Below are positions 1 through 64,000 of a stretch of 64,000 nt of DNA, piece after piece (positions within the stretch are counted from its first letter, which is position 1; each line of letters starts with the position of its first letter). The position numbers and the translations under genes were made by a program. The DNA lies in contig NZ_JAKKUR010000003.1 in assembly GCF_021890735.1 (NCBI RefSeq), positions 22,349 through 86,348 on the forward strand, read 5' to 3'. The DNA is from Thermanaeromonas sp. (lineage in GTDB: Bacteria > Bacillota > DSM-521 > Neomoorellales > Neomoorellaceae). The notes below the pieces were generated by a model. The model was not told where the DNA came from, did not search any database, and saw only the letters and a program-made list of their open reading frames with translations.

Positions 1-468
1 TTAGAGTTTTTAAAGCCACGGGGCCAAAGGGTGGCTGTAGCCGTTTCTCCTCTTTTAAAAAGCGCCGACCTTGAAGCGGCGTTAAAAGAAGCGGGTTTTG
101 AAGTGGAGACAAGCGGGGCTTGGTTCGCCAGGGAAGCAGATAGCGGGATAGTGGAGTTCGACTTAGGGGTGGCGGAAACGGGAACTCTGGTCCACGATGC
201 TACAGACCTTTATAAACGCTTGGCCTCCATGCTCCCGCTTAATTGTGTGGCCGTCCTTCCGGCTAACCGCATCGTTCGTGATATGACACAAGCTTTTGAG
301 TATTACTTAGGACAAAAAACTTGGCCCGGTTACCTGGCCCTCGTGACCGGCCCCAGCCGTACGGCTGATATCGAACGCAGCCTTACCATCGGTGTCCACG
401 GGCCGGAGTGCCTTTTAATAGTTCTGGTGGAAGAAGGTGAGGGAAGTAATGCCGGGGACTCCCTTTAA
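1..468 (+). CDS. lutC: LutC/LUD-domain protein, 3' portion (likely begins upstream of the window)
   Basis: ORF 31..468 with LUD-type motif EAGIVEFDLGVAETGTL-like; reading frame open to the window edge and overlaps the next lut gene. Confidence 0.7.
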   Translation, partial: LEFLKPRGQRVAVAVSPLLKSADLEAALKEAGFEVETSGAWFAREADSGIVEFDLGVAETGTLVHDATDLYKRLASMLPLNCVAVLPANRIVRDMTQAFEYYLGQKTWPGYLALVTGPSRTADIERSLTIGVHGPECLLIVLVEEGEGSNAGDSL

Positions 469-2605
469 GGCAAGAGTAAGGCAGGCCCTCCTAAACCCCA
501 CTTTAAGGGGTGCTCTGGAGCGCTTTGCTGCGGATTATGTTGTAGCCAGGGAGCAGGTGTTCGCAGGCCGGGATTTCGAAGGGTTAAGGACTAAAATCGC
601 ATCCATCAAATCCGCTGCAGCCCTTCAGTTAAGGGAACTAGGCGAGGAATTTGCCCGGCAAGTGACTTTGCGCGGCGGCAAAGTGTTTTTTGCCCGGGAT
701 GCGGCTTCGGCTCGGGAATATGTACTGAAGGTAGCAAAAGAGCATGGAGTTACCCGGGTGGTAAAATCCAAATCCTTCGCTACAGAGGAGATACAGTTAA
801 ACGAGTATCTGGCCGAACACGGCATAGTATCTTACGAAACCGACCTCGCTGAATGGATCCTCCAGCTTATGCCCGGTGAGCGCCCTTCCCATATGGTGAT
901 GCCGGCTATCCACCTGCCTAAAGAAGAGGTGGCGAAGGTTTTTAGCCGCCACAAAGGTAGACCCGTAGAACCGGATATTAAAACTATGGTGCGCATTGCC
1001 CGGGAGGAATTAAGGGACAAATTTTTAACGGCCGGATTGGGTATAACCGGGGCCAATATAGCAGTAGCCGAGACGGGGACCATCATCCTTTTTACCAATG
1101 AAGGAAATGCTCGCCTGGCTACCACCCTCCCTCCTGTGCACATTGCCGTGGTGGGGTACGAAAAGCTGGTGCCGCGGATAAAGGATGTACTCCCTATCCT
1201 GGAAGCCCTCCCCAGGAGCGGTACGGCCCAACCTATAACGAGCTACGTTACTATGATCACGGGGCCGGTACCGGTTGGAGGTGTAGAAGGTACTGCCCTT
1301 AAGGAGTTTCACGTGGTTTTGCTCGATAACGGCCGGCTGGAGATGGCCAGGGATCCGGTTTTCCGGGAAGCCCTCCAGTGCATACGGTGTGCGGCCTGCA
1401 CCAACGTTTGCCCCGTGTTTCAGCTTGTAAGCGGCCAGGTATACGGTTTTGTTTATTCTGGAGGCATTGGGAGCATCTTAACGGCTTTCTTTAATTCCGT
1501 GGAGCAGGCAGCAGACCCCCAAAGCCTTTGCATAGGGTGCCGGCGTTGTACGGAGGTGTGCCCGGCTAAGATTAATATTCCTGATCTAGTGTTGGAGCTG
1601 CGGAAGAGGATAGCAAGGGAGCACGGCATGCCCTTTTCCTACCGCCTGGCCTTGCGGGGTGTGGTGGCTAAGCCTAAGGTTATGCAGGGGGTCCTTGCTT
1701 TAGGGAAAAAGCTACAGCGGCCCGTAACCGGTGGGCAGCCCTTTATTAGAAGCTTGCCCGGTCCTTTTAAAGGGTGGACCGAAGGGAGGAGCTTGCCGGC
1801 CCTGAGCTCCCGGCCGTTGCGTGAGCGGATAAGGGATTTAGAAAAAGCTCCGGTAGAACCCCGGCTGACGGCTGCCTTTTATGCCGGTTGCGTTATAGAT
1901 TATGTGTATCCCGAGATAGGGGAAGCTATATTTAGAGTATTACAGGGAGCAGGCGTCCAGGTAAGGTTTCCTTTAGACCAGGGCTGCTGCGGGGCGCCGG
2001 CTCTTTATACGGGAGATATAGAGACGGCTTTAAAGCTTGCCCGCTGGAACATTGAAGTGCTGGAGAGAGCTTCTACGGGGGTAATTATTACCGCGTGTCC
2101 CACCTGTGCTGTAGCTTTAAAACACAAACTGCCTTCCCTTTTAAGCGGAGAACCGACATGGTACGAAAGGGCTTTGGATATAGCGGCGAAGGTTAAAGAT
2201 TTTAACGAGCTGGTGCAGGAGATGGAGGTGAGTTTTCCTGGATTTAGCACAGGGGAAAGAATAAAAATCACCTATCACGACTCCTGCCATTACAAGCGCC
2301 ACTTGGGTTTAGCTCAGGTAGCTCGGGAGGTTTTAAAACGCCACAAAGGAGTAGAACTTGTGGAGATGCAAGAAAGCGACCGCTGCTGCGGTTTCGGCGG
2401 CTCATACACCCTTAAGTACCCGGAAATAAGCCAGGCCTTACTAGAGCGCAAGCTTCGCCGCATTTTAGAGAGCGGAGCCAGGATAGTGGTCACCGATTGC
2501 CCGGGATGTCTGGTGCAGCTTCGTGGGGGGCTGGATAAGACTTCTAGCCCTGTCCTGGCCAAGCATACAGCCGAAATTTTAGCGGCCGGGCAGGATCTGC
2601 GGTGA
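437..2605 (+). CDS. LutB-LutA-type fusion: LUD domain, two 4Fe-4S motifs, C-terminal CCG domains (lactate utilisation iron-sulfur protein)
   Basis: CIRCAACTNVCP and CIGCRRCTEVCP ferredoxin motifs; GCCGAP and CCGFGGSY CCG motifs; 722 aa. Confidence 0.85.
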   Translation: MREVMPGTPFKARVRQALLNPTLRGALERFAADYVVAREQVFAGRDFEGLRTKIASIKSAAALQLRELGEEFARQVTLRGGKVFFARDAASAREYVLKVAKEHGVTRVVKSKSFATEEIQLNEYLAEHGIVSYETDLAEWILQLMPGERPSHMVMPAIHLPKEEVAKVFSRHKGRPVEPDIKTMVRIAREELRDKFLTAGLGITGANIAVAETGTIILFTNEGNARLATTLPPVHIAVVGYEKLVPRIKDVLPILEALPRSGTAQPITSYVTMITGPVPVGGVEGTALKEFHVVLLDNGRLEMARDPVFREALQCIRCAACTNVCPVFQLVSGQVYGFVYSGGIGSILTAFFNSVEQAADPQSLCIGCRRCTEVCPAKINIPDLVLELRKRIAREHGMPFSYRLALRGVVAKPKVMQGVLALGKKLQRPVTGGQPFIRSLPGPFKGWTEGRSLPALSSRPLRERIRDLEKAPVEPRLTAAFYAGCVIDYVYPEIGEAIFRVLQGAGVQVRFPLDQGCCGAPALYTGDIETALKLARWNIEVLERASTGVIITACPTCAVALKHKLPSLLSGEPTWYERALDIAAKVKDFNELVQEMEVSFPGFSTGERIKITYHDSCHYKRHLGLAQVAREVLKRHKGVELVEMQESDRCCGFGGSYTLKYPEISQALLERKLRRILESGARIVVTDCPGCLVQLRGGLDKTSSPVLAKHTAEILAAGQDLR

Positions 2606-3357
2606 AAAAGCACGAATACATCACTGGGAAGCCGGGGCCTGGGGGTGAAAAGGGTTTGAAGCTTAAACCTATAAGGACCAGGAAGATATACGAAGAGATA
2701 GTTAATCAAATTAAGGAACTCATCGGCGAAGGTAATTTAAAACCCGGTGACCGCCTGCCTTCCGAGCGCGAGTTGGCCGAGCGTTTGCACGTGAGCCGGG
2801 CGTCAGTGAGGGAGGCCTTAAGCGCCTTGGCTGCCATGGGGGTCATTACCATCCGGCCGGGGGAAGGGACCTTCGTGCAGGCGGTAAGGAACGGGGCTAT
2901 AGTAGAGCCTTTGGCTATGGCCCTCCTTATGGACCGGCAAGCCACGCTAGACTTGTTGGAAGCAAGAGAGATCTTAGAGACGGAAACGGCGGCCTTGGCC
3001 GCACGGCGGGCCTGCCCGGAAGAGATGGAAAAGTTGGAGGAGATTATAAAAGAGATGGAAGTGGAGCTAGAAGAGGGGCGCCTGGGAGAAGAGACGGATG
3101 TCCGCTTCCATCTTACCATAGCGGAAGCCGCTCACAATAGCGTTCTGTCCCGGCTAATGTACACTGTTTCCGATACCATACGCCAGGCCCTCCGGAGCAG
3201 CCGCCAGCGGTTATACCAGACACCCGAAAATGCGGAAAAGTTGTACCTGCAGCATAAGGCCATTTACGAAGCCATAATCTCGCGCGACGCCAGGGGAGCC
3301 CGTCGGGCCATGGCCGACCACCTTAAATTTGTGGCTCGGGAGCTTAAGAAGGGGTAG
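2602..3357 (+). CDS. GntR family, FadR-subfamily transcriptional regulator (LldR-like)
   Basis: N-terminal wHTH (LKPGDRLPSERELAERLHVSRASVREAL) and FCD-type C-terminus; overlaps the lut gene by 4 bp. Confidence 0.88.
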   Translation: MKKHEYITGKPGPGGEKGLKLKPIRTRKIYEEIVNQIKELIGEGNLKPGDRLPSERELAERLHVSRASVREALSALAAMGVITIRPGEGTFVQAVRNGAIVEPLAMALLMDRQATLDLLEAREILETETAALAARRACPEEMEKLEEIIKEMEVELEEGRLGEETDVRFHLTIAEAAHNSVLSRLMYTVSDTIRQALRSSRQRLYQTPENAEKLYLQHKAIYEAIISRDARGARRAMADHLKFVARELKKG

Positions 3358-3378
3358 TTTTAGGAGGGAGCAGGGATA

Positions 3379-4236
3379 TTGACTAGGGAGCTCTTCGGGG
3401 ATTCTCTTTTTTGGGAGAAGATGTGGCAGGAGGCCAGGGCCAAAAGCCTTTACGGAAGGCGGCTTCCCGGCAGGGAGGAAGAGTACTGGAACCGCAGGGC
3501 AGCAAGCTTCACTAGCCATTCCCGGAGCCGTGAAGCCCAGGAAAGAGCAGCCAACATCCTTCACTTGTTGGGGCACCGTAACGTCCTGGACCGGGAGGCA
3601 GAAGTTCTAGATATAGGATGCGGCCCGGGGACTTATGCTTTAGTACTGGCCCGCCGGGTCAGGCGGGTGGTAGCCCTGGATCCGTCCCCAGAGATGCTTT
3701 CTGCTCTAAAAAGACGGATGCAAGAAGAGCGGCTGGAAAATATTGAGGTTGTCCAAGCGGCCTGGGAAGATGTAGATTTGGAGGACCTGGGGTTTAAGAA
3801 GCGTTTTAAAGCGGTGCTGGCCCTTATGACCCCGGGGATCCGTGATGCAGCTACCTTAAAGAAAATGATAGAGGCTTGCCACGGAGTGTGTGTACTGGGG
3901 GGGCACGTCCGGCAGGAGGAAGAGGGCCGGCGGGAACTTTGGCGAAAGCTTATCGGGGGTGAAATACCTCCTCTAGCCCCGGAGGCTTTTTATATTTTTC
4001 ACCTTCTTTATTCATGGGGTTATCTCCCCTCTTTAGAATTAGAGCGCCGACCCATCTGGAGGGAAATGAGCGTAGATGAGGCCGTAGCGGAGTACGAAAA
4101 CTTCTTTTACCCGTATATAGACCTTAACGACCAGGCCCGCAGAATTATTACAGATTACGTCGTTTCTCATGCCGTGGAAGGCAAGTACATTCAAAAAAGA
4201 GAATTTATAGCAGCCTACCTATGCTGGAGCGTCTGA
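3379..4236 (+). CDS. Class I SAM-dependent methyltransferase
   Basis: VLDIGCGPGTYALVLARR motif; TTG start. Confidence 0.8.
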   Translation: MTRELFGDSLFWEKMWQEARAKSLYGRRLPGREEEYWNRRAASFTSHSRSREAQERAANILHLLGHRNVLDREAEVLDIGCGPGTYALVLARRVRRVVALDPSPEMLSALKRRMQEERLENIEVVQAAWEDVDLEDLGFKKRFKAVLALMTPGIRDAATLKKMIEACHGVCVLGGHVRQEEEGRRELWRKLIGGEIPPLAPEAFYIFHLLYSWGYLPSLELERRPIWREMSVDEAVAEYENFFYPYIDLNDQARRIITDYVVSHAVEGKYIQKREFIAAYLCWSV

Positions 4237-5603
4237 AAGATTACTAAGCGAAAGAAATGGAGCCACATTTCCAGAGCTAACAGAAAGGCACCAGCACCGA
4301 AGACGGCCCCCCCTGCTGCCCGGAGCAGGAGGTAGGGATGAAGCAACAGGTGAGTCCGGGTGAAATTTAGGCCTGCCACATAACATAAGTAGCTTTGCAG
4401 TAACCCGGTTAATATCAAACTGCCGCTCATTATAGCTAGGCCGGAGTTAAGAAGGATAACGGATAGTTTTACGCGCTTTTTGTGGGCAGCGCTAAGGCTA
4501 TACCTTCGGGTGAGGATAAAATAGCTGGTACCCAGCACCAGAAATCCAAAAAAGCCGAAGAGGGCCATGTGGGAGTGGGCGGAAGTTAAATAAGTACCGT
4601 GGACGTAAAAATTAAGGGGCGGCAAGGCTAAAAGAAAGCCCAGCAACCCCACACCCACTATATTCCAAAAGACACTGGAGTAAAAGAAGTAAAGGGAAAT
4701 ATGGTTCAAATTGGAGGAATATAAAGAGCGGAAAGCCGTAATCCCTAAAAGAACTATCGGAATTACCTGTATAGCACTTGCTGCGGCCCCTATAAGCTGC
4801 CAAAACCGCGGTAGGCCGATCCAGTAGAGGTGGTGGGCTGAAGCCAGGGCGCCGGAAAAAAGGACCAGGATTGCCTCCCATAAGATTAGCCGTTTAGCCC
4901 GGTTTAAAGGGACTACCTTAAGGGTGGCCAGCCAGAGGGAGGCTACGGTAGTGGCTACAAGTTCTAAGCTACCTTCTTCCCACAGGTGAACTACCAGGAA
5001 CCGGAAGGTATCGTCTACGGTGGGGTGCAAGACGGGAAAAAGGTTGGGTAGATAAAGGAGAGAGGCAAGGAGAAAGCCGCTGAACATTATGATCGTTTCC
5101 GGGTGATAAAGCAGTCTGTTTTTAAATATAGAGATTAAGAGATTAAGGATAAAGAATAAGAATCCTACCAGCAAAGCAACTTTAAAAGGGAAGGGTGCTT
5201 CAAGATATTCCCTACCCTCGGTATGACCTAAAGCCAGGGAGGCCAAAAGCAGAAGGATAGTTATAAGCAAATACCAGAAATTCCACTTTATCAGCTTGGG
5301 AGTATAAAGTTCGTTACCCGTGAATTCTACTATAAAATAGCAGGCACTTCCCATAATACCTAAAAGAGGCCATAGCAGGCTCAAATTAAGGTGCATAGCC
5401 CGGCCGCTGGTGAAGGCTATGGGGGTCGGGAGATCGGGAAACACGAGATGAAGGGATCCTCCGGTGGCCAGAAAGCTTTGTAAAGCTAAAAATGTAAATA
5501 CGGATAATGCATAAGGATAGCTTGCCTTTTGCGAGGGGCTGTCATGGTCTTTATCTTTTTTGTTCCCTTTTTTAAAAAACAACTTAAGAAAGAACTCCAA
5601 CAT
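4215..5603 (-). CDS. norB: NorB-like heme-copper oxidase family subunit (nitric oxide reductase large subunit)
   Basis: RAMHLN, HLWEEGSLE, SAHHLYWIGLP and SAHSHMALFGFFG motifs match the NorB heme/FeB ligand regions; multi-TM. Confidence 0.8.
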   Translation of the reverse strand: MLEFFLKLFFKKGNKKDKDHDSPSQKASYPYALSVFTFLALQSFLATGGSLHLVFPDLPTPIAFTSGRAMHLNLSLLWPLLGIMGSACYFIVEFTGNELYTPKLIKWNFWYLLITILLLLASLALGHTEGREYLEAPFPFKVALLVGFLFFILNLLISIFKNRLLYHPETIIMFSGFLLASLLYLPNLFPVLHPTVDDTFRFLVVHLWEEGSLELVATTVASLWLATLKVVPLNRAKRLILWEAILVLFSGALASAHHLYWIGLPRFWQLIGAAASAIQVIPIVLLGITAFRSLYSSNLNHISLYFFYSSVFWNIVGVGLLGFLLALPPLNFYVHGTYLTSAHSHMALFGFFGFLVLGTSYFILTRRYSLSAAHKKRVKLSVILLNSGLAIMSGSLILTGLLQSYLCYVAGLNFTRTHLLLHPYLLLRAAGGAVFGAGAFLLALEMWLHFFRLVIFQTLQHR

Positions 5604-5619
5604 TCCTTTTTGATTCCTT

Positions 5620-6027
5620 CTATTTTTGGGCTGAGCTATTCCTTACCGGTTTAGGGGGCCACCCGTGGGTATCGATTTCGCTTACTTTTTCTAGAAAGGA
5701 TATAACGCTTTTTGCTTGTTCTGGATCTAGAGCAATATGGCGCAATTGCTTAGCAGGAGGTAAAACAGGGGGAGAGGTTAAAAAGGCTAGCAATTCCTCT
5801 TTAGTTTTGGTGGCAGTTACAAAGGTAAGATCGCCCCCTGAGTAACCCCCGTTCCCGAGTAAAGTGTGACATTCGATGCACCCTTTTTCCTGCCAGATTT
5901 TTTTCCCGGCCATGGCTTCTTCAGGCCAGGTTTCCTCGTATAAGGGCTTAAGGGAATAGAAAAGGGGTAGCCCGAAGAGAAGCAGGGAGACGAGTAAAGT
6001 TATAAGGTAAACCCCCAGGGATTGCAT
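5620..6027 (-). CDS. norC: NorC-like membrane-anchored monoheme cytochrome c
   Basis: N-terminal TM helix, CIECHTLLGNGGYSGGDLT heme-c motif; immediately upstream of norB. Confidence 0.8.
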   Translation of the reverse strand: MQSLGVYLITLLVSLLLFGLPLFYSLKPLYEETWPEEAMAGKKIWQEKGCIECHTLLGNGGYSGGDLTFVTATKTKEELLAFLTSPPVLPPAKQLRHIALDPEQAKSVISFLEKVSEIDTHGWPPKPVRNSSAQK

Positions 6028-6253
6028 GGGCTTAAAGTTTCTCCTTTGGGCTTGCTTTTCTTAGCTGCATGCTTTTTTAGTTTACCTTTAACAACAGGGT
6101 TTTATGTATATTTCGGGCAGAAAAGGTCGGAAGCTTGGTGGTATAGGGCAACAGGACTGGCCTAAGATGATTGGAGATTTAAGATGATTAAAGATAACAA
6201 AAGAAGGAAATAGGGGAGATATATAGAATTACACGAAGGATAGACATAAAGGA

Positions 6254-7288
6254 GTGAAGAAAATGGATCTGGAAGAGGTGCGCGAGAGGGCGCGGGAGGT
6301 TCTTAGAGGGATTTGCAGGGTGTGCGCTGTATGCAATGGTCGGAATTGCCCCACCGGGGTACCCGGAATGGGAGGGGCAGGTACGGGGGAAGGTTTCCGC
6401 CGCAACATTGATGCTCTGGCCAGTTGGAAGTTGAACCTGCGGGTGTTACATTCTAGGAAAGTACAGGATACTGGTTTTGAATTTTTCGGCCACAAATTGC
6501 CTTTTCCCATTTTGGCAGGAGCTATAGCAGGAGCCAAGGTAAATTTTGGTGGGAGGTTGGAGGAGAGAGAGATAGCTCGGGCGCTGGTTTTGGGGGCTAA
6601 GGCTTGTGGGACGGTGGCTTTAACGGGCGACGGCCCAGATCCCGAGGTTTTTTCCGCAGGCTTAGCTGCCATTAAAGAGGCCGGCGGGTGGGGTATTCCG
6701 GTTATCAAGCCCAGAGCTAACGAGGAAATTATAAAGCGTATTCGAGAGGCGGAAAAGGTAGGTGCCCTAGCCATAGCTATTGATGTAGATGCGGCAGGTT
6801 TGCTCAATATGACAAGGGTTGGCCAGACGGTAGAACCTAAAACAGTGGAAGACATCCTGGAGATTGCTCGGTCCACTTCTCTACCTTTGATTTTAAAGGG
6901 TGTCATGACTGTGGCCGATGCTGAAGCGGCTTTAGCCGGTGGCGCAGCAGGTATAGTGGTATCCAATCATGGAGGCCGGGCCCTAGATCATACCTTGGGG
7001 ACGGCGGATGTATTGCCGGGCATAGCGGCCGCCGTCCAAGGGAAACTTATGGTTTTGGCTGATGGAGGGGTCCGTTCAGGAGTAGATGTGCTTAAAATGC
7101 TGGCCCTTGGCGCGCAGGCTGTTTTGGTAGGCCGACCTTTATTAATCGCTGCCTGTGGAGGAGGACCTGATGGGGTTAAGGCCCAGTTGGAATCCTTAGC
7201 TCAGGAACTTACGGTGGCCATGCGCCTTACAGGGTGCGGAAACTTGCGGGATATATCTTCAGAAATAATAACGCCTGTTAGGTCCTAA
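6254..7288 (+). CDS. FMN-dependent alpha-hydroxy-acid dehydrogenase/oxidase family protein
   Basis: LILKGVMTVADAEAALAGGAAGIVVSNHGGRALDH signature. Confidence 0.88.
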   Translation: MKKMDLEEVRERAREVLRGICRVCAVCNGRNCPTGVPGMGGAGTGEGFRRNIDALASWKLNLRVLHSRKVQDTGFEFFGHKLPFPILAGAIAGAKVNFGGRLEEREIARALVLGAKACGTVALTGDGPDPEVFSAGLAAIKEAGGWGIPVIKPRANEEIIKRIREAEKVGALAIAIDVDAAGLLNMTRVGQTVEPKTVEDILEIARSTSLPLILKGVMTVADAEAALAGGAAGIVVSNHGGRALDHTLGTADVLPGIAAAVQGKLMVLADGGVRSGVDVLKMLALGAQAVLVGRPLLIAACGGGPDGVKAQLESLAQELTVAMRLTGCGNLRDISSEIITPVRS

Positions 7289-7394
7289 GTTGAGCTAGAG
7301 CCCACTTTGGGACGTGTAGGCTACTCTGGCCTCTATAGCCCCTGTTAGGCCCTAAGCTAAGGTCTGCCAAAATGACTTAAGGGGAGGTATAAGC

Positions 7395-7745
7395 TTGATG
7401 GACAGGTTTTTTAGCGTTTCCGAAATTGTAAAAGGGTTATCTTCCGGTAACCGGGCGACAAAGACGGTTCTTTACGAAAACGACCGGACCAACACCGCCA
7501 TTTGGTACGTGCCCCCGGGGGAAGAAGTGGTAGCCCATTGGCACCCCAACAGCGATGATGTCTGGGTTATTTTAAGCGGTGAAGGAGAATATTATCTGGG
7601 TGACGGTACCACTCAGACGGTGAGAGCGGGTATGGTAGCTGTAGCCTTCAAGGGCCAGATCCACGGAGTAAAGGCAAAAGGTTCGGAACCGTTAATATTT
7701 GTGGCCTTTCAGTCTCCCGTACCGGCAGAAATGATTAAAATATAA
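7395..7745 (+). CDS. Cupin-domain protein
   Basis: VPPGEEVVAHWHPNSDDVWVILSGEGEYYLGDG cupin motif. Confidence 0.85.
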   Translation: MMDRFFSVSEIVKGLSSGNRATKTVLYENDRTNTAIWYVPPGEEVVAHWHPNSDDVWVILSGEGEYYLGDGTTQTVRAGMVAVAFKGQIHGVKAKGSEPLIFVAFQSPVPAEMIKI

Positions 7746-7802
7746 TGACCATGGCCTACTTGACAAAGGAGGAATAGCCGCCTAAAATAGAAAGTGCAAC
7801 GG

Positions 7803-7877
7803 GCGGAAGTAGCTCAGTGGTAGAGCATCGGCTTCCCAAGCCGAGGGTCGCGGGTTCGAATCCCGTTTTCCGCTCCA
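7803..7877 (+). tRNA. tRNA-Gly (anticodon CCC), CCA encoded
   Basis: Cloverleaf readable: acceptor GCGGAAG/TTTCCGC, D-arm agctcagtggtagagc, anticodon loop TTCCCAA, T-arm GGTTCGAATCC, 3' CCA. Confidence 0.93.
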
Positions 7878-7892
7878 GCCTGTTTTCCCGGA

Positions 7893-7925
7893 AGGCTTCC
7901 CGGTGATTACCGGGAGGCCTTTTTA
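7893..7925 (+). terminator. Intrinsic terminator after tRNA-Gly
   Basis: aggcttcccggt-gatt-accgggaggcct followed by ttttt. Confidence 0.8.
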
Positions 7926-7982
7926 GTTTGGCAAGGATCAATTTGTTCGTTTTTTCATACCTTAGGCGGGGGAAGAAATTTA

Positions 7983-8510
7983 ATGTTCTCTTTACTTGCC
8001 GGGTACCTGCTTATTTTTTTAGCTAGGGTAACTGATGTAACTCTAGCTACCTTGCGGGTACTTTTCGTGGTTCGGGGGAGGCGTTTCCACGCTGCTGGCC
8101 TGGGATTTATAGAGGTAATAATCTGGGTTGCTAGTTTAAAATTTGTTATGGAACATCTCTCCGACCCTGTAAGTGTAATTTTTTATGCCCTGGGTTTTGC
8201 TACCGGAAATATTGTAGGAAGCTATATCGAAGAAAAGATGGCCTTGGGGCAAGTGGCCGTTCAAGTTATCACCCTGTGCCATCCCATGGAGCTTGCCCAA
8301 AAGTTGAGGGATGCAGGTTACGGAGTTACAGTCACCCAAGGGTACGGTAAAGAAGGTACACATCCCATTTTGTACTTAAACCTTCCCCGGCGGCGCTTAG
8401 CAGAGCTTCAGGAGCTTTTAAACCGCTGGGATGCCCAGGCTTTTGTCGTGATACAGGATGTAAAGGATACGTGCGGAGGTTTTTATGGATGGCGTAAAGG
8501 CGGGAAATAG
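7983..8510 (+). CDS. UPF0316/DUF2179-type membrane protein
   Basis: ARVTDVTLATLRVLFVVRGRRF... GFATGNIVGSYIEEKMALG family pattern. Confidence 0.8.
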   Translation: MFSLLAGYLLIFLARVTDVTLATLRVLFVVRGRRFHAAGLGFIEVIIWVASLKFVMEHLSDPVSVIFYALGFATGNIVGSYIEEKMALGQVAVQVITLCHPMELAQKLRDAGYGVTVTQGYGKEGTHPILYLNLPRRRLAELQELLNRWDAQAFVVIQDVKDTCGGFYGWRKGGK

Positions 8511-9114
8511 AAAGGACGAAAGCCCTCCTTTTAGCGAGACGGAAGACCGATTTTTACAATTCATGAGGAGAGCGGGTGGAGTGAAGGCGCGAAGGGTTAG
8601 AAGAAAAAGGATAATTCCTTGGCTTTTTATCACCTTTTTAAGTCTGATAGCTTACAAATTTCTAGGTTTTAACAGTGAACAGGCAGGGCCTTTCCTGGAG
8701 GCCAGGGTTCAAGAGGTTATAGACGGTGACACGGTTACAGTAGTCTTGGGAAGCGGAAGGAAAGAGAAGGTACGCTTTATAGGTGTTAATACTCCGGAAA
8801 TCAGCGGGGAAGTTCAACCCTACGGGTTGGAGGCGAAAGCCTATACGGAGAGGCGCCTTCAGGGCAGGCGCATTTATCTTGAACTGGATACCTCCGAACG
8901 GGATAGGTACGGGCGCCTTTTGGCTTACGTCTGGTTAGAAAAACCACGGGACATCTCCGACACGGAAATACGCACCAAAATGTTTAACGCGGAGCTGTTA
9001 CGGGAAGGCTATGCCCAGGTCATGACCGTTCCTCCCAATGTCAAATACGCCGAGACATTCAAGCGACTGGAAAATGAAGCCCGTAATGCAGGAAAAGGGC
9101 TATGGGGTTTATAA
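8485..9114 (+). CDS. Thermonuclease (SNase-like) family protein, membrane anchored
   Basis: VIDGDTVTVVLGSGRKEKVRFIGVNTPE and ERDRYGRLLAYVWL motifs. Confidence 0.88.
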   Translation: MDGVKAGNRKDESPPFSETEDRFLQFMRRAGGVKARRVRRKRIIPWLFITFLSLIAYKFLGFNSEQAGPFLEARVQEVIDGDTVTVVLGSGRKEKVRFIGVNTPEISGEVQPYGLEAKAYTERRLQGRRIYLELDTSERDRYGRLLAYVWLEKPRDISDTEIRTKMFNAELLREGYAQVMTVPPNVKYAETFKRLENEARNAGKGLWGL

Positions 9115-9168
9115 GGCCATCCCGGGAACAATAATAAAGGATGCCTGAATTAACGGGGGTAGACCGGG

Positions 9169-10746
9169 ATGGCCGAAGGTCACCACATAGATCCCGCCCT
9201 TTTTGTCATATTTGGTGCGACGGGAGATTTGGCCCGGCGCAAGCTCTTCCCTGCCCTTTATAACCTTGCGGCAGAAGGGCTTCTACCTCCCGGAGTGGCT
9301 ATAGTAGGGGTAGGACGCCGTCCCTTTGATTCCGCGTACTTCCGGGAAAAATTTATTTTGCCTGCCCTCTTGGATAATTCCCGTCTGGCCGGAAGCGTGC
9401 CCAAGGATTACTCCTCTTTGGCCCGGCGCTGCTACTATTTTGCGCTGGACCTGCGGAATTCTGCGCGCTACGTGGAGCTTAAAAATTTTTTAGACCAGCT
9501 AGATCGGGAATGGGGTGCCCGCAGCAACCGCATTTTCTACCTGGCCTTGGCCCCAGAACTTTTCGGGACTGTGGTGGCAAATCTTAAGGAGAAAGGCTTC
9601 CTCAATAAAAGGTTTCACAGTTGGCAGCGGGTTTTGGTGGAGAAGCCTTTCGGTTGGGACCTGGCTTCGGCCCAGGCCTTAAACCGGGAGCTGACTCAGG
9701 CCTTTTCAGAAGAGGATATTTACCGCATCGACCATTATTTGGGTAAAGAGATGATCCAAAATATCATGGTCATAAGGTTTGCCAACGCCTTTTTCGAGCC
9801 GGTATGGAATAACAAGTATATCGACCATATACAGATTACTTCTGGCGAAAAAATAGGGGTGGGAGAGCGGGCGGCTTATTACGATAAGGCCGGGGCTTTA
9901 AGGGATATGTTGCAGAATCATATGCTCCAACTTGTGGCCCTCATGGCCATGGAGCCTCCGGTTGGATTGGACGCCCGGTCTATCCGTCTGGAGAAGGCCA
10001 AGATCTTTCGCTCCTTGCAACCCTTTACGGGAGAAAGGGTCCTTCAAGATATAATCCGGGGACAATATGGTCCCGGCTATATTGACGGAAGACCTGTCCC
10101 GGGCTACCGGGAAGAAGCAGGGATCCCTGCCGACTCCTTAACCGAAACTTTTATAGCCATGAAGCTTTTCGTGAATACCTTTCGCTGGGCCGGAGTGCCC
10201 TTCTACCTGCGGACCGGGAAGCGCCTTCCGGCCAAAGTCACGGAAATTGTAATCCAGTTTAAGCCCCTGCCGGAAATCCTTTATTTCAAGGAATACGGCG
10301 AGCTTTTGCCCAACGTCTTAGTAATACGCGTCCAACCCCTGGAGGGTATTTTTGTGCAGCTTAATGCCAAGCGGCCGGGGAGGAATAACTATATCGTACC
10401 CATAAGACTGGATTTTTGTCAGAACTGCGGGGTGGGTACCAATTCTCCCGAGGCTTACGAACGCCTGCTCTATGACGCCTTGCGCGGGGATACGACCCTT
10501 TTTACTGGATGGGAGGAGGTGGAATATGCATGGAGGTTTGTGGATCCTATCGCTCAGGCTTGGGCGAATATTCCCGTGCGCTTTCCCAATTATGCTGCTG
10601 GGGAATGGGGTCCGCCCGAAGCCCGGATTCTTATAGAGCGGGACGGCAGGCGCTGGTGGGGGAGCTCCGGGTATATGACGTATCCTGGCCCATTTACCCG
10701 GGTATGCCAGTATACAAAGGAGAGCCGGTGCGGCAGCCCTGGTTAG
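9169..10746 (+). CDS. zwf: Glucose-6-phosphate 1-dehydrogenase
   Basis: FGATGDLARRKLFPALYNL, RIDHYLGKEMIQNIMVIRFAN motifs. Confidence 0.95.
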   Translation: MAEGHHIDPALFVIFGATGDLARRKLFPALYNLAAEGLLPPGVAIVGVGRRPFDSAYFREKFILPALLDNSRLAGSVPKDYSSLARRCYYFALDLRNSARYVELKNFLDQLDREWGARSNRIFYLALAPELFGTVVANLKEKGFLNKRFHSWQRVLVEKPFGWDLASAQALNRELTQAFSEEDIYRIDHYLGKEMIQNIMVIRFANAFFEPVWNNKYIDHIQITSGEKIGVGERAAYYDKAGALRDMLQNHMLQLVALMAMEPPVGLDARSIRLEKAKIFRSLQPFTGERVLQDIIRGQYGPGYIDGRPVPGYREEAGIPADSLTETFIAMKLFVNTFRWAGVPFYLRTGKRLPAKVTEIVIQFKPLPEILYFKEYGELLPNVLVIRVQPLEGIFVQLNAKRPGRNNYIVPIRLDFCQNCGVGTNSPEAYERLLYDALRGDTTLFTGWEEVEYAWRFVDPIAQAWANIPVRFPNYAAGEWGPPEARILIERDGRRWWGSSGYMTYPGPFTRVCQYTKESRCGSPG

Positions 10747-11288
10747 AACTATTTAGGGATTATCCCTCAGGCGTTAGGGAGACCCGTCTGGTGCTCCCTA
10801 GCCATACAGGTACCCACCTGGATGCCCCGGCGCATATTATTCCGGGAGGTAAGACCGTAGAGGAGATAGACCTTACGTTGTTACTGGGCAAATGCCGGGT
10901 GGCGGACCTAACCTTTGTTGAAGAAGCAGTAGGAGCAGACGACCTCCAAAATCTAAATATTAAAGCTGGAGAATTTCTCCTTTTTAAGACCCGGAATTCC
11001 TACCAGGATGCTTTCGACCCTTGTTTTGTTTATTTAAGCGAATCCGGTGCGCGGTATTTAGTAGAAAGAAAAATAAGAGGGGTCGGGTGGGATGCTCTAG
11101 GTATTGAGCGGGCTCAACCCGGGCATCCAAGCCACAGGTTACTGCTAGAACAAGGTATCGTTATTTTAGAAGGATTGCGCCTTAAGGAGGTAAAACCCGG
11201 GGAATACGGTCTTGTAGCCCTTCCCCTGCCGGTACAGGGTGCTGAAGCAGCGCCGGCCAGGGTAATACTTTTAGAGTCCCTTGCCTGA
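10656..11288 (+). CDS. Cyclase family protein (kynurenine formamidase-like)
   Basis: VYDVSWPIYPGMPVYKGEP and SHTGTHLDAPAHIIPGGKTVEEI motifs; GTG start at 10656 preferred over the ORF-track start. Confidence 0.8.
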   Translation: MGELRVYDVSWPIYPGMPVYKGEPVRQPWLELFRDYPSGVRETRLVLPSHTGTHLDAPAHIIPGGKTVEEIDLTLLLGKCRVADLTFVEEAVGADDLQNLNIKAGEFLLFKTRNSYQDAFDPCFVYLSESGARYLVERKIRGVGWDALGIERAQPGHPSHRLLLEQGIVILEGLRLKEVKPGEYGLVALPLPVQGAEAAPARVILLESLA

Positions 11289-11302
11289 TTTTTAAAGCTC
11301 TA

Positions 11303-12097
11303 TTATTCCTGGCGACTAAAGGACCAGGTTCCCCAGGCTCCCAAGGCTAAGACCAGGAGGAGCAGGACCGATAGGTCGATCTTGAGGTCATAGCGCACTA
11401 GGAAGGACAAAATTTGGGGGTCGGCGTTGCGGTAAACCAGAAGGCGCAGGGCATCCACACCATAGGTTAGGGGATCCAGGCGCATAAGGAAGGCCATCCA
11501 GGCAGGCACGCTTTGCATGGGGAACATGGCTCCGCTGAGAAAATATAAAGGCATGATTAAGAAATTCATGATCATCTGGAAGCCCTCCATGGTTTCCATG
11601 TGACTGGCTATGGCTATACCGAAGAAAGTGAGGGCGAGGGAAATTAGAAAGAGAATGGCCACAAGCTGAACGGCGGTAATAAAATCGAGGGAAACTTGAG
11701 CCAGGGGAGCAAGGAACAGGAGGATAAAAGCTTGAGCCATGGCCGCAGTACTTCCTCCCAAGGCCTTGCCGATGGCTGTAGCCCAGCGGGGGACCGGGGC
11801 TACCAGTACTTCCTTTAGGAACCCGAATTCCCTATCCCAAATAATGGAGATACCGGAGGAAATAGAAGTAAACAGAACGGACATAGCCAGGATCCCCGGG
11901 TACATGAATTGGAGGTAACTAATATTTAATCCAGGAGGTGCTCCCCTAAACCCCATGGCGGAAGAGATGCCTTGCCCGACGATAAGGAAGTAGATCAAGG
12001 GTTGGCCCAGCATTCCGATGATGCGGGTACGCTCTCTTAACAAGCGCAGAGTATCCCGGTACCAGATGGTATAGATAGCACGTAAAGCAGCAGGCAT
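11303..12097 (-). CDS. ABC-2 type transporter permease
   Basis: Multi-TM; FGFLKEVLVAPVPR motif; adjacent ABC ATPase. Confidence 0.88.
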   Translation of the reverse strand: MPAALRAIYTIWYRDTLRLLRERTRIIGMLGQPLIYFLIVGQGISSAMGFRGAPPGLNISYLQFMYPGILAMSVLFTSISSGISIIWDREFGFLKEVLVAPVPRWATAIGKALGGSTAAMAQAFILLFLAPLAQVSLDFITAVQLVAILFLISLALTFFGIAIASHMETMEGFQMIMNFLIMPLYFLSGAMFPMQSVPAWMAFLMRLDPLTYGVDALRLLVYRNADPQILSFLVRYDLKIDLSVLLLLVLALGAWGTWSFSRQE

Positions 12098-12144
12098 AAG
12101 CGTAAACTTGTTACCTCCCGGTTTAATTTTTAGGTTGCTGTCCT

Positions 12145-13125
12145 CTAACGCCGTAACGGCCTGCGGTGGGAGCTTAACCGCATGCGTTCTACTGCTGAAG
12201 CTTCTTCTTCGCGGATGGCACGGCCGGTTAATTTAATAAATACATCGTCTAAAGTTGGGCGCCTGAGGTGGATGCTTTTAATTTGATTGCCGAGGTCGGA
12301 GGCCAGACGGGGTATAAAGCTCGCCCCATCCCTCACTTCTATCCTTAATCCTTCCGGGCTATGCTGGACCTTAACATTATACTTGTCCCTGATAAGGGGC
12401 GCAAGGTCTATCCCTTCGACGGGAACTACTGTCAGTATATCTCCGCCCAGTGAGCGCTTTAAATTATCGGGAGTGTCCAGGGCCTGGATGCGGCCGTAAT
12501 CGATAATGGCGATCCTGTCGCAGTTTTCGGCTTCATCCATGTAGTGGGTGGTCATAAATATAGTGAGGCCTTTTTCCTTCCGGAGTTTATGAAGATGTTC
12601 CCAAATGGCGGCGCGTGTCTGAGGGTCGAGACCAACTGTGGGCTCATCCAAGAAAAGAATGCGCGGATGGTGGAGGAACCCCCGGGCTATCTCTAGCCGC
12701 CGGCGCATGCCTCCAGAGAAAGTGCGGACAGTATCCCCCTGTCTTTCCGCCAGTCCCACCATTTCCAGCACTTCCTGTATCCGCTTTTTGAGCACTTGAC
12801 GGGAAAGGCCGTAAAGCAGGCCGTGGAGGTAGAGGTTCTGGGCGGCGGTTAAACGGTCGTCCAGGGAGCTGTCTTGGAAGACTATCCCCAAGGAGCGCCT
12901 TACTGCATGGGGTTCGCGTAAGACATCGTATCCTGCAAGGCGTGCCCTGCCCCTTGTGGGCTTAAGCAAGGTGCACAATATTTTTATAGTGGTAGACTTA
13001 CCTGCACCGTTCGGGCCCAAGAAACCGAAGATCTCCCCTTCCTCTACTGTAAAGGAGATGTCATCTACCGCCACTACTTGGCCGAAGACTTTTTGGAGAT
13101 TTTCCACCTCGATGATATGTCCCAT
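12145..13125 (-). CDS. ABC transporter ATP-binding protein, DrrA-like
   Basis: Walker A GPNGAGKST, signature FSGGMRRRLEIARG, Walker B RILFLDEPTVGLDP. Confidence 0.93.
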   Translation of the reverse strand: MGHIIEVENLQKVFGQVVAVDDISFTVEEGEIFGFLGPNGAGKSTTIKILCTLLKPTRGRARLAGYDVLREPHAVRRSLGIVFQDSSLDDRLTAAQNLYLHGLLYGLSRQVLKKRIQEVLEMVGLAERQGDTVRTFSGGMRRRLEIARGFLHHPRILFLDEPTVGLDPQTRAAIWEHLHKLRKEKGLTIFMTTHYMDEAENCDRIAIIDYGRIQALDTPDNLKRSLGGDILTVVPVEGIDLAPLIRDKYNVKVQHSPEGLRIEVRDGASFIPRLASDLGNQIKSIHLRRPTLDDVFIKLTGRAIREEEASAVERMRLSSHRRPLRR

Positions 13126-13260
13126 GGTCCCCCTCCAAACTTACCAACATTATAGCTCTAACTTCTAAAGAGGTACAACAAAGACAGTGCCCTCAGAACA
13201 AATACCCCCGGGAGTACCGGGGGTAGGTCACCATTTACCTGGCCCTGGCGGAGCAAAGGC

Positions 13261-13341
13261 TTAACTGTCGCCGAAGAAGAGCAGGATGAGGATCAAGAAG
13301 AGAATGAAGGCAAAACGGTTGTCGAAGAGTAGTCCGGCCAC
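13261..13341 (-). CDS. 26-aa hydrophobic small protein (YjcZ/sporulation-protein-like), absent from the ORF track
   Basis: GTG start after AGGGAG; translation VAGLLFDNRFAFILFLILILLFFGDS. Confidence 0.65.
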   Translation of the reverse strand: MAGLLFDNRFAFILFLILILLFFGDS

Positions 13342-13476
13342 TTGATTTCACTCCCTTCAGGTGTTTTCATTACCATAATATGATGCTCCGGTAAAAGGGT
13401 GAGAAAACTAAGGGAAAGCTTAAAAAGGGCCTGGTCTAAGGGAACCGGACGGAGTCCCGCCGGGCCGGCCCGGAAA

Positions 13477-13513
13477 ATAAAAAGGGAGGTAGGGGATTTT
13501 CCCCTTCCTCCCT
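13477..13513 (-). terminator. Intrinsic terminator for the 13541-14984 operon
   Basis: On - strand: agggaggaagggga-aaa-tcccctacctccct-ttttatttt. Confidence 0.8.
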
Positions 13514-13540
13514 GGCTAAGATTTAAACCCTTTTATGTTA

Positions 13541-14737
13541 CTATGCACTGCGGTAGAGTTTGGTAAGGACGAACTCTTTATGGCCCAAGGCTTCAGCTTT
13601 GGTGAAACGGCCGTTGAGAGTGCGGAAGAATTCTTCTAGAATTTTCGTCCCTGCCTCTTCCAGATTCATTTCCCGGCGCAAGATCCCGCTTAAATCCACA
13701 TCTATATGCTCGCTCATGGTGGATACGGTGATGGGGTTGGCCGATATCTTTATAACAGGAATAATGGGATGCCCCACGATGTTACCTTGGCCGGTGGTGA
13801 AGAAGTGGAGTACCGAGCCGCCCGCGGCAAAAAGCGTGATACACTCTGCGGCAGCCGAGGAGGTCTCCATGTACCACAAGCCTTTGCCTTTGGGGGGTTC
13901 TGCCGGCTGGAGCACCCCTTGAATAAGGGAGCGCTTTCCTATCTTTTGGATATTGCCCAGAGCTTTTTCTTCGATGGTGGTCAGACCTCCTGTTATGTTA
14001 CCTTCAGTAGGTTGGGATCCAATGAGATCTACACCCTGGGACATAATAAATTCGCTGTAAGACGTGAAACTGCGCATGAATTGTTCCCTAATCTCTGGGG
14101 TAGCGCAGCGCTCGGCTACCAGGTGTTCGCCTCCCGTAAGTTCTGAGGTCTCCCCGAAGAGGACCGTAGCGCCCATATCCACTAGGCGGTCCACGGCGTT
14201 GCCCAAGGCCGGGTTGGAAGCGAGACCAGAAGTGGTGTCGGATTCTCCGCATTTAATGCTCACGACAAGCTCCGAAACATCGCATTCTTCCTTCTTGAGT
14301 TCGGTGGCGTACTGTACGTATTCCACAGCCTTACGGGCAGCCATTTCTATGACCTTGAGGTCGCCGTAACGCTCGATGGCAAACCCGGTTACGGGTTTCT
14401 TGGTTGCAGCGATACCTTCTACTACGCGGTTGGTCCACTTGGGTTCTATACCTATAACTATACAGGCGGCCACATTCGGATTGGAGCCGGTACCTATCAA
14501 AGTGCGGAAAAAGAGTTCTAAGTCTTCTCCGAATTGTAAGCGCCCGTAAGGATGGGGGAGGGCTATAGTTCCTTCTACCAGTTTGGCTACGCCTTCGGCA
14601 GCAGTGTTAGAAAGGTCGTCTAAAGGGAGGATAACAACATGATTCCGTACGCCCACACGGCCGTTTTCTCTGCGGTAACCTAGAAATTTAGTTCCCGGCA
14701 TATTTTTACCACCTCGCGGTCTTAAGATTGTGTACAT
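13541..14737 (-). CDS. UxaA family hydrolase large subunit, SuyB (sulfolactate sulfo-lyase beta)-like or altronate dehydratase-like
   Basis: [55 protein letters not shown] motifs; probable start is the internal MPGTKF. Confidence 0.75.
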
Positions 14738-14984
14738 GGACGTGCTCGCCCCGGGCTATCGTTTCGGTTGCCCTGCCGATGGGCTGGCCGTATTTGATGA
14801 CCATTTCACCTTTGGCTATGTCCTGGAGGGCGATTTTATGGCCGAGCGGGATGTTACTTTTGGCCTGAACTTCGATGATAGTGTCATCTTCCATGACCCA
14901 GCCAGTTACTTTTTCACCGGCCTGGATATCCGCCACAGCAACGCCTACGGTATCTGCCTTGGCGTGTACAAAAAACTTTTCCAC
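14706..14984 (-). CDS. UxaA/SuyA-type SAF-domain small subunit
   Basis: 92-aa SAF-like domain ([29 protein letters not shown]) directly upstream of the large subunit. Confidence 0.8.
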
Positions 14985-15154
14985 TTTGGAAAGTTCCCCC
15001 TCTCCCAGGTATATGAGGTCAGTGGTAATACCACTTTTATTGTAGGACTAGCTAAGCCTGCCTGTCAAGGCTGCAAGGGCGAAAAGTTGGGGAAATTACT
15101 ACCGGCCTAAAGGAGAGGAATTTATCATATGGATTAAGGCGGGGGGATAAAAGT

Positions 15155-15853
15155 ATGCCTAGTAAAGTAGGACGATTTGGCGTATGGGCGGCACTGGCCG
15201 TAACAGTTCTCGGTACACTCGTATTTGTACACACGGTTTTGCAGGGATACCGGGAACGTAAAGCTGTTGAGGCCCTCTCTTGGGCTTTGGCCAACCAAGT
15301 GGTTGTAGTGGATCCAGGGCATGGGGGCATCGATGCCGGTGCCCGGGGACCGGGGGGCACGTTAGAAGCAGAGGTAGTCTTGGGTATAAGTCGAAACTTG
15401 GCGGCATTTTTGAGGCAGGGCGGGGCCAGGGTGTTCCTTACCCGGGAGGATGAAGAAGCTCCGGAAGGTGAAAGCGGGGATGACCTGGTAGAAAGGGTGC
15501 GCTTGGCCCAAAAGGTGGGAGCAGATATCTTTGTATCAGTCCACGCCAATGCGTTCAACGAGCGTGAGTACGGAGCCCAGGTATTTTTCAATCCTGGTTC
15601 TAAGGAGGGAGAAAGGCTGGCAGCGGCCATCCAGGAAGAGATCCGCCGGCTGTTGAAAAATACGGAGCGGGAACCTTTGGGTTTGGATGCCTTTGTCCTT
15701 CGTAGCCTAAATATTCCGGCAGTAATCGTAGAGGTCGGCTTTCTCAGCAATCCCCAGGAAGAAAAGCTTTTAAGAGATAAGGATTACCAGCGCAGGATGG
15801 CCTTCGCGATTTATTCGGGGATTGCCAGGTATCTGGCAGAGCGAAAACGGTAA
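15155..15853 (+). CDS. cwlD: N-acetylmuramoyl-L-alanine amidase (CwlD-like)
   Basis: VVVDPGHGGIDAGARG, SVHANAF and VIVEVGFLSNPQEEKLL motifs; N-terminal TM. Confidence 0.88.
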   Translation: MPSKVGRFGVWAALAVTVLGTLVFVHTVLQGYRERKAVEALSWALANQVVVVDPGHGGIDAGARGPGGTLEAEVVLGISRNLAAFLRQGGARVFLTREDEEAPEGESGDDLVERVRLAQKVGADIFVSVHANAFNEREYGAQVFFNPGSKEGERLAAAIQEEIRRLLKNTEREPLGLDAFVLRSLNIPAVIVEVGFLSNPQEEKLLRDKDYQRRMAFAIYSGIARYLAERKR

Positions 15854-15976
15854 CCCCTAAACGGTAACTACTAAATTTATGCTCCGTGTGGTAAAGTATA
15901 CCTAAAGGAAGGGTTTACATTAAATTTCAAGGGGCATAAATTTCAAGGGTCAGGTCATATTAAAAGGGGTGGTAAT

Positions 15977-17362
15977 GTGGGCAGGTTGCTGGAAGTTATC
16001 TTTCTACCCCACCCGCCTATCATGGTACCCGAGGTGGGGGGAGAAGAGTTGACTAAAATCGCTTCCACTGTAGCTTCTGCCAGGGAAGTGGCCCGGGAGG
16101 CAGCTAAGTTTGCTCCGGATGTAGTTGTCATAATATCGCCCCATGGTCCGGTTTTCCGGGATGCCGTGGGTCTTTGGGCTACGTATGAGCTTAAAGGAAG
16201 TTTGGCCGCCTTCCGTGCTCCGCAGGTTAAATTTCGCTATATTTTGGATCAAGAATTAACACGGGAAATAGCAGCCGCGGCCAGCCAAGAGGGAATACAG
16301 GTTGTTTTGCTAGATGAAAATAACAGCAGGCGTTACGGTTTAGTTCCCGAGCTCGATCACGGGATGATGGTTCCTCTTTATTTCCTGCGCGAGGCGGGAG
16401 TGGAGGGGCCTTTGGTGGCCATGGGCATGGCCTTTATGCCCCGGGAAAAACTTTATGCCTTCGGAGCCGCCCTCGCCCGGGCTATCAAGTCCAGCTCCCG
16501 CCGGGCTATCCTTATAGCTAGCGGCGACCTATCCCACCGGTTGACCCCGGAGGCACCGGCCGGCTACGACCCGCAGGGAGAGATTTTCGATGGCCGGCTG
16601 AAGGATTTGATTGCGGCCTTTGACGTGACCGGGATTTTAAACTTGCCGGAAGAGCTGGCCGAAAGGGCAGGTGAATGCGGGCTCCGTTCGTTCATTATGG
16701 GCTTAGGAGCGCTGGACGGCTACCGGGTGGAGGGTGGGGTTTTTTCTTATGAAGGACCCTTTGGCGTAGGGTACCTGGTAGCTCGTTTTTTAGTCAGGGA
16801 AGAAGACCCGGACCGGAGCTTGTTAAAGAAAAAGCCGGAGCAGAAGGAGGCCGAATTGTCTTTTCCGGTACGGCTGGCCAAGGAAAGCTTGGAGCATTAT
16901 TTGCACACCGGACGAATTTTGCCCGTACCCAAGGACTTGCCGCCGGAAATGGAACGGCGTGCCGGGGTGTTCGTATCCATAAAAAAATTCGGGCAGCTAC
17001 GGGGATGCATAGGGACCGTCAGCCCCGTCCGCTCCAATATTGCCGAAGAAATTATCTACAATGCTTTAAGCGCAGGACTGGAGGATCCCCGCTTTCCGCC
17101 GGTTACCGTTGAGGAGCTACCCTATCTAGAATATTCGGTCGACGTCTTGGAGGAACCCGAACCTGTAAGCAGCCTAGAAGAACTTGACCCGCGGGTATAC
17201 GGAGTTATAGTATCCAGCGGGCGCAAAAAAGGCCTACTTCTGCCGGACCTGGAAGGGATAGATACACCGGAAGAGCAGGTAGCCATCGCCAAACGCAAGG
17301 CCGGTATAGGGCCTAATGAGCCTTGCCGTCTCCAGCGCTTTCGGGTTACGCGATATCGCTAA
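15977..17362 (+). CDS. AmmeMemoRadiSam system fusion protein: MEMO1-like (B) N-terminus plus AMMECR1-like (A) C-terminus
   Basis: N-terminal MEMO-like [15 protein letters not shown]-terminal AMMECR1 motif [10 protein letters not shown]. Confidence 0.9.
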
Positions 17363-17551
17363 AGGGCATTGGGTATTTAGAAGGCCACCCCAAGAACAGG
17401 AGTAGTTGGAGGGCAGATGACTTAAATGAGGGGCCCGGATTGTAATGAAGATAAACGTGTGAGGGGATCTGGATTGTAAAGCGATGCCCAGGGTTAAGGA
17501 TACCTTTAAGGTGCCGAAAGGGGGAAGCAAATTAAGCAGGGAGGAAACGGC

Positions 17552-18544
17552 ATGCGGGAAGCCAAGTATTATGTCAAGTTAGAAGGAGATAAGGTAGAGT
17601 GCCGTCTTTGTCCCCATAACTGCCGCTTGGCTCCGGGGAGGCGGGGTATCTGCCGGGTGCGGGAGAACCGGGAAGGCAGGCTTTTTACCCGGAACTACGG
17701 TCTCTGTTCTTCCCTGGCCCTGGACCCTATCGAAAAGAAGCCGCTATACCACTTTTACCCGGGAGAGTTCATCCTCTCTGTGGGTACGGTGGGTTGCAAC
17801 TTTGGGTGCGAGTTTTGCCAGAACTGGGAGATAGCCCACGGTGAGCCGGAAGTAGCTCGGATTACCCCCGAGTATCTTGTAGAGGAGGCCAGGCGTTTAG
17901 GGAGCGTGGGCCTGGCCTATACTTACTCTGAACCCATCGTATGGTTTGAATTTGTTTTGGATACCGCTAGAGTGGCCCGTGAGGCGGGGTTGAAAAACGT
18001 CCTGGTTACCAACGGCTTTATTCAGAAGGAGCCTTTAAAAGAGCTTTTGCCCGTTACGGATGCGCTCAACATAGACGTAAAAGGCTTCAACAAAGAATTT
18101 TACCGCCGTGTAGTTCACGGAGATTATGAGCCGGTGCTCCATACGGCCAAAGAGGCTAAAGAAGCCGGGTGCCACGTAGAGATCACTACTTTACTGGTTA
18201 CGGGTTTAAACGATAAAATAGAGGAGTTGGAAGAACTGGTAAGATGGATAATGGCGGAGCTAGGCAAGGATACACCCCTTCATTTTTCCCGCTATTTTCC
18301 CCGCTATAAATTAAGGCAGCCCCCTACCCCCTTGGAAACTATGCAACGTGCCTGGGAGATGGCCCGCCGTTATCTTAATTATGTTTACCTAGGTAACGTA
18401 GAAGATCCCGAGGCCAGTAATACTTACTGCCCCCAGTGCGGGACTCTATTAATAAGGCGGCAGGGTTACAGGGTCTCTCTTCCCGGTCTTGTAAGCCCCG
18501 GTTACTGCCGCAAGTGTGGTAATAAAATCCCTGTTCTAATGTAG
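17552..18544 (+). CDS. AmmeMemoRadiSam system radical SAM enzyme
   Basis: CxxxCxxC in GCNFGCEFCQNWEIAH; adjacent to the A/B fusion. Confidence 0.92.
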   Translation: MREAKYYVKLEGDKVECRLCPHNCRLAPGRRGICRVRENREGRLFTRNYGLCSSLALDPIEKKPLYHFYPGEFILSVGTVGCNFGCEFCQNWEIAHGEPEVARITPEYLVEEARRLGSVGLAYTYSEPIVWFEFVLDTARVAREAGLKNVLVTNGFIQKEPLKELLPVTDALNIDVKGFNKEFYRRVVHGDYEPVLHTAKEAKEAGCHVEITTLLVTGLNDKIEELEELVRWIMAELGKDTPLHFSRYFPRYKLRQPPTPLETMQRAWEMARRYLNYVYLGNVEDPEASNTYCPQCGTLLIRRQGYRVSLPGLVSPGYCRKCGNKIPVLM

Positions 18545-18595
18545 AGTTTAAAGCCGTAGGGCTTACCGCTAACGCTAAAATTTTTACCGCTAATG

Positions 18596-18760
18596 CTAAA
18601 ATGTTCCATCCGGCTTCCCCATCCAGCCAGAGCCTTGTGCTCCATGCGCTTTCTTTTTATAAGGGCAGGAGGCTGGCCCGCCCGTCAGCAATACTTTATC
18701 CAATTCACACTGGCCATCCCGGCTAAAGGTACAAGGGCAGTCGCAGATTATAAAGGGCAT
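18596..18760 (-). CDS. Cysteine-rich 54-aa small protein
   Basis: MPFIICDCPCTFSRDGQCELDKVLLTGGPASCPYKKK...; ggaggga RBS before ATG; lies inside longer track ORF 18596..18886. Confidence 0.6.
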   Translation of the reverse strand: MPFIICDCPCTFSRDGQCELDKVLLTGGPASCPYKKKAHGAQGSGWMGKPDGTF

Positions 18761-18815
18761 AACCTGACTTCCCTCCTTTACTCTATTTTTCCCCAGGACG
18801 CGGGAGAGATAAGCT

Positions 18816-20015
18816 ATGTCCTTAAATTTGACCAACCTCAAAAAACGTATAAGCAATGCGGTAGAAACCCATAAAGAAGAGATCATCCGGCTGGCGGAGG
18901 AAATATTTGATCATCCCGAAGTAGGACAACAGGAATTTTTCGCTTCCCGGCTTTTGACCCAGGCCCTGGCTAAATATGGATTTGAAGTTGTTTATCCTTT
19001 GCCTGAACTGCCTACCGGCTTCCGGGCCACTTTGAAGTGCGCTGGCCCGGGCCCGCGGGTGGCCTTACTTGCCGAATATGATGCCCTTCCCGGTCTAGGC
19101 CATGCCTGCGGGCACAATCTTATCGGTGCTGCTGCCGTAGGTGCGGGTCTGGCCTTGGCCGCCGTGAAGGAGGAACTAAAAGGTGAGGTCTTAATTTTGG
19201 GCACGCCTGCTGAGGAGAGCAATGGAGGAAAGGTGGTTTTGGTTGAAGCGGGAGCCTTCCAAGGGATAGATGCTGCTCTTATTTTCCATCCCGGCGACGC
19301 CAATATTGTAGAAGTGTCTTCCCTGGCTCTGGAGGCCCTAGAGTTTATTTTTGAAGGTCGGGCGGCCCATGCTTCTTCTAGCCCCGAGGAAGGGATAAAC
19401 GCCCTGGAAGCCCTCATACAGTTTTTCAACAGTATCAACAGTCTCCGCCCTTACCTTAAAGGTGAAGCCCACATTAACGGGATCATAACAGAAGGAGGTA
19501 TAACGCCCAACATTATTCCCGAACGGGCCGTGGCTCGCTTTTATATCCGGGCCGAAAGCCGTAAAGCCGTAAGAGAAGTCGTCCAGCGGGTAGAAAATTG
19601 CGCTCGCGGTGCGGCCCTGGCTACAGGATGTAGTGTCACCTGGCGTAACTATGAATTTTCCTATGATGCCATGGTCACTAATAAAGCCCTGGCCGACGCT
19701 TTTAAAGAGAACCTGCGTATTTTAGGGGTGACCGAGTTCGGACCTCCCCGCCGCAGCAAGGGTTCTTTGGACATGGGCAATGTTAGCCGGGTAGTACCCG
19801 CCATACACCCGTATCTCGCTTTAGGAAGCGGCAGACTCGTACCCCACACCCGGGAGTTTGCCCGGGCGGCTCGGGGAGAAGCGGGAAGGAGGCTCGTTAT
19901 ACTGGCGGCCAAAGCTTTAGCCTGGACGGCAGCAGACGTTCTCTTAGACCGGGAGCTTTTAGCCCGTATACAAGAAGAATTCAGCCTGGCGATGTTGCAG
20001 GAAGGAGCTTTTTAA
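18816..20015 (+). CDS. M20 family amidohydrolase/peptidase
   Basis: AEYDALPGLGHACGHNLIG motif. Confidence 0.92.
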   Translation: MSLNLTNLKKRISNAVETHKEEIIRLAEEIFDHPEVGQQEFFASRLLTQALAKYGFEVVYPLPELPTGFRATLKCAGPGPRVALLAEYDALPGLGHACGHNLIGAAAVGAGLALAAVKEELKGEVLILGTPAEESNGGKVVLVEAGAFQGIDAALIFHPGDANIVEVSSLALEALEFIFEGRAAHASSSPEEGINALEALIQFFNSINSLRPYLKGEAHINGIITEGGITPNIIPERAVARFYIRAESRKAVREVVQRVENCARGAALATGCSVTWRNYEFSYDAMVTNKALADAFKENLRILGVTEFGPPRRSKGSLDMGNVSRVVPAIHPYLALGSGRLVPHTREFARAARGEAGRRLVILAAKALAWTAADVLLDRELLARIQEEFSLAMLQEGAF

Positions 20016-21415
20016 TGCAGAACCTTGCTTTTAACGAGGTCTGGAGGCAGAGGCTCGGCCCGGAATATGACGACTTTATGCAAGCTTTAAAGCGGGGAGC
20101 CCGGCTTAGCTTGCGGGTAAATACCTTAAAGCTTAGGCCGGAGGAATTCCTACGGATAAGTCCCTTTCCCTTAGCTCCGGTGCCTTGGTGCCTGGAGGGA
20201 TGGATAATTTTAGAAGGGGAGCAGAAGGCGGGCCGGCATCCCTATCACGCTGCGGGGTTGTATTACATCCAAGACCCTGCCACCATGGCGGCCGCAGGGC
20301 TTCTAGACCCGCAGCCCGGTGAGTGGGTGCTGGACTTGTGCGCGTCACCCGGGGGAAAGGCTTCTCACCTTGCGGCCAGGATGGAGAACGAGGGAGTCCT
20401 GGTGGCTAATGAAGTCAATCCCCGGCGGGCGAGCGTGCTCGCCTTTAACCTTGAGCGCATGGGGGTAACCAACGCCATCATCTTAAATGAAAGGGCGGAA
20501 ACCTTGGCTGCCAGGTGGGCAGGGCTTTTCGACCGGGTGCTGGTGGATGCTCCTTGTTCGGGGGAGGCGGTATTGGCCCGGGACCCCGGAGCCTTTCGAG
20601 CCTGGAGCAAGGACTTGCTAAAGAGGTTTGCCCGCCGCCAGCTTGAGCTTTTATATCATGCCTCTCACTTGGTAAGGCCTGGCGGGTGGCTCCTTTATGC
20701 TACTTGTAGCTTTTCCCCTGAAGAGAACGAAGGGGTGATATCCCGTTTCTTAGAAAAAAGGAGCGACTTTATCCTGGTAGATCCCTCCCGGCATCCCCTT
20801 TTTTCGCCGGGGAGGCCGGAATGGATAGAAGGTGGAGACCCGCAGCTAAAGTGGGCGGTGCGCTTGTGGCCCCACCTTGCTCCCGGACACGGGCATTTCT
20901 ATGCTTTACTTAAGCACCAGGGGGAAGGATATGTACTCCGGAGAAGGAACAAGTCTTACCTTTCCCTTGAGGCAGAAAAGCTGTATGAAGAATTTTGCCG
21001 TCATAACTTAAAAGAGCTTCCGGCTACTGAGGGGCTTATAGAAAAGGGTGGCCAAATCTACCGGACACCCTTACCTTTGGAAATGTGGAAAGGGCTAAAA
21101 GTAGTAAGACCGGGATGGTGGCTGGGCCGCATATACAAGGGGCGGTTTCAGCCCGATCACGCTTTGGCATTAGGGATAAAGGCCGAAAAGGCTTTGAGGG
21201 TAAAAGACCTACCCTTAGACAGTGCAGAACTTAAGGCCTATCTTCGGGGTGAATGGCTAGAGGGGGGCTTTAAGGATGGGCCGGTAGGAGATGCAGGGGA
21301 GGAGTGGGTATTGGTGACGGTCGGGGGATTTCCCCTGGGGTGGGCACGTTCTGTGGCCGGCGGCTTAAAAAGCCTTTACCCGCGCCACTTCCGGGCCGCA
21401 TGGGGTACGGCTTAG
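20015..21415 (+). CDS. RsmB/RsmF-family (NOL1/NOP2/Sun) rRNA cytosine-C5 methyltransferase
   Basis: VLDLCASPGGKASHLAARM, VDAPCSGEAV, LLYATCSFSPEENEGVI motifs. Confidence 0.93.
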   Translation: MQNLAFNEVWRQRLGPEYDDFMQALKRGARLSLRVNTLKLRPEEFLRISPFPLAPVPWCLEGWIILEGEQKAGRHPYHAAGLYYIQDPATMAAAGLLDPQPGEWVLDLCASPGGKASHLAARMENEGVLVANEVNPRRASVLAFNLERMGVTNAIILNERAETLAARWAGLFDRVLVDAPCSGEAVLARDPGAFRAWSKDLLKRFARRQLELLYHASHLVRPGGWLLYATCSFSPEENEGVISRFLEKRSDFILVDPSRHPLFSPGRPEWIEGGDPQLKWAVRLWPHLAPGHGHFYALLKHQGEGYVLRRRNKSYLSLEAEKLYEEFCRHNLKELPATEGLIEKGGQIYRTPLPLEMWKGLKVVRPGWWLGRIYKGRFQPDHALALGIKAEKALRVKDLPLDSAELKAYLRGEWLEGGFKDGPVGDAGEEWVLVTVGGFPLGWARSVAGGLKSLYPRHFRAAWGTA

Positions 21416-21500
21416 AACACGTTTAGTTAAAGGGAATTCCGCCTATACAGTCCCCTTCAGAGCAACGAGGGTACGGCTTAGGACACGTGTACTTAAAGGG
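21403..21500 (+). repeat. 32-bp imperfect direct repeat (29/32), copies 21403-21434 and 21469-21500
   Basis: gggtacggcttagaacacgtttagttaaaggg versus gggtacggcttaggacacgtgtacttaaaggg. Confidence 0.95.
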
Positions 21501-21512
21501 GGGTACCGGGCC

Positions 21513-22490
21513 ATGAAAAAATATTATGTTTTGGCGGTAGCGGCCGGCCTTTTGAGCCTGGCCTTTATTTTTGTAAGGCTTGTCTTTTACCTTCCCCTTG
21601 CCCGGACGCCTTACGAAGCAAGAGGCCTAGCGGTTGCAACTACGTCCGGGGAGGAAATTGCGCAAATACTTAAAGAAATCGTGCAGGGCGAGACAAGCGG
21701 AATTAAATTTTTTAAAACCGAAGGTGATCTGGCTCCGCTACCAGGAAAGGAAGTAGTGATAGGGGCGAATCTCTCCAAAGACCGGGGGGTATTAGGTCTA
21801 TTTTCGTTAGCGTCATCTCCCCCGCAACTTTTAACTTATCGGGCCATCCTGCCGGTAGAAGAGGTCAAAGTGCTAAAATTAGAACCCGGCCGGGAAGGGG
21901 TTTTAGTCCGGGAAGTCTTGGAGGAAAGGTTCGGGGCTTATTTTCTTACTCGCTTCTATAGCCTTTATGTTTACCAAGAAGGTGCGTGGCAGGAAGCATG
22001 GCGCAAGGTCATAGACAATGATGAAAAGTGGCAGAAAAAGTGGGTAGGCCGCGGCGAGGGATGGGAAGGAATTAAAGACAAAGTAGAGGTGGAATTTAAC
22101 TGGGAAGGAGGACGCCTCGTAGCCAGGACCCAGGAAATTAGGGTTTTCTGGGAAGGACCGCATCCAGAACATCCGCCCACTTCCACCAAAGAAAGGGCGC
22201 TAGCCCGGTTATACAAATGGGAGCCCAAGTGGGGAGCGCTGATACTGGGAGAAGGAGAGGTAGGGAGGCCATGCGACCTTAAAGAGCAGAAAGGGGGCAG
22301 GTATGTAAAAATGGGCCAGCTTAAGCCCGGTGAAAGGGTGGCTATCCTGGACGAAGAGGAAGCCTGGGGCTGGACCGCGTACATGGGGGAGGCTACCCAA
22401 CTTTACCGCATAAAAACCTTATCGGGCTCTACAGGCTATGTTACTAAGGAGGATGTAAGGATACACGGGGTTTCTGGGGAAACAAGGTAG
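21513..22490 (+). CDS. Membrane-anchored hypothetical protein with SH3-like C-terminus
   Basis: N-terminal TM helix; C-terminal LKPGERVAILDEEEAWGWTAYMG...GSTGYVTKEDV pattern. Confidence 0.6.
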   Translation: MKKYYVLAVAAGLLSLAFIFVRLVFYLPLARTPYEARGLAVATTSGEEIAQILKEIVQGETSGIKFFKTEGDLAPLPGKEVVIGANLSKDRGVLGLFSLASSPPQLLTYRAILPVEEVKVLKLEPGREGVLVREVLEERFGAYFLTRFYSLYVYQEGAWQEAWRKVIDNDEKWQKKWVGRGEGWEGIKDKVEVEFNWEGGRLVARTQEIRVFWEGPHPEHPPTSTKERALARLYKWEPKWGALILGEGEVGRPCDLKEQKGGRYVKMGQLKPGERVAILDEEEAWGWTAYMGEATQLYRIKTLSGSTGYVTKEDVRIHGVSGETR

Positions 22491-22499
22491 AAATTTTTT

Positions 22500-22538
22500 C
22501 TTGCATTTTTATGCAATCTGGCTGTATAATTATACAAT
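22500..22538 (+). promoter_or_regulatory. Tandem ArgR (ARG) boxes overlapping the argC promoter
   Basis: TTGCATTTTTATGCAA (22501-22516) and TGTATAATTATACA (22523-22536), centres 21 bp apart; -35 TTGCAT / -10 TATAAT with 18-bp spacing. Confidence 0.8.
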
Positions 22539-22564
22539 AACTCAGCGGCCTGAGGTGTTTAGTT

Positions 22565-23605
22565 ATGCTTAAAGTAGGCATCATAGGAGCTACAGGTTAT
22601 ACGGGTGCAGAATTGGTGCGTTTGGCTTGCCGCCACCCCCGCTTGGAGCTTGTGGCTCTCACCTCTCAAACTTTCTCTGGCCAGGAGATGGACCGGGTTT
22701 ACCCATCACTTCACGGGTTCTGCTCTCATATTTGCGAGGATCTTAGCCCGGAGGAGGTACTTTCCCGCGCGGAAGTAGTTTTTCTAGCCCTGCCCCACGG
22801 CCATTCGGTACCCATAGTTGAGGAGGCCCTGCGCCGGGGAGTCCGGGTCATTGATTTGGGGGCTGACCTTAGGTTCCGGGATGTGCGGGTTTATGAAGAG
22901 TGGTACGGACTTAAACATCCCAACCCCGAGCTGGCCGCACAGGCGGTATACGGACTACCGGAGATACACCGGGAGGAGATCGCCTCTGCCCGGGTGGTGG
23001 CCAATCCGGGGTGCTATCCTACAAGTGTTATCTTAGCCTTGGCTCCCCTTATCAAGGCGGGTTACGGGGAATTGGACAGCATCGTTATTGATGCCAAGTC
23101 CGGCGTTTCCGGTGCCGGCAGGAAAACGGAAATAGGTTACCTCTTTACCGAGTGTAATGAAAGCCTCCATCCTTATGGAGTGGCCAGGCACCGCCACACC
23201 CCCGAGATCGAGCAAGAGCTGAGCTTGATGGCCGGTAGAAAGGTGACGGTTTCCTTTACGCCGCACTTAGTACCCATTACCCGGGGTATCCTGAGCACTA
23301 TTTATGTAAACTTGAAAGCAGAAGTTTCGGAGGAAGAACTGCGCAAGCTATACGAAGAGTTTTACCGGGAGGCTCGCTTTGTTAAACTTCTGCCGCCGGG
23401 GCTCTGGCCGCATACCCGTTGGGTCTACGGGAGCAACTTCTGCCATATTAATTTTACTTTGGACCGGCGCACGGGGAGGCTGATCCTGGCTTCTGCCATT
23501 GATAACTTGACTAAAGGAGCCTCTGGCCAGGCCCTTCAAAACCTCAATCTCATGTTCGGATGGCCGGAAGACTTGGGCCTTAATTATCCCGGCCTTTCTC
23601 CGTAA
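22565..23605 (+). CDS. argC: N-acetyl-gamma-glutamyl-phosphate reductase
   Basis: GATGYTGAELVRL, NPGCYPTS motifs; arg cluster. Confidence 0.97.
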   Translation: MLKVGIIGATGYTGAELVRLACRHPRLELVALTSQTFSGQEMDRVYPSLHGFCSHICEDLSPEEVLSRAEVVFLALPHGHSVPIVEEALRRGVRVIDLGADLRFRDVRVYEEWYGLKHPNPELAAQAVYGLPEIHREEIASARVVANPGCYPTSVILALAPLIKAGYGELDSIVIDAKSGVSGAGRKTEIGYLFTECNESLHPYGVARHRHTPEIEQELSLMAGRKVTVSFTPHLVPITRGILSTIYVNLKAEVSEEELRKLYEEFYREARFVKLLPPGLWPHTRWVYGSNFCHINFTLDRRTGRLILASAIDNLTKGASGQALQNLNLMFGWPEDLGLNYPGLSP

Positions 23606-23657
23606 AGCCTTTTGCGAAATTTTCCTTGAGGAGAGCCTTTAGGAGGGATCTAATTCG

Positions 23658-24878
23658 ATGGAATGGGAAGTTATACCCGGTGGGGTAACCGCACCCCGAG
23701 GTTTCCGGGCGGCAGGCGTCTACGCCGGGTTAAAAAAAGCTAACCGGGATAAAAAGGATCTCGCCTTAATCGTGAGCGATACCTTAGCTTCGGCGGCAGC
23801 AGTGTATACTACCAATAAGGTACAGGCTGCTCCTTTAAAGATCACCCGTGAGCATTTGGCTTCCGGGCGGGCACGGGCCATTGTGGCTAACAGCGGTAAT
23901 GCTAACGCCTGTACCGGGGAGCAGGGGTTAAAGGATGCCCGGAGGATGGCCGAGGTAACTGCGGAAATCCTGGGTATTAAACCGCAAGAAGTGGTGGTGG
24001 CCTCTACAGGTGTTATAGGTGTGCCTCTTCCCATGGATAAAATCGAAGCGGGAATAAGGAAGGCAGCTCAGGAACTGTCCCCCACGGGGAGTCGTGCGGC
24101 AGCAGAGGCCATCCTTACCACCGACCTAAGGGTTAAGGAAATAGCCGTGCGTTTCCATTTCAAGGGCAGTCCGGTGGTGATAGGAGGTATAGCCAAGGGT
24201 TCCGGCATGATCCATCCCCATATGGCTACCATGCTCGCCTTTCTTACCACCGATGCGGTCCTAAGCCCGGAACAGTTGAAAAAGGCTTTGGTATCGGCGG
24301 TGGATAACACCTTTAACCTTATTACGGTGGACGGCGATACAAGTACCAACGATATGGTAGTGGTCCTGGCCAACGGCCTCTCTGGAGTGGGGCCTACGAG
24401 CGAGGAAGAATACAGGATATTTGCTGCGGCTTTAGAGTACGTATGCCGTTACCTGGCCCGCCTTATCGCCCGGGACGGGGAAGGCGCCAGCCGCCTCATT
24501 GAGGTGGAGGTGCGTGGTGCGGCCACCCTCACGGATGCCCGTAAAATAGCCAGGGCCATAGCCGGCTCAAATTTGGTGAAAAGCGCTGTTTTCGGCGCCG
24601 ATGCCAACTGGGGCCGGATTTTATGCGCCGCGGGGTATGCCGGAGCCGAGCTGGATCCAGGACGGGTGGATATTTTTATCGAAAGCGCAGCCGGGTGCGA
24701 GCAACTAGCCAGTAAAGGGGAGCCCGCCTGCTTTGATGAAGCTAAAGCCAGCGCCATACTCTCGGCGGAAGAGGTTAAGATCATCGTAGATCTTAATCTG
24801 GGGCAGGCTACAGCAGTAGCTTATGGGTGCGATTTGACTTACGATTACGTCAAGATCAACGCTTCCTACAGGACCTGA
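23658..24878 (+). CDS. argJ: Bifunctional glutamate N-acetyltransferase/ornithine acetyltransferase
   Basis: [20 protein letters not shown] motif. Confidence 0.97.
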
Positions 24879-24959
24879 AAGAAAGGTTTGTTGTAAGAGC
24901 CTGTACCGGCGAGGGGCCGTAAAAGACCCCAGGAGGAAAGGCGAGGGAGAGGAGGGAAT

Positions 24960-25826
24960 TTGACTTTGGAGATTTCTGCTTTAGAGAAGACCAGCATCCT
25001 GATCGAAGCCCTGCCTTATATCCGTGAGTTTTACGGGAAAACGGTGGTCATAAAATACGGTGGGCACGCCATGCAGAGCTGCGAGCTTAAAAAGGCTGTT
25101 ATGCAGGATGTGGTCCTCATGCATCTTGTGGGGATGCGGCCGGTATTGGTGCACGGCGGCGGGCCGGAGATAACCCAGATGATGGAGAGGCTGGGGAAGA
25201 AACCAGAATTTGTGCAAGGCCAGCGGGTCACTGATGCGGAGACCATGGAGATCGTGGAGATGGTGCTGGTAGGAAAGATAAATAAAGAAATTGTGGCCGA
25301 GATAAACCGCCTGGGAGGCAGGGCTGTGGGTCTATGCGGTAAGGACGGGATGCTTATCGAAGCCGAAAAGCAGAGCGGAGACGTGGAGCTGGGCTTTGTT
25401 GGTCAGGTGCGCAAAATAAATCCGGAGATTATACAGACTCTTATAGCAGAGGGCTATATACCGGTGGTGGCTCCGGTGGGGGTGGGGCCCGAGGGTGAAA
25501 GCTATAACATAAATGCCGATTACGTGGCCGGTGAGCTGGCCGCGGCTTTAAAAGCCCATAAGCTGGTACTCCTGACAGATGTAGAGGGGATATTAGCCGA
25601 TAAAAACGATCCTTCCTCCCTACTTTCCTCGGTAGAGGTAAGTAAAGTGCCCGAGCTGATTCAAGCGGGGATAATCTCCGGTGGCATGATCCCTAAAGTC
25701 GAGTGCTGTGTTAGGGCTCTGGAGGGTGGTGTGGCTCGCACGCACATCATTGACGGCCGGGTACCCCATTCTATTTTGCTGGAAATTTTTACAGATAAAG
25801 GTGTGGGGACCATGGTTGTTCCTTAG
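24960..25826 (+). CDS. argB: Acetylglutamate kinase
   Basis: [24 protein letters not shown] motifs. Confidence 0.97.
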
Positions 25827-25860
25827 AAAAGTTGTTGCCGAAAGATAAGGGTGTCAGGGC

Positions 25861-27075
25861 TTGAGAGGGGGAGCTTATATGACCAACGCGGAAATCGCCA
25901 GCCTGGGTAAGAGGTACGTAATGCATACCTATAACCGCTATCCCATAGCTTTAGTACGCGGGCAGGGCACCAAGGTTTGGGATGCCGACGGCCGCGAGTA
26001 CCTAGATTTCATCGCCGGTTTAGGGGTTAATTCTTTAGGGCACTGTCACCCCCGGGTGGTTGAGGCCCTCCGGGAGCAGGCAGGCAAGCTCTTACATTGC
26101 TCCAACCTTTACTGGATAGAGCCCCAGGTTGAGCTGGCTAAAATCTTGGTGGAGCATTCGGGTCTGGGTAGGGCCTTCTTCTGTAATAGCGGGGCCGAGG
26201 CCGTCGAGGCGGCTATAAAGCTGGCCAGAAAATACGCCAAGGTGTATAAAGGGGAAAACTGTTTTGAGATAATCACCATGCGCCGCTCTTTCCACGGCCG
26301 GACTTTAGGAGCCCTTGCCGCCACCGGTCAAGATAAATTCCACCGGGGTTTTGAGCCTTTGCCACCCGGCTTCCGCTATGTTCCCTTTAATAATTTGGAA
26401 GCTTTAAAAGAGGCCGTCACCCCGGAAACCTGCGCCGTAATGCTAGAACCCGTTCAAGGTGAAGGAGGAGTTTACCCGGCAGAGAAGGAATACCTCAAGG
26501 CAGTAAGGAAATTATGTGATGAAAACGGCATACTACTTATCTTTGATGAAATCCAGTGCGGTTTGGGCCGTACCGGCTACCTGTTCGCCCACCAGTATTA
26601 TGAAGTATATCCCGACATTTTGACACTAGCTAAGGCTTTGGCCGGCGGCGTTCCCATCGGTGCCATGCTGGCTAAGGAAGAGGTGGCCCAAGCCTTTAGC
26701 CCGGGAGACCACGCTTCCACCTTTGGAGGAAATCCCCTGGCTGCTGCCTGCGGGGTGGCCGCCCTCCGGGCCCTGCTCGAAGAGGGGCTGGTGGAAAACG
26801 CCAGAAAACAAGGGGAATATTTGATGGAGCGCTTGCGCGACCTGGCCGCTAAATTTCCGCAAGTATTGGAGGTGCGCGGGCGGGGCCTTATGGTGGGGGT
26901 GGAAATCGACGGCCCGGCTGATAGAATAGCCCAGGTATGCCTTGAGAAAGGGCTCCTTATTAATGCGGTCCACGGCCGAATCTTACGTTTCTTACCCCCG
27001 CTTACTGTAAAAAAAGAGGAGATCGATAAAGCTTTGGAGATCCTCCGTAAGGCTTTAAAAGAATGCTTGGGGTAA
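25861..27075 (+). CDS. argD: Acetylornithine aminotransferase
   Basis: Class III aminotransferase motif LLIFDEIQCGLGRTGYLFAHQ. Confidence 0.95.
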   Translation: MRGGAYMTNAEIASLGKRYVMHTYNRYPIALVRGQGTKVWDADGREYLDFIAGLGVNSLGHCHPRVVEALREQAGKLLHCSNLYWIEPQVELAKILVEHSGLGRAFFCNSGAEAVEAAIKLARKYAKVYKGENCFEIITMRRSFHGRTLGALAATGQDKFHRGFEPLPPGFRYVPFNNLEALKEAVTPETCAVMLEPVQGEGGVYPAEKEYLKAVRKLCDENGILLIFDEIQCGLGRTGYLFAHQYYEVYPDILTLAKALAGGVPIGAMLAKEEVAQAFSPGDHASTFGGNPLAAACGVAALRALLEEGLVENARKQGEYLMERLRDLAAKFPQVLEVRGRGLMVGVEIDGPADRIAQVCLEKGLLINAVHGRILRFLPPLTVKKEEIDKALEILRKALKECLG

Positions 27076-27182
27076 ACTGTTTTGTATACCTAGTGAGAGA
27101 AAGCTTAAGCTTTTCTGCCTTGCTTTATCTGGAAGGGAAAAGTAAAATAGAGTAAAAATGTCAAGAAAAGGGGTGTAACAGG

Positions 27183-28124
27183 TTGAAGGAACAGGCCCCT
27201 TCCCTTAAAGGCCGCGATTTTATTTGCCTAAAGCATTTTTCCACGGAGGAGATCCATTATCTTTTAGATTTAGCTGCTGACCTCAAACTTAAGCAGAAGA
27301 ACCGGGAACCCCATCCTTTGCTCGCAGGGAAAACGCTGGCTATGATTTTCACCAAGCCTTCCACCCGCACGCGGGTTTCCTTTGAAGTAGCCATGTACCA
27401 GCTAGGCGGGCACGCCCTTTACCTAAGCAAGAATGAACTACAGCTCGGCCGGGGTGAGACCATCGCCGACACGGCGCGGGTACTTTCCCGGTACGTGGAC
27501 GGTATTTTGATCCGCACTTTTGCCCATGAGGAAGTGGAAGAGCTGGCCCGGTATGCGACGGTACCGGTGATAAACGGCCTAACGGATTTCCTCCATCCCA
27601 CTCAAGTTTTGGCCGACCTTTTGACCATCCGTGAATGGAAGGGCAAGCTTAAGGGGCTCAACCTTACCTATATCGGGGATGGTAACAACGTGGCCCATTC
27701 CCTTCTGTACGGTGGTGCCCGGGTGGGCTTAAATATTACCATAGCTTGCCCGGCGGGGTACGAACCGCTGCCTCAGGTGGTAGAAGAGGCCAGGCGTATG
27801 GCTGCAGATAACGGGAGCCACATCACCGTGACCAATGATCCCCAGGAAGCTGCCCTGGGAGCAGATATTTTATATACTGATGTGTGGGCCAGCATGGGGC
27901 AAGAGGCAGAGGCAGAAAAGCGCCGGCAGGCTTTTAAAGGATTCCAGCTCAACAGTACCCTCCTGAAGATGGCCCGGCCGGACGCCATGGTTCTCCACTG
28001 CCTTCCTGCCCACAGGGGCGAGGAGATAACGGATGAGGTAATCGACGGGCCGCAGTCAGCCGTCTGGGACCAGGCAGAAAACAGGTTACATGCCCATAAG
28101 GCTATATTAGCAGCCCTGCTCTAG
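27183..28124 (+). CDS. argF: Ornithine carbamoyltransferase
   Basis: FTKPSTRTRVSFE, HCLPAHRGEEIT motifs. Confidence 0.96.
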   Translation: MKEQAPSLKGRDFICLKHFSTEEIHYLLDLAADLKLKQKNREPHPLLAGKTLAMIFTKPSTRTRVSFEVAMYQLGGHALYLSKNELQLGRGETIADTARVLSRYVDGILIRTFAHEEVEELARYATVPVINGLTDFLHPTQVLADLLTIREWKGKLKGLNLTYIGDGNNVAHSLLYGGARVGLNITIACPAGYEPLPQVVEEARRMAADNGSHITVTNDPQEAALGADILYTDVWASMGQEAEAEKRRQAFKGFQLNSTLLKMARPDAMVLHCLPAHRGEEITDEVIDGPQSAVWDQAENRLHAHKAILAALL

Positions 28125-28186
28125 GTTGGCTTAAGGAATTTGCGTTGTAGCGGTTTTACCATTTTGTTCAAGGGGGCTTTAGAACT

Positions 28187-29398
28187 ATGCCTGAAAAAGT
28201 GGTGCTGGCTTATTCCGGCGGGTTGGATACCTCTATCATAATCCCTTGGCTTAAGGAGACTTACGGGTATGAAGTCATCGCGGTCACCGTAGATTTAGGC
28301 CAGGGTGAAGAACTGGCTCCTCTAGAGGAAAAGGCTTTAAAGAGCGGGGCCAGCAAGATATACATTCTGGACAAAAAACGGGAATTCGTAGAAGACTTCA
28401 TCTGGCCCACCCTTAAAGCAGGGGCCGTTTATGAGGGTAAATATTTGTTGGGAACCTCCTTCGCCCGCCCCCTCATCGCCAAGTGCCTGGTGGAGGTCGC
28501 AGAAAAGGAAGGAGCCACCGCGGTCGCTCACGGAGCGACAGGTAAGGGCAACGACCAGGTGCGCTTTGAGCTGAGCATCAAAGCCTTAAATCCGGAGCTT
28601 AAAATAATAGCTCCCTGGCGTTTGTGGTCCATACGCTCCCGCGAAGAGGCCATCGACTATGCAGTAGCGCGGGGTATTCCGGTACCGGTAGGGAAGGAAC
28701 GGCCCTACAGCATGGACCGGAATCTTTGGCATCTGAGCCATGAAGGAGCCGACCTGGAAGATCCTTGGAACGAGCCTAAAGAGGATATTTACGAGATTAT
28801 TACTCCTCCGGAGAAGGCACCAGACAAACCCACTTATATAACCCTCGATTTCGAAAAGGGTGTACCCGTAGCCATAGACGGAAAACGTTTAGACCCTGTG
28901 GCGCTGGTGGAAAGGGTAAATGAATTGGCCGCGGCCAACGGGGTGGGTATTATAGATCTAGTGGAGAACAGGCTGGTGGGCCTAAAGTCCCGGGGCGTTT
29001 ATGAGTGTCCGGGAGGCACAGTGCTCTATATAGCCCACCGGGAGCTCGAACACCTCACCCTTGACCGCCAGACCATGCATTTTAAAGAGATGGTGGCTGC
29101 AAAATATGCGGAGCTGGTTTATGACGGCAACTGGTATTCGCCTTTAAAGAAAGCCCTGGATGCTTTTGTGGACAGCACCCAGGAGACGGTTACTGGCACC
29201 GTCCGGCTAAAGCTATATAAAGGCAACTGCACTCCTGCCGGTGTGCGTTCACCCTACTCCCTATACAGTGAGGAGCTGGTTACCTTCGGTGCCGGGGGGG
29301 ACTACGATCAGAGGGATGCCACGGGCTTTATTAATCTGTTCGGATTACCCTTAAAGGTGCGCGCCCAGATGGAGATGAGGACGGGTTTAAGGAAATAG
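28187..29398 (+). CDS. argG: Argininosuccinate synthase
   Basis: [15 protein letters not shown] motif. Confidence 0.97.
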
Positions 29399-29414
29399 AA
29401 AGGGGCCAGCGGCA

Positions 29415-30830
29415 ATGAAACTTTGGGGTGGCCGCTTCCGAAAGGATACTGCTAAAATAGTGGAGGAATTCCATTCCTCCCTTTCTTTTGATCACCGGCT
29501 TTACCGGCAGGACATCCGGGGTTCCATAGCCCATGCACGTATGCTGGCTTCTGTGGGGCTCCTTAGCAGGGAGGAAGCTAATAAGATCGTAGAAGGGCTT
29601 AAGGGAATTCTAGAGGATATCGAAGCCGGCCGGCTTACCTTTGAAGGAGCGGAGGACATTCACACTTATGTTGAGAAGGTATTGACTGAAAGGATAGGTG
29701 AGGCGGGCAAAAAACTGCATACCGCCAGAAGCCGGAACGACCAGGTAGCCTTGGATCTCCGCCTCTATCTTAAGGAAGAGATTCCGCATATTTCCTTCCT
29801 TTTGCACCGGCTGCAAGAAGCACTGGTTAATCTTGCCCAAGAACACCTTGGTACCATAATGCCCGGGTATACCCACCTACAGAGGGCGCAGCCTGTAACT
29901 TTAGCGCACCATCTCCTGGCCTACTTTGAGATGCTGGAAAGGGACCAGGGAAGGCTGACAGACTGTTTGAAACGCCTGGATGTCTCTCCTTTAGGTTCTG
30001 GGGCTCTGGCCGGTACCACCTTACCCATAGACCGGGAGATGGTGGCCCGTGAGCTGGGCTTCAAAGGGATAACGGCCAACTCTTTAGATGCCGTGGGTGA
30101 CCGGGATTTCGCTGTGGAATTTTTGGCTGCGGCCAGCCTCCTCATGATGCACTTGAGCCGGCTGGCCGAGGAGATCATCCTCTGGTGTACGGAAGAATTC
30201 GGGTTTTTAGAGCTCGATGATGCTTATACTACCGGTTCCAGCATGATGCCCCAGAAGAAAAACCCCGATGTCGCAGAACTTGTAAGGGGCAAAACCGGAC
30301 GGGTCTACGGGCATTTGCTGGGGCTTTTAACAGTGCTTAAAGGATTGCCCTTAGCCTATAACAAAGATTTGCAAGAAGATAAGGAAGCTGTGTTCGATAC
30401 AGTGGATACCTTGAAGGGGTGCCTGGCTGCCTTGACTCCTCTTCTTGCCTCGGCCAAATTTAACACTCAGAGGATGCGGGATGCTGCTGAGGGCGGCTTC
30501 AGCAATGCTACAGATGTGGCCGAATACCTGGTACGCAAAGGGGTCCCCTTCCGTGAGGCCCATTCTGTGGTAGGAGCGCTTGTTCTTTGGTGCCTGGAAC
30601 GGGGCTGCCGCCTGGAGGACCTGAGCTTAGAAGAATTCAAGGCCTTTTCTCCCCTTTTTGGCCAAGATATTTACCAGCATCTTTCCGTAGAGGCTTGTCT
30701 TAACAGGCGGGATGTACCGGGTGGCCCGGCACCCCAAGCCGTAACACGGGCGCTTGAACGAGCAAAGAATCTTCTAGCCGAACGGGCCGAATCATTTAAG
30801 CTTCTGAAAGGCTTGGCGGAAGTACAATGA
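29415..30830 (+). CDS. argH: Argininosuccinate lyase
   Basis: TGSSMMPQKKNPDVAEL motif. Confidence 0.97.
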   Translation: MKLWGGRFRKDTAKIVEEFHSSLSFDHRLYRQDIRGSIAHARMLASVGLLSREEANKIVEGLKGILEDIEAGRLTFEGAEDIHTYVEKVLTERIGEAGKKLHTARSRNDQVALDLRLYLKEEIPHISFLLHRLQEALVNLAQEHLGTIMPGYTHLQRAQPVTLAHHLLAYFEMLERDQGRLTDCLKRLDVSPLGSGALAGTTLPIDREMVARELGFKGITANSLDAVGDRDFAVEFLAAASLLMMHLSRLAEEIILWCTEEFGFLELDDAYTTGSSMMPQKKNPDVAELVRGKTGRVYGHLLGLLTVLKGLPLAYNKDLQEDKEAVFDTVDTLKGCLAALTPLLASAKFNTQRMRDAAEGGFSNATDVAEYLVRKGVPFREAHSVVGALVLWCLERGCRLEDLSLEEFKAFSPLFGQDIYQHLSVEACLNRRDVPGGPAPQAVTRALERAKNLLAERAESFKLLKGLAEVQ

Positions 30831-31867
30831 AGGCGGAACAAGGGACAAAAAGGGATGAAAATCTACTAGGGTGGTTTTGTAGTTATACTCCGCTAGAGAT
30901 CGTTCGTGCCTTGGGGTTTAGGCCATACCGGATGCTGCCTCCTTTAGGAAGGGCGCCGCGGGCAGACGGCTTTTTTGCGGGTAACCTCTGCCCGTATGTA
31001 AAGGCATGTCTGGAGAACGCCCTGGAGGGAAGGTTTCCACCCGTTTTAGGGCTGCTCCTGGTCCCTTCCTGCAGTGCTATGACTCATCTTGCTAACCTTT
31101 GGCGGGCGCTAGAGCTTTCCGGACCGGTCTGGGTTATCGATGTACCCCGGAGCTACAATTCTTTAGCGGTGGATTATTTCAGCCGGCGGCTGGAGGAAGT
31201 TGCCCTTCAGATGGCCTCCTTTTACGGCCGGCGCCTCTATAAAGAGGACTTGTGGCAGGCCATTGAAGAAGAAAAGCAGCGCAAAGAGCGCCTTAAGGGC
31301 TTTCTTGAAGAGAGGGCGGCCGGCAACGTTTTCTTACGGGGTGCACGGGTTCTTGAGCTTTTAGAGGAAGGGATAAACGGGGCAAATACTTTTCCCGACC
31401 CTGGGGAAGGTTCTGCTGTGCCTAGGGACAGGCTCCGGTTGCTATTGCTGGGCAGCATCGTGCCTTCGTACCTCCTGGACATGGTAGAGCAGGCGGGCGC
31501 GGTAAGCGTTGTAGAGGATGCCTGTAACGGGTGGCGCTTGCTACCCGGGGAGGCCTGTGGGGCCGACTCGCCTTACACCTACTTGGCCCACCTATATTTG
31601 AGCAAGCCCCCCTGCCCGCGCATGGTGGCTGATAAAGGCCGGAGGAGGAGATACCTGCAAGACCTACTTTCCCGTTACCGGATAGACGGGGCTATATATC
31701 ACGTTATGAAATTTTGCGATGCCGGCCTGATGGACTGGATCTTGGTTAAAGAAGAGCTGGATTTAAGGGGTATTCCGGTGCTCAGGGTGGAAGGGGATTA
31801 TACCGGCGGAGGCCGGGGACAGTGGAGCACCCGCGTAGAGGCTTTCCTGGAGAGATTGAGAAGGTAG
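30827..31867 (+). CDS. 2-hydroxyacyl-CoA dehydratase family subunit (HgdB/FldC-like)
   Basis: NLCPYVKACLE, EDACNGWR, MKFCDAG cysteine motifs; ATGA overlap with argH. Confidence 0.8.
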   Translation: MKAEQGTKRDENLLGWFCSYTPLEIVRALGFRPYRMLPPLGRAPRADGFFAGNLCPYVKACLENALEGRFPPVLGLLLVPSCSAMTHLANLWRALELSGPVWVIDVPRSYNSLAVDYFSRRLEEVALQMASFYGRRLYKEDLWQAIEEEKQRKERLKGFLEERAAGNVFLRGARVLELLEEGINGANTFPDPGEGSAVPRDRLRLLLLGSIVPSYLLDMVEQAGAVSVVEDACNGWRLLPGEACGADSPYTYLAHLYLSKPPCPRMVADKGRRRRYLQDLLSRYRIDGAIYHVMKFCDAGLMDWILVKEELDLRGIPVLRVEGDYTGGGRGQWSTRVEAFLERLRR

Positions 31868-31922
31868 GTGGGTAGATCTGAAAGATTTATATAAAGATAT
31901 TCGCTCAGCCCTGGCTGCGCCC

Positions 31923-33158
31923 TTGCGGCGCAAGGCCTTTTCTCCTTGGGTGATCAATACTGTGAAGCATTTGGTTGCCCTTTCCTCCCGCGCTTTCCCC
32001 TGGCGGGCTACTTACCTTATGGTTCTTAAAGCTTTAGATCAGGTTGCGGAAGCGTACCTCCGTCGGCGGCCCGTAGTATGGCATAACGTCTTTTTTCCTA
32101 CGGAAATACTTTACGGCCTGCGAGTTGTACCTTTTGCACCAGAGGCGGCTTCGGCCCTGGCAGTAGGGTTAGGCCTGGCTTCTGAAGCCCTTAACGCTGC
32201 GAGCGCTCATTGGGTGGCTACGGATATCTGCTCCTTCCACAGGTTGGCTGCTGGCCTTGACCTGGCAGGGTATTTTCCGACCCCTGATGCCGTGGTGTGT
32301 ACTTCCCACCTCTGCGATATAGCCCCCCAGTCCCTGGCCTGGAGTGCGGACCGACACGGCAAGCCTTTTTATCTCCTGGATGTTCCCCAGAGGGCAAAAG
32401 CGGAGGATGCTACCTACGTAGCCCGGCAACTTAAATATATATTTTATTCCCTGGCCCGGGACCTGGGACTTTCCCCTGATATGGAGGCTTTAAAGGCGGC
32501 TATAGGAAGGTCTAATGAGGCAAGAAGGCTGCTTCTTGAAATTAATGCGGACCGACAGAAGCTTCCGGCTGTCATACGCGGGGAAGAAGCCCACGGCTTC
32601 CTATATCTTATGTTAACCGGTTGGGGTGCTGATTTTACTGAAGAGGTATACCGGGAATTATTAGAAGAGCTTAAGACCCGGCGGCGGGAAAAGAAATGGG
32701 CCGCTTCCCGGGAAAAATTCCGCCTCTTGTGGTTGCACTTGCGGCCCTATTATCCCACCGAAATTTTTAAAATCTTGGAGGAGGAAAGCGGGGCTATAGT
32801 CGTTTTCGAAGAGATGCACCATGTCTATTGGGAGGAGCTAGATTTAGACCGTCCCTTTTATAGTCTGGCCCTCAAGGTGCTGGGGCACCAGGGCTTAAGT
32901 TTTATGGAAAGGCGCATCCAGACGATTTTAGACATGGTGCGAGAGTTTAATGCCCAGGGGGTAATCCACTTCGCCCACTGGGGGTGCCGGCAGAGCACGG
33001 CGGGTATACGCTTGCTGCAGGAGGCCCTCCGGCGGGAAAATACGGCTTTTCTTAATCTTGATGGGGACTGTATAGACCGGGAAAAGTACGCTGGGGGTGG
33101 CGTTCGTACACGGCTAGAGGCCTTCTTGGAGCTTCTGGCCGCGAGTAGATTACACTAG
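31923..33158 (+). CDS. 2-hydroxyacyl-CoA dehydratase family subunit (second component); frame is open upstream to about 31870
   Basis: VATDICSFHR, CTSHLCDI, FAHWGCRQS motifs; start uncertain (TTG at 31923). Confidence 0.8.
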   Translation: MRRKAFSPWVINTVKHLVALSSRAFPWRATYLMVLKALDQVAEAYLRRRPVVWHNVFFPTEILYGLRVVPFAPEAASALAVGLGLASEALNAASAHWVATDICSFHRLAAGLDLAGYFPTPDAVVCTSHLCDIAPQSLAWSADRHGKPFYLLDVPQRAKAEDATYVARQLKYIFYSLARDLGLSPDMEALKAAIGRSNEARRLLLEINADRQKLPAVIRGEEAHGFLYLMLTGWGADFTEEVYRELLEELKTRRREKKWAASREKFRLLWLHLRPYYPTEIFKILEEESGAIVVFEEMHHVYWEELDLDRPFYSLALKVLGHQGLSFMERRIQTILDMVREFNAQGVIHFAHWGCRQSTAGIRLLQEALRRENTAFLNLDGDCIDREKYAGGGVRTRLEAFLELLAASRLH

Positions 33159-33177
33159 AAGAAAAAGGTGGGAGATT

Positions 33178-33951
33178 ATGTTAATTACGGCAGGATTGGA
33201 TATAGGTTCCTTATCCACTAAGGCAGCCATTGTTGCAGAGGGGCAATTGTTATCCTTTTGCATTTTACCTACGGGCCGGGGCGGTTCAGAAGTGGCGGAA
33301 AGGGCTTTAGAAGAAGCCCTAAACCGGGCAAATGTTAAGCGGAAGGAGCTAAAGGGCATTGTAGCTACAGGATACGGGCGTATAAGCATACCCTTCGCGG
33401 ACCGGCGGGTTACGGAGATAACCTGTCATGCCCGCGGGGCGTGGCACCTGTTCCCTGAAGTGGCTACGGTTATAGATATAGGAGGTCAGGACAGCAAGGT
33501 GATCCGGGTGGGACCCGGGGGGAAGGTATTGGATTTTGAAATGAATGAGAAGTGCGCAGCAGGAACGGGGCGCTTCTTGGAAGTTATGGCCCGGGCCCTG
33601 GAGGTAGAGCTGGGAGAAATGGGGAAAATGGCAGTAAAGGCCCGCCGAGCAGCTCCCATAAGCAGTACATGCACGGTCTTTGCAGAATCAGAGGTGGTGT
33701 CCCTTCTAGCCGAGGGCAGGCCTTTGGAAGAGATACTTAAGGGTTTACATTATGCCGTAGCCGAGAGGGTGGTGGCTATGGCCCAGCGGTTGGGTTGGGA
33801 GAGACCCGTAGTCATGAGCGGGGGAGTGGCCAAAAATATTGGGGTGGTAAAGAGCCTGGAAGAAAGGTTGGGCACTAGTTTGTATATCCCTGCGGAACCC
33901 CAGATATTGGGCGCGTTGGGTGCGGCTTTACTGGCAGCCGAAGAAAATTAG
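33178..33951 (+). CDS. BadF/BadG/BcrA/BcrD-type ATPase, dehydratase activator (HgdC-like)
   Basis: GLDIGSLSTKAAIV, TVIDIGGQDSKVI, NEKCAAGTGRFLE motifs. Confidence 0.9.
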   Translation: MLITAGLDIGSLSTKAAIVAEGQLLSFCILPTGRGGSEVAERALEEALNRANVKRKELKGIVATGYGRISIPFADRRVTEITCHARGAWHLFPEVATVIDIGGQDSKVIRVGPGGKVLDFEMNEKCAAGTGRFLEVMARALEVELGEMGKMAVKARRAAPISSTCTVFAESEVVSLLAEGRPLEEILKGLHYAVAERVVAMAQRLGWERPVVMSGGVAKNIGVVKSLEERLGTSLYIPAEPQILGALGAALLAAEEN

Positions 33952-34044
33952 AAGGTAGCTAAACTTAAAAGCCTTTAGCAGGATTTCCTTAAGATTTGTG
34001 GAATATGTTTGCGTATTACTTTTAGGATGGGAGGACGGCAGTAA

Positions 34045-35031
34045 ATGAAAATCCTTATTTTAGTCCTTTATTTTACCGTGATGCTAGCCATAGGTTTGGC
34101 GAGCCATCGGCGTTCACGGGACATCAATGGCTTTTTCTTGGGTCACCGTAGCATAGGACCCTGGATCTCCGCCTTTGCCTATAGCACTACTTGACCTAAC
34201 TGGCTGGGGCTACTTTCGTTGGTTGTTTTAACAAGCTTGGGGCCTTGGGGGCTCCCTCAGATGGTCCAGAAATTTTATGCTATAAAGGATGAAAAAGCCA
34301 TCCGTCCTGCTACTGTAGTATCTACCTTTTTTGCCCTAGTGATTGCTACAGGAGCCTACTTTACAGGTTCCTTTGGTCGTCTATTTTTCAACAATCAGAT
34401 GCCCCTGCTAAATGGGAGGCCTAATCCTGATCTTATCATGCCTATGATTATTGAACGTTTTTTACCCCCTGGTATCGGAGTAGTAATACTGGTGTTAGTA
34501 CTAGCAGCTTCTATGTCTACTTTATCTTCTCTCGTTTTGGTAAGCAGTTCCGCAGTGGCCATAGACCTTCTTCAGGGAGCCTGGCCTAAGATCTCTAAGC
34601 GGATTGTGCTTTTGTGCTTGCGCCTTCTTTGCGTTATATTTATAGGTCTATCAGTATATATAGCTTTAAAACCCACGATTATCTTGGTTCTTATGTCCCT
34701 TTCTTGGGGTACGGTGGCCGGTGGATTCCTGGCTCCTTATATTTATGGGCTATATTGGCGTAGGACCACCAAAGCCGGGGCTTGGGCCGGGTTCCTTACC
34801 GGGGTAACCCTTTCTTTAAGTTTATCTTTCTACTACCGGTTGGATAGCAACGTAGTTCCAGCAATTGGGTGCTTGGCTATGCTTATTCCCCTGGCTGTGG
34901 TACCTGTGGTAAGCTTGTTCACCCCTGCTTTCTCTACTCAACACCTAAAACGTGTGTTCGGGGAGGAACGTTTTGAATTGTCAAGGGATTTACAGTATTG
35001 GCCGCGAGAAAGAGAACGAGTCATAGGATAA
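34045..35031 (+). pseudogene. Sodium:solute symporter (SSS) remnant with internal deletion and in-frame TGA
   Basis: N-terminal MKILILVLYFTVMLAIGLASHRRSRDINGFFLGHRSIGPWISAFAYSTT then TGA, then in frame the SSS C-terminal half (TSLGPWGLPQMVQKFYAIKDEKAIRPATVVST...). Confidence 0.85.
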
Positions 35032-35056
35032 AAGCATACTGGAGGTTGTAATCTAG

Positions 35057-36376
35057 ATGGAAAAACAAGGAGAACATGTTATTTGGGACCCAGCTAACGA
35101 GTGTCGGCCGCGGAAAGAAATAGAGGCTTTACAATTAGAAAGGTTAAGGAATATTGTTGAGTATGTGTATGAGCGGGTTCCTTTTTATCGCCAGGCCCTC
35201 GATGAGCGTGGGATACGTCCCGGGGATATTAAAAGTCTTGAAGATGTCCGGCTTCTGCCTTTCACTACCAAGGAGGATTTTCGTAAAAACTACCCTTTCG
35301 GACTTTTTGCCGTGCCTTTGAAAGAAGTAGTTCGCCTCCACGCTTCTTCGGGTACCACAGGAAAACCTGTGGTGGTGGGCTATACTCGCCGGGATATGGA
35401 GATATGGACAGAAGTAGTAGCCCGTTTGGTAACGGCGGCCGGGGTTACTGCCGGGGATGTGGCCCAGGTGGTCTTTAGCTATGGCCTTTTTACAGGAGGA
35501 TTTGGCCTGCATTATGGCCTTGAGCGGGTAGGTGCTACGGTGGTCCCGGCGGCCGCCGGAAATTCTAAACGGCATATTATGCTTATGCAAGATTTCGGGA
35601 CCACAGTATTAGTAGGCACACCTTCATATGCCTTACATTTAGCCGAAGTGGCAGAGGAGATGGGGGTGGACCCCAGGAGCCTCCCTGTTAGGCTTGGGCT
35701 TTTCGGAGGAGAAGCTTCCAGCCGGGAGATGTTAAAGGAGATTGAGCGGCGTTGGGGTATGGTGGCTACGGACAATTACGGGCTCTCAGAGGTGATGGGT
35801 CCCGGGGTCTCCGGTGAGTGCCCGTATCAGAATGGCCAGCATATAGCTGAAGATCATTTTCTCGTGGAGATTATAGATCCCGTCACAGGAGAGCCCTGCC
35901 CTCCAGGCGTGTACGGAGAAGTGGTTATAACTACCTTAACTAAAGAGGCCGTACCAGTTCTCAGGTACCGTACGAGGGATATTTCCGCCCTTATCTATGA
36001 GCCCTGCCCCTGCGGCCGCACTACCGCTCGGCTGGCTAAGATAACGGGACGTACAGACGATATGCTTATAATCCGCGGGGTAAATGTTTTTCCTTCCCAG
36101 GTAGAAAGCGTGCTTATGGAGATAGAGGAAGTATCCCCCCACTACCAGCTCGTTGTCTCACGACGGGGATACCTGGATGAACTGGAGGTACGGGTAGAAG
36201 TAAACGAGCGGTTTTTTACCGGTCGGTTTAGTGATTTAGAGGAGCTTGAAGAAAAGATAGCTGACCGCCTTAAAACGGTGCTACAGCTTAAAGCCCGTGT
36301 GCGCCTGGTAGAACCGCGTTCCATCGCCCGTAGTGAAGGTAAGGCCCAGCGGATAATCGACCTAAGACCCAAGTAG
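35057..36376 (+). CDS. paaK: Phenylacetate-CoA ligase
   Basis: [34 protein letters not shown] motifs. Confidence 0.92.
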
Positions 36377-36489
36377 GCATAAGGCTTATTCTTGCCCTGC
36401 AGACGGCTCGGGAGGAATTGGCCTTTATCATGAAGAATTAACTGTCCTGTTAATACAGGAACCTCTATAAGGAGTGAAGCTTTAGTACT

Positions 36490-38268
36490 ATGCGCGAAGT
36501 TATGTTAGGTAATCATGCGGTAGCCCGGGGAGCCTGGGAGGCCGGGGTGCGGGTAGCGGCTGCCTATCCAGGCACCCCGAGCACAGAAATTATCGAAGCT
36601 TTAGCTCAGTATCCGGATGTATATGCCGAGTGGTCGGTTAATGAAAAGGTGGCCTTGGAAGTGGCGGCCGGTGCGGCCATAGCCGGAGCGAGGGCCCTGG
36701 CGGCCATGAAGCATGTAGGTGTAAACGTTGCCTCGGACGCCCTCATGACCCTGGCTTATACGGGAATAAATGCCGGGCTGGTGTTAGTTTCTGCTGATGA
36801 TCCCAACCTGTACAGTTCTCAAAACGAACAGGACAACCGGCTATACGCCCGGTTTGCTCAGATACCTTGCCTGGAGCCGGCCGACAGCCAAGAAGCCAAA
36901 GAAATGACCAAAGTGGCTTTTGCTTTAAGTGAAGCCTTTGACACTCCTGTGATGCTCCGTTTAACCACGCGTATAGCCCATTCCCAAAGCTTAGTTGAAC
37001 TAGGGGAACGAGAAGAGGTTCCCCTGAAACCTTATACTAAGGCGCCCTCGAAATATGTGATGTTACCCGCCTTTGGCCGGGAACGACATAAGGTTGTGGA
37101 AGAGAGAAGGGCTAAACTTTCAGCGTACGCGGAGATCACCCCTTTAAATAGGGTGGAATGGGGGGATAGACGGGTAGGGGTTATTACGTCGGGAATTTCT
37201 TACCAATACGTAAAGGAGGCCCTTCCCGGTGTTTCTGTACTCAAATTGGGCTTAACCTATCCCTTGCCTAAGAACCTTATCCGGCAGTTTATAGCTGCGG
37301 TTGATGTCTGCTTTGTCGTGGAAGAGCTGGAACCCTTCTTGGAGGAGCAGATTTCTTCCTGGGGATTGCCGGTGCGGGGGAAGGAGTTTTTGCCCCGCAT
37401 CGGAGAGTTCGACCCCCGTGTGGTGGTCAAAGGTATAGGGCCTAAAGTGGCCGAGGTGAACCCCGCCCTATTAAACGAGAGTTTATTGCACGACAACTCT
37501 CCCTCCTTAAATATAACCCTGCCTGCACGTCCGCCGGTTATGTGCCCCGGGTGCCCTCACCGGGGAGTGTTTTATATCTTGCGCAAGTTAAAGCTTACTG
37601 TAGCGGGGGATATTGGATGCTATACTTTGGGAGCTTCCCCGCCCCTGAACGCCATGGATACGTGTATCTGCATGGGTGCTAGCATGGGTGTAGCTTTGGG
37701 AATGGAAAAAGCTAGGGGACAGGAATTTAGTCGCGGGTTGGTGGCCGTGATAGGGGATTCCACCTTTTTACATGCTGGGATGACGGGACTTCTGGATATA
37801 GTTTACAATCAGGGGACAACCACGGTTATCATTTTGGACAACGGTACTACGGCCATGACCGGGCACCAGGATCACCCCGGTACAGGATACACTGCTTCCC
37901 GCGCGCTGACGACCAAGATTGATCTGGAACAGGTGGTAAGGGGTCTCGGTATAAGGCGGGTACAGGTTGTCGATCCTTATGATCTCACCCGTGCCCAAGA
38001 AGTTATAAGTGCCGAAGTGGCTACGCCGGAACCTTCGGTTATTATCGCGCGGCGCCTTTGCGCCCTGCTGGCTAAGGGAACAGGTAAATATAGGGTGGTA
38101 GGTATGTATTGTCGTTCTTGCCAGTGTTGCTTAGACCTAGGCTGCCCTGCCCTTACCTTTAACGGCGAAGAGGCGGTAATTGACGAAATACAGTGTACGG
38201 GTTGCGGATTGTGCGCCCAGATTTGCCCGGCAGGAGCCATTGAAAAGGTGGTTGGGGAAAATGCATGA
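36490..38268 (+). CDS. iorA: Indolepyruvate ferredoxin oxidoreductase alpha subunit
   Basis: YPGTPSTEIIE, CPGCPHRGVFYIL, C-terminal 4Fe-4S motifs. Confidence 0.94.
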   Translation: MREVMLGNHAVARGAWEAGVRVAAAYPGTPSTEIIEALAQYPDVYAEWSVNEKVALEVAAGAAIAGARALAAMKHVGVNVASDALMTLAYTGINAGLVLVSADDPNLYSSQNEQDNRLYARFAQIPCLEPADSQEAKEMTKVAFALSEAFDTPVMLRLTTRIAHSQSLVELGEREEVPLKPYTKAPSKYVMLPAFGRERHKVVEERRAKLSAYAEITPLNRVEWGDRRVGVITSGISYQYVKEALPGVSVLKLGLTYPLPKNLIRQFIAAVDVCFVVEELEPFLEEQISSWGLPVRGKEFLPRIGEFDPRVVVKGIGPKVAEVNPALLNESLLHDNSPSLNITLPARPPVMCPGCPHRGVFYILRKLKLTVAGDIGCYTLGASPPLNAMDTCICMGASMGVALGMEKARGQEFSRGLVAVIGDSTFLHAGMTGLLDIVYNQGTTTVIILDNGTTAMTGHQDHPGTGYTASRALTTKIDLEQVVRGLGIRRVQVVDPYDLTRAQEVISAEVATPEPSVIIARRLCALLAKGTGKYRVVGMYCRSCQCCLDLGCPALTFNGEEAVIDEIQCTGCGLCAQICPAGAIEKVVGENA

Positions 38269-38845
38269 CCAGGTCATAAGTATCCTTTTAACTGGTGTAG
38301 GTGGACAAGGGACGGTTTTAGCAGGGCGTATACTCTCCCGGGCAGCAGCAAGTCTGGGTTGGGATGTTAAAGTAGCCGACTTGCATGGGATGGCCCAACG
38401 GGGGGGTAGCGTAATAACCCATGTCCGCTTTGGCACTAAAGTTTATTCCCCGGTGATTACACAAGGTACGGCCGATTATTTAGTGGCCTTCGAGAAATTG
38501 GAAGCCTGTCGCTGCTTGCCCTTCCTTAAAGGTGAAGGGGTGCTGATCGTTAACGACCAGGAGATACCGCCGCTTCCGGTTTTGACGGGTGCTTCAAGCT
38601 ATCCCGAAGGGCTTCTGGAAATGTTGAGAGCCCGCGTAAAAAAAGTGGCCATCGTAGATGCCTTAAAGAAAGCAAAGGAGGCAGGGAGCGCCAAAGCGGT
38701 AAATATGGTCCTTTTAGGTGTTCTGGCCCGGCATTTATCCATACCCCGTGAGTGCTGGGAGGAAGCTATTAGTACTTCTGTGAAATCTGAGTTCCGGGAG
38801 ATTAACCTTAAAGCCTTTACATTGGGGTGGGAATCCATAACTTAA
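38261..38845 (+). CDS. iorB: Indolepyruvate ferredoxin oxidoreductase beta subunit
   Basis: LLTGVGGQGTVLAGRIL motif; start MHDQ at 38261 overlapping the iorA stop (shorter than the track ORF). Confidence 0.92.
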   Translation: MHDQVISILLTGVGGQGTVLAGRILSRAAASLGWDVKVADLHGMAQRGGSVITHVRFGTKVYSPVITQGTADYLVAFEKLEACRCLPFLKGEGVLIVNDQEIPPLPVLTGASSYPEGLLEMLRARVKKVAIVDALKKAKEAGSAKAVNMVLLGVLARHLSIPRECWEEAISTSVKSEFREINLKAFTLGWESIT

Positions 38846-38993
38846 ACCCTTCTTTTAGCTTCTTTTTCAGTCCGCTTACACTATGACAATATCACAGTCC
38901 GGTAACAAAAGCCCAAAAGGGTTTAGTCGGTCGCTTCCAAGCTCAAGCAGGCCTGCTCTGTAAAAAGTGGGGATAACTCAGTCCAAAAGGGTG

Positions 38994-39044
38994 TTGACAG
39001 CTTGGGTATAGCATGCTACACTTAGCTATAGGAAAACGTTTTCC
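38994..39044 (+). promoter_or_regulatory. Sigma-A-like promoter (TTGACA-17-TACACT) with downstream LacI-type operator GGAAAACGTTTTCC
   Basis: TTGACA 38994-38999, TACACT 39017-39022, perfect 14-bp palindrome 39031-39044 just before the lacI-family start. Confidence 0.75.
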
Positions 39045-39061
39045 GTCAGAGGAGCGGAGTA

Positions 39062-40051
39062 ATGGTAACCATAAAAGATGTTGCTCGACGGGCTGGAGTC
39101 TCCGTAACTACCGTATCACGCGTACTGAATAACAGTCCCCACCCTATAAGCCCGGAGACAAGAAGAAAGGTTCTTGAAGCAGTAGCGGAGCTTGGTTTTT
39201 GCCCCAACGCTGCGGCCCGCAGCCTTCAGCTTAACGAGACGCGAATGATAGGACTCATGCTACCCGATGTAGCTAACCCGTACTATTCAGGTATTGTACG
39301 GGGGATCGAAGATGTGGCCCACCAGGAAGGTTATACCGTCATCCTCTGCAATACCGACCGCTCCCGCGAAAGAACCCTCAAGTATCTTCGTGTATTGCGG
39401 GAAAAGAGGGTAGATGGGGTAATCTTTATGGGCGGGGGTGTGGTGGAAGACGCTAGGGAGGACCACTTTTTTCAGAAAGAGGATATCCCTACCGTAGTGA
39501 TAGGACGCCATTTCGGATTCTTCCCTTCTGTGCAAATCGATAATGCTGATGCGGCAAGACGAGCAGTTATACATTTGCTTGAACGAGGACACAGGGATAT
39601 TGCTTGCATCGCCGGTCCCTCTTCGTCTACCACTTCGCGGGACCGCCTGGCTGGATACAGGCAGGCCTTAGAGGAAAAGGGGCTGAAATACGAACCTTCC
39701 CGCATAGTCCATGCTGACTTTACTCCCCACGGAGGATACGAGGCCGTGCGGAAGTTATTAGAACACAAGCCGTGGCCTACGGCTCTTCTGGCGCATAATG
39801 ATCTCATGGCTGTAGGTGCAATAAAGGCTCTGGCGGATGAAGGCTTATCAGTACCGCGGGATATGGCCGTAGTGGGTTTTGACGATATTCCCTTGGCTTC
39901 TTACGTTTTGCCTCGGTTGACTACGGTTAGGGTTCCCGTATACGAGCTTGGTGCTACAGCTATGCGCCTTTTGAGGGATTTGCTGGGGGGTAGAACGGTC
40001 CCGCAAGTGACTTTGTTACCAGTGGAGCTGATTATCCGCGAGTCAGCCTGA
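39062..40051 (+). CDS. LacI family transcriptional regulator
   Basis: TIKDVARRAGVSVTTVSRVLN HTH and periplasmic-binding-like C-domain. Confidence 0.96.
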   Translation: MVTIKDVARRAGVSVTTVSRVLNNSPHPISPETRRKVLEAVAELGFCPNAAARSLQLNETRMIGLMLPDVANPYYSGIVRGIEDVAHQEGYTVILCNTDRSRERTLKYLRVLREKRVDGVIFMGGGVVEDAREDHFFQKEDIPTVVIGRHFGFFPSVQIDNADAARRAVIHLLERGHRDIACIAGPSSSTTSRDRLAGYRQALEEKGLKYEPSRIVHADFTPHGGYEAVRKLLEHKPWPTALLAHNDLMAVGAIKALADEGLSVPRDMAVVGFDDIPLASYVLPRLTTVRVPVYELGATAMRLLRDLLGGRTVPQVTLLPVELIIRESA

Positions 40052-40294
40052 ATCGTGGATAAGAACGTGGATAACAATAGAGCGGTATAGATAAATGGAT
40101 AAATAGATCAAAATAGACATTATAACCATTTATTTCCTCCGATTAAGTAAATTTAAGAAATTATCTCGGGTGAGCCAAAAAAGGGTAGCCGCGGCTATTC
40201 CCGTTAACTCAATATATGACTTAATTAATAGCCTAAACAACAAAAAATGTGACCTAAAAATTTAAACCAAAATAATTCCTGGAGGTTTTAGGAG

Positions 40295-41146
40295 ATGGCC
40301 AAGAGACACAATTTACTAGAATGTTCTTATGTCGAGGCTCAGGAATGGTTTAAGGAAACCGATGTAGTTTTGGTCCCCGTAGGAAGCTGCGAAAAACACG
40401 GCGCCCATGTACCCTTAGGCACAGATAGTTTCACCACTATCTCCGTGACCGAGCGTGCAGCAAAAATAGCCAATGTTCCCTACACACCCCTCTTGCCCTT
40501 CGGATATTCTCCGCACCACATGGGCGAAGTCGGGGAAGGCTGCGGTACTATAACCTTGTCTGCAGAGACCTTCCGCCGGGTCCTCTACGATATTGCCCGC
40601 AGCCTCATTTACCACGGCGCCAACAAAATTATTTACGTATCCCACCATGGCTCTAACACCAAACCCATCGATGAGTTGCTGCGCAAGATCCGTTACCAGA
40701 CGGGGGCTTTTGTAGCCTGGTACAAGACGCCTACGGAAAGGGAATGTGAAGTAGTGAAGGGGATAATTGAAGGACCGCCCGAGGAGACGCCGGGCTGGCA
40801 TGCTGGAGAAATGGAGACATCCCAAGTGATGGCCTATGATGAGACATTAGTGGATATGAGCCGGGCGGTCAGGGACATTGCCCACGCTCCCCGGTGGATG
40901 GGGCCGGAGTTCTCCAAGATAGACGGTACTGCTACCGTGAAATTCCGCGGTTCAGAGAACATAATTGTGCCTATGGAGCACCACGAGTATTCGGATAGCG
41001 CGACAATTGGTAACCCCTTCCGGGGGAGCAAGGAAAAAGGATTAAAGCTTTTTGAAAAAGAGGCGGAACACTTGGCGGCCTTTATTAACGAAGTTAAGAA
41101 ATTCCCCTTCCAGGTTAAGAACCGTGACTTCCCTGAAAGGGCCTAG
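40295..41146 (+). CDS. Creatininase family protein (possibly IolN-like hydrolase)
   Basis: VLVPVGSCEKHGAHVPLGTD and WHAGEMETSQVMAY motifs. Confidence 0.88.
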   Translation: MAKRHNLLECSYVEAQEWFKETDVVLVPVGSCEKHGAHVPLGTDSFTTISVTERAAKIANVPYTPLLPFGYSPHHMGEVGEGCGTITLSAETFRRVLYDIARSLIYHGANKIIYVSHHGSNTKPIDELLRKIRYQTGAFVAWYKTPTERECEVVKGIIEGPPEETPGWHAGEMETSQVMAYDETLVDMSRAVRDIAHAPRWMGPEFSKIDGTATVKFRGSENIIVPMEHHEYSDSATIGNPFRGSKEKGLKLFEKEAEHLAAFINEVKKFPFQVKNRDFPERA

Positions 41147-41231
41147 ACTATGGGCGGGTATTCCCGGGGCGTAACCCTAAAGCGGCTGCGCCCCGGGGAC
41201 AGCTTCCCGCCGCAAAGAGAGGTGCAAAGAG

Positions 41232-41828
41232 TTGTCCTGGCCGGCTGATTTAGAGGCCTTGAGAGAGGAGCTAGTGGAGGTAACGCGAAAACTTTATGAG
41301 CGGGGACTTTCTTCGGGAACCAGCGGAAACACCAGCGCCCGGCTTCCGCACATGCCAGATAAGGTGCTTATTAAAGCCAGCGGTCGCTCCTTTGGTGAGG
41401 TAGAAAAAAAAGATTTTCTACTAGTGAATTTAGACGGGGAAGTACTGGAAGGAGAGGGAAAACCTTCTAAAGAGATAAGGTTTCACTTGGGTATTTACCG
41501 CGTGAGACCAGAAATCAATGCCGTGGTCCACGGTCATTCCCCGTACGCCACCGCGTATGCCACGGCCTTCGGTGAACTCCCCGTAGTTACCGCCGCGGCT
41601 GAAATGGGCTTACATCGAGTTGCAGTAGTGGATTTTGCACCGCCCGGTTCCGAAGAATTGGCGCGTTTGGTCGTTGAAGCCTTCCGGGAGTCTGGGGTGA
41701 AAGCTGCAGTTTTAAGCAAGCACGGCTTTGTGACAGTAGGAGAAAATATAAGAAAGGCCTACTACCTTGCAGATGTCTTAGAGGACAATGCCAGGGTAGC
41801 TTGTATCCTTAAAAGCCTTAAAGGCTAG
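41232..41828 (+). CDS. Class II aldolase/adducin family protein
   Basis: GTSGNTSARL, VVHGHSPYATAYA, LSKHGFVTVG motifs. Confidence 0.92.
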   Translation: MSWPADLEALREELVEVTRKLYERGLSSGTSGNTSARLPHMPDKVLIKASGRSFGEVEKKDFLLVNLDGEVLEGEGKPSKEIRFHLGIYRVRPEINAVVHGHSPYATAYATAFGELPVVTAAAEMGLHRVAVVDFAPPGSEELARLVVEAFRESGVKAAVLSKHGFVTVGENIRKAYYLADVLEDNARVACILKSLKG

Positions 41829-41909
41829 GCGGGCGAAACCCAGACCAGCGTTTTAGGGTAGCACTCGGCAAACAACGAAATTTCAGGTAAATTTAAGGGG
41901 GCGTTTGGG

Positions 41910-42827
41910 TTGGAAGGCTCCATCTACCGCTACATGAAGGTGGGCATTGTCCATTTCAAGGCTTTTCCGGAAACGGCATACGGCACCGGTCCCATCCTGG
42001 AGACCTTGCGCCGTATAGCGGAGGACGACTTCTTTACGGCTGTAGAAGTAGGCTGGATGCGGGATGTAAAGGTCCGGCTGGAGGCTGCTCACATGTTGAA
42101 AGTTTCTCATTTGGAAGTATGTTATGCCACCCAGCCGGCCATGTTCAGTCAGAAGCTTAATCTAAATTCCCTAGATCCCCAGGAAAGAAAGAAGGCTATT
42201 AAGCAGGTATTCAATTGCCTTAAGGAAGCGTTAGACCTGGGAGCTACGGCGGTGCGGATACCCGCAGGTAAAGATCCCGGTCCGGAAAAGAGAGAGGAAG
42301 CTAAAAAGCTCTTAGTAGATTCCTTAGCCCAGATCTGCGAGTATGCCCGGGAGATGGGGGATCCTCTAATTACCTTAAAAATTTTCGACCGGGATATTGA
42401 CAAGGAGTCTCTCATAGGTCCCTTCCGCGATGCCCTGGATATAGCCCGGCAGCTTAAGCCCCAATATCCTAAATTTGGTCTCCTGGCCGATCTTTCCCAT
42501 TTTCCTCTGCTCAGGGAAAAACCGGAGGAAGCCCTGCCTTTAGTGAAGGATTACCTTATGGCCTTCCACATCGGTAACTGCGTAATGAAGGACAGGCGTC
42601 ACCCCCTATACGGCGATTTGCAGCCCCGTTTTGGAGTGGAGGATGGGGAAATAGACGTGGCCGAGGTGGCAGGTTACTTCCGCCTGCTGGTGGACATGGG
42701 GCTGGTGGGACCCGAAAAGAGACCGGTTTTGAGCGCCGAAGTTCGGCCGCTTCTGCCGGGCGAGACTTCAGAGCTTATTCTGGCCAATGCTAAGCGTGTA
42801 ATCAGGGAAGCCTGGGCCCTGGCCTAA
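41910..42827 (+). CDS. TIM-barrel sugar phosphate isomerase/epimerase family protein
   Basis: Overall TIM-barrel AP-endonuclease-2-like pattern (FGLLADLSHFPLL, MAFHIGNCVMKD). Confidence 0.72.
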   Translation: MEGSIYRYMKVGIVHFKAFPETAYGTGPILETLRRIAEDDFFTAVEVGWMRDVKVRLEAAHMLKVSHLEVCYATQPAMFSQKLNLNSLDPQERKKAIKQVFNCLKEALDLGATAVRIPAGKDPGPEKREEAKKLLVDSLAQICEYAREMGDPLITLKIFDRDIDKESLIGPFRDALDIARQLKPQYPKFGLLADLSHFPLLREKPEEALPLVKDYLMAFHIGNCVMKDRRHPLYGDLQPRFGVEDGEIDVAEVAGYFRLLVDMGLVGPEKRPVLSAEVRPLLPGETSELILANAKRVIREAWALA

Positions 42828-42839
42828 GGGGAGGAAGTT

Positions 42840-44096
42840 GTGGTGCCCCTTCCATCTATAGCTATAGTTGCTACCGTAGACACCAAAGAGGCAGAAACCC
42901 GCTTTCTAAAAGAGTTTATTAGCTCCCGTGGTTTCGCGGCGCCGGTACTGGATGTGAGTACCTACTCTCCCCACAATTTTCAGGCAGATTATCCCCGCGA
43001 AGTTATAAGCCGGTTGGCGGGGGTGGAATTTAACGATCTTAAAGGTTTGCGCCGGGACGCTATGATGGAGACCATGGGCCGGGGAGCGGCCCGGGTACTT
43101 AAGGAGCTGTACCAAAGAGGAGAGCTTAAAGGAGTAGTGGGGATCGGTGGGAACCAGGGAACGGCCATAGCTTCTATAGCCATGCGCTCCCTGCCCTTTG
43201 GAGTTCCCAAGGTTATCGTTTCTACTGTGGCCTCAGGAAACGTCAGACCTTACGTACAATACAAAGATATAATGATGCTTTTTTCGGTAGCCGATCTTCT
43301 CGGCGGTCCCAATACGGTGAGCCGGTCAATTTTGGCTAATGCTGCGGCGGCTGTCATCGGAATGGCCCAACATGGCTCAAGCCTTAAAAGAGGGGATAGG
43401 CCGGTTATCACAGTTACCGCCCTCGGTAACACCAATGCGGCGGTCACCAGGGCTAGGGACTGGCTGGAGGAAAAGGGCTACGAGGTTATCGCGTTTCACG
43501 CTTCCGGGACATGCGGTTCAGCCATGGAAGAACTCATTGAAGAGGGGTGGGTAGCGGGAGTACTGGATCTTACACCCCACGAATTGGTGGGCGAGGTTTT
43601 AGGTGATGACATCTATACCCCGTTACGGCCCCGGCTGGAGGCGGCGGGGAAAAGAGGTGTTCCGCAAGTGGTGGCACCGGGTGGACTAGATTACTTTTGC
43701 TTTGGCCCGCCCGATACCATTCCCCCTCGTTACCGGAACAGGCCTACCCACTACCATAACCCCTACAATACCAACGTAAGGGCTACCGCCGAGGAGCTCG
43801 CTAAGGTGGGCCGGGTTCTGGCGGGGAAACTCAATGCGTCCCGGGGGCCGGTGGCCGTGCTTATTCCCTTGCGCGGCTTTTCGGAAAACGGGCGGGAGGG
43901 AGGCCCGCTACACGACCCCCAAGCTGATGAGGCCCTGGTAAAGGCTTTGGAAGCGCATCTTAAACCGGAGATCCGGCTAATTAAGGTAGACGCCCATATC
44001 AATGATGCGGCTTTTGCTGAACTGGCTGCAAGCATCCTGCACGAGATGATCGGGTCAACTGGGAAATTTAAGGAAATAAATGCACAAACTCTTTAA
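42840..44096 (+). CDS. Tm-1-like ATP-binding domain protein (UPF0261)
   Basis: IAIVATVDTKEAETRFLKEFI, GIGGNQGTAIA, TALGNTNAAV motifs. Confidence 0.88.
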   Translation: MVPLPSIAIVATVDTKEAETRFLKEFISSRGFAAPVLDVSTYSPHNFQADYPREVISRLAGVEFNDLKGLRRDAMMETMGRGAARVLKELYQRGELKGVVGIGGNQGTAIASIAMRSLPFGVPKVIVSTVASGNVRPYVQYKDIMMLFSVADLLGGPNTVSRSILANAAAAVIGMAQHGSSLKRGDRPVITVTALGNTNAAVTRARDWLEEKGYEVIAFHASGTCGSAMEELIEEGWVAGVLDLTPHELVGEVLGDDIYTPLRPRLEAAGKRGVPQVVAPGGLDYFCFGPPDTIPPRYRNRPTHYHNPYNTNVRATAEELAKVGRVLAGKLNASRGPVAVLIPLRGFSENGREGGPLHDPQADEALVKALEAHLKPEIRLIKVDAHINDAAFAELAASILHEMIGSTGKFKEINAQTL

Positions 44097-44125
44097 AACT
44101 CTTTAAAAGAAAGGGGTTATGGCTT

Positions 44126-45202
44126 ATGGAATTCACCATTCCCGACAAGATGAAAGCTTTAGTTCTTTTTGGCCCCAACGACGTCAGGCTGGTGGAAAAG
44201 CCAGTTCCTAAGCCCGGCCCGGGAGAGGTACTGGTAAGGGTAGCGGCGTGCGGGATCTGCGGTACCGATGTAAAAATTATTACAAAAGGTATGCCGAAAA
44301 TGCCGCCTTATGGCGAATTTACCTTTGGTCATGAGTGGGCCGGTACCGTGGTAGCCGTGGGGGAAACGGTTGACGAGTTTAAGGTAGGGGACCGAGTAGC
44401 CATCGAAGCCCACAAGGGATGCGGCCGTTGCGAAAATTGCATCGACGGGAAGTACACCGCCTGTTTAAACTATGGTCGCCTGGATAAAGGCCACCGGGCC
44501 GCAGGGATGACAGTGGACGGGGGATTTGCTGAGTACGCCGTTCAGCACGTAAATTCTGTATATAAAATCCCCGATAACATTTCCTTCAATGAAGCAACCT
44601 ATGTGACTACGGCGGGATGTGCCCTTTATGCCATAGATAAAAGCGGAGGTTATATTGCAGGCGATACCATAGTTGTTATAGGCCCCGGGCCAATAGGTCT
44701 ATCTGTAGTCCAGTGCGCTAGAGCCTTGGGAGCAGAAAGGATAATACTGGTCGGAACCCGCGAAGACCGCTTGAGCAAAGGCCGCCTGCTGGGCGCCACC
44801 CATACCATCAACGTGCGGGAGGAACCTGCTCCCTTAGATAAGATTTTGGCCTTGACCAACGGCAAGGGTGCGGAAAGAGTCTTTGAATGTGCGGGAACCT
44901 CCGATAGCTTTGAGCTGGCCATTAAGTCGGCTAAAAAGGGCGGAGTAGTGGTACTGGTCTCCTTCTATAAGGAGCCGGTTGTGGCCAACCTGGATTATGT
45001 GGTCCTTAACCAGATAAGCCTTCTTACTGTGCGTGGCGAAGGCAATCGCAACTGCCAGCGGGCCCTTTCCCTTATGGCCCAGGGGAAAATCGATGCTAAA
45101 CCTATTATGACCCATGCTTTCCCCTTGGAGGAGTTCCATACAGCCCTGGATTACTTTGTAAACCGTAAAGACGGAGCCATGAAGGTGGTGGTAAATCCTT
45201 AA
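44126..45202 (+). CDS. Zinc-dependent alcohol/polyol dehydrogenase (MDR family)
   Basis: GICGTDVKI, GHEWAGTVVAVGE, structural Zn CGRCENCIDGKYTAC, VIGPGPIGLSVVQ. Confidence 0.92.
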   Translation: MEFTIPDKMKALVLFGPNDVRLVEKPVPKPGPGEVLVRVAACGICGTDVKIITKGMPKMPPYGEFTFGHEWAGTVVAVGETVDEFKVGDRVAIEAHKGCGRCENCIDGKYTACLNYGRLDKGHRAAGMTVDGGFAEYAVQHVNSVYKIPDNISFNEATYVTTAGCALYAIDKSGGYIAGDTIVVIGPGPIGLSVVQCARALGAERIILVGTREDRLSKGRLLGATHTINVREEPAPLDKILALTNGKGAERVFECAGTSDSFELAIKSAKKGGVVVLVSFYKEPVVANLDYVVLNQISLLTVRGEGNRNCQRALSLMAQGKIDAKPIMTHAFPLEEFHTALDYFVNRKDGAMKVVVNP

Positions 45203-45263
45203 GCTAAGCTATTATTCCTTTTTGACATTTTGAACTTATGTTTATTTTAAAAAGGAGGTACAG

Positions 45264-46283
45264 GTGGAGCTTATGATTAAGAAATTTTTAGCCATTTTAA
45301 CGGCAAGCATAATGCTGGCGGGCTTAGGCCTCGTAGCAGCGGGGTGCGGAGGGGCCCAAGGGTCTTCGAATGGGAAGACCCAAGAGCAAAAGATAGAGTT
45401 TCCCACCAAGCCCATTGAAATGACCGTCCTTTTTGCGCCAGGTAGTGGAGCCGATCTTTTGGCACGTAAAGTGGCGGAGCTGGCCGGGAAAGAGCTTGGG
45501 CAACCTATCACCGTGGTTAACCGGACGGGAGCTGGAGGGGCCGTAGGATACAGTTACGTAAAAGAGCAAAAACCGGACGGCTACTCCATTGTATGGAACT
45601 CCAATTCCATCAATACTGCTTATCATGCCGGGAATATGAATTTCAACTACACTGCCTTTAGCGGGGTGGCCGAACTTACCACCGAGCCGGTAAGCATAGC
45701 CGTTAAGGCCGATGCACCCTGGAAGGATATAAACGAGTTTATAGAGTATGCCAAGAAAAATCCCGGAAAAGTACGTATCGGAAATTCGGGTAACGGTAGC
45801 TTCACTCACCTGGTAGCCGTAGCTTTAGAAAACAAAACGGGTGCCAAATTTACCCATGTGCCCTTCGGGCAGGGCGGACTGGCTATTTCTAGCGTGTTAG
45901 GGGGCCAGATCGAAGCGAGCTCCCAGCTACCGGCGGAAATTATGTCTCAGGTAAAGGCCGGCCAGGTAAGGATCCTGGCCATCACAGGGGAAGAAAGGCT
46001 TAAGATTTTACCCGATGTACCGACTTTCAAAGAGAAGGGCATCCCCCTTACCCTTTCGCTGTGGCGTGGTATCGCGGTACCTGCCGGTACGCCTGAGTCG
46101 GTAATCAAAAAGCTGGAGGAAGCCTTTAAGAAGGTGGCCGAGAACCCCGAGTTCAAGAAATTTGCCGAAGACATGGGGGCCAACATTGAATTTCGCGGGG
46201 CCAAGGAGTTCGACCAGTTCATAGCGGAGCAAGACAAGGAACTGGCGGCGTTGATGGAGCAGGTCGGCATGAAGAAACAATAG
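45264..46283 (+). CDS. tctC: Tripartite tricarboxylate transporter substrate-binding lipoprotein
   Basis: Lipobox LVAAGCGG; VNRTGAGGAVGYSYV, HVPFGQGGLAISSVLGGQIE motifs. Confidence 0.93.
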   Translation: MELMIKKFLAILTASIMLAGLGLVAAGCGGAQGSSNGKTQEQKIEFPTKPIEMTVLFAPGSGADLLARKVAELAGKELGQPITVVNRTGAGGAVGYSYVKEQKPDGYSIVWNSNSINTAYHAGNMNFNYTAFSGVAELTTEPVSIAVKADAPWKDINEFIEYAKKNPGKVRIGNSGNGSFTHLVAVALENKTGAKFTHVPFGQGGLAISSVLGGQIEASSQLPAEIMSQVKAGQVRILAITGEERLKILPDVPTFKEKGIPLTLSLWRGIAVPAGTPESVIKKLEEAFKKVAENPEFKKFAEDMGANIEFRGAKEFDQFIAEQDKELAALMEQVGMKKQ

Positions 46284-46301
46284 GATTTTGTCTGTAAAAC
46301 C

Positions 46302-46328
46302 GGGGACACCTCGCCTAGGGGTGTCCCC
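46302..46328 (+). other. 9-bp perfect GC-rich hairpin between tctC and tctB
   Basis: GGGGACACC-tcgcctagg-GGTGTCCCC, no T-tract. Confidence 0.75.
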
Positions 46329-46350
46329 TAAGGCCTGGGGAGTTGGTAGT

Positions 46351-46812
46351 GTGGCTAAGGAGATAGGAAGTATTTTAGTGATAGCAGGTATCGGATTATT
46401 TTTTATGATATATTCCCTTCAATACAATCTGGGCAGTCTTGAGACTCCTGGAGAGGCTGTTTTTCCGCTACTTGTGGCCATTGCGGTTATAGCCATGGCA
46501 GGTTGGTTACTGTTTGTCAATATATTAGCCGGTAGAAACCAACGGCCAAGTGAAAAGGAAGAAAACAATAATAATACCAACGGTACGCGGAAAGTAGTGT
46601 CTCTGGTGGTGCTGAATGCCTTTATACTATGGGGGATGAAGTTTTTAGGGTTTTTCACTAGTAGCTTTATCTTAGTCTGCCTGTTCTGTAAATTGCTAGG
46701 GGTAAAGAGATGGAGCCAAGCCATAGGGGTAGCGTTAGGCGCTGTTTTGGGAGCCTACCTGATTTTTTCCTTCTGGCTACAGGTTTCGTTTCCCAAAGGT
46801 CTCTTTATTTAA
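46351..46812 (+). CDS. tctB: Tripartite tricarboxylate transporter TctB
   Basis: Four TM small subunit between tctC and tctA; GTG at 46351 with ggggag RBS preferred over the track start. Confidence 0.85.
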   Translation: MAKEIGSILVIAGIGLFFMIYSLQYNLGSLETPGEAVFPLLVAIAVIAMAGWLLFVNILAGRNQRPSEKEENNNNTNGTRKVVSLVVLNAFILWGMKFLGFFTSSFILVCLFCKLLGVKRWSQAIGVALGAVLGAYLIFSFWLQVSFPKGLFI

Positions 46813-46832
46813 AGGGAGGTCCTGCTTAAATT

Positions 46833-48314
46833 ATGTCCGTTCTTTCGGCCCTGGAGATAGCTCTTACTCCGTATAACCTCTTGGCCTGCTTTGTAGGAGT
46901 GCTAGTCGGAACATTAACCGGAGTCTTGCCAGGATTGGGTCCGGCTGCGGCCATGGCCCTGCTCTTGCCCTTAACTGTAAAGTTGGGGCCTACGGCAGGT
47001 TTGATCATGCTGGCGGGGATCTATTACGGAGCCATGTACGGTGGCTCTACTACCTCTATTCTGGTAAACGTACCCGGAGAGCCGGCCAGTGTGGTTACTT
47101 GCTTGGAAGGATATAAGCTGGCCCAAAAGGGACGGGCGGGAGCTGCCTTGGCTGTCAGCGCTTTGGGATCCTTTGTAGCCGGAACCATTGGCATAGTTCT
47201 GCTTCAGCTTTTTGCGCCGCCCTTGGCTAAAGCAGCCCTGGCCTTCGGACCGGCAGAGTTTTTCGCCTTGACGGTGGTGGGCGTCATTGTGCTTTCCAAT
47301 CTTTCGGGTAAAGGCGGCATAAAGGCGTTCCTAATGATAGCGCTGGGGCTCCTGCTCTCCACTGTAGGATTGGATCCTTTAGGCGGGGTTAACAGGTTTA
47401 CTTTTAACCAGCCTTTGGCGGGTACGGGTTTAAGTTTTATCGCCATTGCTGCTGGCCTTTTCGGAGTAGGTGAGATCTTGTGGCTGGCCAGCCAGCCTGA
47501 AGAGAAGATCGAACCTGTAGCCAAGGTAAGGCTACGGGACCTTTATCCAACTAAAGAAGAAATAAAGAGGGCTTTGCCCTCCATGTTTAGAGGGACTCTG
47601 CTCGGCTTTTTAATCGGTCTTATTCCCGGCCCGAGCGCTACTATCGCTTCCTTTGCCTCCTACAGTTTGGAAAAAAGCACCTCTAAACACAAAGAGGAGT
47701 TCGGTAACGGGGCCATCGAAGGGGTGGCCGGACCGGAATCCGCTAACAACGCGGCTAGCGTAGGGGCCATGATACCCTTGCTTTCCCTCGGGATACCTTT
47801 CTCTCCGGCCATTGCCGTCCTCTTAAGCGGTATGCTTTTAGTAGGAGTTACGCCCGGCCCCCTGTTCCTGCGGGAACATCCGGATGCCTTCTGGGGTGTA
47901 ATCGGCAGCATGTATATAGGCAATATAATGCTGCTGATTCTAAACCTGCCCCTGGTAGGAATATGGGCCAGTATCACCCGAATTCCTTATAAATACCTTA
48001 TGCCCGTAGTCCTGCTGTTTTGCATCGTAGGGGCCTATGCCGATAACAACAATATATTCGACGTATGGGTGATGCTGGCCGCGGGAGTGGCGGGATATCT
48101 GATGCGGAAATACGAATACGATCCCGCTCCCCTCCTGATCGGACTGGTAATGGGTCCCATTATGGAACGATCCCTGCGCCAGGCCTTGATCATGGGCCGG
48201 GGAGACCTGGCGATATTTGTAGCCTCACCTATTTCCCTGGCCATGTACGCCATGGCCCTGGCTTTAGTCGTTTTTATGCTGGTCAAAAAACCCCGGGTTA
48301 TGAGTGCAGATTGA
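46833..48314 (+). CDS. tctA: Tripartite tricarboxylate transporter permease TctA
   Basis: VGTLTGVLPGLGPAAAMALLLPLT, YGAMYGGSTTSILVNVPGE motifs. Confidence 0.96.
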   Translation: MSVLSALEIALTPYNLLACFVGVLVGTLTGVLPGLGPAAAMALLLPLTVKLGPTAGLIMLAGIYYGAMYGGSTTSILVNVPGEPASVVTCLEGYKLAQKGRAGAALAVSALGSFVAGTIGIVLLQLFAPPLAKAALAFGPAEFFALTVVGVIVLSNLSGKGGIKAFLMIALGLLLSTVGLDPLGGVNRFTFNQPLAGTGLSFIAIAAGLFGVGEILWLASQPEEKIEPVAKVRLRDLYPTKEEIKRALPSMFRGTLLGFLIGLIPGPSATIASFASYSLEKSTSKHKEEFGNGAIEGVAGPESANNAASVGAMIPLLSLGIPFSPAIAVLLSGMLLVGVTPGPLFLREHPDAFWGVIGSMYIGNIMLLILNLPLVGIWASITRIPYKYLMPVVLLFCIVGAYADNNNIFDVWVMLAAGVAGYLMRKYEYDPAPLLIGLVMGPIMERSLRQALIMGRGDLAIFVASPISLAMYAMALALVVFMLVKKPRVMSAD

Positions 48315-48322
48315 TGCACTCA
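48301..48322 (+). other. 8-bp perfect hairpin with the tctA stop codon in the loop
   Basis: TGAGTGCA-gattga-TGCACTCA; stop TGA at 48312-48314. Confidence 0.7.
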
Positions 48323-48361
48323 CTTTAAAGCCAAGGCAGGCCTTCCCACGAAAAGCTGGGA

Positions 48362-49669
48362 ATGCGCCAGGTTAAGGGGGCAGCCAATTTGCAGGATAGA
48401 TCGGATTGGTGGCTCTGCGCCCTTCAGTGGGTGGTATTTCACTTGGGGGTGATTATTTCCGTACCTGTTATCGTCGGCAGCGCCCTGGGCATGAATACAC
48501 TGGAAATAGCCAGGTTAAGCCAGATGGCTTTTTTCTTGACCGGCCTTTCCAGTTTACTTCAGGTCAAGTTCGGGCACGGGGTACTACTAATGGAAGGACC
48601 GGCGGCCCCCTGGTGGGCCGCCTATGTTCTTCTGGCCGGTGTGGCGGTCGGCACAGGAAAGCACCTGGCATCGGTGCGTACGGATATCGAAGGAGCTATG
48701 ATAGCCGTAGGGGTTGTTTTGGCGATAATGGGATGGGCCGGGGTAATCACTAAATGGCGTTCCCTCTTTACACCCCGCATCACGGGCGTGCTCCTCACGG
48801 TATTGGGGTTGCAGATAGGTGGTGTGGGGGTTAAGGGTATCGCTAGCGGCGGGATAAGGCTTTTCATTGTTGCTCTGTTGGTCTTGGTGCTGGTGGTCTA
48901 TCTCACTTTAAACGGCAAGGGAATGCTAAAGCAGGGAGCTATCATAGTGGGTGTAGCCCTAGGATGGCTATTGAGCTTGGTAGTGGGAGCAGCTCCTCTT
49001 CCAGAAGTAAGAGGCATGGGGCTTATTTCCCTGCCCTGCCTTTTTCCGTGGGGGAAACCTACCTTTGACCCGGGGACCCTGTTGTCGCTCATCTTGCTTG
49101 GGATAATGCTTGTACCCAATGTTATAGGCAGCATTTCGGCCTGGGAAGCTGCTACGGGCGATAAGGTGCCCGCTAGAAGGTATGATAGAGGTTTACTCGC
49201 GAGCGGTGTGGCCAATATTATGAGCGGCCTTGGAGGCGGTGTCGGAACTATTCCCTTTGCCATCTCGGCTGCGCTCGTGTCCGTTACGGGCGACAAGCGC
49301 TCCCGTCCCTTTATCTTCGCCTGTATAATGTTCATGGCCCTGGGCCTGCTACCTCCTTTAGGCAGGATTGTAGGTAGTATCCCCCAACCGGTAGCTGCCG
49401 CAGTATTGCTGGTATCGGGGAGCTCCCTGGTGGTAATAGGTATAAAGGATATGTTACGCGAGGAGGTTTCCTTGCGGGAGACATTTATAATAGGCCTCAG
49501 CCTTCTTACAGGGATAGGAGTGATGCTTTTACCCCCGGGATACTGGGTAAGGGTGCCTTCTTGGGCAGCAGGTGCTTTGAGCAACGGTGTTATTGTAGGG
49601 ACTTTGGCCAGTATGTTGTTGGAACACGTAGTTCTTAAAAGAAAACGCCAGGAAAAGTTAACTGGCTAA
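48362..49669 (+). CDS. Nucleobase:cation symporter-2 (xanthine/uracil permease) family
   Basis: 12-TM; GVGTIPFAISAALVSVTGDKRSRP; start codon uncertain. Confidence 0.8.
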   Translation: MRQVKGAANLQDRSDWWLCALQWVVFHLGVIISVPVIVGSALGMNTLEIARLSQMAFFLTGLSSLLQVKFGHGVLLMEGPAAPWWAAYVLLAGVAVGTGKHLASVRTDIEGAMIAVGVVLAIMGWAGVITKWRSLFTPRITGVLLTVLGLQIGGVGVKGIASGGIRLFIVALLVLVLVVYLTLNGKGMLKQGAIIVGVALGWLLSLVVGAAPLPEVRGMGLISLPCLFPWGKPTFDPGTLLSLILLGIMLVPNVIGSISAWEAATGDKVPARRYDRGLLASGVANIMSGLGGGVGTIPFAISAALVSVTGDKRSRPFIFACIMFMALGLLPPLGRIVGSIPQPVAAAVLLVSGSSLVVIGIKDMLREEVSLRETFIIGLSLLTGIGVMLLPPGYWVRVPSWAAGALSNGVIVGTLASMLLEHVVLKRKRQEKLTG

Positions 49670-49687
49670 CTCATGAAGAACAGCTAT

Positions 49688-50425
49688 TTAGGCTAGAAGG
49701 GCCAATAGCTCCCGGGCATTGGCGAGGGCATATCCTTGGGCGTCATTGTTAAAGTAGGCGTAGACGTCCAAGTTTTGTTCTAGCCAGTGCTTTATTTTTT
49801 TTGCCCATTTCGCAAGTTCTTCGCTAGTATAAGAGGAAGCATAAAGTTTTTGGCTTCCATGAAAGCGCACATACACGAAGTTTGCTGTGAGTTCCTCGAT
49901 TTTGGGCCAGCGAGGACTGTCTGCTACGCAGAGGGCGTATCCTGCCGAAGATAGCAGGGAGTAAACTTCGGCAGAAAACCAGCTTGCATGGCGGAATTCG
50001 AAGGAGTGGCGAACCCCGCTGGCTAAAGGATGAGCCTGAAGAGCTCCTATAAAATCTGCAAGCAGCTTTATATCCGCTTTAAGGCCAGGGGGTAGCTGCC
50101 ACAGGATGATCCCCAATTTATGCTGTAAAGGGGATAAATGCTGCAGAAATTTTTCAAGCTCAGCTTCCGCATCTTTAAGGCGCTTGTAGTGGGTTATCTG
50201 GCGGTGGCCCTTTAAAGCGAAGGTAAAATCGTCCGGAGTTTGCTCGTACCAGGTGGTAAAAGTGGTAAGCCGCGGGACACGGTAAAAAGTTACGTTAATT
50301 TCAACAGTAGGAAAGTAAGAGGCATAGAATTTAAGCCATTCCTTAGTAGGCAGTTCCGGAGGATAGAAGCGGCCGCGCCAGTGGGAATAGTTAAACCCGC
50401 TGGTTCCCAAAAAAAGCTTGCCCAA
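49688..50425 (-). CDS. DUF72 domain-containing protein
   Basis: LFLGTSGFNYSHWRGRFYP, FPTVEINVTFYR, VYAYFNNDAQGYA motifs; TTG start at 50425 with GGGAGG. Confidence 0.9.
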   Translation of the reverse strand: MGKLFLGTSGFNYSHWRGRFYPPELPTKEWLKFYASYFPTVEINVTFYRVPRLTTFTTWYEQTPDDFTFALKGHRQITHYKRLKDAEAELEKFLQHLSPLQHKLGIILWQLPPGLKADIKLLADFIGALQAHPLASGVRHSFEFRHASWFSAEVYSLLSSAGYALCVADSPRWPKIEELTANFVYVRFHGSQKLYASSYTSEELAKWAKKIKHWLEQNLDVYAYFNNDAQGYALANARELLALLA

Positions 50426-50587
50426 CCCGCCATCCTCCCTTCCATCCCTTCTGCACCTAACAAAAGTATAACACCTCAGTATAAATAAACCCACTCCCGG
50501 GGAATACTCCAAAGAAGCGTTGACCTTGGCAAAGCTTGCCTTATATTGGCGAAGGAGTATAATTAACTTAGCAGGGGGTGACCGCTG

Positions 50588-52849
50588 GTGCCTTTACGGG
50601 TGGGTATCCCGCGCGGACTGTCTTATTATTATATTTTTCCCTTTATACAGGGTTTCCTGGAAACCCTGGGAGCTGAAGTGGTGGTGTCGCCGCCCAGTGA
50701 CGGGCGGACCCTACTAGATATGGTCTGTTGCCCCACGGATGAACCTTGTGTCTCGGTAAAACTTTATTTTGCCCATGCCAAAAGGCTATTGGAAAAAGGT
50801 GTAGACTACCTGTTCGTTCCCGTTCTTTCTAGCGTGGATAAGGAGAACTACTGTTGCCCGAAGCTTATAGGAATCGCAGATATGCTTAAAAACGGGCTTG
50901 GGCTAAGTGAGGAACAGTTGCTAGCTCCCGAATGGAACGAAAGGGAAAAGCCAGGTTGTTGGAAGGAAAGCCTTCTGGAAGTGGCAGCTCGCCTGGGGGC
51001 TCGTCGTAACGAGGCAGAGGAAGCTATAAGGGTGGGAGAGGAAAGGCAGGCCCTTTTTGAAAAGTTAACCCGCCAAGGTTTGACCGTGGTAGAGGCCTAT
51101 GCCCGGATGTCTGGCCAGGACAAAAGACCCCGGCGCCGCTTTGACCCCCTGGCCGAGTATGATCCCTCGCAAGTTATAGGAGTGCTAGGTCACCCCTATG
51201 TCCTTTATGATATAGTGGGACATAACCTGGTCGATAGATTGCGCGAGTACGGGCAGGTTTGGACGGCAGAGATGGCCCCCCAAGAAGAGGTATTAAAAGA
51301 AGTGGGATCTCTTTGGGAAGGGAACAGGATGTGGGCCTATGAGGCCCGGCTGCTGGGGGCCGGATTTTACTTTTTGCGTCGCGGCTTGGTAAATAAGCTT
51401 ATCCTGGTGGAAGCTTTCTCCTGCGGCCCTGCTTCTGTGCTGGAAGCCTTCCTTGAGGCCGAGGCCGAAGCACGGGGCGTACCTTTTTTGCTACTTACGG
51501 TGGACGAGCATACGGGAGAAGCCGGGTTCGTTACCCGGCTGGAAGCCTTCTTGGATACTAGTGCTGGAGAGCCGCGAGTGTCCCCCGTAAGGTTACGGGT
51601 CCCCTCCAGCGCGAGGACCGAATCGTTAGTTATGGAGGGCGGAATAACGGGACCCGGTGACAACCGCAGGCTTCCGATTTCGTCCGTGCCTGCCCTAAGA
51701 AGGGAGGAGCTAAAAGTAGGAGCCCCAGGCATGGGGCTTTTGGATATCGCCCTGGAGTCGGCTCTGGCGGAGTGCGGGGTAGAAATGATTCCCACACCGC
51801 CTTTAAGTAAAACTGTCGTGGAGCTGGGTAAAGAGCTGGCTCCCGAATTTATCTGTTATCCTATGGTTACCACCTTAGGGCAGATGCGGGCTGTCTTGGA
51901 AAAAGGTGCTAATACCATAATTATGGTGGGCGGCAAGGGAAGGTGCCGCCTAGGCTGGTATGCCCAGCTCCAGGAACTCCTTCTTAAGGCTAAAGGATAC
52001 GAGTTCCGGTTAGTAATCATAGATTCTCCGGTACCGTTAAAGACCCGCTGGAAGGCGTTCCGCCAGGCCTTGCGGGAAGCTACGGGTAATGCTCCTTTGT
52101 GGAGGATCGCCAAAGGATTGTACTTAGGGTATCATAAAATGGCTGCCTTAGACCGGGGTGAGGCCTGGGTCCGGCGTAAAAGGGCTTATGAAAAAAATAG
52201 AGGTACGGCGGATAAGGCATGGAGGAGATTTGTGCGGCAGGTCAAGGCAGCGGGTTATGTCGGGCAGGTTAAAAAAGCAGAAAGAGAGCTTTGGGAGGAG
52301 CTCGAAGCCATACCGGAAGAAAAACTTGCTCCCTTGAGGGTGAAGATTATAGGAGAGATTTATACAGTTTTAGAGAGTTTTGTTAATCAAGAAATCGAAC
52401 GTTTCTTAGCCTCCCGGCCCGATTTAAGGGTAGAAGTAGTACGCAATCTTACCGCTACCCAGTGGTTTGATCTCCACGTGCTGCATAAGCAAAAAGCGCG
52501 TGAGCACCACCAGCGAGTTATATCTGCTGCCGCACCTTACTTGAGGGCACCTGTAGGAGGACACGGGCAAGAGAGCGTAGGCGAACTGGTCCTGGCCAAA
52601 GAAGAAGGTTTTGACGGAGTGATACACCTTTTACCCTTTACCTGTATGCCCGAAACGGTTTCCCAGAATATAATGGTACCTTTAAGCGAGAAACTAGATT
52701 TGCCATTGCTTTCGTTGATAATCAACGAGCAGACCGGGACGGCAGGTTGGGAGACGCGGCTTGAGGCCTTCTTGGAAGTTCTGGCTGAAAGACGGGAAGA
52801 GGGCTTAAGTTATGGAGGTGGAAGATTTGGAGTGCTTCTTGGGTATTGA
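50588..52849 (+). CDS. Acyl-CoA dehydratase activase-related protein, apparent fusion of two DUF2229-like units (753 aa)
   Basis: VGIPRGLSYYYIFPFIQGFLETLGAEVVVSP; CCPTDEPCVSVK; repeated TRLEAFLD/TRLEAFLE segments; paired with an activator ATPase. Confidence 0.8.
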   Translation: MPLRVGIPRGLSYYYIFPFIQGFLETLGAEVVVSPPSDGRTLLDMVCCPTDEPCVSVKLYFAHAKRLLEKGVDYLFVPVLSSVDKENYCCPKLIGIADMLKNGLGLSEEQLLAPEWNEREKPGCWKESLLEVAARLGARRNEAEEAIRVGEERQALFEKLTRQGLTVVEAYARMSGQDKRPRRRFDPLAEYDPSQVIGVLGHPYVLYDIVGHNLVDRLREYGQVWTAEMAPQEEVLKEVGSLWEGNRMWAYEARLLGAGFYFLRRGLVNKLILVEAFSCGPASVLEAFLEAEAEARGVPFLLLTVDEHTGEAGFVTRLEAFLDTSAGEPRVSPVRLRVPSSARTESLVMEGGITGPGDNRRLPISSVPALRREELKVGAPGMGLLDIALESALAECGVEMIPTPPLSKTVVELGKELAPEFICYPMVTTLGQMRAVLEKGANTIIMVGGKGRCRLGWYAQLQELLLKAKGYEFRLVIIDSPVPLKTRWKAFRQALREATGNAPLWRIAKGLYLGYHKMAALDRGEAWVRRKRAYEKNRGTADKAWRRFVRQVKAAGYVGQVKKAERELWEELEAIPEEKLAPLRVKIIGEIYTVLESFVNQEIERFLASRPDLRVEVVRNLTATQWFDLHVLHKQKAREHHQRVISAAAPYLRAPVGGHGQESVGELVLAKEEGFDGVIHLLPFTCMPETVSQNIMVPLSEKLDLPLLSLIINEQTGTAGWETRLEAFLEVLAERREEGLSYGGGRFGVLLGY

Positions 52850-53846
52850 CGTAGGCAGTGTGAGCAGCAAAATTGTGGCCCTGAGCCTGGAAAAGGAAAT
52901 CCTTTTTGAAACTTATCTCCGGACCCATGGCGGCCCTATCGAGGCTTTACAGACGGGCTTTAAACAGCTTAACGACGCTTTACCTCACGCTGAGGTACTG
53001 GCCGTGGGCACTACCGGATCGGGGCGCCACCTGGCCGCGGCCATGGTAGGGGCGGACACTATAAAAAATGAAATTACCGCCCACGCGGTGGCGGCACGGG
53101 AAGTTCATCCTGAGGCGCGGACGGTCATAGATATCGGAGGCCAGGACTCTAAAATCATATATCTTAAGGACGGGGTATCGCGGGGTTTTAATATGAACAC
53201 CGTTTGTGCAGCGGGGACGGGCTCTTTTTTGGATCACCAGGCGGCCCGGTTAAATGTACCCATTGAAAAGTTCGGGGAACTGGCCCTAAAATCTAAGAGC
53301 CCCGTACGCATCGCGGGACGCTGTGGGGTCTTTGCGGAGTCCGACCTTATCAGCAAACAGCAGATGGGCTATAGCAAAGAAGATCTAATAGCCGGCCTTT
53401 GCCTTGCTCTGGCACGCAATTATCTTACCAACGTAGCCCGCGGGAGAGAAATAAAACCTGTAGTGCTTTTCCAGGGCGGTGTAGCGGCCAATGTAGGCTT
53501 GAGGGCGGCCTTTGAGGCTCTTTTGGGTTTGCCCATAGTTGTTCCTAAACATTTTCGGGTGATGGGGGCTCTGGGAGCAGCGCTTCTTGCCCGGGAGAGA
53601 TGGTTAAAGTACCGGATGCCTACCAAGTTCCGGGGTATCGCTGCTATAGCCAGTTTCAAATGCACTCCCAGGAGCTTCATTTGCAACGATTGCGCCAACA
53701 ACTGCGAAATAAGCGAGCTTTACGTCCACGGTGAGCTTGTGGGGCGGTGGGGCAGCCGTTGCGGGAAGTGGGCTAATTTAAGCCTTTCTTCTGCCGACCG
53801 GGAAGATCAGAGAGAAAAATTAACCCTTTTACGCCCTGGGGCTTAA
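52812..53846 (+). CDS. Acyl-CoA dehydratase activase (BadF/BadG/BcrA/BcrD ATPase)
   Basis: GIDVGSVSSKIVAL, TVIDIGGQDSKIIYL, NTVCAAGTGSFLDHQ motifs; true start may be internal (near LECFLGIDVG). Confidence 0.92.
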   Translation: MEVEDLECFLGIDVGSVSSKIVALSLEKEILFETYLRTHGGPIEALQTGFKQLNDALPHAEVLAVGTTGSGRHLAAAMVGADTIKNEITAHAVAAREVHPEARTVIDIGGQDSKIIYLKDGVSRGFNMNTVCAAGTGSFLDHQAARLNVPIEKFGELALKSKSPVRIAGRCGVFAESDLISKQQMGYSKEDLIAGLCLALARNYLTNVARGREIKPVVLFQGGVAANVGLRAAFEALLGLPIVVPKHFRVMGALGAALLARERWLKYRMPTKFRGIAAIASFKCTPRSFICNDCANNCEISELYVHGELVGRWGSRCGKWANLSLSSADREDQREKLTLLRPGA

Positions 53847-53866
53847 AGTTTAAGGAGGAGGACACA

Positions 53867-54364
53867 GTGCGGATCGCAGTTTATCCGGGTACCTTTGACC
53901 CTATAACCAACGGCCATTTAGACGTCATAAAGCGGGCCTGCAAGCTTTTCGACCGCATAATCGTAGGGGTGGCTAAGGATAACTACAAGCAGACCTTATT
54001 TTCTTTAGAAGAGAGGGTAAGGCTGGCCCGGGAGGTCACGCAGGATATCCCGGGAGTGGAAGTAAAGCCTTTTCAGGGCCTTTTGGTAGATTTCGTGCGA
54101 CGGGAAGGGGCCTGCGCTATAATACGGGGCTTAAGGGCGGTCTCCGACTTCGAGTACGAGTTCCAGATGTCTATTATGAATAAAAAGTTGGCCGAAGAGG
54201 TGGAAACTGTTTTTCTTATGACGGCTACCGAATATTCTTTTTTAACTTCTAGCATCATTCGCCAAGTAGCCTCTCTAGGTGGGTGCATCAGGGGGCTGGT
54301 TCCCCCGGCAGTAGAGCTTGCTCTTTACGAGAAGTTTAATTTAGCAGAAAAATACAGGGTCTAA
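53867..54364 (+). CDS. coaD: Pantetheine-phosphate adenylyltransferase
   Basis: YPGTFDPITNGHLDVIKRA, EYSFLTSSIIRQVA motifs. Confidence 0.97.
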   Translation: MRIAVYPGTFDPITNGHLDVIKRACKLFDRIIVGVAKDNYKQTLFSLEERVRLAREVTQDIPGVEVKPFQGLLVDFVRREGACAIIRGLRAVSDFEYEFQMSIMNKKLAEEVETVFLMTATEYSFLTSSIIRQVASLGGCIRGLVPPAVELALYEKFNLAEKYRV

Positions 54365-54403
54365 TATCTTTGAGAAGGCACTTTTCAGAAACGGAGCAAC
54401 TCA

Positions 54404-54428
54404 AGCAGGCCAAAGCCTGCTATTTTTT
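54404..54428 (+). terminator. Intrinsic terminator after coaD
   Basis: agcaggc-caaa-gcctgct-a-tttttt. Confidence 0.85.
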
Positions 54429-54554
54429 ATTTTTTTATTTAGGCTGCTCTTGATTTAAATTTTGCTATTCTATATTGCACATTAGAAGCATATAGTATAA
54501 CATAATTATTGTAAGAGGCTGGCGAGATCACCTCTCGCAAAGGAGGATAGATAT

Positions 54555-55700
54555 ATGCCCGAAAAAATTACTTTAACAGTAATTAAAGCTGACATCGGAG
54601 GCTGGGTAGGTCATTCCAGCGTACATCCGCGCCTAATAGAGACGGCCAGAAAGACCCTGGCGGAAAGCGATCTTTTGGTGGATTTTCACGTCACCCATGT
54701 GGGAGATGATATCAACTTAATCATGACCCACCGCCGGGGAGTAGATAGCCCTGAGATTCATCACCTGGCTTGGAATACCTTCCTGCGCTGTACCGAGGTC
54801 GCCCGGGAGATGAAGTTATATGGTGCCGGGCAGGATTTGCTCTCCGATGCTTTTTCAGGAAACGTGCGGGGAATGGGTCCGGGAGTAGCGGAGATGGAAT
54901 TTGAGGAAAGAAAGAGCGAGCCGGTAATCATATTTATGGCCGACAAAACTGAACCCGGTGCCTGGAACTTCCCCCTTTATAAAATGTTTGCGGATCCCTT
55001 TAATACCATCGGGCTGGTGATAGATCCTAAAATGCATCAAGGCTTCCGCTTTGAGGTCTATGATTTGATCGAAAATAAGCGCGTGATCTTTTCCCTACCC
55101 GAAGAAATGTACGATCTTTTAGTGTTTATAGGAGCACCGGGGCGGTACTGTGTTAAGGCCGTGTACTCTAAGGCCACCGGAGAGATTGCAGCTGTATCCA
55201 GCACACAGAGACTCAACTTCCTGGCTGGTCGGTATGTGGGCAAAGATGATCCTGTATGTATCGTGCGTTGCCAGAGCGGGCTTCCGGCCGTAGGAGAAGC
55301 CCTGGAACCCTTCGCCCATCCCCACCTGGTGGCAGGTTGGATGCGGGGTTCCCACATGGGCCCCCTGATGCCCGTATCCTTAGCCCAGGCTACACCTACT
55401 CGCTTTGATGGCCCGCCGCGTGTAGTCGCCCTCGGGTTCCAGCTGGCCAACGGGAAGCTTATAGGGCCGCAGGACCTGTTCGCCGACGTGGCTTTCGACC
55501 AGGCCCGGAGGATTGCCAATGAGATAGCCAGCTACCTCCGGCAGTTAGGGCCCTTTGAGCCGCACCGCCTACCGTTAGAGGATATGGAGTATACTACTTT
55601 ACCCGAAGTAATGGCGAGGATCAAACATAGGTTCACCAAAATTACCCCAGGAGCAGAAAAGGAGGTCGCTGCTGCTCGGGAGGAACTGGGTGCAAAATAA
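54555..55700 (+). CDS. fbp: Archaeal-type bifunctional fructose-1,6-bisphosphate aldolase/phosphatase
   Basis: KADIGGWVGHSSVHP, GAGQDLLSDAFSGNVRGMGPG, CQSGLPAVGEALEPFAHPHLVAGWMRGSH. Confidence 0.93.
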   Translation: MPEKITLTVIKADIGGWVGHSSVHPRLIETARKTLAESDLLVDFHVTHVGDDINLIMTHRRGVDSPEIHHLAWNTFLRCTEVAREMKLYGAGQDLLSDAFSGNVRGMGPGVAEMEFEERKSEPVIIFMADKTEPGAWNFPLYKMFADPFNTIGLVIDPKMHQGFRFEVYDLIENKRVIFSLPEEMYDLLVFIGAPGRYCVKAVYSKATGEIAAVSSTQRLNFLAGRYVGKDDPVCIVRCQSGLPAVGEALEPFAHPHLVAGWMRGSHMGPLMPVSLAQATPTRFDGPPRVVALGFQLANGKLIGPQDLFADVAFDQARRIANEIASYLRQLGPFEPHRLPLEDMEYTTLPEVMARIKHRFTKITPGAEKEVAAAREELGAK

Positions 55701-55735
55701 AAGTACACTCTAACCTGGATGCGTAATATCCTCCA

Positions 55736-55771
55736 GAAGAGGGCCGTAAGGATAGGCCCTCTTCCGTTTTT
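55736..55771 (+). terminator. Intrinsic terminator after FBP aldolase/phosphatase
   Basis: gaagagggcc-gtaaggata-ggccctcttc followed by cgttttt. Confidence 0.85.
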
Positions 55772-55885
55772 AGGGGGTTGACGCTAGCTAGTGTTTGGCA
55801 TAAAAAATAATAGAACCCCAATAACAGGCTCATTTAAAGTTTTATCCTTGCATTTATCGAAAGGTTATGGTGTAATTAATTCTGC

Positions 55886-57418
55886 TTGTTATTTAAGAAG
55901 TTGGGGGTCCGGGTAGAGGTGCTAGACCAGAGGAAGACGCCCATTTTTACTGCCCTGAAACGGTACGTAGAAGAAGGTGTTTTACCCTTGCATGTCCCGG
56001 GACACAAACAGGGCCGGGCGTTACCCGAATTTAGGGAATACGTAGGCGAACGGGTGCTGGCCATTGATCTTACTTGTATGCCCGATTTAGATAACATCTG
56101 CAATCCCAGAAGTGTCATCCGTGAAGCCGAGGAGCTGGCGGCTGAAGCTTATGGTGCCGATCATGCCTTTTTCCTGGTAAACGGGACTACTTCCGGGATC
56201 CAGGCCATGATTCTGGCTTTGTGTAATCCCGGCGACAAGATCATCATCCCCCGTAATGCCCACCGTTCGGCCCTGGGCGGCCTTATATTAAGCGGGGCAC
56301 GGCCCGTTTATATAGAACCGGAGATAAACCACGATTTTGGCATATCCATGGGTGTAACCCCAGAAAAGGTAGAACGGGCTTTAAATGAACACCCGGACGC
56401 TAAGGCAGTATTTATCATAAATCCCAATTATTACGGGACAGCTCCGGCCCTAAAGGAAATAGTGGAGGTAGCCCACCGGTACAACGTGCCGGTAATAGTG
56501 GATGAAGCCCATGGGGCTCACCTTAAGTTTCATCCGGCCTTGCCTCTTTCGGCCATGGAGGCAGGAGCGGACCTGTCGGCAGTGAGTGCCCATAAACTTG
56601 CGGGGTCTCTTACCCAGAGCTCGTTTCTTCTAGCAAGGGGCAACAGGGTGGATCCTAAACACCTTAAGGCCGTTCTTAATCTTTCTCAAACAACGAGCCC
56701 TTCCTACATCTTGCTCGCCTCTCTCGATGTGGCGCGCAAGCAGATGGCCCTTTTCGGCCACAAGCTAATAGAGCGAGCTTTAGAGATAGCCTATTTTATA
56801 CGGAGAGAACTTTCCCGCATAGAGGGCCTGCGGGTTTTAGGGGAAGAAGTGGTAGGGGTGCCCGGTTGTCATGCCTTAGATCCTACCAAGATTACGGTTA
56901 ACGTCCAGGATCTCGGGCTTTCGGGCTATGAGATGGAGAACATCCTGCGGCGCGAATACCGCATCCAGGTGGAACTGTCTGACCTGTATAACGTGCTCCT
57001 GCTTATATCCATAGGCGATGATTGGGAGATGGCCAGGCGGGTGGTAGCGGCTTTCCAGGATATTGCCCGGCAGCGTCCTGTAAAGAATGTAATACGTTTT
57101 TGCCCTCCTCTACCCGCCATACCGCGGATGTCGGTGTTGCCCAGGGAAGCTTTCTACAGCCAGACCCGTAGCGTAGAGTTGGAATATGCAGAGGGCGAGA
57201 TAAGCGCAGAGGCCATCACAGCTTATCCTCCCGGGATACCTCTAGTATGTCCGGGAGAGGTGATAACGAGGGAGATTATAGATTATGTAAACTTACTTAA
57301 AAAAGAGCAGGCCGATCTTCAGGGCCCCGAAGACCCGGAGCTTAGATATATCCGGGTGTTGAAGCGTACGGTAAGCCTCCTAGAAAGGGAAGCTGTAAGC
57401 CGCGCCGGACTGGCTTAA
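55886..57418 (+). CDS. Orn/Lys/Arg decarboxylase family (arginine decarboxylase-like), PLP-dependent
   Basis: LPLHVPGHKQGR, VDEAHGAHLKFHPALPLSAMEAGADLSAVSAHKLAGSLTQSSFLL; GTG at 55919 is an alternative start. Confidence 0.9.
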   Translation: MLFKKLGVRVEVLDQRKTPIFTALKRYVEEGVLPLHVPGHKQGRALPEFREYVGERVLAIDLTCMPDLDNICNPRSVIREAEELAAEAYGADHAFFLVNGTTSGIQAMILALCNPGDKIIIPRNAHRSALGGLILSGARPVYIEPEINHDFGISMGVTPEKVERALNEHPDAKAVFIINPNYYGTAPALKEIVEVAHRYNVPVIVDEAHGAHLKFHPALPLSAMEAGADLSAVSAHKLAGSLTQSSFLLARGNRVDPKHLKAVLNLSQTTSPSYILLASLDVARKQMALFGHKLIERALEIAYFIRRELSRIEGLRVLGEEVVGVPGCHALDPTKITVNVQDLGLSGYEMENILRREYRIQVELSDLYNVLLLISIGDDWEMARRVVAAFQDIARQRPVKNVIRFCPPLPAIPRMSVLPREAFYSQTRSVELEYAEGEISAEAITAYPPGIPLVCPGEVITREIIDYVNLLKKEQADLQGPEDPELRYIRVLKRTVSLLEREAVSRAGLA

Positions 57419-57486
57419 AAGAACGCAAAGCGGGAACTCCAAGGGGTTGTGTTTGTGCTATAATATTCTTCGGGGTGTAGTTGGCC

Positions 57487-57600
57487 ATGGCTGTGTACGG
57501 GATTATTCTTCTGGGCGGCACAGCAGTGCTTTTGATATATTATCTTTACCGCCAGCGTAAGGATCCCGGAATGGAAATTTTCCCGAGGAATAAAGGATAA
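57487..57600 (+). CDS. 37-aa single-TM small protein
   Basis: MAVYGIILLGGTAVLLIYYLYRQRKDPGMEIFPRNKG; one TM helix plus basic tail; not in the ORF track. Confidence 0.45.
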   Translation: MAVYGIILLGGTAVLLIYYLYRQRKDPGMEIFPRNKG

Positions 57601-57626
57601 TTTCAAATTATGTCGAATAACTGGTC

Positions 57627-58760
57627 GTGAGCAAGGAAGGGGAGGAAGGAAGGCCCTTGCGGAAGCTCCCTTTGGAGTGCTTGCGGCCAGGAATGGTGGT
57701 TGCCCGGTCTATCTTTGATGCAGAGGGCCGGGTATTGTTAAATAAAGGTGTCATCTTAAAGCCCTATTATATACAGCGGTTGCGGGAACTGGGTATACCT
57801 GGGGTTTATGTAGCCGATGATATGGGGCCTGAATGGGAAGTAGAAGACGTGGTGTCTGAGGCCACGCGGCTTAAGGCCCTAAAACTGGTCAAGGAAATAA
57901 TGGAAGGGGTTAAGGGAGAAAAAAGAGGTAACCAGGCGGCTTTAATTGAACCGGAGCGCGTAAGGGAAGTAGTAGAAAGTATCGTACAAGAACTCTTAAG
58001 CCGTAAAGGGATAATGGTCAACCTCGCAGACATAAGAGCCCTAGATGATTATACCTTTGCTCATTCCGTCAATGTGTGTATTCTCGCTGTTATTACAGGG
58101 ATAACTTTAAAATATCCCAGAGCAAGCCTCATCCAGTTGGGGATGGGAGCTTTGCTTCACGATATAGGGAAAATCCTTATACCCGCCGAGGTTTTAAACA
58201 AGCCGGGTCCCTTGACGCCGGAAGAGTATAATATAGTATGCCGGCACGCAGAGTTAGGCTTTGAGATATTGAGCAAGCAGGAGGGCTTGGGCAAGATCGC
58301 TCCTCTTGTGGCCTGGGAACATCATGAGCGGTATAACGGTAGCGGTTATCCCCGTGGACTTAAAGGGGAAGACATCCATGAATTTGCGGCTATAACCGCC
58401 ATTGTGGATGAATACGATGCCTTAACGGCCGACCGGGTCTACCGCAAAGCCTACCCTGCCCACGAAGCCTATGAAATGCTGGCGGCAGCAGGCAATTTCC
58501 GGCATGATTATCGCCTGGTAAAGGCTTTCCTTTCTAATGTGGCTGCTTATTCAGTGGGTACCATGGTTGAACTTAATACCGGGGAGGTAGGAATAGTACT
58601 TAGAACCTCTCCCGGGCAATCCCACAAACCTCAGGTATGCTTGCTTTATGGCCGTGAAGGGAAACCCCTTAAAGCAAAGATTGAGATAGACTTAGCCCAA
58701 GAATTGGACCGTTGGGTAGTTAGGGTGCTACCACCTCAGGAAAAGGTCGAAAAGAGGTAG
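57627..58760 (+). CDS. HD-GYP domain protein (putative cyclic-di-GMP phosphodiesterase)
   Basis: HDIGKILIPAEVLNKPGPLTPEEY, HHERYNGSGYPRGLKG, DEYDALTADRVYRKA. Confidence 0.95.
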   Translation: MSKEGEEGRPLRKLPLECLRPGMVVARSIFDAEGRVLLNKGVILKPYYIQRLRELGIPGVYVADDMGPEWEVEDVVSEATRLKALKLVKEIMEGVKGEKRGNQAALIEPERVREVVESIVQELLSRKGIMVNLADIRALDDYTFAHSVNVCILAVITGITLKYPRASLIQLGMGALLHDIGKILIPAEVLNKPGPLTPEEYNIVCRHAELGFEILSKQEGLGKIAPLVAWEHHERYNGSGYPRGLKGEDIHEFAAITAIVDEYDALTADRVYRKAYPAHEAYEMLAAAGNFRHDYRLVKAFLSNVAAYSVGTMVELNTGEVGIVLRTSPGQSHKPQVCLLYGREGKPLKAKIEIDLAQELDRWVVRVLPPQEKVEKR

Positions 58761-58837
58761 CCTTTCCGGAGTTAGCCAACGGTTAAACAGGAGTTCTTAC
58801 CGGGACTTACCCTCAATACGATGCGAGGTGAAGAGAG

Positions 58838-59062
58838 ATGCCGACTTATGATTTTAAATGCCAGGAGTGCGGGCATACTTTCAGTGAGTTTGTATCCATA
58901 AAGGAGAGGGACAAAGTACGCTGTCCGGTATGCGGAGGTGCTGTCAGCCAGCGATTTACCGGGTTTCTATATATTACGAAGGGCGGCGAAGGTGGGGTGA
59001 GTACAGGCAGCTCGGGGAGTAGTTGTGGCGGAAGTTGTAGTAGCTGTAGTGGTTGTCGTTAA
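58838..59062 (+). CDS. FmdB-family zinc-ribbon protein
   Basis: MPTYDFKCQECGHTFSEFVSI...CPVCGG; Gly/Ser/Cys-rich tail. Confidence 0.92.
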   Translation: MPTYDFKCQECGHTFSEFVSIKERDKVRCPVCGGAVSQRFTGFLYITKGGEGGVSTGSSGSSCGGSCSSCSGCR

Positions 59063-59223
59063 AGAAATATCGGGGAAGACGGGGCAGGACTGTTACTATT
59101 TTTGTGAAAAAGGGTATTTATCGTCCCGTAAGAAGAGGGAACTAGTACTCAAAGTTTCATGAAAATTTAAGCTTTACAAGCAGGAATTTTTGCTATGGTG
59201 TTGAATTTATTTATGTAGTAAGG

Positions 59224-59234
59224 TGGTCTAACCA
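59224..59234. promoter_or_regulatory. Candidate FadR-subfamily GntR operator upstream of the lactate permease
   Basis: TGGTCTAACCA fits TnGTnnnACnA. Confidence 0.6.
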
Positions 59235-59370
59235 TCGGAACACCGAACGGGAGGTGGTAGGAAGAAAAAAGAAAATACACGAATTAGTTCATCAGTTAAT
59301 TTAAGGCCAAACCTTGATTTTAGACCGAATCTTAATAAATTACGTGGATTATAAGTAGGGGGGAACGAAG

Positions 59371-61047
59371 TTGAGCCATGGAGCGCTGGCTCTAATTGCT
59401 ACGTTGCCCATTGTAGTGGTATTAATCCTGATGCCGGGTTTGGGCTGGCCTGCTAAACGAGCTATGCCAGTATCTTGGCTGGTGGCTGTCATTTTAGCCT
59501 ATTTCGTATGGAAGGTTGACTTGATAAGGATTCTTGCTGCGTCTGTGCAAGGCTTGTGGGTAGCGGTCTCCCTGCTGTGGATTATATTTGGATCATTGAT
59601 GCTACTGGCCACATTAAAATACAGCGGGGCAGTGGCCACTATTCGTTACGGTTTTACAAAGATAACTCCAGACAGGCGTATCCAGGCCATTATTCTAGGT
59701 TTTCTCTTTGGATGTTTTATTGAAGGAGCCTCCGGTTTTGGTACTCCGGCTGCTATAGTAGGTCCCTTGCTTGTGGCTCTCGGCTTCCCGGGCATGGCAG
59801 CCGTGGTAGTGGGTATGGTCACCCAGAGCATGCCGGTCTCTTTCGGAGCAGTGGGTACACCCATACTAGTAGGCGTTAATACAGGGCTTAAGTCCGGGCA
59901 AGGCCTCGTGGAAAGTGCAGCTCAAGCCATGGGAATGAGTTGGGAGCAATATCTTTATAGCATTGCAGCGCGGGTTGGCATTTTACATGCTATTATAGGT
60001 TTTGTCATGCCTTTGTTCATCTCGTGTTTGTTGACACGGTTTTTCGGGAAGAACCGTTCTTGGAAAGAGGGCCTTGAGGTTTGGCCGTTTGCCCTTTTCG
60101 CAGGGATAACGTTTGCTATACCCTACGTATTGCTGGCCAATTTTGTAGGACCGGAATTTCCGTCTATGTTGGGTGCTCTAATTGCTTTGGCAATAGTTAC
60201 GTACGCGGCGAGTAAAGGGTTTTTAATGCCTAAGAACATTTGGGACTTTCCGCCCCAGGAAGAGTGGCCTAGCCTTTGGCTGGGGACTGTAACAGGGGAC
60301 GTTGGTGAAATACGAGAAAAGATGTCCTTGGTGAAGGCGTGGACGCCTTATGTTATAGTGGCCATACTATTAGTTTTGACACGCATGTATAAGCCCCTAG
60401 CTACGGCCTTAAAATCAGTAAATTTACAGCTTAAGAATATTTTTGGTACTAATATATCTCAGAGTTGGGAGATTCTTCATTCGCCAGGGACCATCTTTCT
60501 AGTGGTAGTAATTATTGTCTGGTTCTTGCACCAGATGAAAGGTGAGGAAATAAGTAAGAGCTTTAAAGAAGTTGCGGGCCAAATGTTCAATGCCGGAGTG
60601 GCTTTGTCTTTCTCGGTGCCCATGGTGAGGGTCTTTATCGAGTCAGGAGTCAATGCTACCGGATATATGAGCATGCCCTTAGAATTGGCCAAGGGAGTGG
60701 CCGATAGCGTAGGTGCCGCATGGCCTATGTTTGCGGCTTATATCGGCGGGTTAGGCGCCTTTGTTGCGGGATCTAACACTGTTAGTAACATGATGTTTGC
60801 TCTTTTCCAGTGGTCGGTGGCCAATCAAATTGGTGTTTCCGAAAGGTTGGTGGTTGCTCTACAGGCTGTCGGTGGTGCCGGTGGAAACATGTTCTGCGTG
60901 CATAATGCCGTAGCCGCGGCTGCCGTAGTAGGTATGATAGGAAAAGAAGGATACATCTTGCGTATGACTGTTATACCTACAATATATTATTTGACAGCAG
61001 CGGGTATATACGGGATGCTGGCCATTTATGTTTTAGGATTTCATTAA
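59371..61047 (+). CDS. L-lactate permease (LctP family)
   Basis: [39 protein letters not shown] motifs. Confidence 0.95.
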
Positions 61048-61076
61048 GACAAAAGAAAACAGTGACCGAGTTTTAG

Positions 61077-61107
61077 ACCCCCGGTGGTAACAGGCCGGGG
61101 GTTCTTA
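61077..61107 (+). terminator. Terminator-like hairpin after the lactate permease
   Basis: acccccgg-tggtaacagg-ccgggggt followed by tctt. Confidence 0.6.
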
Positions 61108-61140
61108 ATTACTTAACAAGAATTTAACACAGGAAAGTCC

Positions 61141-61170
61141 TTGACACCTCCGGCCGGGTTTTTTTATACT
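61141..61170 (+). promoter_or_regulatory. Sigma-A-like promoter upstream of ilvE
   Basis: TTGACA (61141-61146) -18 bp- TATACT (61165-61170). Confidence 0.6.
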
Positions 61171-61264
61171 CAAACATAAACATATTTCTTAAGGCTTTGT
61201 TATTCTTTCTTATTTTTTAAATATGGCCGGGTGAGGCCCTGAGGAGCGGGAGGGATGAGACAAA

Positions 61265-62152
61265 GTGGGGCTTATTATTTACTTAGACGGCAAATTTGTG
61301 AACGAAGAAGAGGCTAAAGTTTCTGTGTTCGATCACGGTTTACTTTACGGTGACGGGGTGTTTGAGGGTATCCGGGCCTACCATGGCCGGGTGTTTAAGT
61401 TAAAAGAGCACATTCAAAGGCTTTATGAATCGGCCAGGCATATAGCCCTGGATCCCGGTATCACCCAAGAGCAAATGATGGACATAGTGCTGGAAACCTG
61501 CCGGCGTAATAATCTTAAGGATGCCTACATTAGGTTAGTGGTGACTAGGGGCCGTGGCGATTTGGGACTAGATCCCCGCAAGTGCCCCAAACCCTTTATC
61601 TTCTGCATAGCCGCCGGTATCCAGCTTTATCCAGAGGAGCTGTATGAACGGGGGCTGGAGCTGGTTACGGTGGGGACGCGGAGAAATGCACCCGATGCCT
61701 TGGACCCGCGCATTAAATCCTTAAATTATCTTAATAACATTCTGGCCAAAATAGAAGCCACCAAGGCGGGAGCGCCCGAAGGTTTGATGCTCAATAAAGA
61801 AGGCTATGTGGCAGAAGCAACGGGGGATAACATATTTATTGTTAAAAACGGCTGTCTTTATACCCCTCCTTCGCACATCGGCCTTTTAGAGGGCATCACC
61901 CGGAACACGGTTCTCGACTTGGCTAAGAAGCTTGGTATACCTGCGGCAGAAAAAGTGTTTACCCGCCATGATGTATATACGGCGGATGAATGCTTCTTGA
62001 CCGGAACTGCCGCAGAAGTCATACCCGTAAGCCACCTTGACAGCCGGCCTATCGGAGACGGCAGGCCGGGACCCATAACCCGGAAGCTCATCAGCGCTTT
62101 CCGCGAGTTGACCAAAGTAGACGGGCCGGAAATCTTTCCCCAGAAGGAGTAG
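61265..62152 (+). CDS. ilvE: Branched-chain amino acid aminotransferase
   Basis: VFDHGLLYGDGVFEGIRAYHGRVF, SLNYLNNILAKIEA motifs. Confidence 0.95.
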   Translation: MGLIIYLDGKFVNEEEAKVSVFDHGLLYGDGVFEGIRAYHGRVFKLKEHIQRLYESARHIALDPGITQEQMMDIVLETCRRNNLKDAYIRLVVTRGRGDLGLDPRKCPKPFIFCIAAGIQLYPEELYERGLELVTVGTRRNAPDALDPRIKSLNYLNNILAKIEATKAGAPEGLMLNKEGYVAEATGDNIFIVKNGCLYTPPSHIGLLEGITRNTVLDLAKKLGIPAAEKVFTRHDVYTADECFLTGTAAEVIPVSHLDSRPIGDGRPGPITRKLISAFRELTKVDGPEIFPQKE

Positions 62153-62161
62153 TGAGGGAAA

Positions 62162-63820
62162 TTGCGGAGCGACAGCATGAAAAAGGGTTTGGCCAGGGCT
62201 CCACACCGCTCTTTGTTTAAAGCCAGTGGCTTCACTGATGAGGAATTGTCCCGCCCACTTATAGGAATTGTAAACTCTTATAATGAGCTCGCCCCGGGTC
62301 ATGTTCATTTAAGGCTTGTAGCCGAAGCTGTAAAGGCGGGCGTGCGGATGGCTGGAGGTACCCCCCTAGAGTTTTCGACTATAGGCGTTTGTGATGGTAT
62401 TGCCATGAACCATTTAGGTATGAAATATTCTCTGGCCAGCCGCGAGCTTATTGCAGATAGTATCGAAATAATGGCCGTGGCCCATCCCTTTGATGGTTTG
62501 GTTTTCATCCCCAACTGTGACAAGATAGTCCCGGGCATGCTTATGGCTGCCGCAAGGCTCAACATCCCCGCTATCTTTGTAAGCGGCGGCCCCATGCTGG
62601 CTGGACGGTATAGGGGGAAAGATGTATCCCTTTCTACTATGTTTGAGGGTGTGGGCGCAGTTCAGGCAGGTAGGATGACAGAGGAAGAGCTGAAGGAATT
62701 GGAAGATTGTGCCTGCCCGGGCTGCGGTTCCTGTGCCGGGATGTTTACGGCTAACACCATGAACTGTCTTACGGAGGCCTTGGGGATGGGCTTGCCCGGT
62801 AATGGTACTATTCCGGCCGTTTATGCTGCCCGCTTGCGCTTGGCCAAGGAAGCCGGGCAGAAGATTATGGAGTTGGTAGAAAAGGGTATACGCCCGCGGG
62901 ATATTATGACCGAAGCCGCTTTCCATAACGCGGTGGCTGTAGATATGGCTTTGGGAGGATCTACCAATACCTGCCTGCATCTTCCGGCCATCGCCAGGGA
63001 GGCGGGGGTAGACTTGCCTTTGCGGGTATTTGATGAAGCCAGCCGCCGCGTACCCCAACTTTGCAAATTGGATCCGGCCGGCAGCCATTACATACAGGAT
63101 TTACATGAAGCCGGTGGTATTCCGGCAGTTATGGCTGAACTGTACCGTGCCGGATTGTTAGAGGGCGGTTGCCTGACGGTAACAGGCCGAACGGTGGCCG
63201 AAATTTGCCGGGGGAAAAAGGTCTACAATACCGAGGTCATCCGGCCGGTAGAAGCGCCTTACAGCCCGGATGGAGGATTGGCCGTACTTTATGGGAGTCT
63301 AGCCCCGGAGGGAGCGGTGGTTAAAAAGGGAGCTGTTCTCCCGGAGATGATGGTCCATAAAGGACCGGCACGGGTTTTCGACGCTGAAGAAGAGGCTTTT
63401 GAAGCCATCATAGGGGGAAAGATCAAGCCGGGCGATGTTATAGTTATTCGCTATGAAGGGCCCCAAGGAGGCCCCGGGATGCGGGAGATGTTGAGTCCCA
63501 CCGCAGCCCTGGCCGGTATGGGGCTAGATAGCTCGGTTGCTCTCATTACCGACGGCCGGTTCTCCGGGGCGAGCCGCGGCGCCTCCATAGGGCATGTTTC
63601 CCCCGAGGCTGCAGCGGGAGGGCCCATTAGCCTGGTCAAGGAAGGAGATCTCATTTCCATAGATATCCCGGAACGCAGACTGGATCTTTTAGTAGACGAA
63701 GAAGAACTCGAGCGCCGGAAGAAAGAGTGGCGGCCGCCGGCTCCCAAGATAACAAGCGGATATCTGGCTCGCTATGCGCGCCAGGTAGGTTCCGGTGCTC
63801 GGGGAGCGGTTCTTGAGTAG
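62162..63820 (+). CDS. ilvD: Dihydroxy-acid dehydratase
   Basis: [61 protein letters not shown] motifs. Confidence 0.97.
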
Positions 63821-63891
63821 GTTTGCTTTGAAGCGCTTTGAAGTATTTCTCTCTGGGAGGTGCCATTACCATTGGGGATTGCGGAGCGAAA

Positions 63892-64000
63892 ATGAGGCTT
63901 ACAGGAGCTCAAATAATTATCCGGGCCTTGCAGGCTGAAGGCGTAGATACAGTATTTGGATACCCGGGTGGGGCTGTTCTTCCCCTCTACCACGAACTTT
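63892..64000 (+). CDS. ilvB: Acetolactate synthase large subunit, 5' fragment cut by the window end
   Basis: [36 protein letters not shown]. Confidence 0.9.

Follow-up and report, generated by a model that had tools for sequence, protein, structure and literature searches.

In the Thermotoga myo-inositol pathway, a Zn-dehydrogenase (IolM), a creatininase-superfamily hydrolase (IolN) and a xylose-isomerase-like TIM barrel (IolO) are encoded in one operon. The OtnI/OtnK/OtnC and related four-carbon acid-sugar pathways combine the functions of a TIM isomerase, a kinase and a class II aldolase-fold lyase. Acetovanillone catabolism in N. aromaticivorans begins with a single-component kinase, MarK (PMC13101465). 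MarK is probably the UPF0261 protein Saro_1862, whose structure was solved with acetovanillone (PDB 9mpy). In this work, we analysed a window of 64,000 nucleotides from Thermanaeromonas sp., in which the first-pass annotation had described nine co-directional genes with short gaps as an uncharacterised LacI-controlled catabolic cluster. All nine open reading frames and their common strand were confirmed (Table 1), the Pfam families agree, and the description is borne out by the gene content and the conserved neighbourhoods. The intergenic gaps are 4–85 bp, except for that of 243 bp between the LacI and creatininase-family genes, and the tripartite tricarboxylate transporter is complete according to Pfam (TctA, TctB and TctC). 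The locus is a real, self-regulated operon, and similar operons occur in many bacterial phyla. A co-directional NCS2 permease gene, absent from the first-pass annotation, lies 47 bp 3' of TctA; in two spirochaete loci (L068 and L070) the NCS2 gene is found inside the operon.

Table 1. Features of the operon and its control region (positions within the window).
Feature	Position	Strand	Evidence
Sigma-70-like promoter of the LacI gene, TTGACA-17-TACACT, TG before -10	38994..39022	+	Best promoter-like score near operon start, 10/12
Predicted LacI operator, perfect palindrome GGAAAACGTTTTCC, just 3' of -10 box	39031..39044	.	Sequence; recurs in relatives
LacI-family transcription regulator	39062..40051	+	Pfam LacI and Peripla_BP_3; all NCBIfam equivalog cut-offs missed
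Creatininase-family hydrolase, own subfamily	40295..41146	+	Pfam Creatininase 184 bits; NCBIfam 92/235, 80/172, 74/245 bits; 72-member conservation
Class II aldolase/adducin-fold C-C lyase	41232..41828	+	Pfam Aldolase_II 178 bits
Xylose-isomerase-like TIM barrel, Lys157 at first metal-ligand Glu position	41910..42827	+	Pfam AP_endonuc_2 55 bits
UPF0261/Tm-1-like protein, probable ATP-dependent small-molecule kinase (predicted from sequence)	42840..44096	+	Pfam UPF0261 N 187 and C 247 bits
Zn-dependent medium-chain dehydrogenase	44126..45202	+	Pfam ADH_N/ADH_zinc_N
TctC periplasmic binding protein	45264..46283	+	Pfam 208.6 bits
TctB small membrane subunit	46288..46812	+	Pfam 71.6 bits
TctA large membrane subunit	46833..48314	+	Pfam 530 bits
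NCS2/Xan_ur_permease family transporter, probable tenth operon gene	48362..49669	+	Pfam 209.7 bits; homologous operon contains NCS2 in L068, L070

The palindrome GGAAAACGTTTTCC is also found upstream of lacI in Moorella and in other, distant relatives; in a pattern search, each of seven family genomes had this one exact site and no other. In another genome, an unlinked gene for a Lys-type TIM barrel is preceded, at a distance of about 55 bp, by a site with one mismatch. An operator was also sought in the LacI–creatininase gap and was not found there. An exact match in one genome (G309) sits in an acetolactate-synthase-like gene region and was taken as chance. The first-pass annotation had called for a neighbourhood survey, which was run on 40 loci from other genomes whose creatininase gene is flanked on both sides by 3.5 kb or more. 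Of these 40 loci, 36 have UPF0261 near this gene and 37 have the Zn-dependent alcohol dehydrogenase (Zn-ADH); a C-C lyase, which is either a class II aldolase or a DapA-like or HpaI-like protein, lies near it in 33. Two lyase types occurred together in one locus only, and there on the strength of a weak 27% match. Because 29/40 loci keep UPF0261, ADH and C-C lyase together close by, the gene set is not a chance assembly but a coherent catabolic module, so far uncharacterised, and literature searches for the set returned no earlier description. It spans several phyla and is also carried on Thermus plasmids, where it is divergently arranged. The TIM gene is missing in whole actinobacterial genomes that carry the rest of the set, and therefore the TIM step is not universal. 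In a separate UPF0261 clade, pyruvate-type aldolases (DapA/HpaI) replace the class II aldolase, and the substrate there may differ.

The operon probably imports and breaks down a sugar-like acid. We hypothesize, with the balance about even, that it is LacI-repressed and dedicated to taking up and breaking down a hydroxylated carboxylate, which could be a sugar acid or its lactone, or else a cyclic polyol acid. In the order of steps and the chemistry that we infer, TctCBA, possibly together with the NCS2 permease, would bring the acid in, and Zn-ADH would convert a secondary hydroxyl into a ketone by oxidation. The keto compound so formed would be hydrolysed by the creatininase-type metallohydrolase, either by ring opening or by C-C/C-X hydrolysis, and the product would be isomerised or rearranged by the Lys-type TIM barrel in the lineages having this gene. 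UPF0261 would then phosphorylate the product, and the class II aldolase-fold lyase would cleave (retro-aldol) or decarboxylate the phosphorylated keto acid, giving a triose-phosphate- or pyruvate-level product. The catalytic and structural zinc residues of Zn-ADH (Cys45, His69, and Cys99, 102, 105 and 113) are invariant in 54 sequences.

The transporter slot is interchangeable among unrelated families, mostly of carboxylate type. The preference of the first-pass annotation for a carboxylate-type rather than a cyclitol substrate is thus strengthened, because the same core goes with several such families (Tct, DASS, lactate permease and TAXI-TRAP) besides others. Some loci have Liv-type ABC, NMT1/Ssu-type ABC or NCS2 transporters, which are atypical for sugar acids. 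RidA-family genes are found in several loci and may point to a nitrogenous substrate; M24 (DddP-like) neighbours are also seen. The hydrolase has a clear Pfam creatininase domain (184 bits, cut-off 31), and its best NCBIfam match is the creatininase equivalog (92 bits, cut-off 235). Together, these features would suit a pathway for a carboxylate that contains nitrogen or is heterocyclic, with the creatininase-type enzyme acting as an amidohydrolase on a C-N bond, as creatininase does. However, deaminase, aminotransferase and urease-type genes do not recur in the clusters, the combination of Zn-ADH, aldolase and TIM barrel suggests a polyhydroxylated compound, and in the clade to which the window belongs the transporter slot is taken by Tct and DASS, so we regard this pathway as rather unlikely. 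Ser120 of the hydrolase aligns with Glu122 of creatininase, which we take to be a metal ligand. By its sequence, the hydrolase is assigned to a subfamily of its own, which is not creatininase, MftE or IolN.

The aldolase shares the catalytic Glu and three zinc His with the L-fuculose-phosphate aldolase family (PDB 6btd, 1fua; 105 bits to 6btd). Glu81 and the zinc-binding His100, His102 and His164 are invariant in 38/38 proteins, as are Ser79-Lys80 and the FucA phosphate-site positions Asn33 and Ser79, whereas FucA-type proteins have Ser at the position of the invariant Lys80. The invariant PS-K-E motif resembles that of PDB 6voq. Together with the carboxylate transporters and the trio of TIM barrel, kinase and class II aldolase fold, this motif recalls a tetronate-type route like OtnI-OtnK-OtnC. 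In such a route, UPF0261 would replace the DUF1537 kinase, the TIM barrel would serve as isomerase, and the aldolase-fold protein would decarboxylate a short 2- or 3-oxo sugar acid phosphate, the acid having been prepared by ADH and the creatininase-type enzyme. The NCBIfam model of 3-oxo-tetronate 4-phosphate decarboxylase (OtnC) does score 122 bits, but this is well under the cut-off of 250, and another model matches better. Moreover, many clusters lack TIM, and a hydrolase step would be superfluous in such a pathway. Compared with the Otn systems, the operon has a kinase of another family, a TIM barrel with a replaced metal ligand, and the creatininase-type hydrolase and Zn-ADH in addition; the tetronate-type route is therefore unlikely.

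The assignment of the Tm-1-like protein as a possible kinase, proposed in the first-pass annotation, gains support from its full-length homology to Saro_1862 (35% identity, E 2.7e-71) and from the MarK precedent (PMC13101465), and on these grounds it is a predicted kinase. Both UPF0261 domains are full length and above gathering scores (PF06792, PF23189), and the DTK, GG and ASG motifs are common to the two proteins. The same architecture is shared with the N-terminal region of Tm-1 (PDB 3wrw–3wry), the identity to both by structure alignment being 32–35%. In contrast to Saro_1862 and Tm-1, the partners here are an aldolase, a hydrolase and an ADH for an apparently aliphatic acid, and only the operon's UPF0261 group has an invariant His247 next to Glu248. 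Asp143, His220, Asp243 and Glu248 of the protein are conserved. UPF0261 could instead be a nucleotide- or ligand-binding protein or another catalytic protein, in a pathway without a phosphorylated intermediate. DapA- and HpaI-type enzymes, its partners in the separate clade, usually take unphosphorylated 2-keto acids. Biochemical data on UPF0261 in catabolic clusters of this kind were not found, nor was a metabolic role for UPF0261/Tm-1-like proteins outside aromatic catabolism in the open literature. The homology to Saro_1862, from a strain whose acetovanillone pathway opens with a single-component kinase (PMC13101465), makes this non-kinase role quite improbable. A match of UPF0261 plus TIM barrel with HpeHI/AcvAB was dropped, since HpeHI belongs to the ATP-grasp dikinases (PMC12167813). 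Bacteria, fungi and land plants are known to have UPF0261/Tm-1-like proteins, and the fixed partners of UPF0261 in a conserved small-molecule pathway make the chemistry of the family workable from one operon. The two subtypes with different aldolases, the mappable operator and the exchangeable transporter offer handles on the substrate.

The first-pass annotation had called the TIM-barrel protein an epimerase. The fold holds (AlphaFold pLDDT 94; best Foldseek matches to D-psicose/D-tagatose 3-epimerases and TM_0416), but the canonical set of metal ligands (Glu, Asp, His, Glu) is incomplete. Lys157 replaces the first Glu in every cluster member, while Asp194, His220 and Glu277 are largely kept; all 28–50% paralogues examined keep the Glu. 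Epimerase activity cannot be carried over from the family because of this replacement, which in a large, well-studied enzyme superfamily poses a clear mechanistic question. The likeness to the Thermotoga pathway, also pointed out earlier, stands for the three superfamilies and for no closer kinship. The operon enzymes are distant paralogues, far below the equivalog cut-offs for IolM (216 bits, cut-off 450), IolN (74 bits, cut-off 245) and IolO (29 bits, cut-off 300), and only 23–33% identical to genuine Iol proteins. The operon has no GFO/IDH/MocA gene (Pfam), in line with the reported absence of IolG, and it has UPF0261, the class II aldolase and the Tct transporter in addition. Elsewhere in the same genome there are a true IolM (G000:C8, 519 bits) and, at G000:C142, a truncated true IolN (180 bits; about 310 bits for full copies in relatives) and an IolO-like gene (265 bits, just below the cut-off of 300). 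In a congener, the IolM-IolN-IolG-IolO cluster is complete and adjoins a sugar ABC transporter (IolG 485 bits). Because this pathway is thus present elsewhere, the operon is not the inositol pathway, and an attractive but wrong annotation is corrected. Even a variant of the IolM/IolN/IolO set is hardly credible given these scores, the separate Iol genes and the lost metal ligand, although the superfamilies agree and the Foldseek matches include T. maritima TM_0416 (2zvr, 5b7y, 5h1w).

We tentatively suggest a new, phylum-crossing pathway, in which UPF0261 would be an aliphatic keto-acid kinase working with interchangeable C-C lyases. The Lys-for-Glu TIM barrel would be a former epimerase acting by another mechanism, such as a Schiff base, general acid-base catalysis or a changed metal site. 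A role of this protein as hydroxypyruvate isomerase had been considered from a 38% relative in E. gilvus, whose gene neighbours encode a TPP enzyme, a 2-hydroxyacid dehydrogenase and a glycerate kinase; it was not adopted, as the catalytic Glu is retained in relatives of this kind, which occur without the rest of the cluster.

The first-pass annotation had likened the LacI-headed operon to the Thermotoga myo-inositol route, and this kinship was not borne out. On the NCBIfam equivalog models, the Zn-ADH scored 216 of the 450 bits of the IolM cut-off, the creatininase-type protein 74 of 245 (IolN) and the TIM barrel 29 of 300 (IolO). Separate Iol genes are present in the same genome, namely IolM on contig C8 (519 bits) and, on contig C142, IolN (180 bits, cut by the contig end) with an IolO-like protein 1.5 kb past it (265 bits). 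The congener G372 contains a full inositol cluster with a sugar ABC transporter, IolM (519 bits), IolN (313), IolG (485) and an IolO-like protein (262); the IolO-like proteins of the genome and genus thus lie slightly under the cut-off, at 262–265 of 300 bits. The inositol pathway was therefore rejected for the operon. The window proteins are only 23–33% identical to the Iol proteins of these clusters, and they are paralogues of the Iol enzymes, acting on another compound.

The neighbourhood survey proposed in the same annotation did recover a conserved set. Creatininase-type proteins of the window and of Thermus served as queries against 84,980 species genomes; 77 loci were obtained, and neighbours were scored by tblastn. 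In the 40 loci with at least 3.5 kb either side of the creatininase gene, UPF0261 was found in 36, Zn-ADH in 37, a C–C lyase in 33 and all three in 29. A class II aldolase is the lyase in 24 of these loci, and the others that have a lyase carry a DapA-like or HpaI-like one; two types apparently occurred together in one locus only, where the second rests on a 27% match. Thermus plasmids carry the same gene set in a divergent arrangement. In the UPF0261 tree, every DapA/HpaI-type cluster fell in one clade of 17 (support 100/100) and all class II aldolase clusters outside it, so two subtypes are distinguished, which perhaps act on different substrates. Type A includes LacI, class II aldolase, Tct or other transporters and often the TIM barrel; type B includes DapA/HpaI, SDR, D-2-hydroxyacid dehydrogenase and a Liv-type ABC transporter. 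Examples of type B, with a DapA-like or HpaI-like aldolase instead of the class II aldolase, are L107:6807-7697, L099:4718-5500 and their neighbours.

The nine ORFs have the coordinates, + strand and families first assigned to them, with intergenic gaps of 4–85 bp except for 243 bp between LacI and the creatininase gene. An NCS2-type permease gene, absent from that annotation, probably belongs to the same transcription unit as TctA, because in two spirochaete loci (L068, L070) the homologous operon itself contains an NCS2 gene, flanked by TctA and the creatininase gene. NCS2-family genes also lie near homologous operons in L079, L089 and L099.

Features in and around the operon (window coordinates)
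Feature	Position	Remark
Promoter-like site	38994-39022	good match; 5' of lacI
Perfect palindrome GGAAAACGTTTTCC	39031-39044	directly after promoter-like site
NCS2/Xan_ur_permease gene	48362-49669	47 bp past TctA
HGD-D (2-hydroxyglutaryl-CoA dehydratase-type) and BadF-type activase genes, set 1	30827-38845	followed by SSF symporter, PaaK-like ligase, POR/indolepyruvate-type oxidoreductase
HGD-D and BadF-type activase genes, set 2	50588-53846	

The palindrome core GAAAACGTTTTC was present in 14 retrieved loci. It stands 5' of lacI in Moorella as well as in MAGs of Bacillota and Thermodesulfobacteriota. Seven genomes of the window's family each have a single copy of the full 14-mer, always 5' of the operon's lacI as judged from coordinates; in the sole further genome with a match (G309), it falls in a region of unrelated genes. 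In one genome with an unlinked TIM gene, the operator (one mismatch) lies ~55 bp 5' of that gene, which ties TIM to the LacI regulon.

The UPF0261 protein shares 35% identity along its whole length with Novosphingobium aromaticivorans Saro_1862 (PDB 9mpy, determined with acetovanillone), and ~32% with tomato Tm-1. Acetovanillone catabolism in that organism begins with the single-component kinase MarK, according to PMC13101465 (citing Hall et al. 2025), and from substrate, strain and group we infer that Saro_1862 is MarK. If this is right, UPF0261 would be a family of small-molecule kinases. Such a reading fits a kinase acting just ahead of an aldolase, as well as earlier reports that pair UPF0261 with COG5564, a TIM-barrel protein (PMC8963296, PMC5028733).

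The TIM barrel (AlphaFold model, pLDDT 94) had ketose 3-epimerases and TM_0416 as top Foldseek matches. Its first metal ligand position is Lys157 in every cluster member, whereas IolO and all 28–50% relatives examined have Glu. The protein was not found in whole actinobacterial genomes having the remaining set, and several Bacillota retain the gene at a different genomic place. For these reasons, the TIM barrel is a lineage-specific step, and its chemistry is probably altered. All 38 class II aldolase proteins compared share Glu81 and His100/102/164, and likewise Asn33 and Ser79, which occupy phosphate-binding positions of FucA; FucA-type enzymes, on the other hand, have Ser in place of Lys80. 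The catalytic and structural zinc residues of the Zn-ADH are invariant. The creatininase-type protein forms its own subfamily (signature HHM, ER, WH, MEHHEY; n = 72 proteins), with Ser120 at the position of creatininase Glu122.

The transporter slot is occupied by Tct, DASS (PF00939), L-lactate permease (PF02652), TAXI-TRAP (PF16868), NMT1/Ssu-type ABC or Liv-type ABC transporters. Most of these families carry carboxylates, and mainly for this reason a carboxylate substrate is predicted. We hypothesize that it would be taken up by TctCBA, oxidized by the Zn-ADH, hydrolysed by the creatininase-type enzyme, rearranged by the Lys-type TIM barrel in lineages having it, phosphorylated by UPF0261 and finally cleaved or decarboxylated by the lyase. 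The families themselves are already known. In the searchable literature, which has partial coverage, no description was found of the gene combination and its breadth, of a UPF0261 role beyond aromatic catabolism or of the Glu-to-Lys change, though any of these may have been published earlier.

Some loci contain additional genes. In several Bacillota MAGs (L080, L082, L090, L107, L109), a split transketolase follows the UPF0261–DapA–creatininase genes, along with other genes of pentose-phosphate type (RpiB-like, transaldolase, FBA-like in L080). M24 (DddP-like) genes lie close to the creatininase gene in L059, L064, L091, L094 and L055, and GHMP (mevalonate-kinase-like) genes occur in L059 and L064. 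RidA-family genes in or beside the operon (L043, L050, L052, L061, L062, L086; a triple RidA protein in L050) are a hint that some members have an intermediate that is nitrogenous or reactive. A MAG labelled Planctomycetota (L046, L117) has the same operator, with creatininase and TIM proteins 82% and 69% identical to those of the window; its UPF0261 protein groups with those of Bacillota, which makes it likely that the contig was mis-binned or the genes recently transferred.
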